DNA from: Crambe crambe
Taxonomy: Eukaryota; Porifera; Demospongiae; Poecilosclerida; Crambeidae
Direction: 5' to 3'
Assembly: GCA_963924555.1 (NCBI GenBank)
Contig: OZ004587.1
Coordinates: 2,046,001 to 2,110,000 of the forward strand
Length of the DNA: 64,000 bases
Shown: piece after piece, positions 1-64,000 of the stretch
How positions within the stretch are numbered: the stretch's first letter is position 1
Layout of the letters: each line of letters begins with the position of its first letter
Position numbers and translations under genes: made by a program
Notes under the pieces: generated by a model
Told to the model about the DNA's origin: nothing
The model's input: the letters and a program-made list of their open reading frames with translations, nothing else
Databases searched by the model: none

Positions 1-24
1 AAGGAGGGCCTGGGGACGAGGCTA
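1..24. repeat. Dispersed short repeat (copy 1)
   Basis: The first 24 bases match 61077-61100 with about two differences (shared core GAGGGCCTGGGG then GAGGCTA). Similar AGCCTGGGGAC words occur near 37016. This is probably the end of a dispersed element that continues left of the window; its class is not recognised. Confidence 0.45.
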
Positions 25-81
25 AGACATACACATTTTGATTTACGTAAAACTTGACCTTTAACCTTAGGAATTATGAAC

Positions 82-232
82 AGTAAGTAGATGCAAGTTG
101 TAAGAACCAAAACTAGGTAAGTAGATGCAAATTGCAAGAATCAGGTACGTAATTGACTATATAAAACTAAGTAAGTAGATGCAAGTTGTAAGAACCAGGT
201 AATTGACTATATAAAACTAGGTAAGTAGATGT
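82..232. repeat. Short degenerate tandem repeat
   Basis: About four imperfect copies of a unit built on GTAAGTAGATGCAAGTTG and ATTGACTATATAAAACTA. Unit length varies between about 45 and 60 bases. No coding potential is seen. Confidence 0.6.
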
Positions 233-597
233 AGGTTAGGTATAATTAACTTAGCAAAATCAATAGCAGCTCAAAAAAGAACTATGCTGGATTCATGATG
301 TCATTTATAACTTCAAATCACATGCATGATGTGTGCAAAATATTGTAGCAGCATAAAGTAGCTACCAGCTAGCTCTGTCTGTCGGGACAATGAAGTCATT
401 GTTGAAGCTTAGCCCATTGCTACACCGTTTCGTCATAACATTATAGCACCAATGTGTTATATGTAGCTAACTGCCCCAGGTGTGACTATAATGCCTTGAA
501 CTATATGAATCATAGTTTCCAGCTGTCCCGATTTGGCTGGGACACTCACAATATTATAGCTCTTATGCTGGTCTATGTAAGTATAATTGAAACATAC

Positions 598-876
598 CTT
601 TCATAGTGCAGTACTTTTCCTGTATTTGCTTCGCTAATCCTGACTCATCAACAAGAGGATCATTTAGGACTGTGATTACAGATTCCCAGGATACTGGAAC
701 ATTCGTATTCATACCAAACCAATAGCTCACAGTTTCGATCATGCGTCTGGAAGTGGAAGGATAATCACATTCAAATGTTTTTAGTTTACTTCCTTCAATG
801 CCCAACTGGATGCCTATTTCAAACCATTTGGTCTGCACTTTAGCTAGTTCCTTTCGCAACATCGTTTCATCAATAT
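598..876 (-). CDS. Copy 1 exon: Death domain
   Basis: Ninety-two codons after a TTTTCATAG acceptor. The protein reads [48 protein letters not shown], typical of the six-helix Death fold (helix 1 xxLxxVxxKWxxIGxxLGI; near the end a W-xxVxxxLxxP segment). The split codon joined to the 2A exon gives NPGP-DIDE, so the Death domain would sit at the very N-terminus of the downstream 2A product. The exon ends in phase 1 (AAAG|GTATGT) and is 279 nt, the same as in copy 2. Confidence 0.8.
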
Positions 877-3800
877 CTATGAAAACATAATAATTATAAG
901 CATCAGTTAAATAAGGAATTGAATTCACTTATAGTACTTGCACTGTCTATATAATCACAAACAGATACGAAAGAAGTGATTCTTTATTCATGACAATAAT
1001 ATAGTCTTGTTAGTTAAGTAATGTAGCTATAAAATTAATATAATTATTGATGCTGTCAAAAGTCTGTCTTCTTACATAATCACACATTCCTCCATTATAT
1101 TAATACTTAAAGGGAAAGGATTATAGTGCAGTCAATTTTGAGTAGTGTATAATGATTAGAAGTCGCTTTAAAATGATACTGCTTTGTCTTCTGTTCTTCA
1201 TACTTGAGCACATTGAAGGTGTTCTGTCTTCAAATTCGGAGTTGCTGACTGTAGGAGGGAAGTATTTTGGAGTTATGAAAGGAAATATTAACTTGACATG
1301 TTCAAAAATAGCATCCAACTTGCTAGCTTTCAGCCTACAACATACGTAGCAGACATTTTTATGCCCTGTCCTGTACATGTGATTCTTTGACCTTGACCTC
1401 ACAAGTACTATTGACTAGTGAATTAATTTTGTCATTAGGTTTCGTTGGTCTCTCGATGCTCAGAGCGTGGATCCTAGGCACTATAGTCTGGTTATGAATC
1501 AAGCCTTGATATATCAGGTAAAGACCTTAAGAATTATATACAAAATTAGTCCTTCCAGATCAGATTCATTTTGTCTCATACAATAATATTATTATGATAA
1601 AACCTCCAATAAGCTATATACGTAGCTACGTAGCTACTTTAACTTGGATAGCATCCAGTTGCCTATAATAAACATTACATCAAAAAAGGTATAAAGAAAT
1701 CTTAATAAAAAAGAAAAGAAGGGATGATTCAAAAAAGTTCAGCAACTAGACAGTCAAGTAACCCCTTACTCATCACCAATATTACCAACTACGAGCCAAC
1801 TGTTCCTACTTCACTCCATTTATATCTCATCTTGGTCTGTCATGTGAGCAAAGTAGGAATAGTTAGCTCGTAGTTTGGTAAGAGTAAGGGGTTACTTGAC
1901 TGAAGTTCGCTCTCTTGTTCCTGAATTTTTTTGAACCGCGCACAGCCTTCCCTACTTTTCTTTTTTATTTAGAATAAATATTTTTTTCCTTTATAATAAT
2001 TAATGTTCTCAACTATTAGTAGCGAGCCCAATGTCCACTTCCTATTATGTCATCAAAATGGAGGTGCATGGCTTATCTAAGTGCTTGTGGTAAACATTAC
2101 AGCTTCCTACATATATCCTGATTGAAACTACCACTTACATACATGGCTCTGACAGAAAATCTTAGCTAAGCCTATTAATTTTTATATGCATATAATATAC
2201 TTAGTGAATTCACTCAAACTTGCTCAACTAAGCTAATATTTTCAATTTTACTAAACTTCTTGAGTGAGCACATACAGACTGTGCATGTACATGCATAAAA
2301 TATTACTTCCACTAGCAAGTTTCAGAGTGGACAATGCTGAGGCAGCTCTTTAACTCAGCAAAAAAAAATTTACAGATAATTTTCTTTGAAGTAATGAGAT
2401 CTCTATAATAATATAGCACAGTGCATCAGGTTACAGCTGTCAGGTATCTACGTAGCTATGTAAAAGACATGAATAGTGACTGGTCACTATTTTGAGTAAT
2501 AGATACCTGTTATTATAGGGAACCTGAAAAATTACAAAACATAGAGAACTATAGTATAGTATAGATTGGTGGTTTGTGTAAAATGGATAACTCTAAAGAT
2601 GCTGAACAAACTACAAATTCTTGTTGATCCCACCACTGCCTTATTGGATATGCTCATCACATTCAGGTCTGCATAAAGATCAAGACTCTAACCTACCTGA
2701 ATCTGAGAAGCTTGTAGCAGACTATCTGTTTCTGTGCCAGTTTCTATGCACAAAATTTTTAGCATGCATATACTAGGCCTTTTTGCTTTTCTCCTGCCCT
2801 GCAAAACATGTCAGTGGGACTGAGTACAAGGTTAGCCTTAGCCATGACTCTAGATACATCACTCCACTGTACCAGTGGTATTATAACTGGAACCATTATG
2901 TGCATGCACACTCAAGGAATTTGTTTTAAGCTGGGGAATAGCGATATCTAGACCATGCCTAGAACTCATATCTCCCATTACCTTGTGTTATATCTTGCTC
3001 ACAATTTAACTGATGAGATGCTCATCCACGAATGTTAAATTTGTAGAGTAGCTACCATAATTTTATCAAAGAATCATGCCAACTGCATGTACTTGGCTCT
3101 CTTCTACTTCATAGTGTCAAAAATGTTTCCAAATAAGCATGATATCCTGCAAGCTATGTAAATTTCATGAAATACCTAACATTAGCAGTGTATTTTTCAT
3201 GGGACTTGATATGGAAATTGAAATAATTATTGCTTTATCACTGAGACTTCTAATGTTTAAAGCACCAAAATGTTATACAATCAGCTACTGAATTTATAAT
3301 GAATGAATGAGCATCTGACCTTTCCGAAGCTTCCCTCCCCCCAAGTAGATAGAACCATAGATACTATATAGACTATGTACATGGATAGGCTCCTACACTC
3401 CTTATACGTAGTTAAGTCTTTGCTGTTGAATCATGGAGCTAAGCGACTGTTCCAGTAAGACAGCTGCAAATGTATGCTGAAAAGTGTAATGCTAACATAA
3501 CTTCAAGATAAGCTTTTAATTACAATATGTGTAGAAAGCTTGCTTTATTGCAATTAGCTACATTGGAGCATGCACATACATACATGTGTGGGGCATTACT
3601 AATTGGACAGATACACAATAAGTCATGACTTGAATACTCATTTCAGTGTGCCCACATGATTTACAATACTTGATTCGCGATACACATCTACTCACCAGGA
3701 CCAGGATTAGTTTCAACATCACCAGCCAATAACAGTGTTAATGGTACCAACACTTGATGGTCAGAGTAGTTGACAGTGAAAAGAGCTCCTCTTCTTCGAT

Positions 3801-6800
3801 AATTCTTAGTGCAGCCATAACGGAGCTTGCACATGAGATACGAGCAATGGGGGCCTTTGCATGGGTGAAATTTGAGTGTTCCTTCAGATTCAGTTATGGC
3901 AAGCTTCCACAATAATAATACCAGCAGGAAGTTCAAAGCAAGCAAGTATCTTGTGATATCACCTATAAGAAACAGAATACTAAGAAAGTGGTTTTTAGAA
4001 ATTTTAACTATAGCTATAGGTATTTCAATTCTATTACTTTTGTTACCAAAAAAATTATGTGCTGTAAAATAATGTTTCTGATTTTTCAGGCACCATAGAA
4101 CTAACTACTTGATTACTTAACAGCCATCTCCTATTTCTAACCCTTTGCTCAGAAACATATACAGTTCAGCAGGCTAGCATGATGTCATTTTCTTTTCTCT
4201 ATGCATAGGGAGAATATTATGTAGGTCGATTATTCATAATATTTGCATGTGATTTACATGTGTGACAACTCCTTACTATAATATTAATGTAATGTTGCAT
4301 GATAACTGTATTCATTTCTACTAGCTTAGCTTCATTTCTTCTACAAGGTGTTTATTATTTTTCTAGCTATTTGGAGCTCTTGAAAAATAGTAGAGATTAG
4401 CTGGCATCATAAAAATTAATGTTTTCTCCATATGACTACAGTAATCTCTGTGATATCTGAGCATTAGGTACGTAAGCGTTTCCCACAGTTTGGAGTTTTG
4501 ATAACTGTCTAAGATGTGTAAGATTAACTGTGCCTTAAATTCAAAAATTATTATTATTATGAGCTCGATCATTCTTTCCATTTAGGGGTAGCTATATAGC
4601 AAGTAGAGAGAGAAGAATAGCTCTTTCTATGTAGGATGCCACATATAGACTAATCTTTGTTATGTATATCCAACCAACACAATCCCTACATAATATACAT
4701 CACACTTAAGATGTAAGCTATTGGTAGCTTATTCAGTTATAGTGCAGTAATGTACGTATGTATAGGGATAGTTGGCTGAATATACAGAATAAAGATTGAT
4801 TAGTTCATCCTACCCTTGTTTGCTGAGTAATGCTCATCCCTACATTTACACACAAATGTGTTTTCCTTCTAAATAATATGTATGATAAGAGTTATAGAAT
4901 AAAGGTGACTGTACATCATTTAAATTTTATACTTAAGGTGGCTAAAAAATAAGAATGGAACCGTATTTACCTGAGTATCGTCTAGAACACTGAAGGATTA
5001 AACTTCTGTGATCACAGGTATGATTCCTCGTATAAGAGGAGTTCACAGCCTTTTCTTCTCTTACAGAAGTGCAGTTCACTTGATCAATATGGATGGGGCC
5101 AGTGCCAGAAGCATTGCTTGCAATACTTCTCCCTATAATAATAAAATTTAGTGTTCATGTCATAACAATGTTTTTCAACCTCATAATATTATTATGCCAT
5201 GTACATCTATTCCAGCCATTTCAACCTCATTAAAGAGACTACCTCCTATTCTGCCATGTCCAAACAGCATCTATTTGAACCACCTCATTAAAGAGACTAG
5301 CTACCTCCCACTCTGCCATATGTTCAAAGAGCACCTATTCCAGCTATTTCAACCATAATTATATCCCAACAGCACCTACGTATTCCAGCCATTTCAACCT
5401 ATAGCTCGTTCCTGCAGGCCATTAGGTGGTCACAGTAATTATAATTCATAGGTGCTATTACGTTGGGAGATGGTGGAGTGGCTTTAATAGGAAGGTGACT
5501 GTTACACTAGCTAGCTACATGCATGGTGTTCTGATTGGACAGGTTTCACTATAGCTACAGATTGGAAAACTTGAATCTGTTCTGTACATGTTAAAATTTA
5601 TATAGCAACAATTTAGACATGTTCAAATCACTCTATCAGAATTATATAGCTACTCCACTCGCTATTTTCACTACACAGAAACCCAGTAGATATAGATATC
5701 TGGAGCTAGTCACTGGAAAAAAAGGTTAGAGCCTGTTCATAGCTGAATCTATTCCCCCAAAACAACAACAACAACAATAACAACAACAACAATAACAACA
5801 ACAACAACAATAACAACAACAACAACAATAACAACAACAACAACAAAAAGCTATAGTCTTAATAGCATAATTGTATAAAAAGTCCCACAATACATAGTAG
5901 ATTGCTTTAATTGTGCTTAACAATTTTGACAACTACAGATGATTTCAGAACCAGTTGACCCACCTAGCTATTGCTTGTACTAAGATGCAGCTATAGTAAT
6001 TAAATATAGTATGTGTACTTGATGGTGTTGATGATGCAAATCCTACTTGTCTGCTGGCAACATCTGTTACTTCACGATTGAAGTGGTATCTTTCGCTCCA
6101 AACAGTTTTCCACTCGGAGTTCAGGCATATTTCAAGTTGTCTCTCATAGTAGTACCCTCCAACCAGTCTAATATCTCCTTCAGCACATGCTGTAGAACAA
6201 CAATAGCTGTTATATTATTTGTTCTATAGTCATGGACAATTTCTTCTTTAAACTTTAGCACCAAAGGCCATGCAGTCATGGTCACACAAGTGGTCCAATG
6301 TAAAATTTCTCCAACCAAAATGATATCAATTCTAGGTAGCTACCTCCATAAAGCTTATCTTACCTAAGGAGCATAAGAGCATACCATCATCTTATGTATC
6401 TACATTATGAGGCATTGTTTATTGAAATTGTCACCAGATAACAATTTTAATGCTTGGAGAATTTTTCCTGTACCCAATACCTCACAAGATACATGGTGTA
6501 TCTTGGGGTATTATAGCTAAGAGGTTGATGGCTGCAGTTACAATGTTGATAGCAAGTGAGCGAGCAAGTATTCCTAGAGCTATAGGCTCTATAATTCATC
6601 TGCATGTGTTTCAAATCTTTGATATTGATGAGTCAAGTAGCTATGTAAATGGCAGGAAGCTGTATGTATACATAGAAAGCTGTTAATTGTTTAGATAAGC
6701 CTAGCACATACAATCCGCTTGGCCAGATAAGCCCATAGTGACTATTGTCCACTATTGACGATATGATGTAGAAATCACAATTGGAGCTTGTGGCAGGGCT

Positions 6801-7552
6801 CTACTAATACACTACATATCATAAGCCTGGAGTGTACACATAGATGAATTGAAAGTCGGTTTACTTGCTGTGCTCACTTGCTGATAGAACAAGGATGAAT
6901 TTGAGATTACGAAGTTGACAACCACTGTCACAAGATGTTCTATAATCTCATCCTTAGCTACATCACTTTAGAACTTTTAATTATTTTTTGTATCTTTTTC
7001 ATGCAAGTTATTAATGTCAAATTCGATACTACTTGGTAATTGCTACCTTCCTAGCTCTATACCCATTACCCTTATTTGTTGAGCCTTCCCTATCAAACTT
7101 CCAACGTCCTTCTTGAATTTCATAAGTCTTTTATTTTTTGCATAGCTGTTTAATGTTTTTAATGGGTATTCGTTCATTTGCAACCTGGCAATACTTTTGT
7201 TTGTAATTTACTATTTAGAGTATGCTCATTCAGTATTGTTGTTAGCTATGGGTTGGTAAGCAAAGTATTCCAAAATTTAATTCAATGTGATAATGTGAAA
7301 TAAAGTAACATACACCAAGAGATTGCAATGATTATTCTCACCATTGTTTAATAAATCCTGCATCTTGAGTGGATATAAAAGTATGACAGCTATGAACAAC
7401 CACCATGCAGTCCAAATAAAAGGAATGAACCAGACATGGCGGGAAAGGACGGGGTAGCTTCTCTGCTTAGGTCTATCGCCGTTGAAGCAATAATATTGCC
7501 TCAGGTACTGGACCCGAGACTTCCACAACTGCACTAGTTCAGACCTGATCAT
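598..7552 (-). CDS. SRCR/2A/Death-domain receptor-like gene, copy 1 (5' part)
   Basis: Five exons can be joined in one frame: 7552-7342, 6189-6019, 5132-4971, 3962-3696 and 876-598. All have GT-AG borders and every internal junction is phase 1. The order is signal anchor, SRCR first half, SRCR second half, hydrophobic segment plus 2A motif, Death domain. The last exon ends at a donor, so the gene continues left of base 1; by comparison with the copy at 44.6-56.9 kb the missing part should hold the kinase-like and Roc-COR regions. If the 2A motif acts, the upstream product ends at the glycine before residue 270. The SRCR exons are too short or lack a start codon, so a plain ORF search misses them. 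The exon joins are my prediction; an upstream 5' UTR exon is likely because an acceptor precedes the ATG. Confidence 0.7.
1173..1517 (+). CDS. Possible 5' exons of a secreted Ig-like protein
   Basis: ATG at 1173 (or in frame at 1152) starts a good signal peptide, MILLCLLFFILEHIEG, followed by KGNINLTC. A donor after 1345 (AC|GTAGCA, phase 2) and an acceptor ending at 1438 (TCATTAG) join in frame to a second exon 1439-1517 that reads TFRWSLDAQS then YSLVMNQALIYQ and ends CAG|GTAAAG. A cysteine, then a tryptophan about 17 residues later, resembles the B-C strands of an Ig domain. No third exon was recognised. It lies in the 2.8-kb intron of the minus-strand gene. It may be a relic or chance. 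Confidence 0.35.
1752..1901. mobile_element. Foldback (MITE-like) element
   Basis: The two ends are inverted copies: the left starts AGTCAAGTAACCCCTTACT and the right ends with its complement. Imperfect pairing continues inward through CGAGC and GTTCCTACTT. The same end sequence (CAAGTAACCCCTTAC, TTCCTACTTCACTCC) recurs near 20325-20430, so it is a dispersed family. No coding capacity. Confidence 0.65.
3696..3962 (-). CDS. Copy 1 exon: hydrophobic segment plus 2A-like skipping motif
   Basis: The exon starts after TTATAG with [20 protein letters not shown], a hydrophobic run that would return the chain to the cytosol after an extracellular SRCR loop. A cysteine- and base-rich stretch follows (CKGPHC, KLRYGC, NYRRRG), then a leucine-rich lead into [13 protein letters not shown]-x-N-P-G-P is the canonical 2A motif, at which the ribosome fails to make the Gly-Pro bond and resumes at Pro. 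The donor follows one base after the proline codon, so the next exon supplies the residue after Pro. The apparent start MLALNF is a TTG codon, not ATG; the exon is internal. Confidence 0.8.
4971..5132 (-). CDS. Copy 1 exon: SRCR domain, second half
   Basis: After a TTATTATAG acceptor the exon reads RSIASNASGTGPIHIDQVNC and later NHTCDHRSLILQCS before a GTAAAT donor. GTGPIHIDQVNC corresponds to the family's GSGPIHLDDVxC, and HTCDH...LQCS to the conserved HNCxHxEDAGVxC end. Phase is 1-1, so it joins the preceding half-SRCR exon and the 2A exon in frame. No counterpart was found in copy 2. Confidence 0.65.
5201..5405. repeat. Degenerate tandem repeat, about 65-75 bp unit
   Basis: About three copies of a unit built on TTCCAGCCATTTCAACC, CATTAAAGAGACTA and CTCTGCCAT. 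It lies in the intron between the two SRCR half exons of copy 1. Confidence 0.55.
5761..5846. repeat. (AAC)n/(AAT) microsatellite
   Basis: AAC triplets interrupted by ATAAC. The cysteine/tyrosine run read from the other strand is a by-product of the repeat and not a gene. Confidence 0.9.
6019..6189 (-). CDS. Copy 1 exon: SRCR domain, first half
   Basis: The exon begins after a CTACAG acceptor and reads CAEGDIRLVGG, then LEICLNSEWKTVW, then VASRQVGFASS, matching the first half of a scavenger-receptor cysteine-rich domain (family pattern: RLVGG, GRVEV, TVCDDxW, VVCRQLGF). Two usual cysteines are replaced: TVC has become TVW and VVCRQ has become VASRQ. The chosen donor at 6019/6018 leaves phase 1 and fits the next exon; another GTAGG donor upstream would be phase 0 and would not. 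It should face the outside, between the two hydrophobic segments. Confidence 0.65.
6545..6830. mobile_element. Dispersed 'GAGCGAGCAAGTATTC' element (copy a)
   Basis: It shares GAGCGAGCAAGTATTC, then ATAAGCCTAGCAC and ACAATTGGAGC blocks with 13680-13765, 50400-50660 and 56140-56430. The blocks keep their order in several copies, suggesting a short non-autonomous transposon family. Exact ends are not resolved. Confidence 0.45.
7342..7552 (-). CDS. Copy 1 exon: N-terminal signal-anchor exon
   Basis: Seventy codons from ATG (7552) to a phase-1 donor. A basic 39-residue N-terminus ([14 protein letters not shown], then PKQRSYPVLSRH) precedes a hydrophobic span at about residues 40-60 (VWFIPFIWTAWWLFIAVILLY). 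Positive charge before the span predicts type II topology, with the N-terminus in the cytosol and what follows outside. An acceptor (GTTAG) lies ten bases upstream of the ATG and the ATG is conserved in copy 2, so this is probably the start codon with a spliced 5' UTR. The two copies are almost identical here. Confidence 0.7.
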
Positions 7553-8102
7553 CCCCACACACCTAACAGGAAGAAATAATGGTTAGATTAAGTACTTCAC
7601 TGGAGTTTGATTGGACAGTCAGTGAAAAAAATGGCTTGCCCATTTTTAGGTATGCATTGAAGAGAATTTTGATCAAAACAATGAATTGGAGTATAGCTAG
7701 TAGCTAATGATTTGTGTTTACAATTTTCATGTAAATCTGTAAATCTATTTTCATTGTTACAACTTATGTACTTGTAATTAGCTTACAATAGTACTCTCTA
7801 AGTAGTAATTGCATTGACCTTAGGCACGAAAATAAAATTCCCAATTTATGGTAGTAGAAAAACCAACCTTTATTAGAAGGCATGACAGTCAATTTAGATC
7901 CTGTTATTGTAAAGCTATTAATAGCAAGCTAACCAAGGAAACAAGAGAGCCATCAGTGAGAGAAAATACATATCAGCCAGAAGAACAGCCACAAGAGCAA
8001 AAAGAATAGTCTAGATGTATGACCATGAGTGATGAAGATTGACAAGAGTGACTGGCTTACAGGAAAGATCGTCAAACGTTATAACCATGACAATTAACGC
8101 TA

Positions 8103-8104
<2 letters not shown>

Positions 8105-8135
<31 letters not shown>
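8105..8135. repeat. (TAA)n microsatellite
   Basis: About ten TAA units in an AT-rich region. Confidence 0.9.
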
Positions 8136-8603
8136 CTTCTTGACGGCCATAAATCCCGACTGCTTCATCCTATATCTACGATCTTGGTACCATCTTGAAG
8201 CTCTATACCTAAGGAATGGTATTGTTCAAATTGAAGTTCGGCGGGTCGATACGCCCTTGGTAATGCTCATCGTAGACAGCACAGTTAGTTTATACACTTT
8301 GTAGACGCTACGTAGACAACACTAGAACGCTTCGGCTTTGTAGACTGACGCAGTATAATAATACACTGTACTGAGAAAAAACTGTCTTGCTGAGTTGCGG
8401 TGGGCGTGGTAAAATTATTTGGTAACGGGTCGCGTTCTTGATATATCCTCAGCCACGCCCCTTGAAAAAAAGTATGCAAACAAGTGAGAGTAAAAAAATT
8501 TCTTCTAAATGAAAGAGTGATGTAGGCTGGAGTAGCTATACGACTATAAAAAGTACGGAAACAAGGTGCTGGCTATGTACTGCATTTGCTCTAACTCACA
8601 GAG

Positions 8604-8770
8604 TTGACAAACCCTACATTTCTGTATGGACTGCATTTGTCACTGTGCTCTGCTAATTAACTGTCATAAAACCCTACATCGCTGAAAAAGGATAATATCA
8701 TTATGGCAGCAGCGATGTGTCAATTTTATGACAGTTAGCAGAGCACAGTGACAAATGTAGGGTTTGTCAA
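8604..8770. mobile_element. Foldback element, 167 bp
   Basis: Left arm TTGACAAACCCTACATTT and TTTGTCACTGTGCTCTGCTA are mirrored at the right end, which finishes AAATGTAGGGTTTGTCAA. The left arm carries an extra piece (TCTGTATGGACTGC), so the arms are imperfect. Consistent with a MITE. Confidence 0.65.
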
Positions 8771-10929
8771 GGGATCTGAGTGAGAGAGTGATTACTATAT
8801 AAATTAATATTTTTTAGTTGTCGATGAACAGAGTATTTGAGAAACCATGCAAAACAAAGCTATTAAGTTTATAAGCTACATATAAAATGTACATGAGAAA
8901 TCAGGTATAACTCTGGAATAAACCAAAATGATACCAATCAATGACTTGGTTAATAATTTTGCTCAACAAACACAATAACCAAGTATTAGATTCTCTTCCC
9001 ACATTGCAAGCTTGCAAGGTAAACAATGATAGTGTATGTGCTATAGCTAGCTACAAGCATCAATAGGCCATAAAAGCTATACTTCCATGGATTGTGTTAG
9101 TTAAAATGAGAGTTACATACATAGCTACATTAAAGCTGAGACTCTTGTACCAGACTAGCCAATAAGGGTAGACCATTGTAGCTATGCTGGCATTGAATTT
9201 TCAGGCAAGCTGCAAGGACTGAGGAAGCAAGTAGCTAGCTATGTAAATGATGTCATCTCATGCACTGTGTTTATTGCATGCATGCAAAAGAATGTATTTG
9301 CAACATTGCTCCTGTAGCTAGTAGCTAACGATTTTGGCTGAGTGACAATGAGTGTGAGCAGAAAAGCTTGAAAATTGTGGACACAATTGAGAGCATATTG
9401 GGGTCAACAGGCAAAATTAAGAGCATAATTTTGAAGCTTCTCAAAAGCATAGTAGGCTCATGACTGCTGCTTGATGCATGAATAGGCTTAGCTAGCTAAT
9501 TATTAGCTATAATTATGCATGAAATTTATTAAATTTTAACTCTGTCCCTGCAGTGTAGCTAAATACAGCTAGTAAAATTTAATTGTTAGTTGGAACAGAG
9601 ATATTGTTTGAAACAATCCAAGGAACTAGTTAAGTTAACACTATACATACATAGCCACATGCAATCCTATTAATGAAATTGAGACTCTTGCACCAGATTA
9701 GGAAGTAGGGAATATATATGCTTGGCATAATTTCAGATATAGCTGATAGGCATAATACAAGTACATATCAGGCACAATGCTGGCATAATACTACTGTAGC
9801 TAGCTAAACCGGGAAAATTTGTTGAATTATTTTCTTGGTCATGTAAAAAAAAAAACAAAAAAAAAAACATAAAAAGCTGAAAAAATTCGTAGCTACTAGC
9901 TTTGCATCAAAAATATATTTTAGCTAGATTCAATGCAGTGCAAATACAGCTGGCTAGCTGGAGAGCTAGTAAAAAGAAAAGAGTGGCTGAGGGGAAGCTA
10001 GGGACACTTCTGCTACTATAAACAGTTAGAAAAAGGACTGCTTCTGAAGGGATTATTATTATGACGGTAGCTAAGTCTTATTATTAAAAGTAAGTATATA
10101 CCTCATGAAATGACTGTAGCTACCTGCAAGGAACCGACACTGACAAGCTGGCGTTGGCTCGAATAGAATGAGGGTGGCTATACTACTAGTTCTAGTCTAT
10201 GACTAAGTCAAGCACACAAATGAACTCCTTTATAATACAGAAAGTAACGCATGCGCAGTTATTTAACGAGTGTATATGTATATAGGCACTAGGTTTATCT
10301 AAGTGCTTTGTGGTAAGCTGGTAAGCATTACAGCTTTCTATATAGCTATGCCACATGCATAATTCAACAGTTAGGAGTTGAAGTAAGAGCCTATAGCAAT
10401 ACTTGCCCACACTATAGACATACGTAAGGGAGTAGGAATAGGAACAGAAAGTTTCCAACAGTGTATTATTTTAAATAAGATTTCCATGGTTCATCTTAAC
10501 TTTCTCTTATGGAAACATTCTGTCCTAAATGGCTAGTCTTGCATGCTCACTGACAAATGTTGCTCAGCGCCTTAGTTTATTATCAATGCACATCAAAGAA
10601 ATTTGCATAAGAAAAATGTAGATATATATTCTGGATGGTTCACTATGATTAATAATTCTATCCTTCTCTGGTTTGTAGCAGATGATCTTTGGTTTCATTT
10701 TTGATCTGCAGTGAAATGACCTGCATGTGAAAAAGAGGGTGTTAAGGATCAGGATTCAGGAGATGTATAGATCGAGATGAATAGCTAATCCTATAGGCTA
10801 GACTGTGGATTGCCATACCTCATGGCTCACCCAAAAGAATGCTGCAAGTAACTAGCCAGAGGATTATAATTATAGTTACATTTAATAAAAATAGTTCTTA
10901 ACAGGTTTGACTACAAATCAGCTAGCTCC

Positions 10930-12000
10930 ACCTCAAAAGAAGAAAAAGAAGAAGAAAAGAAAGAGATAAGATTGACCACCTAGCTATGGACGGTCGTAGC
11001 TAGTTGTCATACATTCAATGCACATTGACAGGTGGTCTGTGTGAATAGGTACTTTTAAATGACACATTGGACTATGTCCTATCAAGATCATACATACAAA
11101 TCTATTTCAACCATGTAGCTTGTAGAGCTGTGACCTCTATGTCTTTAATGATTGCTAGTGGAATTGTGGAATTGTTCCATTCAAAAGGTGTATTGGTGCA
11201 TTAGAATCTTCAACTCTGACTTTTTCTACTGGTTGGAATCATTGCATTGAAGACTCACATAAAAGTGCATGTAATATTGAACATGATAACACAATAAGTT
11301 CTCTATGGAGAGCTATAAGATACAAGCAACATATTCCTTCCTGACATGCCACAAACTTAGTGGAGACATAATAGGTTGCTCATTAATGGCTATATACATT
11401 ACAAATCAAGACATGTCTGACTCAGGCTTGTTTGTCCAGAGTCCTATGCAGGACACAGCTCTATTTTCTTCTCATGTTTGATCATTTAGTAGCTAGCTAC
11501 CCTAGCTCCTCCCACTCTAAAGAAGAAGAAGAAGAGAAAAAATTAGCCACCTAGTATAATGGACAGTCAAAGTGGTAGCTAGCTGATGCATGGACATTGA
11601 CAGGTGGTCTGTGTGGACAGATATTTTAAATGACACATTGGACTATACTTTAACTTGTACTCACACAATCGTCATATGATCCACTGCAAATAAAAACTGT
11701 GATTTCCATCATGTAGTTTGTAGAGCTGCGACCTCCATGTCTTCAATGATTGTATAAATTTTCAATGTGGAATTGTTCCATTCAAAGACACATTGGCACA
11801 CTGAAATTGTCAACTGTGACTTTTTCTACTGTGGCCACATAGCTAATGGTTGGAATCATTGCATTTAAGACTCACATAATTATACACACACATAAGCCTC
11901 ACTCAACACAATAAGTTTTTATCGAGAGGTAAGATGCAAGCAAATACAAATCTTCCACATCCCATTCCTTAATCTATTCCACATTCAAGTTTCTGATACC
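10930..12000. repeat. Two-copy tandem duplication, about 0.58 kb unit
   Basis: Sequence around 11018-11075 (CATTGACAGGTGGTCTGTGT, ACATTGGACTAT) is repeated at 11596-11655, and TTGGAATCATTGCATT at 11233 is repeated near 11850. The spacing is about 580-620 bases. Both copies start near CTCCxCTxxAAAGAAGAAG. No reading frame is conserved between copies. Confidence 0.6.
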
Positions 12001-12974
12001 ACCAGAAAAAATATAAGGATTGATGAGTTTCCAACATGTAGCACAGTCAATTAGCTAGCTATGCTATGGAAAAGTATAATGGTGAAAATAGCAGGTTTTA
12101 CACATGTGGCAATTGAGGAAACCAGTGAAGTCCAGGAAGATTCCTGAATTCCAAGATTCCTGAAGTCCAGTTTTTACAGATATCTTGATCATGGAAATTT
12201 CATTATTAAAACACAGGTTACTATATATCTAGTTCTTCAGAGGTCTCTAACTGGCCAAAAACTGTCTAGGAAGGTCCTTTGTGTCCAATATGTGTATAAT
12301 TTAGACTTATATATCCAGAAGTGTCCAGATATAGCTAGGGCCACCCCTTATTATTTTATTCAATAATTACACTTTTGAAAAACTTAATGGCAATGAGTCA
12401 GGAAATCAAGACTTAGACCACTTATAGAGGTCCTGTATTAAGAGTTTGCCTAACAAAGGAATTAAGATCAATTTCAGCAGACATTACTGTATTTAAATGT
12501 CTATGACGGGATATGACTAACTATACTTGTCACAATAAGAGACTGAACTCTCTAGGGTAAGTATAGATACTTGGTTAATTAACAGTTTTGATACACCATA
12601 GCTTAGTTTGCACCATAAAGTAAAAGAAAAATGGTTTGTGGAGACTAGCACTTTGATCACCAGATTTCAGCGTCCAATTTTTGAAAACTTCATAAGTAAT
12701 ATAGCTAAACCGGAACTTTATCGTTATACTTTCAAGATCACACTCAGCTAAGAATAATGATGTACCTAGACTCCAGTGGAACGATAAACTGTGATTCCTC
12801 CATTATAGCTGTGCACCTGTGACAACTGACTTTGACTGTAGTTTCAAGCTGAAACTGATTCAAGCTGATGCATTCAAAAAAACCTCAGGATATATTTTAT
12901 AGAGATATGGGCCAACTATCTTCAAACATTCTTTGTATGATCAACAGAATATACCAATTCACTAGCTATATGTG

Positions 12975-13345
12975 ATACCACACCTACCCCATCCTATTTC
13001 AGTGATCTCAACATACACCACAACTACCCCCCATCCTATTTCAGGGATCTCAACATACATAGTAGGTGAAATTCATTATGGATATACCACAACTATCCCC
13101 CATCCCATTTCAGGGATCTCAACATACATTGTAGGTGAAATTCATTATGGATACTACATCTACCCCCATCCTATTTCAGGGATCTCAACACACATGATAG
13201 TAGGTGAAATTCATTATGGATACTACATCTACCCCCCATCTTATTTCAGGGATCTCAACATACATATATAGTAGGTGAAATCCATTATGGATACCACAAC
13301 TATCCCCCATCCTATTTCAGGGATCTCAACATACTTAGTAGGTGA
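12975..13345. repeat. Minisatellite, 66-71 bp unit, 5-6 copies
   Basis: CCCCATCCTATTTCAGGGATC starts recur at spacings of 69, 66, 70 and 71 bases, each followed by CTCAACATACAT and TAGGTGAAATTCATTATGG. The repetitive plus-strand reading frame here is a by-product. Confidence 0.85.
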
Positions 13346-14133
13346 GACTTCCTGCAAAACTAACAAGAGATCATTAAAGGGACTACTTCATTTCATGGGA
13401 GATAGGCATGGAATGGGGATTAGGGTATGTCTTCAGAAATACTAGTATTGAAAACTTAGTGGAGATATTAGTAACTCAAAGGTTGCTATAGCTACAGTAG
13501 AAATCAAGCAAAAAGAATTCTAGCTTGGGAGTTGGACTATGGATATCTTAGTACTGTTTCAATAAACATACACAAACTCAATGTCACACATTGAGGCTTT
13601 TAAAGGTACGTGCGGTAGTTATCATAATGTTATTACAACTATGTACATTATGTCTACTGACAGTGTAACCAAGGCTCCTTAGCTGGCAATGTGTAACATT
13701 AGATAGCAAGCGAGCAAGAAGCAAGTATAGTATTCCTGATAAGCCTAGTGCCTAGGTCTACACCCCAAAATGCCCTAAGGCGTATGTACATGCATATGTA
13801 TGTGTCAATAATAGTAGTGCCCTGCTTGTACTCCAGTTGCAATTGCTTGATTGATTTCTACTCACTTTCAATGTTATAGCATGGTGGATTGTGGACAACA
13901 TGTAGAGGTCCTGTAATAAGAGTTTGCCTAACAAAGGAATGATCTTTAATGATGTTACTGTATTTATGGCAGACTGGTCCACATTCCACAGGGTTGATGA
14001 ACAACTTTGACTTTGTTTGCACAATAAGGTAAAAGATGAGGACACTAACACTTTGACACCAGATTTCAGCTCTAATTTTTGAAAGCTTCTAAGTAATACA
14101 AAACGGTTATACTTACAAGACCACGTGTATCTA

Positions 14134-14365
14134 GACTCCAGTGTGATTCCTCCATTATAGCTGTACACCAGTGACCTTTGACTGTAGTTTAGACTCCAGT
14201 GTGATTCCTCCATTATAGCTGTACACCTGTGACCTTTGACTGTAGTTTAGACTCCAGTGTGATTCCTCCATTATAGCTGTACACCTGTGACCTTTGACTG
14301 TAGTTTAGACTCCAGTGTGATCCCTCCATTATAGCTGTATACTTGTGACCTTTGACTGTAGTTTC
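14134..14365. repeat. Minisatellite, exact 58-bp unit, 4 copies
   Basis: GACTCCAGTGTGATTCCTCC starts at 14134, 14192 and 14250 and a variant at 14308, giving a regular 58-base period. It grew inside one block of the larger 1.3-kb module, since the other modules carry the block once. Confidence 0.9.
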
Positions 14366-16924
14366 TAGCTGAAACTGCATGATTCAAGTTTATGTATGTG
14401 AAAAACCTCAGGATATACTCTAGCTAGTACGTAGAGATATGGGCCAATTATCTTCAAAATATTCTTTGTATGATCAACAGAATATCAATCCACTGTCATA
14501 CCACTCCTATCATCCACGGAATCTCAACATACATAGCTAGTAGGTGAGACTTCGATCTTGCAAACTCATCAAGTACTGACAGGAGAGCATATGAATTTTC
14601 ATTTCATGGGAGATAGGCATGGAATGGAGATCACAGGGTAGAAATACTAGTATTGATAACTTAGTGTAGACATTACTGTTGATTTAACCCTTCTAAACTG
14701 ACTTCATGACTGAATTCTCGCTTGGGAGTGGAACTCTGAGGCTGAGGGTGTTAGACTATGGCGGGCTAAGTGCTAGAGTTATAGTAGCACTTACAGCATA
14801 ATGTAGACTCGATGAGTCCCTTATACTATCAGCAGTCTTGCATCTTGTGTGGTTCCTGGTGGCTTTAGTTATTGATCATGAATAATTAGTATCTAGTTAT
14901 TTTTCACTGTACAACTTATCAAACAATTCAAGTATATAGTTTTTGATATCATTATCTCATAGCAAAGTTTAAATCAATGCAAGTTTTGAAAACATAAGAA
15001 ATTTGACACTAAAAATGAGCCCTTGAGAATCACACACAATTAAGCATTATGGCTGTGGAGCCCAGGTTGGTATTGATTTACTGGTCTTACTTTAGAGCCC
15101 TGCATGGCTGGTCATTTCACTGTTTTAAAGACCTCAAGACTAAAACGTCAAAAGCATAATATGGATTCCACATAGTCTTCAAATCAAGACTTGAACCACT
15201 TTTTCCTATCAAAAGGGTTTTAGTAGCATGATGATGAATTTCAGCATGTAGTTCAAATACTAAAAGTATAGAGCTACTTATTCACATTCCAAAAAAGAGT
15301 CTTAACCTCTTCAAAGATTAAATTGTGTATAAAATTAATACGTATAATAGTAGCTAATTCACACTAATGCAAACTATAAAAAAAATTCATAAGTTGATAT
15401 TAAATCAGAACCTTTAAATATTGTTCAAGATCACTATCTAGGTCCAGTGGAATCATAAACTGTGATACTTCCAATGATCACATAATAGCTAGATAGCATG
15501 TACACCTGTGACAACTGACAATATTGGCTGTAGTTTTGAGCTGAAAGCATTCAAACTTATGTATGTACATATTTGAAGTTTTAAAAATCTCTGGATGTAC
15601 TCTAGCTAGTCAATTTGTACTAGAGTACATATATATCTCTTCAAACACAATTATACACATTCTCAACAGAAAACCAGTCCACTCTGTGAGACCACACCTA
15701 TCCTCACCCAATTTTCATTGATCTCAGACCTCCTGCATACTCATCAAGTAGTTACTGACAGGAAATTTCATGGGAGATGGGTGTGGCATGGACATAAGAG
15801 TATGTCTTCAGAAATGAAAACTTAGTGGAGACATTAGTAACTTAAGCTAAGAGTTCTATCTTTCTAAACAGACCACGTAGAACTTAGAACTTTTAGGATG
15901 ACAGGTATACTGCCATATTTAGAGTTATCATCATGAGAGATAATTGAGGGAATTGGACTACAGATATCTTAACACTGTTTTGATCAACATACTAGTTACT
16001 TCCTCAGAGGTCTCTAACTGGTTAGTGACCTGTAGCTAATTGTTCATAAAAAGCAATTTTTCTAAATGAAACATAATACGTAATAGACTAATAGCCCCTC
16101 AAAGAACCTGAAAATCTACACCAGCCACATAATTATATTAGTTAATTGTATAACTGCCACAAAATCTTGAAACAATGGCCAGAGACATGGATGACTCTTT
16201 AACTAAAAATCTCAAAAGAGAGAGAGAGAGAGAAAAAGGTCAAGACTTAGTGGTAGGACCTATCAATAAAAGATTGCTCTTTTATTAGCATAATGACAAA
16301 CTTCAGAATAAAAAAAAGTATGTAGCTAGCTACTTGTCCACATTCCATAAAGAGTCTTAACCTTCAAGGGAAGATTGTGTATAAAATCTTACTGAGTTAG
16401 TTAACAAGTTCACACACACACACAACATTAATTTCATAATAATGTAAAAGAAAATTGGAACCTTTAGTGTTATACTTTCAGATCACACTCAGCTAAGAAT
16501 AATAATGTATCTAGACTCCAGTGGAACCATAAACTGTGATTCTTCCAATGATAGCTAGCTTGCTTGTACACCTGTAACAATTAACCTTGGTTATAGTTTC
16601 ATGCCAGAAATGCTACTTTCAAGCTCATGTATACATTTGGAGTTCCAAAAATCTCCGACCTACCATGTCCAAAGAACCATACACACTGGCTGTCTTAGTA
16701 ACTGGATATCACTGAATAATTGTAGATGCTGAAGGAGAATCCAGGGAAACTTGCTAGAAGTCTGCAAATATCTGAGACTACTGAACTGGTTCTTTCAGGT
16801 TCAGCATGACTTAGGATCTACTCAATAGAAAATTGGGCTCATTATCCTCAAATACATACTTTTCTCTTCGCATGATCAATAGAATACCAGTTTCAGGGAC
16901 ATTATGCACTCTCAACATAATAGT

Positions 16925-17065
16925 AGGTGAAACCTCCTGCAAATGCATCAGGAGATCATGTGACTTATGATAGGAAATCAGGAAATCATGTGACTTAATA
17001 TCAAGTACTGACAGGAGATCATGTGACTTAATATCCAGTATACTGACAGGAGATCATGTGACTTT
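16925..17065. repeat. Short tandem repeat, about 40 bp unit
   Basis: GACAGGAGATCATGTGACTT recurs with AATATCCAGTATACT-type spacers, about three to four copies. It is the end block of the last large module. Confidence 0.7.
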
Positions 17066-17099
17066 ATTGAAGGATTTCATTTGATGGGTGATGACATGG

Positions 17100-19400
17100 A
17101 GATTCAGGTACAAGGCCAGATAACACATACGGGGCCACAGGGAAGGGTATGGGAAGGGTACATGGCATGGGAAGACCCATGTAGGCTTCACTGGTAGGCT
17201 ACTACTAAATTTATTGGTAAAAAAACTTGTGAATTATTGTGTGATATCATAAAAAATCCTTTGCACTTAATTGAATCCAAGAAGTCCTGCGATATGCTTT
17301 GTGCACTGTGTGGTCAGCCAGCATGAGAATAGGTAAAGGGGTGAAGCACACTCCAAAATATACATTGTAGATATTAGCTATACTCAAACACTTTGAAAGA
17401 CATTTTTGAAGTGACACATGCAATGTCACAGGTGTGATCATTAAAGGAAATCACAGTTAGTATGCACTGAGTTATCTAATGTGTGACCTTGAAAGTGCAA
17501 GTCAAAGAACACAGCAATATAGATGTGTCATGTATACGTACGTCATAGATCATTTCTTCATAATTTTTTTATATTTGCACCACTTATAGTCTTTGATGAT
17601 TACTAAGGCTGTAGTAATGCTCCTACATTAGCTAACCTTCCTTTAATTATACTATTCCATGAATATTCTACTCAGAGAAGACACACAAGTTGTCAAAGTA
17701 AGGAAATAAAGGGAGGTTGCATTAGCCTGGAGATTAGTTATTACAGTTGATAGTTTACCCTCCCATTTTAAGTTCTAGCTATGAATCAAGTGATCAGTAG
17801 GTACGTACACTGAGCCATAATTATTTGAAAAAGAAGCTCTTGAAAGTATACATGAAAAAGCTCATTAGCCTCATGATAAGGAGGTGTGTACTCAACATTT
17901 TGATGTTGAAATTCATCAGCAAGGGTGAGTAAGGCTGTGAGGGGTCTCTCCCATAAGACTATTTGAAGGCCATAAGCAAGTGTGGGTGTGGCTATATATA
18001 ATTAGTGCATGCTCTCTTAAAAGTCCCTCCATAAGCTATGGCTGTGAGGGAAAGTCCCTCCCTATGAGGGGTGATTGTATGAATCCTGGAAAGTCCCTCT
18101 GGCTGTGAGGAAAAGTCCCTCCCACTGGCTGAGGTTGTGAGGGGTGCATGCAGGTCAAAAGTGCAGATATGAAAATGGGTGTGGTTAACATACTGTATTC
18201 TGATCAGTGATGAGATGGTTACAAGCTGTTGAGGTTCCACTGTTGCAACAGTTACTCATGTCTCTTTGATGAAGTGTTCACCATAATGTGTTCAACCGTG
18301 CATGCGATCCTTGAGTCCTGGATTCCATAATCAAACAATACAGAAAAGGGTCATGCAGATTCTGAGAGAGAAACCATAAGGCTGATACTGAGGCACAATC
18401 AGCAGTTTGTAGAGTAAGGGAGTTGTAAAGAGCTTGACTGAGGTAGAATCAGCCAATTTTTGAGTATAAATACAGTATTTAATGTATTTGTATCATAGCC
18501 ATACAACTACCTATGCATAGGATCCCTCGGCTCACCCATAAAACAACCAAACTGTGATTTCCACTTGTATAGCTACACTTGCAGTAACAAATCTTGGAAC
18601 TGTGGTCATACTATACTTTCAATGTATCACTTAAAAGTCAAAAATCAGCTGCTACATAATTACCACACAGCATGGCTGCCATGGCAACATAGTATAGGCT
18701 GCTGCATTGTCCCTACGCTAAGTCCCCTTTCCAGATTTCCCTTCTCTATATTCCCTTATAGCATTAAAACACATTATCTTCAAGGCTATAGACATTTCTC
18801 TTCTCTCCTCCTCCCTACCCTTGCAGTGTTGATTCACCAGATGGAATCCTGGACTCCACGGAATCTTCATATCAGTGTGTCCCAAACGATTGACTGTATA
18901 GCTAGGCAAGTTAGGAGTTGCCCATACATAACTGCAAGAATGAAAGTGTTAGACTGGCATCATAGTAAGATTTGACCAAAATTGTGTTCCTGCAAATTAA
19001 GGGAAGAAATATAGCTATGGTACTTTGAAGATGGCAAACTACATGGGAGACCATCCATGAGGTTGCATGAGGTCCAGTAGCTAGTGCTTTGAAAATATGC
19101 TGTTGCATAGTGTAGCTATTCAAATCATGGCACAAAAGCTACCACCCCAGAACTCAGCAGATTAGCTAGTTCAATAATTAATAGTCGTGACTCAGACATT
19201 CTGTATAAATATGCTGCACTTACTGTAGGTTGCAAATGTGGCACAAGGAGTAAGAACAGGAATAAGACTTGCTCACTTCTCTTCTATGGTAATACTCAAT
19301 TGCTCGAAGAACGGTGAATATTCGTGTAGCCACGCCCACTTCTATTTAATCAGCGCATAGAGAATGAGGTGAACTGAGCACGTCTGGACGTCCTGGTGCT
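17100..19400. other. Gene-poor stretch with one short minisatellite
   Basis: No supportable gene was found. At 17995-18155 the phrase AAAGTCCCTCC with GGCTGTGAGG recurs about four times. The reading frame 18565-18975 lacks a domain, a splice context and a conserved partner. Confidence 0.5.
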
Positions 19401-19422
19401 ATTTGAATGAGGGAAGCTAACA

Positions 19423-19504
19423 GAAGCTGTTCAGGTTGTGTACTTGGTGGGTATCACTCCAGGACTTATTGACCAGACACAGTTTACCAGAGCCTCAATC
19501 ACAG
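19423..19504 (+). pseudogene. Talin rod exon fragment
   Basis: Reads EAVQVVYLVGI, then GLIDQTQFTRASIT, ending at a GTAAAG donor. It matches the talin rod segment with AAYLVGI...GLVDPVQFARA. Compared with the copy near 63.45 kb it lacks several residues between VGI and GLID. The upstream border was not identified. Confidence 0.65.
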
Positions 19505-19684
19505 GTAAAGTCAATCATATGAAACTATAGCACTTTTTTACTTTTTATTAGTGTACTTATATTTTAGTCATTCATGATCAAAACAGTGGAGAACCCTAGT
19601 ACTAATTTTGATATCTTCTCTTATTTCCTAAGATGATACATGCATCTCTCTCTCTCTCTTCTCTTATTTCCTAAGATGATACAC

Positions 19685-19686
<2 letters not shown>

Positions 19687-19757
<71 letters not shown>
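19687..19757. repeat. (CT)35 microsatellite
   Basis: About 71 bases of uninterrupted CT. The flank CTTCTCTTATTTCCTAAGAT is duplicated directly upstream (19614-19680), where it ends in a shorter CT run. Confidence 0.95.
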
Positions 19758-19760
<3 letters not shown>

Positions 19761-19995
19761 GGATCGTCAGAATCTGTTGAACCCATCTTCAAGTGTTGGC
19801 ACGTGCAACAGAATTGATAAATTTGTGTACTCCATTTAAATATACCTAGTTTGATGTGGTAAAGGGTCTTCACTCATCTGTTATATAATAGAATGCACCT
19901 CCATCAAATGTATGCATCTTTGAAATACTTTCTCCAATTTTGCTGGAGATTTAACTGAGGCCAACTTTTCTTATTTTCCCTCTCCTCTACTGTAG

Positions 19996-20114
19996 CATGC
20001 AGATGAAGGCAAGTATTACTAGTGCTCTGGTATGGTGAGGTCAGCCACTGGCAGCTCAGAGGGAAGGGCAAGCTCAGCTCCAACTCCAAATCAGAGGATG
20101 GGCTCGTCTTAGCT
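19996..20114 (+). pseudogene. Talin tail exon relic (pre-LISA exon), copy a
   Basis: Follows CTCTACTGTAG and ends at AGCT|GTGAGT. The 3' part (GCTCAGCT, CAAATCAGAGGATGGGCTC) matches copy b at 28630-28728. The frame is interrupted by stops. Confidence 0.55.
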
Positions 20115-20317
20115 GTGAGTAGCTAAGAGTTAAAATTCATGGCACTACTTATGATACAAGTGAGCGCAAAAATTTCTTCTGAATAAAAATTGAAGTAGGG
20201 AGAGCCATAAAATTTAGCTGCATTCCTATCATTCCTAGCCCTCCTAATTTCAATAACCACGCCTATATATATATCACTCAACTTAAATCCCTACTCTTCA
20301 CTTCCCCTTCAGCAATA

Positions 20318-20705
20318 AGTGAGCCAAGTAACCCCTTACCCGTACCCATCACCAAACTCAAGAATCACAACAGTAATATTATTACAAAATACTATTCCTA
20401 CTTCACTCCTAGGCCTCCTTAGGAGTGAAGTAGGAATAGTAGTCAGTGGTGGATCCAGGATTTTCAAAAAGGGGGGGCACACAGGCTTATGGAAAAAATA
20501 TCTGCGCGCTTGCGCGTGAAAAATTTTTTTTTACCCAGCTTTGGCTAACCAGCTAACTTGCAAACTGTCATGCACCACTGTAAATTATTATAAGTGGCCA
20601 CACCAAAAAGGGGGGGGCATGTGCCTGAAATGCCCACTCCTAGATCCACCACTGGTAGTAGTTTTGTAATAATATTATTGCTGTGATTCTTTAGTTTGAT
20701 GATGT
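20318..20705. mobile_element. Foldback element interrupted by a hAT-like insertion
   Basis: The outer foldback has AATCACAACAGTAATATTATT near 20355 and its inverted copy near 20670-20700; its end CAAGTAACCCCTTAC matches the foldback at 1752. The inner element (20444-20654) splits it, so the insertion is the younger event. Confidence 0.6.
20444..20654. mobile_element. Non-autonomous hAT-like transposon, 211 bp
   Basis: Ends are CAGTGGTGGATCC and its inverted counterpart GATCCACCACTG. The flanking 8-mers are ATAGTAGT (left) and GTAGTAGT (right), a 7/8 match. CAGTGGTGG ends and 8-bp target duplications are typical of hAT transposons. No transposase is present. Confidence 0.7.
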
Positions 20706-21146
20706 CTATAAAGTTTTATAAATTGTAGGGAGGACTTGATGCAATTATGTTTATGTGGTTGATGTGGTAAGTAGAGCAACAATAGGTAACTCAATAACAG
20801 TAAGCATCATAAAGATGTGTACTTGACATTTCTTGTTGTGGTCTCCTGTTATGAATGAAATAGGCAAAAGTTATTAAATGTGGCAGTCACAACTTTTAAA
20901 TTTGCTATGTATCTCTGTAGAGAAGAGCACAATATATTGATTATTGCATACTCCATCATCTTCTATCATTTCGTTTACTGTAGGTGTATTGCTTCCCCTT
21001 CCTGGAGTGATCGAGTGTCCAGACCAGTGCTTTGGAGTTGGGGGCCACTTCGAAGACGGTTGGTTCCTCCATGGCTCAGTTCCTTACAACAGCTAGCCAA
21101 TATCAGTTAAATACCCTTATATCACATTATTTGATGATCCTTGCTT

Positions 21147-21148
<2 letters not shown>

Positions 21149-21220
<72 letters not shown>
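21149..21220. repeat. (AG)36 microsatellite
   Basis: About 72 bases of uninterrupted AG, 1.4 kb from the (CT)35 tract and complementary to it. Confidence 0.95.
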
Positions 21221-21221
<1 letters not shown>

Positions 21222-21567
21222 AGTTAAGTCCTTTTCTTTTGAAGGAGGCTATGTAGGTAAATTTGGTTTGGTGTTCTGAATTCATGTTGCAAGAATACTG
21301 CAATCTACTGTACTTACCAATCATTTCTCCTTACTCGTGAAAAAAAAACATGGCAGATTCATGTAGTTGTAACTCTGTGGACTCTATTCTGTAGTGTAGT
21401 ATGAGTTACAAGTGCAAACTAGAGTAAGAATCAGTCAGCAAACTTTACAAAGTCCTGTAGTAGCATCAAGCACTTTAGTTCTGTATTATTTCAAAGTTAT
21501 CAATGTTTGTGAATTTAGGATTTATTAGTGATGGTCTCAAGTGAGTGGATGGTTTTTGTGTGTGCAG

Positions 21568-21726
21568 GCTAAGGGTGGTTGCCAGTGCTACGAGCACCAA
21601 TGGAGTGGTGCAAGGTCAGGTTCAGGAGGAGAAACTGATAGTGGCTGTCAAGTCTGTGGCCTTCTCTACTGCTCAGCTGCTTGTTATCTGTCACGTGAAG
21701 GCTGATGCTCGTTCAGAAAACAACAG
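21568..21726 (+). pseudogene. Talin I/LWEQ exon, copy 1
   Basis: After TGTGCAG the second frame reads VVASATSTNGVVQGQ, then EEKLIVAVKSVAFSTAQLL and HVKADARSENN, ending at CAG|GTATAT. Talin tails read VAAATSSL...EEKLISSAKQVAASTAQLL...VKAD. One extra base after GCTAAGG puts the start out of frame, and a few residues after ATS are missing. Confidence 0.7.
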
Positions 21727-22110
21727 GTATATACTCACACAATATCAAATGCTTATTAATTCAGAAGACCATTTGGGGACCCTCACTAATCTGAATACCT
21801 TGGGACCAGAGCCCTTTTTTTTTTTGGTGATTTGGATTAGTGAATGCATGCAGTTTGAATGGAGCTTTCCCAGCTATTCAGATTTGTGAAGATTCTAATT
21901 AAAGGGGTTTGAATTAGTGAGGGTCTACTGTATTAGGTCTGAAAATGAGCAGAAATGCAGCAAGAAAAATGTGCAATGAATTGGCCATTTTCCTGGAGCT
22001 TCATAAGTAGTAGATACAGAAGATTTACTCATTGAAAAAAGGGATAGGCATAATTATGTAATATTTATTATGATATCTCCTATTGAATCTCCTCCCCTTT
22101 ATTACTGTAG

Positions 22111-22200
22111 ATCACTGGAGGTGCAGCTGTGAAGAAGATCACTGAGACAGTGAAACCAGCTCAGCAAGTCTCTGCCAATGTACGTACTACTAAGATCAAG
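22111..22200 (+). pseudogene. Talin I/LWEQ next exon, copy 1
   Basis: ITGGAAVKKITETVKPAQQ then VSANV, between TACTGTAG and AAG|GTATGT. It corresponds to the talin tail segment with NAVKRASDNLVRAAQ. This copy is open across its 30 codons. Confidence 0.65.
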
Positions 22201-22419
22201 GTATGTACCATAATTATGTGTTCATGAAACAAACCTCTTAGACATGATTCCAGTTTAACTTGTGCTGATGTATAGTCCAGAGGGGACATCCCTTATCGGT
22301 GCACCCCGTAGTCTTTACCAACCAATGAGGTCTAGTAGAGTCAGCCAGTTAGACTATGATTGGGAAGGAGATGTCCCCAGTACATGTCCGATGGTGCATA
22401 GACAATCCAGGTGGCCATA

Positions 22420-22860
22420 CATGCACACACTGGTAGAGTATCTATGACATACTCTGTCAGTGGGTACATGAGGACATACTGCAGTTTACGTATGTGTAGT
22501 ATCCCACTGGGATGGGCCAGTATCCCAGTAGTATCCAAAGAGTATCCTGGGATGAGCAAACTATTCCAGGTATGTGGGGATATGCCACAGAGTACGTATA
22601 GTATCCCAAGAGTATCCTAGGATATGCAAAGTATCTCAACGGACACCTGAGATACTCAGGATACTATTGGGATACTACACTTACACTGCAGTATATCTCC
22701 ACCACTGGCAGGATATCTACGGATACCTGGCATATTTTGCCCAACCTAGGATACTAGTGGGATACTACACATACACTGCAGTATATCCCCATATACCCAC
22801 TGACTAAGTATCTATGGATACCTGGGATACTTCCCATCCCAGGATAACATTGACCTGTCT
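22420..22860. repeat. 'GGGATACTACACATACACTGC' repeat block
   Basis: Repeated words GGGATACTACACATACACTG, CAGTATATCCCCATA and TATCTATGGATACCTGG in varied order. The same family is found at 23220-23430, 28130-28540, 29590-29660, 30065-30500 and 31370-31440. Confidence 0.7.
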
Positions 22861-23219
22861 GATATCAACTCCGTAGGAGGTTAAAAAACAAGTAAGGTGA
22901 ACTTAAATTAAGGGTGCTTTCAATAGCAACGCCTGTGCTTCTATTTCTAGAGTAAGAAAATGTTGTCCTGCACTTATACTGCCTAATTTTCATGGGTGCT
23001 ATGAACAACTTTGCTAATGCCTGTAATTCTCAGGAACTGTTGGACTTACTTGGATATTTTTTTCTCTCAGACTTACCTGTTCTCATTTTTTGTTTATTCT
23101 TAATCGACCTTGTGATTTGAAAAGTCTAAGCTAGATACAGAAAAAATGTTGATCACCTTGGCTTATGAAAGCTGCATGCCAAAAATGAGCTGATTCCAAC
23201 CAGATGTATGAGGTAATCA

Positions 23220-23430
23220 AAGCTTTATGGGATACTACTGGGATACTACACTTACACTGCAGTATATCTCCACCACTGGCAGGATATCTACAGATACCAG
23301 GCATATTTTGCCCATCCTAGGATACTAGTGGGATACTACACATACACTGCAGTATATCCTCATATACCCACTGACTAAGTATCATACCCAGGATACTTCC
23401 CATCCCAGGATAACATTGACCTGTCTGATT
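23220..23430. repeat. Second copy of the 'GGGATACTACAC' block
   Basis: Nearly the same order of words as 22660-22880, including ATAACATTGACCTGTCTGAT at its end, so it is a segmental duplicate of that block. Confidence 0.65.
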
Positions 23431-23714
23431 CAACACCGTAGGAAGTTTTAAAAAACAAGGAGCAGATAAGCAAGGGGAACTTAAATTAACAACTAGAGCA
23501 ACGAAATTAGCAACTAACAGTTAATTATTGTGTTTATAAATGATCTGATAACTTTAGAGATGATGATGTAACCTACTAAAATTCTCAAAAGCCTTTCTCT
23601 CTAATTAACACCTTACACATGCTTCACAACTCCAGAACGAATCTTTCCTCTCAAGTTATCTCATCAATCGTTGCTTATTATTAGGCACACCTTGTTTATA
23701 ATATTATATAATAG

Positions 23715-24250
23715 TTAGACAATTAGTAACGACCCGAGCGCAGCGAGGGCGCTACTAAGGGCCCGAGGGTCTCTAAATAACTTAGATCCCATTGATCAAG
23801 TTGCCTAACTTATTTAGAACATAGCAACATATTAGTTTTGGAACTTAGACTAAAGTAGAAAGGCTTCAAATGAATCGCTAAAGTTAGCTAGTCAGCCCGT
23901 GCATGGAAAATCCAGCAGCTGGGAATCACCCGAACTAAGGTAGGCTTTCTAGCTTATACGCTTGAAAATATGAACTAACTAAGCTTTCTACGCTACCTTT
24001 GGTACCTTGTTACTCTTTTCTAGGCTTTAGTTGGTACTTACTAGCGTTAGGAGGCGAGAAACTAGCTTTCACCATAATGGTTTTTTGACAAGTCTTCTTA
24101 TCTAACACATGCCCACCAGGCGGGGTTGGTTGGTTACTATGGATTCATAACAATATTTCTAATTGCTGCCCACCACAGGTTTACTAAGTTACTAAGTGCC
24201 CGGGGCACTTAGTAAACCTACTGTTAGACACTTAGTATCCCTGTGATGCG
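23715..24250. mobile_element. Possible GC-rich-ended foldback element
   Basis: GACAATTAGTAACGACCCGAG...GGGCGCTACTAAGGGCCCGAG at the left and TTACTAAGTGCCCGGGGCAC...TGTTAGACACTTAGTATCCC at the right are locally GC-rich and partly inverted. A 25-base palindrome (TACTAAGTGCCC-G-GGGCACTTAGTA) lies at 24190-24214. Ends are not firm. Confidence 0.35.
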
Positions 24251-24601
24251 TTATGAGGTTAGAAGATCTGCTTTTGTATTGTGAATGTACAGAGCTGTGT
24301 TCTAATAACTGTTAGTCGCTGGTTAATTTTCTTGTTGGTCCATCATGTAATCTCACTATTTGGCTCGTACTGCTTGCTAACAGCAGTGGTGGTGTGCTTT
24401 AATTATGTGGATTATGGACATATAATGTAGTATGTAATTTGCTCATTCAGGAAGTGATTGAGTGAATTAACTGATACGTAACTAGCTATGCTTTTTAAAA
24501 TTACTCCATTTATGGTGGGCAGGGGTTCATTTAAGGGGGGGTGGTTCGCCCCCCTTGGAATTTAAGTAATATTAACTAACATCAATGTGTTTGTACTGTA
24601 G

Positions 24602-24656
24602 GTGATTGGTGCAGCGGCCACTGAGATATTAGTGAAAGCAGCTCAATACTGACAAG
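24602..24656 (+). pseudogene. Talin I/LWEQ exon relic, copy 2
   Basis: VIGAAATEILVKAAQY then a TGA stop, between CTGTAG and CAAG|GTATGC. It matches the AAVKK-TET exon but has a deletion and a stop. Confidence 0.55.
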
Positions 24657-25286
24657 GTATGCGCACACATCAAACAAACCTCATCTGTCTATCCCCAGCC
24701 TTCAGGGTTTCATGAATTGAATTGAGACATTTAGGGAATGATCCCCATATCTGTGACTCCTTCACTTTCTTACTCTATCTGTCAGACCACTTGTATGGTG
24801 TCTGTGCTGTATGTAGAAAGGTTTATTAGTATAAAGGCAAATTTATTTTCTATTGATGACATTTGCTGCAGTAGTTGCTGACTATTCCCAAGGACATGGC
24901 AATTGCTTTAGGATCGAGATCTGATAGGCACATGCCACTCGTACTGCCACGGGCAAGAAAGTATCCAGGACCCTACCTTGGACAAACTGAAGACGTCTGT
25001 TAATTAAGGTTGGTATGCATGCTTCTGATGGTGATCCACTATAATGATAACAAGTAAAGGAAAAAAAAAAATTTAAAAAATGAAAGTTGATGTAGGGATG
25101 ACAAAAAACAGTGTAGCTACAAAAAAATAAAGAAACAAGGAAAGAAATTGTGAAAAGAAAATGTATGATCCCTACATCAAGCCAAGAAATTATAGTAGCT
25201 AGCTATTATACTTTGACTATTCAGCTAATATACGTAAGTAGCTATCATAAGATGTTCCATATGAAACAATATATGGTACAACTATC

Positions 25287-27622
25287 AGAGAGCGCGGTAG
25301 CGCTCTCTATGTAGGGATGACCTATGACCCTCCATAGGACTAATACAAAATGAAGTTGGATTTTCTCAGAAAACAGTAAGTTGTAGCTGCTATGACTGCT
25401 TATCCTGTCTTTTATGCACATTCTTATCATGCAGGAGAATTTTGGAGGCTGAAAGACTCAACACGGAAGAATAGTAAAAGCGCACTTTTTCATGATTTCT
25501 TATTTTCTTGTTCTTAATCATAATGGCACGATCTGGAGAAAAATTGGGCCACGCTTGGGCCATGTTCTATATATGAATCTGCTCCATTTTACTCGGACCA
25601 GGTCCACGTCCCATCGGTTTAGCCTCTAGTTCACTCAAAAAAAAGCCGCTGTCTTAGTACAGTAGACTATACGAAGAAGCCATTAAACATAACGTGCATG
25701 CGTAAACAACGAAGTTGCCATGACTCTCGATCACTCAAAGTTCTCAAACAAAACTCAAAAGCCATTTCTTCTGAGGTCATAACAAAAAACTAATCAGTTC
25801 TAAGATAAGGCTATCTGTACTAAGGACAGCGTTTAAATTTTAAATGGTAAGTAACGCTCGAGTTCCCGTGAGGTGTGCATTATTTAGAAACGAAACCTGG
25901 CGGGCTGATAGAGCAGCTCAGCTGTATCTATTTAGAACTGAAGGCTTTAGTCTCACTAAATTGTTTACCAGGCTTGATTGTAATGTGATCCAACATTGCA
26001 ACACAAGACTTAGTATAACTGGTATGTAATGGGAAAAAAAAAGCTATAGATGTACAGCACTGACCACCTCCTGAAAAAGAAATCACAAAGAATAATGGGC
26101 CTGGCATAACAAGTAGCCAGCTAGCTATAATGAGATGGATATAATGACCTGCAATAAATAAATAAATAAATAAAAAATGAAAGAAACAAGTAAAGAAAAA
26201 ACATTTATTCAAATAAATGAAGGTGATGTAGGGATGACTATAGTAACTGGTCAAAAAAGAGATGAAACAAGAACTGAATAGATGAGATTATGCAAGGATG
26301 AAGTCGAATCCGGGTGCAGTCACTAGGTGTGACGTGCCCACATTCGACTTCATCCTTGCATAATCTCATCTATTCAGTTCTTGTTTCATCTCTTTTTTGA
26401 CCAGTTACTATAGTCATCCCTACATCACCTTCATTTATTTGAATAAATGTTTTTTCTTTACTTGTAGTATTATGTGATGCTACTACTAGCTAGGTGGTGG
26501 TATTCATAGAATGTACTTGATGCTCACATATTGATTCAACCTCACTGAAAGTACAATCTCAACCACCTGCTAAGAGTTACTGCTAATAGATTTTCATCTT
26601 TGAAAGGGACAGCCTCTCTAGGTTTGTATTATGGTAGATTGTTCATTGCTACCATTGATAGGCTTGATGTAGGGATGATAATATATCAACCATTTTCTTT
26701 TCACAATTTCTTTCCTTATTTCTTTTTTTTTTTTTTTTGTGCACTGTTTTTTGTCATCCCTACATCAACTTAAAATTTTTACTTGTTTTCTTTTTTTTTT
26801 TTTTTTTTTTTTTGTAATTAATGTTATCTAACTCATAGCTACCCTGCCTACGCATATACGCCCTTGGTATACATATTTTTTATAGAGAACTACCCAGGCT
26901 CTAAAATTTTGTGGAGGCAGTCATTAGAGCACTTTGCATCTGCACATGCGCCAAAAATCTTTTGTGACACATGATACAATACTGCTGAATCAGCACTGTG
27001 GTAGACAGCTATGTACTTCTTCTCGGACAGGTCCAGACTTGAGTGCTTCATCAAGCTTAGATACGCTGCGCAGGCTATTAATAGTAACATACACAGCACG
27101 TAATAAAGAATGCAAAATAGGATAAAGACTGGCAGCTGATCTCGAAATCCTAAGTCTGCTTTTGTATTCTGTCAAATATATAAATAGACTTAAGATCGAA
27201 GAAAGGGCAGACTTTGGTGAGGGTTTGCACTCGGCAGCGAGCCTTACTTCTATGATTCTGCATGCATACCTCTTTGCAAAAAGACCTGATGTTTTGACCA
27301 TCGACCAAAGTGGGATATGTACGTAGGCAAGAAGAGAATGTTTCTGAGAGTACTGTTAGTAGTGATATGGTCAAAGTCCAAACCTCTCACTGTTTGATCT
27401 TAAGAACATGAAGAATGAGAAATAATGCATTTTTACTGCTCTTCTGTGATAAGTCTTTCAGCCTCCAAAATTCTCCTGCATGATAAGAATGTGCATGAAA
27501 TACAAGGTAAGCAGTCATAGCAGCTATAACTTACCTTTTCTGAGAAAATCCAACTTCATTTTGTACTAGTCCTATGGAGGATCATAGGTCATCCCTACAT
27601 AGAGAGCGCTATCGTGCTCTCT
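25287..27622. mobile_element. 2.3-kb element with long terminal inverted repeats
   Basis: Left end AGAGAGCGCGGTAGCGCTCTC and the right end (complement AGAGAGCACGATAGCGCTCTC) are inverted copies. They continue through CTATGTAGGGATGACCTATGA, AATCCAACTTCATTTTGTA on the complementary strand and CCTCCAAAATTCTCCTGCAT, at least 165 bases per arm and fading out near 230. The middle has only broken frames (26890-27374, both strands) without a recognised transposase, and a separate perfect inverted repeat at 26187-26464. No clear target duplication was seen. Probably a non-autonomous DNA transposon inserted into the talin pseudogene cluster. Confidence 0.65.
26187..26464. repeat. Perfect-looking 123-bp inverted repeat, 32-base loop
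   Basis: Arms 26187-26309 and 26342-26464 appear fully complementary by eye, from CAAGTAAAGAAAAAACATTT to AAGGATGAAGTCGAAT. Transcripts would form a long hairpin. The loop contains GGTGCAGTCACTAGGTG. It shares the word GATGTAGGGATGAC with the ends of the enclosing element. Confidence 0.85.
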
Positions 27623-28029
27623 TATTATGGTGCTCTTTATCTGGAAAATAATTACGAATATCCTTTTTTTCCTCCTTAGCTAATATTTCTTCCCTTCTAA
27701 AGGCAGTGAAGAAAGGGAGTTAGATTCCCGATTGATGCCATGGAGTGATGCTCAGTTGGAGAGATATGACTCGATCCAATGACCTCCTGTTTCTGCACTC
27801 TCCACCCCTGCAGATCTCACATGTAGTACAAAGGTATAAAAGATATGTAAATGTGGACTCCATAATTATACATCTTTTTCCTGGTCCATCCATGCAAGTG
27901 TGTAATGGCAATAATACCTGCTATTGAATCCCCTCCCCTTTAATAGGAAAAGCCTTTTATGTAGTGGCCCTGTCCTCTCCACTCATGTCCAAGTTTGCCA
28001 TCATAATCCTCCATGTGTCTGTACTGTAG

Positions 28030-28110
28030 GTGGTGCAGCTGTGAAGAAGGCCACTGAGACATCAGTGAAAGCAACTCAACAAGTCATTGCCAATGTAACT
28101 CTACTAAGAT
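28030..28110 (+). pseudogene. Talin I/LWEQ next exon, copy 3
   Basis: GGAAVKKATETSVKATQQ then VIANV after TACTGTAG; the usual AAG|GT donor has become AAGATAG, so splicing would fail here. Confidence 0.6.
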
Positions 28111-28629
28111 AGTATATGTCACAGAGTATGTGTAGTATCCCACTGCTATCACAGGTATCCATAGATACTCTGCCAGTGGGTATATATATGGGGAGTATCC
28201 CAGTAGTATCCAAGGAGTATCCTGGAATGGGTAAAGTATATGTCACAGAGTATGTGTAGTATCTCCTGGGATATGTGAAGTATCCCAGCAGTTATCCACA
28301 GATACTCTACTAGTGTGTACGCATATGACCAATTGGCCACCTGGATGCACCAATACATTTGAAGAGGGATGTCCCCTCTGGACTATACACCAGCACAAGT
28401 TAAACAGCTGGAAATAAGTTTTGTACACATACGTATTATACCTTGCTTTGCCCATTCCAGGATACTCCTGGGATACTCATACCCACTGGCAGAATATCTA
28501 TGGATACCTGCCCATCCCAGTGGGATACTACACATGCGTACACTGCAGCACATGTATGTATCTTTAACTTTGCTGGAGATTTGACTTGAGGCCAACTGTT
28601 ATTATTTTCCCTCTCCTCTGTACATGTAG

Positions 28630-28728
28630 CATGCAGATGAAGGCAGATTCTTGAAGTGGTTAAGAATATTGCTAGGGAAGAGCAAGCTCAGCTGCAACCC
28701 CAAATCAGAGGATGGACTCATCTCAGCT
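28630..28728 (+). pseudogene. Talin tail exon (pre-LISA), copy b
   Basis: Between CATGTAG and AGCT|GTGAGT; one frame ends KSEDGLISA, matching talin's DDGQWSQGLISA just before the I/LWEQ start. Upstream in the exon the frame shifts and contains a stop. Confidence 0.6.
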
Positions 28729-28875
28729 GTGAGTAGATACAAGTATTGTTTATTGTTGTAGTTTGTTTGTTTTGATAGTGAAGAATGAGTTGTTATTACT
28801 AGTTGGTTGGCAGTTGTGACTATGTAAACTCTTATTATGCAATTGGTGTGATTAGGTATTGTTTTGTGTGTGCAG

Positions 28876-29029
28876 GCTAAGCTGGTTGCCAGTGTTATGT
28901 GAAGCTGCCAATGGAGTGGTGCAAGGTCAGGCTCAGGGATAGTGGCTATCAAGGCTGTTGCCTCTCCTCTACTGCTCAGCTGCTCAATGCCTATCAGGTG
29001 AAGGCTGACGGAACAACAGGAGATTACAG
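28876..29029 (+). pseudogene. Talin I/LWEQ exon, copy 2
   Basis: GCTAAGCTGGTTGCCAGTG begins AKLVASV, then EAANGVVQGQ appears in another frame after a short deletion, and STAQLL-type sequence (CTGCTCAGCTGCTCAATGCC) follows. At least two frame breaks. A neighbouring intron segment is nearly identical to that of the copy at 30674. Confidence 0.65.
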
Positions 29030-29351
29030 GTACATACTCACAACACAATTTGTATAGTATACATGCGATATGCATGAGTTGTATAAGAGGAATAATACAT
29101 GTCTGATGACCCCTTACCAATTATAAAGAAAATTCTTTTTGGGGCATTTCAAGGTCTAAAAATGAGTAGAATTGATCAAAATTGCAGCAAGGAAATTGTC
29201 CAGTAAATTGGCCTCATATTTTTCCAGAAACTTAATAATAGATTCATTCAAAGAGGTAGGCACAACCTTACTATTGAATTCCCTCTCCATTAATACAAAA
29301 GTGCAGCCCTACCCCTATCCTATGTGTTTTAACAATGTGTTTATACTGTAG

Positions 29352-29420
29352 ATGACTGATGCAGCTGTGAAGAAGACCACTACCATCAATGTAATTGATG
29401 AAGATACTACTGAGATCAAG
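29352..29420 (+). pseudogene. Talin I/LWEQ next exon, copy 4
   Basis: MTDAAVKKTTTINVIDEDTT then EIK, between CTGTAG and AAG|GTATAT. Open over 23 codons but shortened in the middle relative to the intact pattern. Confidence 0.6.
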
Positions 29421-29669
29421 GTATATATGTATGTGTACATTAAACAAACCTCTTAAAATTCCAGCTGTTCAACTTGTGCTGAAGTATAGTCAACCTCCAA
29501 CTTTCCTTAATCTGAGGGGACACTCATCAAATTTATCAGTGGAGGTACTTACCCAATTACCCTTTCATACATGTGGAATACTTTGCTCCTTGGATACTAC
29601 ACAGCATGTCCCCATGTTCCCTGCTGGCAGAGTATCTATGGTTACCAGGATACTACACATACACCAAAA

Positions 29670-29930
29670 GCAGATCCAGAGGGGGGCAATGGGGGCCATA
29701 AAAAAAGGTGTGGCACTGACCTACTTTGGTATGTGATTAGCTATGTAGATTTCAGCTGTTTGGTTTTAAGGAAACTGCATCAGTAGTTTATTCATTTGCA
29801 TACTAGATCCACGGCAAATGGGTGATGATCAGGCAATTGTGGGTGTGGGCATGCAAAAAAACACGCAAGTGAGTGGATAACCACTAGTAACCTTTTCCTC
29901 CCCTTTGTTAAAATCCTGGATCTGCCACTG
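29670..29930. mobile_element. hAT-like non-autonomous element, degraded
   Basis: Starts CAGATCCAGAGGGGGGCA and ends GGATCTGCCACTG, an inverted pair related to the ends of the element at 20444 (CAGTGGTGGATCCAGG...GGGGGGGCAC). The left end has lost its CAGTGG. No transposase frame. Confidence 0.5.
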
Positions 29931-30064
29931 TACAGTGTACACTGTGCACTGTACACTGCACACTGCACACTGTACACTGTACACTGCACACTGTACACTG
30001 TACACTGCACACTGCACACTGTACACTGTACACTGCACACTGCACACTGTACACTGTACACTGT
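29931..30064. repeat. CACTGTACACTGCA short tandem repeat
   Basis: About 130 bases of mixed TACACTG and CACACTG units. The tyrosine/cysteine/valine-rich frames on both strands are by-products. Confidence 0.9.
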
Positions 30065-30328
30065 GGTGTATTCCCATACTATATGTCCACTGCAGCATAT
30101 CCACACACTTACTTGGATACCTGGGATACTATACGTCCACTACAGCATATCCCCACATACTTACTTGGATACCTGGGATACTATACATCCACTGCAGCAT
30201 ATCCCCACATACTTACTTGGATACCTGGGATACTATACGTCCACTGCAGCATATCCCCACGCACTTACTTGGATACCTGGGATACTATACATCCACTGCA
30301 GCATATCCCCACATACTTACTTAGTATG
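30065..30328. repeat. Minisatellite, exact 52-bp unit, 5 copies
   Basis: ACTTGGATACCTGGGATACT recurs at 30111, 30163, 30215 and 30267, a regular 52-base period, with CCACTGCAGCATATCCCCAC in each unit. Confidence 0.9.
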
Positions 30329-30673
30329 AAGAGAGATGTAAATGTGGACTCCATAATAATTCCTGCAAGGGTCCATCCAAATAATGGACCAGTTACAATA
30401 CACTGGTAGGGTAGCTGTGGATAATTGACCTGAGATACTCTGTCCATTCCAGGACACTCCTAGGATACTATACATACACTGTGGTATATCTCACCACTGG
30501 TAGGATATACCTTGACCTGTCTGATTCAACACCTTGCCATAATTGTTAATTTGTTGTGGTTTGTTTGTTTTGATAGTGAAGAATGTGTGGTTATTACTAG
30601 TTGGTTGGCAGTTGTGACTATGTAAACTCTTATTATGCAATTGGTGTGATTAGGTATTGTTTTGTGTGTGCAG

Positions 30674-30828
30674 GCTAAGCTGGTTGCCAGTGTTATGTGA
30701 AGCTGCCAATGGAGTGGTGCAAGGTCAGGCTCAGAAGAAGAAACTGATAGTGGCTACCAAGGATGTGCCCTCTCTACTGCTCAGATGCTCATTGCCTGTC
30801 AGGCAAAGGCTGACGGAACAACAGGAGA
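30674..30828 (+). pseudogene. Talin I/LWEQ exon, copy 3
   Basis: AKLVASV, then EAANGVVQGQAQKKKLIVAT in a second frame, then CTCTACTGCTCAGATGCTC. The usual CAG|GT donor is replaced by ATAAGAGG. It is embedded in a segment (30541-31250) that duplicates 28748-29460. Confidence 0.65.
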
Positions 30829-30888
30829 ATAAGAGGAGTAATATTCGTTTGATGACCCCTCACCAATCCATGGCTTTTAATTTTTTTT

Positions 30889-30899
<11 letters not shown>

Positions 30900-30934
<35 letters not shown>
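30900..30934. repeat. Poly-G tract (35 G)
   Basis: Follows a T-rich run (TTTTTTATTTTTTTTTT). The glycine-rich frames across it are by-products. Confidence 0.95.
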
Positions 30935-30935
<1 letters not shown>

Positions 30936-31132
30936 TCTAAAAATAATTAGAGTTGATCAAATTGTAGCAAGAAAATTGTCCATAAATTGGCCTTGTATTT
31001 TTCCAGGAACTTATGAAATAATAGATTCATTCAAAGAGGTAGGCACAACCTCACTATTGAATTCCCTCTCCATTAATACAAAAGTGCAGCCCTACCCCTA
31101 TCCTGTGTTTTAACAATGTGTTTATACTGTAG

Positions 31133-31201
31133 ATGACTGATGTAGCTGTGAAGAAGACCACTACCATCAATGTAATTGATGAAGATACTACTGAGATCAA
31201 G
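31133..31201 (+). pseudogene. Talin I/LWEQ next exon, copy 5
   Basis: MTDVAVKKTTTINVIDEDTT, differing from the copy at 29352 by very few bases, with CTGTAG and AAG|GTATAT borders. A recent duplicate. Confidence 0.6.
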
Positions 31202-31527
31202 GTATATACGTATGTGTACATTAAACAAACCTCTTAAAATTCCAGCTGTTCAACTTGTGCTGAAGTATAGTCAACCTCCAACTTTCCTTAATCTAAGGGG
31301 ACACCCCTCATCAAATTTATCAGTGGAGGTACTTACCCAATTACCCTTTCATACACCTGCAAGTTCCCTGCTGGCAGAGTATCTACGGTTACCAGGATAC
31401 TCCTGGGATACTACACATACACTGTGGTGTATTCCCACTTATACCTCTGTATATTTCAATGTTTATGATTGGGGATGGAGTTTTGACTGTCTCATTTGAA
31501 TTGAGTGGATGGTTTTTGTGTGTGCAG

Positions 31528-31674
31528 GCTAAGCTGGTTGCCAGTGCTAGGAGCAATCTGTGTGAAGCTGCCAATATGGAGTGGTGAACAGTACCAAGAC
31601 TGTGACCTCTCCTCTACTGCTCAGCTGCTCAATGCCTGTCAGGTGAAGGCTGACGGAACAACAGGAGATTACAG
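31528..31674 (+). pseudogene. Talin I/LWEQ exon, copy 4
   Basis: AKLVASA, frame break, NLCEAAN, frame break, TACTGCTCAGCTGCTCAATGC coding AQLLNACQVKADGTTGDYR, ending CAG|GTACAT. Its 3' half is the best-preserved version of the exon end. Confidence 0.65.
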
Positions 31675-32147
31675 GTACATGCTCATAACACAATCTTGTA
31701 CAGTACATGTATGTGAGTACTTGTTTGATGACCCCTTACCAATCCATAGCCTTTATTTAATATTACAGTAGGACCTCACCCCTTGGGATTTTTATTGTTT
31801 ATAACAGTGAAATGTTCATATCTTTGAAGCTAATATTTTAATGAGGTTAGCCGAATAAAGTGAAGTAAATTGTGGGTGTGGGTGTGTGCACTGAAATCAC
31901 TGTTTGGTTAATTGGTCAGTTCATAACTCTGAGGTTCTACTGTATAGGCTAGCTGTTTCTAAGTCTGAAAATAAGCAGAGCCAATCAGAGTTGAAAAGTG
32001 TCCAGTAAAGTGGTCACAGGAACTCCATGAAATAGATTTACTTGATCATTGAAAGTGGTTATAAAAGGGTTGGCACAACCTTGCTATTGAATCTCCTCCC
32101 CTTAAATTCAATAGTCCTGCCACATGTCCCATGTGTTTGTTTTTTCT

Positions 32148-32214
32148 GGTGCAGCTGTGAAGGCCACTGAGACATTCTGCCAATGGAACTGACGATGATG
32201 CTACTATGATCAAG
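32148..32214 (+). pseudogene. Talin I/LWEQ next exon, copy 6
   Basis: GGTGCAGCTGTGAAGGCCAC then GAGACATTCTGCC, with deletions and frame breaks; ends CAAG|GTATGC. Confidence 0.5.
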
Positions 32215-32392
32215 GTATGCACACATTAGACAAACTTCTACTGACTCTAATAGTCCACCCCCAAACCAGAGGGGACATACTCATTAAATTCATTCTGTTG
32301 TCTCAATGATCCTTTACCAATCAATGCGGTCTCGGACTATGATGGAGAAGGTAACCTCAATTCAAACATATCTTCCCATTTCCATGGTTCAG

Positions 32393-32524
32393 GTGAAGGG
32401 GTGTGTGATGGAAGATTTCCAAAAGGAGTTGGAGGTGCAGTGAAGGATGGTTAAAATGCAACGAGAGCTGGAGCTGGCCAAGGAGCAATTGTACAAGATC
32501 AGAAAGGAGAAAGCCAAGCACTAA
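32393..32524 (+). pseudogene. Talin C-terminal coil exon with internal stop
   Basis: After GGTTCAG the frame reads EDFQKELEVQ, a TGA stop at 32441-32443, then MVKMQRELELAKEQLYKIRK and EKAKH before TAA at 32522-32524. It matches the last helix of talin (KERELEEARKKLAQIRQ). The stop lies where the family has an open helix. This is the only copy of the last exon in the window. Confidence 0.7.
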
Positions 32525-33652
32525 GCCCACACTCATCCCCTCAATATGATCTTTGTATTTTAACTAAAGCTAATACATTTCTTTGTGGAACTGCTAATGA
32601 TAATTGTAGTGATGCTTTTTTGATGTTTGTTTTGTTGGAGAAAGTATTGATGATTTCCTCATTGCAATCGTTAGCTGATAACTGTTGTCTTGAAACCTTC
32701 CAAATACCACCAAAGGGTCTACTCTGCTGTCAATTCTCTGGCCAGCACTGCTCCCATAGCTGCAACCACAGTCCACTCCATTTACCTGAAATAGTACAGG
32801 AATGAACAAAGGATGCTCTTCTAATCTCTACTGCTTTAATCTTCCACTGGTATTTGTATCTCTATGACAAAGCCTTTCTAATTACATTGTGATTAAGATG
32901 TTCCTCTGATCAACACCCAAATAGATATAACAATAATATCACCAAAAATTATCAAAGGTTATGAAACATTCATTAGAGCATAGAACCAAAATAATTAGGT
33001 TTCAATTCCACTTCAGCTTTATCTCCATGACTCGTGAAGATATTTGTTTAATTAGACATCCTAAACATTAAAATGATATTGGTATACAGAGGGACTGCAG
33101 TATGAGCACAGCAGAGATTAGAGGGACATACTCATTGAAGATTAAGTCATTTTCACAGTTGATATCAGAGAGACATCCTCTTATTACAGCCTTGTCCAAG
33201 GCTCTAAAAATTATGGAGACAATTAAGCCATTAGAGCCTCACAATAGTTGACTACGTGGAAATTTAAGGTACAATTTCATGTAAATAATCATTGTAGATA
33301 TATTACTTGCCACTTGAATGGATTATATTTTGAGTTTAGATTAGAGGGACTTCCTCATTAGGATATCAAGACAATTTCTGAAGTAAAGTGATAATTATGA
33401 TAGTCGCAGTGCTGTCCAACAGTAAGTGCCAACACTTCCAATTTGCCACCATATTATTAAAATATTTTTGATATTCATAAGCAAAATTTAGGATGAGTGG
33501 GAGGTACAAAGTAAACTAAAGGAAAGGAGTGAAAAATGAAATGGCATAAATAAAAACAGTTGCATATAAACAAATAGAATAAAACTGTGAAAGGTGAAGT
33601 AAAATAGAACATCATGGAACATTATAAAGATAAAGAGTAGGAAAGTTATTGT
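32525..33652. other. Spacer between talin relics and the ankyrin gene
   Basis: No gene supported. Around 32710-32790 one plus-strand frame reads VYSAVNSLASTAPIAATTV, reminiscent of talin rod helices but too short to assign. The rest is AT-rich; the 3' UTR of the minus-strand ankyrin gene should end here, with AATAAA-like words on the minus strand close to 33540-33650 but none conspicuous. Confidence 0.4.
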
Positions 33653-34897
33653 TTATAAAGTACGCAAGTAATCCACCACCTCACTGTGACCCTTTGCTAA
33701 AGCACGCTGGAGTGGTGTCTGATTTGAATTGTTCTTGATGTTTGTGGGGCAATGGGCCTGTTCAACGAGATGTTTCACTATTGTAAGATGACCACCAAAT
33801 GCTGCTGAATGGAGCGGAGTGCCTGTTTTTTGGTCTTGACATGTAATGTTACATTGTTTACTTTGAATTAGGTGTTGCACAATGGAGAGATGTCCAAACT
33901 GAGCTGCCAGGTGCAGGGGTGTGGCATCATAGTCATCTTGAATATTGGGGTCACAGCCATGCTTCTCAATGAGGTTCTTGACGAGGTGGAGGTGACCCTT
34001 TGAAGAAGCATCATGCAGTGGAGATCTTCCATACTGACCTGGAAGATGAGGACTGCACTGCATTACAGTGATGAAGTACTCCACCACATCACAGTGACCA
34101 TTACGAGCTGCATCATGCATTGGAGTATTGTTATAGTTATTTCTTGTAGTTGGTTTACATTTCCTATCTGCTGTGAGATATTTGACTGTTTCCAAGTGAC
34201 CATCCTGTGCAGCGAGATGTAGGGGGGTGGCTTGATTCTTGTCTGTAGAAGCTGGGTCACACCCACACTCCACTATCAAGTACTTGACAGTGGACAGGTG
34301 ACCCTCCTGAGCAGCAATAAAGAGAGGTCCTCTACCAGCCACACCATCAGGAAGGTTGGGGTCACATCCACATTCCTCAATGAGGAACTTGATGATATTG
34401 GTGTGACCATCCAGAGCTGCAACGTGGATGGGAGCAGTCTTGAACTTGGTGGGAAATGTTAAAATGTCATTTATTGACATGTGTTGCAGCATGGACTGTA
34501 TCAAATGTTTGACGGTTTCTAAACTACCACTATAACAAGCACAGTGTAAAGGTAAATAACCATCTTCATCCTGTTCAAGAGGGTTGGCTTTATGCTTGTC
34601 CATTAAATACTGCACGATAGAGAAGTCCCCTGCTTCGGCTGCACTGTGGAGAGGTGTTTTACCACGCCAGCCAGGGAGTGCATGGTTGCAGTGTAGATCC
34701 TCAGTAAGGTACTTGATCACCTCCAGCTTTCCAAATCTTGCTGCTGTATGTAGAGTTGTGTCATTATCACTGTTCTTTGTTAAAGGATCGAGTCCCTTTG
34801 CTATGAGACGTTTGACTTCTTCCAGGTTTCCTTCTTTGGCAGCATCGTGTAGGTCTGAGTTGTGCTCTGTTGTGGTTTCTACTGAGACTGTCTTTTC
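33653..34897 (-). CDS. Ankyrin-repeat exon (12 repeats)
   Basis: 414 codons to a TGA/TAA-type stop at 33653. After EKTVSVETTTEHNS come twelve ankyrin repeats of about 33-35 residues, most starting TPLHxAAxxGHLxxVKxLI and ending CxPN. The first is LHDAAKEGNLEEVKRLIAKG and the last ends at the C-terminus, DYLRTL. The open frame extends about 180 bases further upstream than the first in-frame ATG-like codon, to an acceptor (CATGACAG) in phase 0, so the exon is not the gene's start. Repeats 5-11 share a CGCDP-type loop and look internally duplicated. No membrane segment or catalytic domain. Confidence 0.85.
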   Translation of the reverse strand, partial: EKTVSVETTTEHNSDLHDAAKEGNLEEVKRLIAKGLDPLTKNSDNDTTLHTAARFGKLEVIKYLTEDLHCNHALPGWRGKTPLHSAAEAGDFSIVQYLMDKHKANPLEQDEDGYLPLHCACYSGSLETVKHLIQSMLQHMSINDILTFPTKFKTAPIHVAALDGHTNIIKFLIEECGCDPNLPDGVAGRGPLFIAAQEGHLSTVKYLIVECGCDPASTDKNQATPLHLAAQDGHLETVKYLTADRKCKPTTRNNYNNTPMHDAARNGHCDVVEYFITVMQCSPHLPGQYGRSPLHDASSKGHLHLVKNLIEKHGCDPNIQDDYDATPLHLAAQFGHLSIVQHLIQSKQCNITCQDQKTGTPLHSAAFGGHLTIVKHLVEQAHCPTNIKNNSNQTPLQRALAKGHSEVVDYLRTL

Positions 34898-37800
34898 CTG
34901 TCATGTGAGAAGAATTCAGTGTGAACTTCAATTTCATTATGGCTTAATATCTCATACATGGGCGAGATTGAAGGGCCGCGGCAAGTCATATTGCCCCACC
35001 GTCCATGGAAACAATGTTTAATCTCCATGGAGACAAGAATGCATGGCCACTAACATCAAGGTAAAGTTACTTTACTGTAGCTAGCCTAGTCTATACTCAC
35101 CTTAGCTAGCTATAGCAGGATATAAAACAATACAGGGTACCATGGGTTTATGGATAATAACCCTCGCCCTAGGGCTGCGCATTGCACCCATGTTCTATTA
35201 CATAGAAATCTAGAAGTTTTTGAATTCAACATCAAGTCACAATGAAGAAGTTTTATTCACCTGAATATGATCTGGAAGTTTATGGGTTGTGTCTCTTTTT
35301 TACAACATTGAGTTACATGAAGTACAACATTGTTTACAAGTAACTGTAATTAGAGCTTGTAATGATTGTATGTAGCTAGTGCTACACACTTCTCCTGTGC
35401 ATTAGACACAGAGATATAGCTGAAGTCAATGCTCATTATTAATACACATACGTATGCAGTAGAAATTAATTTGTGCTTTTTAAGTGGTCACAGGTAACAC
35501 AAAATTTTTGTTGGGTTTGAGGATATAGAATAGGCATGACTGCTGGTCATATCACAATCTGATTGGTCAATTACCATGTGATATGAGCATGACTATAGTT
35601 GTATTAACGTACTATTATTGCTAGGAGATTTTCATAGATGAATTTCTAAAACAAAATGTTTGCTCTCTCCATCTAGTACCTGCTAGTTGAGAAAATTTTA
35701 AAACTGAATAACTAAATAAGCCACCATTCATAAATGTTGGTAGCACAGCTATTTGCAGGGGTAAGTAAGTCGGCTCTAGCTTGAGATGGTGCTTTATCGT
35801 TATCTACGTAATACCCTACCAAAACCCACTGCTTCTAAGGAGACTCAACCATACCCTATTCATTTGTTTGGGTGTTGATATTTGAAGCTCTTCAGAGGAA
35901 AATAAAATTAATTAAACCACTAATTTTAGGCGTATTTTAATGGAAATCTCATTGTTCTAACAAATATTGATATACTAACACTTAAATGGCTCTGCATCTG
36001 GCAGCTGGATCTGTTTGCAGAGCCACCATAATTATGTATGTCATGATATGATAAATTAAAATGAGCACATATGCCCCCAATCAAATCAGCTTTAACAGCT
36101 TCATAACTTTGTTACACCACACATGCATGCACAGCAAGGGGTTAAGTGATCATGCATGGCATGGCTATCTAAAATTTATCTATGTGGACAAAAGAAAAAT
36201 CTGAATGGCACTTTAGTTGTCAACTCACATTATGAATTGTTGGTAGAGACAGTTTATAATTCTGCTTTAGAAGGCAGAAGCAATTCAGCAATTTATTCTA
36301 AAGTGTGCTGCACTGCACACTCATTCATCAGAATTACGGTCATGAACATAGTCTCCGGTGTAGCTGACCTTTCTCTCTGGGCTCCAGGTTAGTTCTGATG
36401 TAGCTAGCTAGCTCTGATGTACAGGCTCTCGTGTATGTATGGAAGGGGGAGGGGAAGAAGGAGAGCCTGGTACACACTGATCGTAATTTTCATGTGCGAC
36501 TTCTGCCGCATGGCACATTATCTGGTTATATAACGCACAATGATGCTTCGATGTGCTACAATTAAAAAATTGATTATTAAGAGGGGGAAAAATACTGGTA
36601 CAGCGCAGTTCTAGAATCACCAAGTTGGTTATACTGGTGTTCCATCACAAAAGGATAACACAGGCTCTTCCCAAAGCCAGTAGGTAGCCACATGAATACA
36701 CTGCTTCCTTCGTAAATGGCTCTGATATACAGATGCTGCTCATCCTTCAAGGAGAGGTTGCTAAAACATAACCTTCCAAGTCTGTACTGGCTTCTTCAAA
36801 ACTAGCACTGCTATGAACACTAGACACTGAATATTATATGCAGCCATTGTTATGTTGACATTTGAATAATGACATCATTAATTTTGTATCATGTATTTGT
36901 ACGTAGAATGAACTGAAGAATTACAGAAGATCAAGAATTCATAGATTTCTGTGAAAAACCCAGTAAGTGTGTACCAGGCTGTCTTTCTTCCCCTACCCTT
37001 TCCGTGTACATGTGAGAGCCTGGGGACTAGTTCCGATGTAACAAGACATGTAGTGCAAACAACCTACTTCAGCTTGGTACGTATGTAGCTAGCTACGTAT
37101 GGTCACAAAATGTTCAATGCGCAGGGTTATGTGTTCCTTGAACTCTAGTTATTGATGAGTTCCTACCATGCCAATGATGGGGCAATATTTTACGTACATG
37201 AGCACCGTTCATTTAGTTCAAAATAATTATTATTATTTTGTTATCAGCACTTGTTGCTAAACATATTCTTAAGTTACATTATACATCATACATAGTATTA
37301 CCACATGGTGTACTATAACTGCATTACGTTAATTGGGAAATCATAAGGCAAGATTATCATTGAGAATGAGGATATCTATGGTTTGAGAACAGACATGACT
37401 GCTGGTCATATGCTAATAGCTACTACCTAGTTATAGGGTGAATTACTGACTAAAACTAAGTCACATGTTATAAGCACACATGTTTAATATGTAAGTGAAC
37501 TATGTACAAGGGACTTACCATTTCTTGTTCAGCTACACATTCATTCCCAGGGGAAACCCTTATATTTCTAGGCAACAAATTTTTAAAGGTGTTATCATGT
37601 AATGAGATGGTGAAGGAGGATTGAAGAAAAACTGGCAATCCAAGTGACCCCGCAACCCACCAGCTGAGTTTGAACCCGCAGCATCTGACTTTAGCCGTCA
37701 TATCACCATCTCATTACATGATAACACCTTTAAACATGCCTAGATGAGAGATAACCATCATTTGTGAACAAATTTTTAGTTCTCTTCTCTGTTTAATATT

Positions 37801-40800
37801 ACTTTAACACACAGTTATTGGCCCTCATCTCCATCCAATATGACCTCATATTGCACAACTATAGACCAATCAGGTGACAGTATGTAGAGTAGTCATATGA
37901 GCATGTCAATATTAATAAATTATTGCTAGGAAATTTCAAAGAGATTCATTGGTAAATCTAAATATGACATTCCAGCTAGAAGTCAAGATAATATCTAACA
38001 CATTGATTTTTTGGTTTCATATTGGAGAACTTGTTTATTTTAATTAGCTAATAATGTGTAATAAGATAGTCATAAAAATGTTGATTATTCCACCACTGTC
38101 TATGCTCTTTCTAGAAGCTAGTTGGCTATAATCATGTTAAGAAGTTTTTAAAAAAGGAGAAAAATGGTCAGTAGGAGACTTCAACCTTCAAGTAATCTAT
38201 TGATTGGGGGGGGGGGGGGGGGGGGCTCAGAAGCTCATTACACAAATTTAGATACTAGCATTGAATATTGTAGCCTAGGAATGCTTTATCATCTAGACAC
38301 CTGTACCATGCTCCTAATAAATGTTAGACTATGGCATCCATGATATGCTTTGAAGTTTTGACCAGACTACCAGCCATCAGGGCATTAAACTAATTAATGA
38401 CCAGTAGAGCAAGACTAGCCTGAACTCCATAAGCACCTTAGTCAGGCTTGCTATTCTCAAGGGCTGTTTTTATAGTGTCAACTCTCAGAACTTTCAATGG
38501 GTTTCATTGTGGTTTTAAAAGAATGCATTATTTGTATATGTATTTTGCATTTCTTTAAACTTTACTAATAAATAGTGTGAATTGCTTGAAAAGTGTAGAG
38601 TGAAAAAAAAATTAATCATATTCATGATCACTAATTACATCCTGTAGAAACCCAACAAGACTGCTGAATGTTTGACAGTATAAAATGGACTCATTGAACC
38701 TACATGAAGTTGTAACTGCTACTATGGCGCTTAGCCAGCCGGACCTTCGAGCTGTTGCCTATGATGAGCTGCCCTTGGTCATCTTAATAGCAACAGCTCT
38801 CAGGTTCCTAAAATAGTGAAACTCCTCAGACTTCGTGCAATAACCTATACATATATTACATATACACATGCACATATATTTTTAGACCAATCAGATAACA
38901 ATTACACATGATTATAGCTGACAGGCACAACATGGCTGTTATGATGTCACACATGACTCATGAAAGGCTCACATAAGTAATTTCAACTCTCCTGGTTTTT
39001 GTTTATTACCGTCCATTCCAATCACTGGTCCCACACAATTATATAACTGTTCAATCAATTTTCCCAGCAAAATAACCAGCCATTTTAGCTCTGTTACTTA
39101 GCAAATCATTGCCTGCAATATAGGAACCAGCCAATGTTGACACAGTAATTACACATAGCTACCTATGAGATCTCAGTGGAACAACAATGGCTGATTAAGA
39201 GATGCTTGTAGTAGTGTCTTTACACTCATGAGATTCAAGGTTAAGTGTTAATTAGTTTAATTAGTAGGTGTGCTTGGAAACTATGTAGGTTATGATGAAA
39301 TTAATATCATTAAATTACCTCATGGTATGAACAATCTATCAATACAGCTGCATTACAATCCTACTAGTACCTTTAGTATGGTAATATGATATACTGGAGA
39401 AAAGGGATCTTATGTTATAAGCTGTAAAGTTTACAAGCTACATACAAAATGTACATGAGATGTCAAGATTTTTCAATAACATTTCAATAACTCAGTTTTG
39501 AATTTTGCACCATAAGACAAGTACTATCACAGCCTTAAGGACTATTTCGAATTCATTACTCACTCAGACAGACATGGATTCATTATTAAAGCAACTGTGG
39601 AGTTTTTAGCTACTGCTGAAGATAAGGTCAATGTGAATGCTTCTTATGTAACATAGAATGGATAAGGAGGAGGTCAGTAATTCTACATTCATTGTTAGTT
39701 GAAGTGAGCAAGCAAGCAAGCCAAAAAAATAAACAAACAAACAAACAAATAAATAAATAAACAAACAAACAGCTACGTAACACTGACATTCCTCTATGTG
39801 ATTGAATTATTTCCATGATTAGCAAATGCACAGATAAGAAATGATGTAGCCAGAAGATTCAGTGCATGTGCAAGGGTTATAGTACTTCGTCAAGCCTTGA
39901 CAATGTCTACGTAGATAATACTTTCCAGTGTTTAAATTTTTTTTTGGAAAAAGGGAAAGAAGGGCAAGATTTCCAGCTCCGTACTATATAGCCTATACTC
40001 CATATATTCTGTGCTGCCTTCTCTATATGAAATTCTTTATTAGCCAGGCCCTCTTTTTAGTTATGATTCATTTAACAATAAGCTAGCTACATATGAACAG
40101 TTTCTAGTTCCATTTTCTACCACTTGACTGTGACAGTCAGATGTATAACTCAACAAGCAGGCTGCCAGATATATAGCCACTTAAAGTGACCAGCCATGCA
40201 TTTTGAATCAGAGTTGTTTGTGGCCAACCTCCACATAACGTTATCATGTTAGACATTTACTGCATGAAGCACGTGTAGCTCTATGGTATAAATGTTTGTT
40301 TCGAAAAAAGTGACTTTACTTCATAAGAATCAAGCAAACTTACAGGAATGAGTTTGTTTCATACCCCATATGATTTTAGATCATCGAATTATGCATGCCA
40401 GATAGCTATGGGGCATTATGTACTATAGCTGGATTTTAGCTATGTGGCAGCAAAAAGGTCTTATTTGACTTCTGAGGTTATAAATGAAGTAAGTATTGAT
40501 AATTATAGTGAAGTTCAAGAGTTAATTGAGTGCATAGCTTTGCTGGTTTGGAAATTTTTTTGGCAGGCAAATATATCATGGACATCTGTTTGATCACTTA
40601 ACCCCTTGCTAGCAAATTGAATGCACACAGGGTAAGTATATTGCCACTTATTTAGAGCAGTGTGATAAGTGAGTGGTGAGCTCCAGAAGCATAAATAAGT
40701 TTATCATCAAGTTCATCATGGAGGATAATGATAGCTAGTTACTATCTTGAAACTTAAAACATCTTATTGATAATGGGGTCCGCAAAGTGAACCCACCAGT

Positions 40801-43800
40801 ATTTGTATGTATAATTCAGTGAGCGAACAAAGCAAGCAAGTTGACTCGGGTCATGGATCATTAGTTGTTCTATACCGTTCTTAATTGCTCTAAGTCCCTC
40901 CTTATTGGTTGAATGTGTTTTACATATGTGACCTAAATACATACAATCATAAGATTCGTGGAGTAGTAGCTATTTTTATGATTAAACTTTATCTTTATTA
41001 TGATCAAGTTTTGATCACTCAATCTAATTATAGTGGAAGCAACAAGGTGTGTCATGTAAACCATGCAAGGTTGTAAGTGAAGTTAACTTTTTTTCAGCAT
41101 AAAATTTTAATAATTACATGAGTTTCTCAAACCCAGTCACAATAATCTTTTTTAAGGAAGGCCTAAATCATTGATTGTATTAGCTATGTCAAAAGCTTTC
41201 AAACTCTCATTACAAGCTATTTTGAAAGATCTCAGCTAGATCTTGAGATGAAGATAGGCATCAGGACTATTAAAATTTTGACTCCATTATTCTGTCAATA
41301 AACATGAACTCGTTATTTAAGCAACTGTGGAGCTTTTACTGCTGAAATAAGACTATAAAAGATTCAATGATAATGCCTATGTTTGATGCAACATAGAATA
41401 AAGGTTGTTTGTTGAAGCAAGGAAAGCTAACTAACAAAATAAACAATCAAATAAAAAAATAACTAACTCTGTTATATTCCTGTATTATGTATTGAATTCT
41501 TCCCGTGATCAGCTAATGTAGTATGCAGAGAGGAGATAAAGTAAGAAGATGTGGACTAGAAAAGCTGTGGAACTAGTTTTGCAAGAAGCTAGCTACTGTG
41601 GATCTTGTGCAAAGACAAGGCGACAGATACCGTAGGCTGGCAAGGAGAGCAACAAGCAAGGAGACAAACACTGCAGCAAGCCTAGACAGCAAACAATGTG
41701 ACAGAGACTGCACAGGGAAAGCCTCACTGAAAGAAGAAGAGTGCAGCACAAGCTTACCTAGAAGAAACCAGCCCAATAGCACATGATTATTGCAGATTAT
41801 CTGCAGGTGCAGGCTAGTGATTATTACTATAGGAAAGAACACAAAAACAAAACTTACCCCTCACCCTGTTTATTCACTACTTCTTCCCTACCTGAAACTC
41901 CTTAGGAATAGATGAAGACTCTTCTTGAACTGCAGGAAATTTAAGTGTAATAGCTATAATGGCTGATTAAGAATAATAGGATAGAAAGGAAATCCTATTT
42001 TCTTACTTGCTTGATTTGGGGAGTTTACTCATTTAGATGGTATAATAATGACATATACCTTGATTCAAAACTTGATGTATTTGATCCCATTCAGGATTGG
42101 CAGTATTCGTAAACCACCATTCAACTACTTTCTTCAAGGCAACTTGATTGTCTCTTTGGGAAGACACAGTGATGACATCTATGGCTGAACCAGGTAGGCC
42201 TAGTGAAGATGCCACCACAATCCACTTGTCAGATAACTGAAGCAACACATTAGCAGCATTTGAGACTGTCAAGGGCTCTTGATATTTTTCACCACCTACA
42301 TGAAGGAAATTATAGATAGCACCTCAGTTTTTACTGTGAATATTGTAGTAGTTATGTCAACTACCTAGCCATTTCAATTGACTAGAATCTGGAGAGAAGA
42401 CTGAATTTCTTTCACACCTCATTGATGCGTACCCACTTTCTTTGTGGAAGGAACATGTGTGCTTTTCACTTGTTTTCTTGCAATTGCAGTAGAATCTGAT
42501 ATCAGAATCAAAGATATGGCCATTGATGAGCTTTATCTTCTCTAGGCATTGCAGAATAATGGAAGAAACTAGCTTGTAAGTAGTGGGATTTTTCTCATCA
42601 TCTGATTTCGCATAAACTTCTATGTATGGTGATGTGAAAGAGATGGTTACAACACAATCGAGTTCAGTGGCCCTTAATGTTGCACAATTTTTGTATAAGC
42701 ACACAGGATTTCCAAACTCATCTCTAGGTATGATCCACCACCGATCTAAAAGACATGATATCATCATAGAAAAGAACTGATTTCCAGCAGTGGGGCACTT
42801 AATAACTGCAGGAACAAGTTTTGAGTCGATAGCCTTGCCACAAACCTGTTGTCGTTTAGCTTCATTTAAAGGTTGGAGCGTGAAAGGTATGACGTACGTG
42901 GAATCACCATCAAAAGGAGCTAGTATCATCAAATTTCTGAATAATGACAAGAAATCATTTTCAGACATGAATTCTGACCCATTAGTGCAGAATCCTAGTG
43001 AGTACTGGAAGTCTTCCTTATTGATGATGGATGACTGCCAGTCTATTAAATTTTTTCTCAACTTCATTCGATTATACAGAAAAGAAAATATCTTTGAAAA
43101 AATTGAAATTCCGGAAAAGACAATATTGGGTAGAACGTTTTTGAAGTAAAGGATCATGTTGTGTTCTGTCAAATGTTCAAGTGCTGCTTCAACTGTTGGT
43201 CTGTCCATATTCAATTCTTTGCCTATTTCCATACAATGCTCTGAAACACTCATTATGCTCAAATTTGTGGAAGTGATACATTCTCTCAATTTCAAACCAA
43301 ATACGTACCACATGAATGGAAATTTCTCAGAACAAGATGCAGATATAGCCTGTTCAATAACAATGGAACCAATAGTATAGTCTATTGTTTGTGGTGTTTT
43401 ATAATTCAGATGGAATATCCTGTCTTCTTCATTACTATTTCCAAGTATTTGACGTAGCATAGCAATTTTGGAATCATTCTCAGTTTTTGCTTCATCAAAA
43501 GTTTCAATAACTAGCAAGTCAGATCTCGTTCCTTTTTTATTTAAAATGTCCAATTCCTTTTCATTTAATTCTTTTGATAGATCAGTAACAAAGGCATGTA
43601 AAGTCACATTCTTAATAAACATTTCCAGAATCTCATGGAGCTTGATGAAGTCAGACCCACAATCGATGACATGGAGTAACTCCATTTTCCCTTTGTTTTT
43701 GTATTGAGACATGAATTTTATTGTGTCATTAAAGGAATTTTCGAGATCAAAACTCTTTTGAGTCAGATCTGATCCAGGTTGTGTTTCTTCAGGCTTTGGT

Positions 43801-44623
43801 GGCAGACTGACATCAAGCAGATTAACAATGTCAGTTGTAGTTGAATGTTTTTCCTCTGCTGGTGGTTCAAGTAATTCAAGTGATTGTGATGTTGATGGAT
43901 GTTCTAATGACAGGGATGGCTTGGGTGATGCTTCAGGCAAAGACAATTTTGGTGAATTCAGTTGGGGTTCAGATGGTTTGGGTGAAGGTTTTGGTGAAGA
44001 AACTGGTGTTGAGGTGGACACTGGTAATGGTGAGTCCTCAGGTTCTGTTGTGGAGTCCTCAGGTGACATTGTAAATGCTAAAATCTCATCATGGTCATTT
44101 GTTTCCATTTTCTTAAACATGGTAACTTCTTGGTCTGCTGCTCGAAAATATATTTCGTGCTCAACCAATGAGGTGGTTTTCAGGGTAGTGGGGACATGCT
44201 CTTGAAGGGCTATGTGTTTAGCAGCGGTGACTCCAGAACCAGACACTCCAAAAAAGAGGACTGTCGCAACACTCAGATTAAGAAAGCCACTCTTCAGTGC
44301 TGTTTCAAATATATCAGCAGTTTCATCTGTGGGAACAAAACAATAAATGTAAGGAACAGTCGTTATTATGTCATAATCCTGAATAGAAATCAATTTAAAT
44401 ATTAAACGTGTTAATTTTTGGCCACTGGCTCACCATAACTCATACTAGCTACTACGTAGTAGCCATGGTTGGACAATTTGGTGTGGAGATAGTCTAACCA
44501 TTATACAGATGTTTCATTAAATATCATATCAGAGAAATATATACCAAATTAAACTAGAATAATTATTTTATATTCTACATGGAATTATCAAATTTATTAA
44601 GTGTATTACTCACCATGAGACAT
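33653..44623 (-). CDS. Roc-like / COR-like / Death / ankyrin-repeat gene
   Basis: Predicted exons 44623-44614, 44326-42365, 42295-42059, 41929-41892 and 34897-33653 join in one frame to 1,163 residues. Order: degenerate P-loop region (residues 30-37, GVSGSGVT), Ser/Pro-rich linker, COR-like region, Death domain, short linker, 12 ankyrin repeats. Splice phases agree at every junction, including the 38-nt exon that changes phase 1 to phase 0. Weak points are the ten-base first exon (MSH), which lies only 24 bases after the stop of the upstream gene, and the 7-kb last intron. The ankyrin exon could instead belong to a separate gene with an unseen first exon. Death domains normally bind other Death domains and ankyrin repeats bind proteins, so an adaptor or scaffold role is plausible. 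Confidence 0.5.
37582..37734. mobile_element. MITE with perfect 32-bp terminal inverted repeats
   Basis: Ends 37582-37613 (TTTAAAGGTGTTATCATGTA...) and 37703-37734 are exact reverse complements. The 89-base interior carries, on the minus strand, GGGTTCAAAC flanked by GCTG and CAGC, which resembles a tRNA T-arm/B-box. No clear target duplication. A tRNA-like origin of the core is only a suggestion. Confidence 0.8.
38206..38225. repeat. Poly-G tract (20 G)
   Basis: Uninterrupted G run in otherwise AT-rich sequence. Confidence 0.95.
40754..40942 (-). pseudogene. Ty3/gypsy-type reverse transcriptase relic
   Basis: One short frame reads YLGHICKTHSTNKEGLRAIK, then MIHDPSQLACFVRSLNYTYK. Reverse transcriptases of Ty3/gypsy retrotransposons have FLGHxxSxxGIxPxxxKxxAI...QLxSFLGLxNYY at this place. 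Only this piece of about 50 residues remains; the rest of the element was not found nearby. Confidence 0.5.
41892..41929 (-). CDS. Candidate 38-nt linker exon
   Basis: Between TTCCTGCAG and CAG|GTAGGG the sequence codes VQEESSSIPKEFQ. It begins in the phase left by the Death exon and ends in phase 0, which the ankyrin exon needs. The fit is exact, but such a short exon can arise by chance. Confidence 0.4.
42059..42295 (-). CDS. Death-domain exon of the Roc-like/ankyrin gene
   Basis: Reads EPLTVSNAANVLLQLSDKWI, VVASSLGLPGSAIDVI, then VEWWFTNTANPEWDQIHQVL. Pattern of helix 1-2 (LxxLSDKWxxVASSLGL) and the W-xx-I-xx-VL helix near the end match the Death fold. 237 nt, phase 1-1, acceptor TTCATGTAG and donor CAAG|GTATAT. 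Diverged from the Death exons at 0.6 and 51.5 kb. Confidence 0.75.
42365..44326 (-). CDS. Roc-like (degenerate P-loop) and COR-like exon
   Basis: 654 codons, phase 1-1, acceptor TTCCCACAG, donor CTAG|GTAGTT. Near the start, VATVLFFGVSGSGVTAAKH aligns with a Walker A loop GxxGxGK[S/T], but the lysine is V, so nucleotide binding is doubtful; no DxxG switch motif follows. Next is a Ser/Pro-rich linker (roughly residues 90-165: SSPKPSPKPSEPQ and similar). The remainder is a mixed alpha/beta region whose end (DRWWIIPRDEFGNPVCLYKN, YIEVYAKS, SFHKESGYAS) resembles the C-terminal part of the neighbouring Roc-COR protein, with a Cys-rich FYCNCKK...HTCSFH piece. A second in-frame acceptor (TTCTATTCAG, about 65 bases upstream) would add residues. 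Confidence 0.65.
44614..44623 (-). CDS. Candidate first exon (Met-Ser-His)
   Basis: ATGTCTCATG followed by a strong donor GTGAGT. Its phase 1 fits the acceptor at 44326. It lies 24 bases after the upstream gene's stop, and the upstream gene's AATAAA-like signal (near 44592-44597) falls in this gene's intron 1. So either the genes are tightly packed or this start is wrong. Confidence 0.35.
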
Positions 44624-44647
44624 TTTGGAGACTGTTTTACTCCTGAA

Positions 44648-46491
44648 CTAAATTATTTCAGACATTTTGAGTTCATTCGATTGTCTATTACTGCATTCAC
44701 AAAAATCTGATTCCAAAGTTAGTTTCTTTATCAAGTAGAAATGTTTAACAGTTGATGAACAACTTTCATTCTTGCAGGCTAAAGTTATATCGAATTCTTT
44801 CTTTTCCAACCAACGTGGAACTATTCGCTGGAGCTGAACATTTAATGTGGACAAAATATGATAGTAGATATCTTCACTCAAGTTAGCATTGTCGTAAGAA
44901 ACGCAGTCGACTCGAATATGGTGGGAGAATTCTGATAATATCACACGCATGCAATCATTGATAATAAACTCAAACTGATTTCTGCAGGATTCAATACACT
45001 CTTTGCTGTAATTGAGAGGAATCCTCCATCTTGTGTTGCCGTAAGTAACTCCAGCCAATGCAGTCAACAGTCTGGTGAACACACCAGTAGCAATGTATCC
45101 AGATTCTGGAACTATGTAGAGAGGAGATACGTCTCTATTCAACTGCTCCAATGCACTTCCATATTCCTCCTTTATGGGCAGTATTGAAGGAATGAAGTAG
45201 CAAATCTCTTCTCCTGGAAAATTCACTTTCATGCTTAGATGATGCTCTTCAAGGAATTCCATGAACCAGTGGTCATCCAATTTAGTTGGTTTCCTGTCGA
45301 GAAGGTACCTGTAAAAGCTCATTGATACGATTCCTTTCTTAGTCAGCTTGCTCCATTCAGCTTTCAGAGATCTTGGATCATAGCAAAACAGAGTTCCAAG
45401 GACTTGCAGCAAGGCTTTGGGATCAATGACTACAAAATTTCTCATCGTCCTTCTCTCTGACAGATGGTGCCACATGAACACACCTAGTTCATGGAAATAC
45501 ACTAGGGCAGCTTTAGGTTCATCAACATGACATTTGTTTTTGCCAATGGAAATGGCTTCATCCAAGGGAATAATGCCAATATTGATATACTCAGTGTAAC
45601 ACAATCGTTGAAGTGCCAGTTTGAATGCTTGCCATGAGCGAGGGATTTCAGATCTCGAGTCCTTAGCACATGATGATATGGTGTTTCGAAGGGACTCAAT
45701 TCCCGAATCGCTTTTTTTGTTAAGTTTTTTACCTGACTTGGTATTGTCCACCTCATGAATGTAAGACTCACCTTGTTCTAGTACAGTATAGAGTGACAAA
45801 TCACTTCTGTACTTCTTTGCAAATTTTCCAATGGCTTCATCTAGAGCATCTTTCTTGTCTTGGAGTGAATTACTCTCAGAAAGAACTGCTTGATCTTTGC
45901 ACGTCCCAACGACAACTGCTGCAGTTGAAAATTTCTGGGAATCTCGTGATTTAACTTGTGGTGGCAAGTTCTCCATTTTCTTCTCCACACTGGATGAGAA
46001 GGCTTGGACAAAAGATAAGTTGCGGTACATGATGTCTCGATTAGTGAAAGGAGATGAAGCTGGCTCCAGGAAAGACTTGCATGGTCGGATTTCTGGCTTA
46101 TTATCAAACTTTTCCAAGTCACTCAAACGGAACACTATTCCATACATGCATTTTAGTCGTGCAAAGCAAGGGAGTAGATCTTGGAATATCGGTTGACCTC
46201 CAGTGTCCCACATGGTGAGAAAAACTTTACTTTGACAGTCACTGGGTAGATCCAGTAATGGCTTGAAGGCACTTCCAGCAACAGCTGTCATTGATTCCCG
46301 ATAGAGGAACTCGGGTTGCATGACTATTGTGGGAGTCTCATTGTCGTCTATTGGTTCGTCTTTGAGATGCTTTCGGAGACTTGTTTTTCCAACTCCAGTG
46401 TGGCCTATCAGTATGACGTGAATTTGAACTTCATCTTCTATGAGATCACTATCAGTAATCTTTACCAAGCCAATCCATGTCTTTTCTGTCT
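44648..46491 (-). CDS. Roc GTPase and COR exon of copy 2
   Basis: 614 residues ending at TAG. Begins [16 protein letters not shown] after TTCATTATAG. G1/P-loop GHTGVGKTS (about residues 892-900 of the joined protein), G3 MWDTGGQP (about 958), and VVVGTCKDQ (about 1061) at the G4 position, the usual Roc variant of NKxD. A switch-side insertion of some 30 residues lies between. COR follows, with [17 protein letters not shown] and [20 protein letters not shown], the typical MIxDPxWLxxxxxxL and winged-helix-like region seen in Roc-COR proteins. All GTPase motifs look intact, unlike the neighbour gene. Separated from the previous exon by a 79-base intron, the shortest here. Confidence 0.85.
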
Positions 46492-49400
46492 CTATAATGA
46501 AAAATATTATTTTTTTAGTTTATCAACACTAATCTTGTTCATAATAATTTTTGAATTTCAGTAAACTTACCCAGTAAGTGCTGAAGTTCATCTGTTAGAA
46601 CTGAGTAGGAGACTGGTCTTAATCGAGAGTCTTTGGATACCCATTTCTGTTCGAAAATGTTCTTCAGCAAATGATTTTCTGGAAGTTGAATATTGGTAGT
46701 GATATTACCACGTGAAAATATTGAAAGTATAGTCTCCTTCATCCAAAGCAAGTCGTCATGTGATAATGTTTCAGAAGTTGAAGATGACTGTTCACCAATG
46801 AATGACTGACCATAGACAGGGATAAGTTTTGCTTCCATTTCAGCAGCATTTTTGTGAATGAATATATGGTCCATCACTACCTTTACCTTTTGATTGAGGT
46901 TTTCAAATCTGCTCATGCAACTGGAAATACTCGTCAGAAGTGATAACTGATTGACTTCCGATTCTCCATAATAATTGGAAGAGGAGGCAACTTCTTTTAA
47001 AGGTTCTAATTTCTCAACGATTACTGCTGGATATTTCTTTTGCCCTTCCTCCTCTGTTGGTGGGTAATACAATCCCTTGATTGATGGAACTTCTTTGTGA
47101 TCTCGAATCAAGACCTCGAGGTATTTGATATACCCTGCATCCACTGTGGATTCTTCAGTGAATTGATCAGGATACACGAGAGCCATACACTCTTTGCCTT
47201 GATGTTTGGCTGTTACCATCTTACTTTGTTTCTCATGTAAAAGTGATTTTTTCACAGGTGAGTCTGGAGTCTCTAGTGTGACATCTGTGAGCATCTTCCA
47301 GTGCTTCAGCATCACCTCACGTTTCTCAAACTTGTAGGATTGGACACTTTTTTCCTTGATTGCTTTTAGTTTCCTTGGAAAGAGGGGTATGTTCTCTAAA
47401 CGTTGTAAGTCATCACAAGGTATTTGAAGGCAAATTATTAGACTTCCTGTTTCAGCTCGATGTATTAGTATATTAGCAGGCTTTATGTCTAAAAGTTTGC
47501 TCAGAAAAAGCTTGAAATCGTTCAGTTCATTAATTTCATGTACTGGTTGATTGGAATCAATCACGAATACAACTTTGCAGTGAGTTTTGATATCTGCAGA
47601 AGAAAAGTTTTGACCACATTCATATACTCTGCATTTTGCATATCTTTTAAATGCTTCAACATAGTCTTGGGATTTTTCCTTGTCTTCTGCAGTTCCAATC
47701 TTTCCTATGATATCTTTTACAAAAAAGTTGAAATTCATGTAAGATTGATGTTTAAAAATAAGCTGCAAAAGTTCCTCTGAGTCTTTATTCTTCTCGATTT
47801 CATTCATTGTAGCTTTATCAAAGGCAAATATGGCTGATGCTCTAAACAGCCTATTGAATTCTCTATTAGGATTTTCTCTACTCATAAAAGATTCCCAAAA
47901 GTCTTCAAATAAAGTGAGAAAATGTGATGTGATTTTATTTGTTTTGTCTCTCAACATTGCTACATAGAGATGATAATCATCGCAAGTAGGTGGCCATGTG
48001 GGTGGTTTTGTATGTGGCACAACTGAAGTTTCTTCTGATGACTTTGCACTACTGTTTCTTTCAGTGCATGAAGGTTTATCTGGAGAGACATTAAGGGAAG
48101 ACTGTTTTGTTTCAGTGACAGTGCTGCTGTCAGGCTCTTCCACAGAACTGCTTTGGTTTGTGGGAGCAAGTTGTACTTTGGAGTGTGCAGCAGATGAGGT
48201 GACTATAAGATAGAAACATGTTATGATAACCCATGCCATGCAAATGCTTAATATTAAGGTAATATCATTGTTATAAAATTATCAGAGAGTTCTCTGAGTA
48301 CCTGTAGAGCAAGGGTAGAAGAGAAAAGAGTTACTACAGTCTTATGACCTTTGTCCCGCAATCCCTACTAAGAAAGTGCCAACACGCTCTCTGATAATGC
48401 TAATGTTTTTTCTCCATGATATATAGTTGTATGCAATAAAAACTTCTATGGAATTTCCACGGATATTGGCTAGTAGTTGCTACAGTGTGTGAAATGTGAC
48501 TACTCTTGTTTGCTTACTTTTTTCACCTGCATTTTTTTTCATTTCACAGAAATATTTTTTCTCCCTTAGCTATGTATCTTTTTTTGCCCAATGCCTTTTA
48601 ACAGCTAATGGATATTTCTATGTGCATGCAGAGACAGATGAAAGAAGTGCACACTGTAGTTTTCTTTTTGGCCAATTCCATAGCAGATGAGTAAGTCAAG
48701 TGTTCATAACTGTGATCATTGAAGAAGAATCCCTGAGTTAAGTTTGATGTCACCAAAATAAAAAAATTGTGAAAAGATTGAGATCAAGAGTGGTTGACAC
48801 ACAGCTACAGCCAGAGTTCACTGATCTGAGTGCACATAGAAATATACTTGAATTTTTCGATTTGATATCAATTACATGTGTTATTATTAAGGCTTCTGTA
48901 TACGTAGGTCCCTGTAGTTTCACCTTTTAAATCGACTCTTTGAAGATCGACAAGTAGTAAATATTGTAGCTAGCTGGTAGAATTTGGGTGGATTTATGCT
49001 GTAAACTTGAGTTGTTTGCAAGAGGTAAAGATAGCTAATGAAGAAGAAGAATGCAGTAACTTAGCTGCTTGCTGTATTTCTGAAATGTCCGGTAAGCTCC
49101 CTGGTCCTGAAACATGTTCTGTTCACTCCAAATGGAGGAACTGGAATTTCTACACAGCAGCCATAATATAGAGAGAACTATTAATCTCTATGATTAGCTA
49201 GCTATTCCTTTGGATTCATAGTAGCTAAATAGTCTTATGTCTGACTGTGACACCATACCAGTCAGCATAGCTCTTTGCATTCTGGGCCCTATTTTTTTAA
49301 CTCCTCCTTTATAATCTTGATACAATAAAGCAAGTTAGCTAGAATACTTCAGTTCTAACTAAATTTTGATGCGTTCTTTGATTAATAACTAGACAAGCTG

Positions 49401-49864
49401 GTAGTAATTAAGGTCAACATGAAACCAGCTTGTACATACGTAGATCTGGAGATCACAATAATCAATTTAAAATTTAAGCAGCCATTGCATGGGCTTACAA
49501 TTATAATAACTTGTTGCAAACCTTATATTCATAGCTACGTATCATGTCGCTCCTAGAAAGCAAGTGTGTGTTAAGTATCAATGTACTGTAGTTGTCTGGC
49601 ATGTGTTGATTCAGATGTGTGTATCATTTGTCTAATCAATCTCCACCATCTTGGTGTGACAGCTGCAGGGGTGTTGTACTCATTCTGCCCATATTTATGT
49701 TTGACTGTGTAGTGTTGTTGCATGCATGGGACATGTTCCGGACATAAAACTCCCCAACATGAAGTATAGTGGCGGCAGTTATCAGTGGCAGACCCAACTG
49801 CATGAGGTAGCCGTCGATGCAAGGAGGGCAAGTAATCATCCCCCTCCTTGCAGTTATCATTACA

Positions 49865-49904
<40 letters not shown>

Positions 49905-52900
49905 GACCCTGCTGGGGCCACCTAGCTCTATGTTCTATGTAGGGGTATGCCCTCACTGGGCCCCCAAGATTACAAGTTTTGGGGGAGTGGCCCCTGCAGC
50001 ATTACCAAACCTTTATTCCACATAATATTATATGTGGAATAAAGGTTTGGTAAATGGTAGTCCCAACTGCAAATTGTTAAATTATACCAAAGAGAACAGG
50101 TTCATTTTCAAATATTGATACTTAAATAAACTTTTTAGGACTGAGAACACTAGAAAGGGTTACCAGTTGTTGTTTTTTTCTTTTTTTTTTTCCTTTGCCT
50201 TGGGTGTAATCAGTCCTTAGTCACTGACCCTACTGAAGGAGTGGGACACAACATCGGAGCAAAGTTAGGTGAGCCCACGTGGGAGTCAACAAAGTACTAT
50301 ATGCTAGCTGATAGGCTGGTTCTACTTATTTATACTTCAGATATAGCTGAGACAGAGTCATGTAAGTGGTGATTCTAACCATCTACATAGAAATTAAACA
50401 TTTGACAGCTAGTGAGCGAGCAAGCAAGTATTCTTTAGTGCTTCAACTCTTTAAGAAGATTTTGCTGTGAGTTTATACGTATATAACAAAGCACTTAGAT
50501 AAGCCTAGAACAATTGGCTCAGTACAGAGTGAGATAACTCCGTGAGATATGGGCAGACATCTCACACTTGGCCTATATCAAGTATTGAATAATTTCAATG
50601 AGTCATGACCTGAGAGTCAACTCGCTCGCTCCACTCGCTTGCTGAATTATTATTGCCAAAGTTATGCACAGTAGCTATTTGTGTGGGAATCAAGGCTTGT
50701 TAAAGGCAATAATTATTGCACTATTATAACATGATGTGAACATAGCTACGGTCTTCATCACCTGTTGCGTTGCCGTACAATGTCGGTAGAACGCTCAAGC
50801 GTTGTAAAAAAACCGTGTGCGAACACTGTATAAACGCAAAGCAGGCGTTATAGCGCTTTGCATTGAACGGCCCAATTAAACGTACGTAGTTGAGTTCGAA
50901 ATTATTAAAAGTTTTTACGGTATGAAAGCACACAGCAATTCCAGCAAAAATGTTCATCAGCAGATCGACAGCGAGATATGACCTGCAGGCAGTCTCCGAA
51001 GAAGGCCTTGAGCTCTACGTAGCTACACAGATATTGACTCGTGCATGCTAGTGGTGGTACAATTTCTTCTGCCTTCATCGTGTCTGTAAAGTTTCATCAC
51101 GCTGCAAATCTGACAATAGAACATCATCATAAACATAGGTGGTGTTATACTATAGCTAGCTGTAACTGCAGAGCTAGCTAGCTAGCTGGCACTAGACATA
51201 AGCTAGTCAGCTTAGAGAGATAGCTAGTCAGCCTAGAGAGATAGCTATGTATATTAATTTTTTTACGTAGGGTTACAACGTTTTTTCACCTACGTACGTG
51301 CGAACATAGCTATGCTTCCTATTGAACGGTGGGTACAGGCGTGCAACACTTGATGTTAACGGTGTAGAAAATTAAATGCACGGGTGGCTGTGTAGAAACT
51401 ACAACAGTCAAGCCAGTCCTACGTGGACGGAATGGGAACTTTTTTTTGCGGCCTACCGTAAATGACTGTGTATAATAACATTATACCTTTCTCAGGGCAG
51501 TACTTTTCCTGTATTTGCTTTGCTACTCCTGACTCATCAACGAAAGGGTCGTTAAGAACTGTGACTACAGATTTCCAGGATACTGGAATATTTGTATTCC
51601 CATCCAACCAATAGCTCACAGTTGCCATCAAACATCTGGAAGTGGAGGGGTGATCACGTTCGAATGTTTCAAGTTTGTTTCTTTTGATGCCCAATTGGAT
51701 GCCTATTTCAAACCATTTGGTTTGCACTTTAGCTAGTTCACTTAACAAAATCCTTTCATCAATATCTATGGGAAAAAAAAGCATCAGTTAAACCAAGGAG
51801 TTGAATTCACATAAAAATTACTTGCACTGTCCATCATTATTATTGGGGCAAGCGAAATGATCCCCACACTAGTGATGACGACCTTTCACCCTCATATGCA
51901 GACATATAAATATGTACTCATATATCTCATACGTCCTAACATTGTAGTTTATTTCCATTGGGTAAACTGAACATGCACGTTCACCTGATAAAGCTTTGCA
52001 TTTCTCTAGTAGAATACCTGACACATACTCCAGCCTTTTATCCAGTCTTTTTTTCTACCTAGCCTAAATAAAACTAATAGTTGTTTTTCCCATGTGTATT
52101 TTCTTGGGATACAAAATAAAACTCCAGATTAAGGATTCTAAATGATACTGATTTGAATTTTTGCTCCATTAGACCCTTTTCTTACAGCTGTAAAATGTAC
52201 GTAATGTCATAACACTAAGATAGAGCCTTTAATGACAGAATGCTCTTATGTATAGACAACTTGCCTTTATACATGCGCAGGTCAATACTAATTGGAGTGA
52301 TACACAATGAGTCATGCATGACCTGTGAGTCAGCTTGATCAATGCACTTAATTATTGCCAGTGATGAATAAAGAAATGGGTTGGGGAATACATGAAATAG
52401 CATTAAGAATTTTAGCTGATATAAATTATTACCACATAGCTAAGTAGATGATATACAGTCTAGTACAATGCACATACTAGCATATCATGACATACAGGTT
52501 ACAAAATCAGCCATGTGTGACCATCATCATCATGAATACCATTTCCTGTGGGTATATTATTTGCCCACATACTGTGTATATATAATTCTAACTAAGTAAC
52601 ATACTTACCAGGACCAGGATTAGTTTCAACATCACCACACAATAACAATTTTAATGGCGCCAACACTTGAAGGTCAGAATAGTGGATAGTGAAAAGTGAT
52701 TTTCTTCTTCGATACCACTTCCAGTCATCACAAAGAGGTATGGAAGCATTGTTGTACGCAGTAGTGCAGCCATATTGAAGCTTGTGATTGGTGAACATGG
52801 GACATGAACAACAGGGGCCTTTATACGGGTGAGGTCTAAGTTTTCCTTCAGATTCAGTTATGGCAAACTTCCACCACAATAATACCAGCAGGAAGTTCAA

Positions 52901-55900
52901 AGCAAGCAAGTATCTTGTGATATCATCTATAAAAAAGGTTTTAATGCAGAAAATTTAAGCATAAATATTTCATTTTTACTTCTACAACTCAAATAATAAA
53001 AAATGGCATTATAGCTAAAGGTTTCTGATTTTACAGGCACTTTAGAGTTTTACTATTCCCACCTCAATACTAACTTTATGTACTTAGTATCAAAATTATA
53101 AGCCATATCCTATTTCCAAGCCATTGTTCAGAAAACACAAACAGTTTGATATAGATTAGAGTGATGGCATTTTTCATTTCTCTATGCATAGCATATAAAA
53201 TATTTCCTTTATTCTTGCTGTTTGTTAGATGATCACAAAATCAGCTTGCTCTCGTTATTTATGGCTTTCATGTTGGTTTACTTGTTCCCAGTGACGATTG
53301 TTAACTTCTCTGCTTTGCTTTCTCACGACTGTTGACTTGACTTTGTAGCTTCTGTTTTTGCTCTCTTTTGCTACCCTCTACTTTTGCTGATTGGTTTTGT
53401 TACCCCCAGTACTTTCTCAGACAGTACTTTCTCAGACAGTACTTTCTGAGTTGTAAGTTTAAATGTACTGCAACCTCTTATGAAAACAATCCCTACATTC
53501 ACAGGATTGTTTTCATATGAGGCTGTAGTACATTATTCAGCCCAGGCCAACCATACTTAACCTTTTATTTTTATGCTGTTATAACAAGTACAGCTAATAA
53601 CAATTGTAGATATAGCGATGTACGTACAATGTTAGATTTTTGCTGAAAAGTTGTTTCAATATTCAGATTTCCAAGACTGTATGCGGCAAAATATGTTCAA
53701 TAGCTAATGTGAATTTCTATTTTTTATTTTTTATTTTAAGCATAATTATTATTGTTTTTTGCGTCTGTATCACAAAATCATGATATTTTTTGGAAAAAAA
53801 TTGCAGTACAGCAAACATAATAAGCATAAACCAATAATTACAATATCAAGATATGAACATACACATTTCCACTTCTCAAACATTTAGTTTTAGGTTGTTG
53901 CTACTTAGTACTACCTGTAGATGACATTCCTAGTTGCTTGCAGACCACACTGGCATCAGTGTCACTCCACATCTGGTCACACACAGTTCCATTGAGACAT
54001 ATCTCCACACGACCCTCAGTACCAGTTCCATTTACAAGTCTGAAATCACCTTCTGTGCAACCTAAAATAATGTCATCAAAGTTTAATTGAGTAACTAACA
54101 TGAGAATAATTTTGCACATATTAATTTCAAGTAGCTAACCACCAAGAATGGACATCTAATACTTCAGACTTAAATATAGCTATTAAATTTATAGCTTTAC
54201 ACATGAAGTGATTTAATGCAACATCATAGCTCTATAGCTACCTGGTAGCTATACACACCAAAACAGGACATAATCACTTGCTTTCTTAGGAGTAGGAATG
54301 GCAAAGACTACCCAATGCTTGTCAAAATAGCCTAACTATAATAAGATCAAACTTATAAGTACCTATAATGGTGGAGACACTTCATTTAAGGTGCTTAAAC
54401 ACCACAGCTATACTAAATTAATTATTTTTGGAGGCACATCAAAGACTTTGCTATATGATGATAGTGGAAGAGAGCTCAGATGAGTCTACATACATTACTC
54501 TACACTACTTGACCTAGCTCAAAGAGTCAGTGGATGTACTCAAATATATTCATTATGGGATATTCATATTTTTGGATGCATCCGAAGATAATTATTATAA
54601 CAATGTCCTTAATCTAGTGTTAAGTAACACCTTGAAATCACAAAAATTGAAAAATCACTAAATTTTATACCCATAGCTTTTAATATAATGGTATTACTAT
54701 TACAATTTAGTGTATACTTGTTCAGTATAATTATGATTAATTTTGGTGAGCAAAACATTCAAAAAGTATTTAAAGGTAATTCTATACCGACTTCATTCAA
54801 TTATTGTACTTTACATATCTCCTAGTTAGAGATCAAGCAATTCTCATCAGTGTTTAATAACATTTATCAGGAAATTCAGAATGGTAGGAAACAGTTGTTT
54901 ACCATTATTGTTATTATTATTCATAGCATGCTACACAAAGTCTCATTCCCATTCCTATACTCTCTATAATAACTAATTTCATAAATGCAGATTTGTAAGA
55001 TCTGTTTTTTTTATTAACTTGGAATTCTTACTTAGTAGTTGCAGATATATATTTGAACTAGCTACTCTACAGCTATTCAGAAATACTTTGATGTATAAGA
55101 TATCTCCACTGCACTATAGTTAGCTACTACTGCTAGTGCAAAGAATTCCTTTATAATATAGTTCTTTGATTTTAAAGGTAAAGGAGCAAAGCATCCTTTT
55201 AACCAGGCTTTTGCATGTGAGATTATAGTTGCTACACCAAATTAATTATGATGGCAATAATTACATGTAATTGTAGTCCTAAACACAGGAACAATATATT
55301 ACTGAGCAGGAAGCAAGGTAAGAAACTTGTATTGACATTTTGTTATGGGCTAGGGCTAGGGCATCAACTATTAAGGGAGGATGCACCCCTCATTAAAACG
55401 TCCATATCTACACTCTATAAGCTTGAGTTAGGTCTCAAAAGAGAGCTCTCCTTGAGAGCCTTCCTCTTTACACCACCCCCATATATGGAAGACCTGACAT
55501 GACCTCAGTGGTTGATAAAATTACCACATACTTAGGAGCCGTTTGATATTCTTATCGTAGCTTCTATGGGCCTAGCTGCTTTGAATGTACTTTGGGATTT
55601 CAAAGGGGGTATGATTTCAATGACATGGACATTTAAAAAATTTTGGGGGTGTGTCCTCCATTAAACTTCAGTTAAGATTAAATATTTCAAAGGCAACTGC
55701 ATACCAAGTAGAACAATTTCACTTGGTACTGGCTATGTACATCATTTGAACTGACAGAAATTTTTTTGCACGTGGTTACAAGATTTAATGCTGAAGACTG
55801 AAGATCTAAAATTTAATTTATGTCATTACTATACTCTATCAATAATAATCAGAGTTCTTTATTACTGTAAGGTTTGTCACTGTTGCTGGCACTTGATGTC

Positions 55901-56885
55901 AAATTATGTATATTGATCATAGAGAAAAGAAAATGGCATAACAGCAGCACAACTGAGCTTTCGAGCAATGGCTGAGAAAGTATAGCTCTAATTGTTGGCT
56001 CTTTTATGATGATAGTGAGTACTAAGATGGCAAGTATGAAACTCCAGAGTGCATGTAAGAGCTCACTAATTTGCACTCATTCACAACTAGGATATGCTCA
56101 TTATGGGTTGCATACAGCTTTTTAGATTACTAGCTACAAGCTAGGGCAATGTGCAACATTAATTTTGACAGCGAGGGAGCAAGTATTCTTAAGGTAGGCA
56201 GCTGCATAATTATAATAAAAATTTGTAATGCTTACCACAAAGTAAGCCTAGCACCTACTATAATAATATCCAAAAGGCTGTAGAAATCGATCAAGGCAAT
56301 TACAATTGGAGCATGCGACTCTGCCCTACTATTGCACGTATATGGGTAATTGGGGCATTTTGGATTGTAGACCTAGATACATACAACAATTTCAATGAGG
56401 TATGACCTGAGAGTCCTCCGCTTGCTTGCTGGATAAATTTAAAATAATTAAAATATCACTTTTTTGTCATGGTTTTTCATTATAGTTATTTCATAGCTAG
56501 TAAGGGTGTAATTATTCGCTGGACTGGATGCTATAATATACTGGACTGGACCACTTGTCTGACCTTCATCTATTTTCTGTATGTTCATTCATGGTGAGCA
56601 AAGTGTATTTCTACCAACTTCATTCATAAAATAATTAGTAAACAATTAATTCGCCCATTACACTTAATTCTCACCGTTGTTTAATAAATCCTGCATCTTG
56701 AGCTTGTATAAAAAGATGACACCTATCAACAACCACCATGCAGTCAAAATGAAAGGGATGAACCAGACATGGCGGGAAAGGACAGGGTAGCCTCTCTGCT
56801 TTGGTCTATGGCCGTTGAAGCAATAATATTGCCTCAGGTACTGGACCCGAGACTTCCACAACTGCACTAGTTCAGACCTGATCAT
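44648..56885 (-). CDS. SRCR/2A/Death/kinase-like/Roc-COR receptor-like gene, copy 2
   Basis: Six exons join in frame with GT-AG borders: 56885-56675, 54061-53915, 52926-52609, 51765-51487, 48202-46571 and 46491-44648, total 4,431 nt and 1,476 residues. All joins are phase 1. Order: type II signal anchor (about residues 40-60), first half of an SRCR domain, hydrophobic segment, 2A motif with its proline at residue 225, Death domain, Ser/Thr-rich linker, unassigned region, kinase-like region, Roc GTPase and COR. With 2A skipping the products would be 224 residues (membrane, SRCR) and 1,252 residues (Pro-Death-kinase-like-Roc-COR). The second SRCR half seen in copy 1 is absent from the intron where it should be. 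The scheme suggests an extracellular sensor whose signalling part is released co-translationally; that is inference. I know of no described protein with this order. Confidence 0.7.
46571..48202 (-). CDS. Linker, unassigned region and kinase-like region of copy 2
   Basis: 544 residues, phase 1-1. An apparent signal peptide [18 protein letters not shown] at the ORF start is an artefact: CTATCTTATAG is an intron acceptor, and the exon starts at [10 protein letters not shown]. Residues 1-60 are Ser/Thr-rich. Then come about 200 residues of unknown type ([39 protein letters not shown]). The last 200 resemble a protein kinase without catalytic residues: [11 protein letters not shown] where VAxK is expected, [12 protein letters not shown] like a hinge, [11 protein letters not shown] where HRDxxxxN is expected, LIPVYG for DFG, and [20 protein letters not shown], the RPxxxxL signature of the last kinase helix. 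The kinase assignment is a moderate guess. Confidence 0.6.
49866..49903. repeat. Poly-G tract (38 G)
   Basis: Flanked by CATTACAC and TGACCCTGCTGG. The poly-proline/glycine frames across it are by-products. Nearby GGCAGACCCAACTG and GGGCCACC suggest it sits in a hAT-like relic, as at 20.5 and 29.7 kb. Confidence 0.95.
50002..50053. repeat. Palindrome, 23-bp perfect arms
   Basis: Arm TTACCAAACCTTTATTCCA plus CATA, six-base loop ATATTA, then the exact complement. Would form a cruciform or hairpin; possibly the end of a foldback element. Confidence 0.85.
50400..50660. mobile_element. Dispersed 'GAGCGAGCAAGTATTC' element (copy c)
   Basis: Has GTGAGCGAGCAAGCAAGTATTC-type start, AAAGCACTTAGATAAGCCTAG and the TTTCAATGAGTCATGACCTGAGAGTC end with CGCTTGCTGAATTATTA. 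Related copies lie at 6545, 13680 and 56140. Confidence 0.5.
51487..51765 (-). CDS. Copy 2 exon: Death domain
   Basis: Same length (279 nt) and phase as in copy 1. Reads [56 protein letters not shown]. The first codon is completed by the last base of the 2A exon, so the chain is NPGP-DIDE: if skipping occurs, this domain is the N-terminus of the cytosolic product after a single proline. The Death fold mediates homotypic assembly in innate-immune and apoptosis pathways. Donor AAAG|GTATAA is weaker than in copy 1. Confidence 0.85.
52609..52926 (-). CDS. Copy 2 exon: hydrophobic segment plus 2A-like skipping motif
   Basis: 106 residues, phase 1-1, acceptor TTTTTTATAG and donor [30 protein letters not shown] is followed by a Cys-rich, basic stretch ([34 protein letters not shown]) and the skipping motif GDVETNPGP with a leucine-rich lead (LAPLKLLLC). 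It has about 17 residues more than copy 1 before YRRR. There is no in-frame ATG: the apparent start is TTG, so the exon depends on an upstream start, which the signal-anchor exon supplies in the right phase. Cellular 2A motifs with hydrophobic leaders are known from sea-urchin NLR-type proteins; here the motif sits inside a multi-exon receptor. Confidence 0.85.
53466..53530. repeat. Imperfect hairpin in intron
   Basis: TACTGCAACCTCTTATGAAA with CAATCC pairs with GGATTG and TTTTCATATGAGGCTGTAGTA across an eleven-base loop. It lies where copy 1 has its second SRCR exon region. Confidence 0.6.
53915..54061 (-). CDS. Copy 2 exon: SRCR domain, first half
   Basis: After [54 protein letters not shown], then donor ACAG|GTAGTA. 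It matches the first half of an SRCR domain, and unlike copy 1 keeps the cysteines in TVCD and VVCKQLG. GTVCD lacks the usual GxW before TVC. Phase 1-1. Without the second half, the domain should not fold normally unless another exon supplies it. Confidence 0.75.
54062..56674 (-). other. Intron of copy 2
   Basis: 2.6 kb between the signal-anchor and SRCR exons. A minus-strand frame at 55849-56076 has hydrophobic stretches but no ATG and a stop directly upstream. At 56140-56430 lies another 'GCGAGxGAGCAAGTATTC' element with its TTTCAATGAGGTATGACCTG end. Confidence 0.5.
56675..56885 (-). CDS. Copy 2 exon: N-terminal signal-anchor exon
   Basis: ATG at 56885, 70 codons, phase-1 donor AACG|GTGAGA. 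Basic N-terminus ([29 protein letters not shown]), then hydrophobic span [20 protein letters not shown]. An acceptor (ATTTTAG) ends at 56896, ten bases upstream of the ATG, as in copy 1. Type II topology is predicted. Differences between the copies are few and mostly within or just after the membrane span. Confidence 0.7.
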
Positions 56886-57422
56886 CCTCTCACACCTAAA
56901 ATGATAAGTTCATCATCACCTTTCAAACAGGAACCAATTATAGCTAGTTGATTTAAGGACTGCCACACCAAAATTAAACAATGAGACCAATGAGGGACAG
57001 TTAGCTATGCCAATGAATAAATCTCATGATTCTCATCCTATACTTTTTAATATTGAAGGTAAATGCTCAGCCATTCAAAGTGGAAAGCCAAAAGCAATTA
57101 TTTCTCTTTTTGCATCTGATTCACATGCAGTAAGATAATATAAGAATGGCTGGAAATTATACATGTAGTTAGTTATGAATTATTATTCATAGCATGCTAT
57201 ACATATTATTAATATATAATTCATAGCATGCTACACAAAGTCTGATTCCTATTCCTCTTAATGCAGACTGCTTTTATTGATACTTAGCTATTACACAGAG
57301 TTGAAGGCATTCTGAATTAGCTAGTACTCCTGTTATTCAGATGATGTTGGAAATTATACCTATTTCTACTGCTGATGCATAAAATAAAACAGCTAAGGAA
57401 ATTTTCTGACAGCTATATAATA

Positions 57423-57544
57423 ATTCAATAGAATTAGTTCTCATAAAATTAGCTTATGAAACAGACCACCAACGTTTCGACCAGAATACTCTAGCCTTCA
57501 TCAGGGTGATACTAAAAATGCACACAGAAACGACCTTATATATT
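57423..57544 (-). ncRNA. Hammerhead-ribozyme-like core, left end
   Basis: On the minus strand: CTGATGA (57504-57498), a stem of seven pairs GGCTAGA/TCTGGTC with loop GTAT, then GAAA (57478-57475) and CGTTGGTGG. This is the hammerhead core order CUGANGA-stem II-GAAA. An extra A between CUGAUGA and the stem departs from the consensus, so cleavage is uncertain. Hammerhead motifs are known from terminal repeats of Penelope-like elements. Confidence 0.5.
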
Positions 57545-57626
57545 TACGCTTGTTATCTTGACAACGCACATGCATATGCCTATGGATATTATGTTATAGT
57601 GTGCCATTACCCGGAGTTATAAAACA

Positions 57627-57941
57627 CTATTTCCTTAAGGCTTTAAGTGTAGAAACCCAGCAACCTTGAAGTTCTAGACCTACATCACTATTAAAACGCT
57701 GTTCTTCTGAAGTTAAACTAATGTGAAGCGCTTCTTTTAGAAGCAGCTCCTTCCTAGTCCTAGCTTGATCTACAACTGAAGCTTCCTTCCATAATATAGG
57801 ATGATGACTACTCCAGGCATGATCAGCAACTGCAGACTTTTCTTGTTCTCCTCGTAGGCAAGCTTCCTTATGCTCCTTCAATCTAGTTTCCAGCCTTCTC
57901 ACCGTTCCACCAATGTAAAATTTTCCACAACTACAAGGTAG
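57627..57941 (-). pseudogene. GIY-YIG endonuclease piece of the Penelope-like element
   Basis: CSCGKFYIGGTVRRLETRLK, EHKEACLRGEQEKSAVADHA, then LLLKEALHISL. YIGGT is the GIY-YIG signature and RxxxRLxEH...HxxxxxHxIxW follows the PLE pattern (AWSSHHPILWKEASV). An in-frame TAG lies just upstream of CSCGKFY, so it is cut off from the RT piece. Confidence 0.75.
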
Positions 57942-58234
57942 CTACCCTATAAACAACATTAGAATTTTGGTCAGATGGCAACTTATCCTTAACCTTAGAA
58001 AGTTTGGATCTCAAACTAACCCCTGATCTAAAAACAACCTTAATATCAAATTTTCTGCAAACCCTCCTAATCTCTTCACTAAGGCCTTTAACATATGGAA
58101 TTATTATTAGTTTTTTTTCCGTTTCTTCCCCATTTCCCTAGGTTTTGGTGCTACGGGATTTAAAGTTGCAGAGAGAAAGGCTTCTGGGTAATCATTATTA
58201 ACAAGAACTTTTTTAAGATGCATATGTTCCTTAA

Positions 58235-58525
58235 CTAAGTCCTCTTCATGTGTAGTAACCCTCGTGGCTCTATCATATAAGCTTTTAATAACTCCCCTTT
58301 TACATGTATTGGATGGTGTGATCTATAATTTGAATACCTATCTGTGTGTGTCTGTTTCCTATATACTGTAGATAAAATTTTACCATCATTGTCTACTTCT
58401 AATAAACAATCTAAGAAGGGAAATTTACCATCTTTCTCTAACTCTATCGTAAATTTAATTGAAGGTCCAACTTTATTCAAATGTCTAATATATAAGGTCG
58501 TTTCTGTGTGTGTTTTTAGTATCAC
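58235..58525 (-). pseudogene. Reverse transcriptase C-terminal piece of the Penelope-like element
   Basis: Reads IKFTIELEKDGKFPFLDCLL, EVDNDGKILSTVYRKQTHTD, RYSNYRSHHPIHVKGELLKA. PLE reverse transcriptases end with FTxExExxxxLPFLDxxxxR...TxxYRKPTxTxxYxxxxSxHPxxxKxxxxxxLxxRA. The frame ends at 58235 and the catalytic YxDD region is absent. Confidence 0.75.
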
Positions 58526-58609
58526 CCTGATGAAGGCTAGAGTATTCTGGTCGAAACGTTGGTGGTTTGTTTCATAAGTTAATTTTATGAGAACTAATTC
58601 TATTGAATT
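58487..58609 (+). ncRNA. Hammerhead-ribozyme-like core, right end
   Basis: Plus strand: CTGATGA (58527-58533), stem GGCTAGA (58535-58541), loop GTAT, TCTGGTC (58546-58552), GAAA (58553-58556). Same departure (extra A at 58534) as the left end. Because the two ends are inverted, one core lies on each strand. Confidence 0.5.
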
Positions 58610-61600
58610 TTTATCATGTTAGCTGAGAAAAATAAGCAGAGCTATACTAATCTAGTGCAGCCTTTTTATAAGCTGTATTAGCCATAGCTACTACTGCTAG
58701 TATGAAGATTTCCTTTATACATTGACCATAGGCTTCAAAGCTTTCCTTCATCTGTTTTTATTCATCAGGTACTAGCTAGCTATGTAGTGTTGAGATCATA
58801 TCACATTTTTCTTGAAATTTACACAACCTGACCAAAATTAGCTATTAAAATATTGCCAATGAAAATCTTGAGATATTACAAGAACTTCATAGTGCTCAAT
58901 AAATCATGCCGGCATTTTTAAAAAGTTATTATGGGTGCACAGGAGCATTTTAGGTGTGCTGCAGCATTTTTTAGCATTTTAGCTAGGTAGAATTTAGACA
59001 TCATTACACATTATAGCTAGCTAAACACATAAACTTTGCAACATAAAGAGCACAGGAGACTGAGATAGCTAAGATATGAACATTTTGGCCATTATAATCA
59101 CTACTAAGTCACAGAGACTGTTCATTACAAGTTTTACTAATTGAATACAACAAGTATAATGAACTTAAACTTTGTTCAAGTGATGTTGATAATTTGAAAG
59201 CTTTTCCTTTTCTCAGTGATCGAATAGAGGATTTAAAAAGAGAACTTCCAACTTAGCTATCTTGCAAAAGTGGATGGTGTTTCTTCTGAAGTGAATAAGC
59301 TTGAGTGGTGGAAGAATAATGCTAGTCATTTAATTTTGAGCTGAAGTTTGGGCATTATAGGTAGAATCCAAAGCATTATGGGCAGTGTGCATGAGAATTA
59401 GGGAATAACATTATGGGGAGAATTTGGAGCATAATTTATTGAGCCAGCTGCTTGACTGAGTGTGCTGACCGCTCAAGCGTCTGTAGTTACAACCTATATT
59501 ATAGTTAGTGTAGTATTTAGTGAGGACATGAGAGGGGGAAAATTAATGATACTATTGCGATCACTTTATACTATCATACGTACCTTTGCTTTGGAGATCG
59601 AGTGGGGTGAGCCCCGCCCTCCTAAAATGACCACAAGTACTGGCGCTACTTGAACTAGCTAGTTACGCCGAGTACTCTTAGAATAGAAACTACTACTCTA
59701 GCACTAGTTTAGACACAATCTATCAGCAAACTGACTCCAACACTCAGCAAATCAAACTCATAAGAGAAAAAGCTCTCTCTTATTGCAGTGATGCAATCAT
59801 GAGAACTACGCATGCGCAGTTAATTTAGAATTATTCAATTTGACCACAAAAATTAAATAAATGTTCACTAACTCAATGTGTGCATAGGTGGAGTGATGAG
59901 ATCTTCTCTGGTTTGACCTTTGACCTGTGGAAGGGAGTCGAGATGATCACCATAGTGACAAAAATAATTAAGTGCAAAAGTAGCTGAACTACATGTAAAG
60001 TATAGGCTTGAACACTCTCCACCTTTAGATTACTGACTCTACTGATGACTGGAACCATGAGGGTTAAGGGTCATAAGTGTAGAATGTTGACAGAATCTAA
60101 TTGGCTGTGACAATCAGTAACACAACTACGAAAGTTTAGAGCAGAAACCATGTGTTGTCCAACATCATACACCTGACACTCATAGCTACGTAGCTTCTTT
60201 GTCTTTAAAGTGACACATGATGGGGAAATGAAAACACAGGTAGTAATTGCTCTCTATCATATTATTAATGCAAACCAGAGTACAGTGCAAGCAGACGTTT
60301 ATACTGTACATATGGTGGACTTCTTTTCTATTCACACCACTTTGACCATGGCCTCAGATACCAGATTTTAAATTCATTCCATTCAGTGTATGCAGCAAAG
60401 TGGGCATGTGCTTGCTCTGGTCAAGCACAGAATCTTCTGGTGTACTAGTTTGCCTACACAACAGTTCATTAGGAGCCATGATATGATATGACGAGTGATG
60501 ATCATTTTAATGTGTGAATTAGTAACCAGAGAGTTCAGGTCTGCCTCCCATGTAGCCACTGCACTTAAGCACCTACGTACCATCACAGTCCTATCCAATT
60601 AGGTCTGTGGTCCTACACAGCTATGATACATCCAGAAACAATAATGTGATTGGGTTGAGAGAGACCATGACCTACCTGGCCATTGCACTCACTTATGTAT
60701 TAATATTTGGAGTCAGTTAAAGTACTAGGATTCTCCCCAGTTAAGCTGATCAGAGCAGGTCACATTAACTTGTGGCTATTAAAATACATTGTTTTAACCA
60801 CATGAAAGAAAAATGGGCCCCATCAGAGTAGTGTTGCACTTCTCTAACACTGTTTGGGGAGAACTTGATGATGGATGTGGGAGAGGTAGTTGTGTTACCT
60901 CACACATTCACTGTCAAATAACAGTTAAATAAGGAAGTGACTCTATTTACAACTAATGAAGGTCATTATCACAATTGACAGATCTTGGTACAGTCTAGCC
61001 TTTTTTCTTTTTCTTTTTTTTTTTGGGGGGGGGGGAAAGAGACCCTTCGCATACCATCTGCAAAGATCGATTTAAAAAGGAGGGCCTGGGGCTGAGGCTA
61101 GACAATCATCAGTTTCAAGTGGTAAAATGTGAACTTTGACATTAAAATAATAATGCTGGAGAGACTGAGAGATGGCCAGTGGCTGAGAACAAGGGGTCAA
61201 AGGAGAGAAGGGAGGAGTCACACAGACACTATTAGTAACCCATTGAGATTGCAGAATATTTGAATGCATGTAGTCAAGATTAATTTTATTAAAAGGAGGG
61301 AGTGCTGAGATAGTAAACTATGCACTATGCTTTCCACTCCTACAAGTCAACCACACAAGAGCTACGTCAGTTTCCTCAACACAGTACAAGTCTACCACTG
61401 TGAAGACCACACCCATCCTTCTACCCATATTGGATTTATTTTCCGAATTATGGGGATTTAATGCAAAAGATTTTGAAGAAATTGAAAGGGGTGAATTTAA
61501 GGAAGTAGGTGGTTTTGGGGGTGGTATTGTTTATGGTGTTGTTATATGTCGATGAGTTTTATCTCTTTATAAGAGTTAGTCGTATCATCCACACAGTAGG

Positions 61601-63309
61601 TGAGATAAAACCTGTTGGATACTATTGAGGATCATGTGACTCGGAGGAAAGGCTTATCAATACCCAATTACAACTTGCATCCATTCTGTAGGTAACCTTC
61701 TGACATGGCACTCTTGCCACACCAGTAAACAACAGTCAAGTGATCAGTGTCAGATCAAAAACTGGTACAACCAGTTATAACACCAGCTGATTCACTAAGG
61801 TCAACATGATTGCTTCTCAAGTGGTTTGATTGTACTGCCTAATGCTCAAATGGTATTTGACTGATGACAGACTGTTTTACTTTATGCTTTGTTGTATGTT
61901 CAGAACATTTTCCACTGCTGGAGCACTCTTAGCTATCACTATACCTGCTATAGTTTACATTGCTGTTGACTGCTGCAAAGGACTTGGCCACTACATTGTC
62001 ACTCATTCACAAGATAGTATAGTCTAATCTGGAGTAGTGGCGACCCTTACCAACCAAGCACTTCGGTAAGGGTCGTGGAGTATCACGTGGGATGGAAAAA
62101 GCTACATGACTCTACAGTACTAAAAAAGAGCCCGGGGATAATGACCTGTTCAAGGTAAATGCACAGCATAATAATCGGTGTAATAGATCATAGATTGTCC
62201 CATACACACCTTTAATAAGGTTCTAGGGTCTTAGACTTTGATCATTGTACACTGTCTTGGACCTCCTCAATGGTCCCACTCAGATTCTAATTGATTGGCT
62301 AAAAGCACATGCATTGCTGCTGGATTTCTCAGTAACAAGCTACCTATAACCTCTGAACCCCCTTATGTATGTTAGATGAATGCATGTGGAGGGTGAAACA
62401 TTCAGAGGTTTTTGGTTCTTTATTGGATGCCATAACTAACCAATATCCTGTCCCATAAGCATCCATTAATACATCCATTAATACTCACATCTTACCAAAT
62501 ATACCTTGTCATTCATCATATAAAAATCCATGGAAATTTAAATCTCCCATATACAATTCACATTATAAATCAATGTCTATTTCTCTATAGTTCCTGTCCT
62601 TCAACCATAATGAGCCACTTAGTAATCGTACTTCCACTGCTTGGACCTGGTCATCAAAAAATCGAAGGTACAGTGAATCAACTACATCTCACTCTACTTA
62701 AATAAAAGGTGATACATGGTTGGAACAAAAGCTAAGCTGTTACTAAAAATGAGCAAAAACAGGTCAAGATTTGCTTCCAATGGGTTGAGCATCTCATCCC
62801 TACATGTTATGAAGACAATGATTTTAAGATTTGCAGTTCCCTAGGACTTACCACCACAAAGGGCAGTAAATTACTTATTTAACGGATTTCCCTGCCCTAT
62901 TTTGACAGAATTGAAATAAATTTAAACTTGTATATTCTCAGTATACTGCTGTTCATCTTTGTATACTAGATCCCAGTATACTCCTGTTTCTCTGTATACT
63001 AGAACACATGACCATATAAACATGATGCATAGTATACTGAGGTAGTTTATATTTAAGTTTATTTCGTCCTGCCTGCCTATAAGAAAGGAGAAAAAATCCG
63101 TTAAACAAGTGATTTGTTTGGAACTGCCTAATAATGACAGTTGCTTCTGGTTTGACTGTTAACATTCACAATACTTTTAGTGGGAAATGTTTGAGGAGGT
63201 GGTTTTATAAAAATTAAATTTCTCCCCCATGAGAATTTCCTGCTATGCAGTAATTATTGTATTCATGGAAATTCTCTACCTGTTAACTTGTGTACATTAT
63301 GACTGTTAG
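58610..63309. other. Gene-poor stretch
   Basis: No gene supported. The short frames at 59462, 59873, 60383, 61072 and 61830 have no recognised domain. A G-run lies near 61025-61035, next to the dispersed repeat 61077-61100 that matches the window's first bases. Talin-like sequence begins only at 63310. Confidence 0.5.
61077..61100. repeat. Dispersed short repeat (copy 2)
   Basis: Matches bases 1-24 of the window with about two differences, 61 kb apart, in the same orientation. Confidence 0.45.
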
Positions 63310-63530
63310 GTTCTGGGAGAGGCAGGTGTCTTGATCACTACCCATGCCAAGAATGGAGAGATTGATGAGTTCAGCAAAGCAGTGGACAGTACAGCCAATT
63401 CAGTGTACCAACTGACAGAAGTCAGTCCTCAGGCTGCATGTGTACTTGGTGGGTATAGCCGACTCAAGTAATACTGCTACCACTCCATGACTTGTGGACT
63501 AGACACAGTTTGCCAGAGCCTAGATCACAG
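63310..63530 (+). pseudogene. Talin rod exon, pseudogene copy
   Basis: After GACTGTTAG: VLGEAGVLITTHAKNGEID, EFSKAVDSTANSVYQLTEVS, PQAA, one extra base, then VYLVGIADSSNTATTP, stop, LVD, stop, TQFARA, stop, IT before CACAG|GTAAAT. The second part is the fuller version of the piece at 19423-19504 (VYLVGI...GLIDQTQFTRA). One frameshift and three stops (TGA from GGA-like, two TAG) prove decay. The first 45 residues are open and well preserved, so the damage is probably recent or the copy came from an active gene nearby. Confidence 0.75.
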
Positions 63531-63859
63531 GTAAATCACATCACCCAGTACATATGTGCATGACTATAGTAGCTTCTTCATCATCATCATCTTCTTTAAG
63601 TTCCCTCATTTTTTTATAATAAAATTGTGCTAAATAATAGATTTTGCTCATCCTGCTTCTTATGCCACCCCTGAAGGTCTCATACTTAGTAGGAAGAGAG
63701 ACGTAAATGTGGATTCCATAATAATTCCTGCAAGGGTCCATCCAAATAATGGACCAGTTACAATATACGTACCTGCTATTGAATCCCTCCCCTTTAATAG
63801 GAAAGCCTTTTATATAGTGGCCCTGTCTCATGTGTTGTAACAATGTGTTTGTACTGTAG

Positions 63860-63927
63860 ATGGCTGGTGCAGCTGTGAAGAAACCAGCTCAGCAAGTGTA
63901 ACTGATGAAGATACTACTAAGATCAAG
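63860..63927 (+). pseudogene. Talin I/LWEQ exon relic, right-hand copy
   Basis: MAGAAVKKPAQQV then TAA, then TDEDTTKIK, with TACTGTAG and CAAG|GTATGT borders. A deletion removes the TET...VKA part. The preceding 150 bases (GGTCCATCCAAATAATGGAC, AATGTGGA, TCCATAATAATTCCTGCAAG) match 30330-30400 and 27850-27960, showing that this is a displaced part of the talin cluster. Confidence 0.65.
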
Positions 63928-64000
63928 GTATGTACATGAAACAATTAAACCTCCAAGAATTGAATACCTAGGATACTCTGCTTTTTGCAAAATTGGCTTA

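Follow-up and report, generated by a model that had tools for sequence, protein, structure and literature searches.

To our knowledge, ribosome skipping by 2A peptides is chiefly a viral device that few cellular genes use; the 2As of APE-type non-LTR retrotransposons reportedly lie in a leucine-rich context. Among StopGo (2A) sequences, upstream motifs 2 and 6 combine a leucine-rich stretch with (A/S/C)G and have Asp at p12, and motif 6 was active in assay (PMC12846837). The closest cellular case comes from the sea urchin Strongylocentrotus purpuratus: Roulston et al. 2016 counted 2As in 85 of 241 SpNLRs, with 14 of 87 in a later NCBI set; SpNLR2A6 gave ~80% recoding in vitro (PMC4981915). What lies downstream of the sites described here has its own counterpart in the sponge Amphimedon, with 357 proteins that mostly carry one to three Death-like domains, followed by TRADD-N and last by a variable C-terminus, ankyrin for example (eLife 2021, PMC8195603). 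The text of that paper uses none of the terms NPGP, skipping, signal peptide or leader; ‘transmembrane’ occurs six times, never of sponge proteins.

The locus considered here lies in the sponge Crambe crambe, in a window of 64,000 nucleotides (contig OZ004587.1, positions 2,046,001 to 2,110,000). It shares with viral StopGo sequences the core octapeptide and the leucine-rich (A/S/C)G context, but its sites are cellular, spliced, exon-terminal and arranged in gene arrays. The likeness to SpNLR2A is closer: an N-terminal 2A in a hydrophobic leader, a Death domain next, and a large immune-type gene family. There are differences all the same. The tabulated SpNLR2As are peptides of 26 aa at the N-terminus of NLR proteins, whereas the leader in the window has two exons and 175 aa and precedes a ROC-GTPase protein; the NACHT domain that follows the 2A in SpNLRs is replaced by ROC in the window gene, but is present downstream at three other loci (L034, L042 and L058). 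Moreover, about 17 leader types occur here side by side, and the 2A exon closes at a phase-1 donor. Behind the 2As the plan is similar to the Death and TRADD-N expansion of Amphimedon, with exon 4 of the window gene as a tentative TRADD-N-like candidate.

The window gene and its second copy

The original prediction placed GDVETNPGP at the end of an exon, one base from its donor, and this can be read directly. On the minus strand the exon 52926..52609 ends in the motif and one G, with gtaagt behind it; cccatag precedes the first base of the next exon, 51765, and the splice gives NPGP-DIDE. The motif is real, a canonical 2A within a spliced cellular gene. The features of that gene are as follows.

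56675..56885 (-): exon 1, where coding begins with Met; 70 aa
52609..52926 (-): exon 2, 318 nt, phase 1-1, carries the 2A
52610..52633 (-): DVETNPGP, the 2A core; skipping is predicted at the bond from Gly to the final Pro, whose codon is CCT (52612-52610)
51487..51765 (-): exon 3, predicted Death domain, phase 1-1; would open the second product, Pro-Asp-Ile-Asp...
46571..48202 (-): exon 4, 544 codons
44648..46491 (-): exon 5, ROC (Ras-of-complex) GTPase and stop codon; Pfam Roc E 6.8e-10

The five exons form a model of 1427 aa in a single frame, with all introns in phase 1; the joins of exon 1 to exon 2 and of exon 3 to exon 4 are drawn from phase and splice signals, and for exon 1 also from paralogues. 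Exon 1 holds one hydrophobic helix and ends at a conserved phase-1 donor (g/gtgagaat). Exon 2 holds another hydrophobic helix, then a Cys/Arg-rich segment, then the 2A, and the residues ahead of the core, LLLCG, fit the published leucine-rich (A/S/C)G context (PMC12846837, section 10). Together these two exons encode a 175-aa leader, in which hydropathy shows two hydrophobic stretches and no ectodomain is recognised. Given the order of Met exon, 2A exon and Death exon, the 2A therefore closes an N-terminal leader, probably a membrane one. The original prediction set the position of the motif apart from that in NLR-type genes, where it is near the N-terminus; it is near the N-terminus here too, as in the sea urchin. 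It was also said to divide a membrane part from a Death-domain part, and that much holds, the Death fold being supported; the boundary between sensor and signalling modules does not, as what lies upstream is a short leader.

By Pfam alone the Death match of exon 3 is weak (E 0.15). The AlphaFold2 model, however, has a mean pLDDT of 93.2, and in Foldseek death-domain entries fill ranks 1-25 (probabilities up to 1.00, E-values at least 0.08); by these measures exon 3 has the Death fold. For exon 4, Pfam gave no domain, a PDB profile search gave nothing at E <= 1, and the fold model is poor (mean pLDDT 47.6). Its first half reappears behind Death domains that follow other leaders: phmmer matched ORFs at L035, L036, L037 and L057 (4.5e-10 to 2.6e-4), and an iterated profile matched L031 as well. 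It is possibly helical and TRADD-N-like, which is offered as a lead only. In exon 5 several hundred residues follow ROC, where no Pfam COR model matched; against PDB the ROC exon gave six weak matches, to ClpC/MecB and Rab proteins (E 0.0013-0.0092). Among 4290 public proteins sharing words with the 1427-aa model, none reached E <= 1e-5.

A degenerate 2A pattern allowing up to two mismatches matched the window twice, at 52611-52633 and 3698-3720, each time with no mismatch; 100 shuffles of the window gave a mean of 0.01 matches. The second match belongs to a second copy of the gene, whose remaining exons fall past the left edge of the window:

7342..7552 (-): exon 1 of the second copy
3696..3962 (-): exon 2 of the second copy; its 2A is intact (3698-3720), and compared with the first copy it has an in-frame deletion
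602..877 (-): Death exon of the second copy (G000:C10:2046602-2046877)

2A sites, leaders and Death domains across the genome

The pattern D-x-E-x-NPGP has 208 exact matches in the genome (105 + 103), and the reversed pattern has none. Coordinates are listed for 200 of these, with one more known from locus L017; the listed sites cluster into 52 groups at 150 kb, the largest of 23 sites. All 63 sites that were read have the core D(V/I)ExNPGP; one listed core (C5:9085034) has Met in place of Val/Ile. In the 63 sites p11 is always G and p10 always A, C or S, neither being fixed by the search pattern; 58 of them have Leu at -3 and 62 have it at -5, positions likewise free in the pattern. By these residues the upstream context of the 63 sites matches the published active class, leucine-rich with (A/S/C)G before Asp at p12.

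Some 17 leader types were distinguished among the 62 loci read (BLAST E 1e-4 after a 12-residue trim, a definition under which distant relatives may count as separate groups). The groups have no BLAST similarity beyond the tail, yet all share the 2A tail. The best donor within 60 nt of the 2A is in phase 1 at 61 of 63 sites and in 16 of 18 leader groups. The 2A loci have spliced exons and, besides Death domains, NACHT, ankyrin, NB-ARC or Ig domains. Matches to a Death profile lie downstream in 42 of the 62, or 30 of 50 without the 12 that supplied its seeds: the window gene, counted through its own exon L001, and 11 others. The other 20 gave no match in the stretch read, which for many reaches just 1.5 kb downstream. 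Loci L031-L062 were chosen by hand, one or a few per cluster. Of 201 sites, 26 have a Death-like match downstream within 6 kb and 2 have one upstream, counting the 150 matches scored among 688 candidates; within 10 kb the numbers are 30 and 6. It appears from these arrangements that a 2A cassette has been shuffled, often to a place ahead of NLR-, ROC- and ankyrin-type proteins with a Death domain.

Paralogues and selection

Exon 2 of the window gene has 112 matches in the genome at E <= 10, of which the 67 at E <= 8.4e-11 were analysed; for exon 1, 69 of 72 matches were used. Exon 1 lies upstream on the same strand for 66 of the 67 strong exon-2 copies, and on the opposite strand for none within 20 kb. 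Sixty-five of the 67 end in a listed intact core; in L017 the core is intact by sequence, and in L016, left out of the dN/dS estimates for exon 2, the exon is interrupted. The open frames of exon 2 are only partly independent evidence, because extraction required a phase-matched acceptor. For the whole exon, the window subfamily (n=16) has a dN/dS of 0.34 and its sister (n=14) one of 0.28; over the last 26 codons the values are 0.26 and 0.12 in the two subfamilies, and the core codons show synonymous changes. These values indicate purifying selection on the 2A tail.

Exon 1 is constrained (0.185, n=11; window subfamily 0.16, n=4), and more so than the Death exon (0.575, n=10), though the two sets of copies differ. 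In more nearly matched copies the last 30 codons of exon 1 give 0.175 (n=12) against 0.664 for the Death exon (n=9); in the two window copies alone the values are 0.225 and 0.358.

How the motif may act

One way to understand these genes, and in our judgement a quite probable one, is that a single mRNA yields two proteins: a membrane leader released by the 2A, and a separate Death-(exon 4)-ROC GTPase protein. The ribosome would first make the small membrane leader, 175 aa with two hydrophobic helices and an end reading ...GDVETNPG; at NPG^P the nascent 2A chain would prevent the glycyl-prolyl bond, and the leader would be let go; most ribosomes would carry on from Pro-Asp-Ile-Asp... to make the cytosolic protein, and the minority that do not skip would give a fused, membrane-tethered product. 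More generally, we conclude from the sequences that these are probably working 2As by which Death-domain proteins shed their leaders, much as the sea urchin NLRs do, with many swappable leaders and a putative immune role. One point against this account is that in some artificial polyproteins 2A can reportedly be inhibited by a signal sequence at the N-terminus (PMC2978324).

A second perspective, possible though the less probable of the two, gives the leader mainly the role of membrane anchor, the 2A tuning by partial skipping the ratio of tethered to cytosolic Death protein. The N-terminal place of the 2A and the hydrophobic stretches of the leaders suit it, and dual targeting has been proposed for SpNLR2A6 (PMC4981915). 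However, the stronger constraint on exon 1 of the 175-aa leader than on the Death exon exceeds what a disposable anchor seems to need. The role of the leader may vary by family, because other leaders are short. This perspective is a variant of the two-protein account; the two overlap, and their probabilities are not to be summed to one.

The motif might instead be retained for its place in a membrane or binding module and cause no skipping at all, but this is improbable: constraint does cover the whole of exon 2, but about 17 leader groups unrelated by BLAST share the 2A tail, down to the context residues of the active class.

Still less credence can be given to the SRCR sensor receptor of the original prediction, its signalling part cut away by the 2A. 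There is an SRCR half-exon, in phase between exons 1 and 2:

53912..54058 (-): SRCR half-exon, in intron 1, outside the gene model; Pfam SRCR 1.2e-8

It evolves neutrally, however (dN/dS 1.00, n=16), and 11 of 16 copies have lost the cysteine of VVCKQ; no second half was seen on reading the sequence from the half-exon to exon 2. In seven other copies the gap between exons 1 and 2 is just 84-149 bp, and therefore has no room for it. The half-exon looks like an intronic relic, and the name ‘receptor-like’ falls with it: a complete SRCR ectodomain is absent, and the actual partner of exon 2 is exon 1 at 56885..56675. On the neutral evolution, the cysteine loss and the short gaps, the receptor reading is rejected.

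Equally improbable is that the 2As belong to non-LTR retrotransposon copies inserted near genes: such elements have 2As (PMC4981915), and LLLLSG-like upstream contexts exist among StopGo elements (PMC12846837), but the sites here are clustered, with spliced exons and the domains listed above, and Pfam matched no reverse transcriptase or endonuclease in the 13 window ORFs scanned or in 25 ORFs or stretches from 2A loci, 24 of them distinct. The first cassette could still derive from an ancient retroelement.

In literature on sponge, Amphimedon and other cellular 2As, covered in part, no sponge case was found; an earlier report in the eukaryotic-2A survey by Rao et al. 2025 is possible. Three apparent hits are something other than a sponge 2A: an SH3/PX ‘protein 2a-like’ (PMC5890393), the enzyme name NPGPx (PMC9925728), and glass-sponge mitochondria with a cardiovirus NPGP (PMC5009743).

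A bolder and rather speculative extension of the two-protein account would make skipping a general wiring device of an immune-type death-domain network. Shuffling would move the phase-1 ‘2A exon’ among leaders and effectors, every gene would make its membrane leader and its cytosolic Death effector at 1:1, and the ratio of fused to free product, alterable by translation stress, would be the switch.

Should the sites prove functional, the presence of 208 in a single animal genome of 143 Mb, with many leaders and so frequent an association with Death domains downstream (42 of 62 loci read), would make the generalization with which we opened wrong for at least this lineage. The sponge would then provide a larger parallel to the sea urchin NLR case, and a set of natural paralogues for studying the purpose that ribosome skipping serves in cells.

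A 2A motif in a fixed sequence context

Reading the exon borders confirms the original prediction on the 2A motif itself: the exon at 52926..52609 (−) ends in the NPGP core plus one G, directly followed by a gtaagt donor; the next exon, preceded by cccatag, opens with ATATTGATG, and the resulting join is NPGP-DIDE. The motif is not a chance match: zero-mismatch copies occur twice in the window, where shuffled sequence gives 0.01 on average, and D-x-E-x-NPGP occurs 208 times across the 143-Mb assembly of 119 contigs, against 0 for the reversed pattern used as control.

We read 63 sites: 62 fetched loci, among them the main window site, and the second window copy. In all of them the core is directly preceded by G, and this G by A, C or S; leucine stands at −5 in 62 and at −3 in 58. 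The genome search pattern had left these residues free. Judged by sequence, the sites belong to the L-rich (A/S/C)G class described in a 2026 study (PMC12846837), which also reports that StopGo motifs 1, 3, 4 and 6 were active when assayed, that characteristic positions were essential in almost all cases, and that cellular use of 2A/StopGo is rare or absent. NLRs are named elsewhere as the cellular case (PMC11512398), and 2A-like sequences are reported in 85 of 241 sea urchin NLRs (14 of 87 when a later NCBI set is counted), with recoding by SpNLR2A6 of about 80% in vitro (PMC4981915).

Tail-trimmed leaders (the part up to the 2A) fall into 18 groups by BLAST, including a broken copy, L016; a few of the others may be distant relatives (L044, L045, L047 and L060 resemble one another on inspection). 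At 61/63 sites, covering 16/18 leader groups, the top donor within 60 nt of NPGP has phase 1 (exceptions: L032, where no donor was found, and L060); a cassette in this phase can be swapped between genes with the frame kept. Locus L002 may be an example of such a swap: it shares 94% identity in exon 2 with the window gene, yet its first Death domain is of a different type. Rao et al. (2025) have reportedly surveyed eukaryotic 2As, going by the title; priority for these cellular 2As may thus lie elsewhere, and is not claimed.

The leader exons

The window gene model has five exons with GT-AG borders, all phase 1, and encodes 1427 aa with no internal stops. An SRCR half-exon about 1 kb upstream had been proposed as the partner of exon 2; this did not hold, as the segment sits in intron 1 and a Met-started exon takes its place:

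56885..56675 (−): exon 1, true partner of exon 2, from paralogue pairing

With 69 of the 72 genome matches to exon 1 at E ≤ 1 used, 66/67 exon-2 copies are preceded by a same-strand match (gap 84 to 15,601 bp; sole exception C8:604278); an opposite-strand match within 20 kb occurs for none of the 67. In the 21 copies with both borders in the sequence examined, the exon-1 donor g|gt is at the identical place and exon 2 begins after ag in the matching phase, phase 1. Three of the 69 exon-1 copies have no strong exon-2 partner (two at C11:7.08-7.09 Mb, one at C1:4.96 Mb).

As a coding part, the SRCR half-exon is rejected: dN/dS is 1.00 over 16 copies, 11 of which have another residue for the VVCKQ cysteine; the stretch from the half-exon to exon 2 showed no second SRCR half; and the seven shortest exon 1-exon 2 gaps (84-149 bp) leave no room for an SRCR exon. 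Despite this neutral look, pS between its copies (window 53864-54063, L006-L016) is 0.028, against 0.13 for exon 2; recent gene conversion or young duplication may account for the low divergence.

Exons 1 and 2 encode 176 residues, of which 175 precede the predicted break after the Gly in NPG^P. By hydropathy, two hydrophobic stretches span roughly residues 39-64 and 75-95; since the loop joining them is short, they may form a hairpin whose two ends lie on the same side.

Death domains and other modules downstream

Exon 3 encodes a Death domain: the Pfam match is weak (E 0.15), but the AlphaFold2 model (pLDDT 93.2; 35 aligned sequences) has only death-domain entries in Foldseek rows 1-25 (Fas/FADD, TNFR1, p84, ankyrins, DR3 and others); probabilities reach 1.00, while E-values are 0.08 and above. 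Exon 5 contains a ROC GTPase, with no match to any COR model (both Pfam). Exon 4 has no Pfam domain and its fold model is poor; in loci with other leaders, its first half again follows Death domains (L035, L036, L037, L057; also L031 by profile search). It may correspond to the TRADD-N region of Amphimedon Death proteins, where 357 TRADD-N proteins mostly have N-terminal Death domains and variable C-termini (PMC8195603); that text makes no mention of NPGP or skipping.

Death domains lie mainly downstream of the 2As. Set against the 150 scored Death matches, 26 of 201 2A sites have a match downstream within 6 kb, 2 have one upstream and none has one on the other strand; at 10 kb the site numbers are 30, 6 and 0. 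A profile from 12 Death seeds finds a Death domain downstream in 42/62 loci (12 of the 42, window gene included, supplied the seeds), with none upstream or antisense among the matches listed; the other 20, many covered for only 1.5 kb downstream, give no match. Further downstream, Pfam finds NACHT (L034, L042, L058), NB-ARC/STAND (L052), ankyrin (L035, L048) and Ig (L032). In 25 ORFs or sequence stretches from 2A loci, and in 13 ORFs of the window, Pfam found no reverse transcriptase or endonuclease. The ORFs at window 57627-58618 (−), which look like a Penelope-like element's tail with a GIY-YIG-like segment, have no Pfam match at E ≤ 0.01.

L002 and L017 have a tandem pair of Death-like matches behind the 2A exon, the second in L002 weak (4.3e-6, at the locus edge). 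In L045 a Death-like exon precedes a long ORF made up of tandem repeats rich in Gly, Gln and Met plus a poly-Gln tract; in L055, perhaps a degenerating copy, an RKSPQVSAS-like tandem repeat stands where the Death exon's second half would be. Downstream in the window, a separate gene on the same strand (42036-44429, −) has an open frame of 690 aa that includes a Ser/Pro-rich stretch and is followed by a Death-like exon (custom profile 8.7e-7; Pfam 0.046).

Constraint on the leader and the predicted skip

The 2A exon is under purifying selection throughout.

dN/dS of exon 2 (whole exon; last 26 codons)
16 window-type copies: 0.34; 0.26
14 sister-type copies: 0.28; 0.12
all 31 copies: 0.40; 0.28

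Core codons vary synonymously (GAT/GAC, GTT/GTG, GAA/GAG, AAT/AAC, CCT/CCA, GGT/GGA). The 31 copies, whose extraction itself required a phase-matched acceptor, contain no stops or frameshifts; 65/67 exon-2 copies end in a listed intact core, and that of L017 is intact by sequence. In L016 (about 1500-2320) exon 2 is interrupted, and 2A core and donor are intact about 490 bp further on.

dN/dS is 0.185 in exon 1 (n=11) and 0.575 in the Death exon (n=10), next to the neutral value given above for the SRCR half-exon (n=16). In more nearly matched copies it is 0.175 over the final 30 codons of exon 1 (n=12) against 0.664 over the Death exon (n=9), and for just the two window copies 0.225 against 0.358. 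Exon 1 is lower in every comparison, and the leader is therefore under tighter constraint than the Death exon.

We think, from sequence, that the predicted 2A works as a skipping element. That is, the leader would be let go at NPG and the Death protein would resume from Pro; in the window gene, one mRNA would yield two proteins, a membrane hairpin of 175 aa and a cytosolic Death-ROC protein of 1252 aa, with a small fraction staying fused. An alternative, an idea published for sea urchin NLRs (PMC4981915), is that partial skipping serves to divide the Death protein between membrane and cytosol. Release of the leader and partial skipping have their first step in common. That the leader is so strongly constrained suggests that it has its own function.
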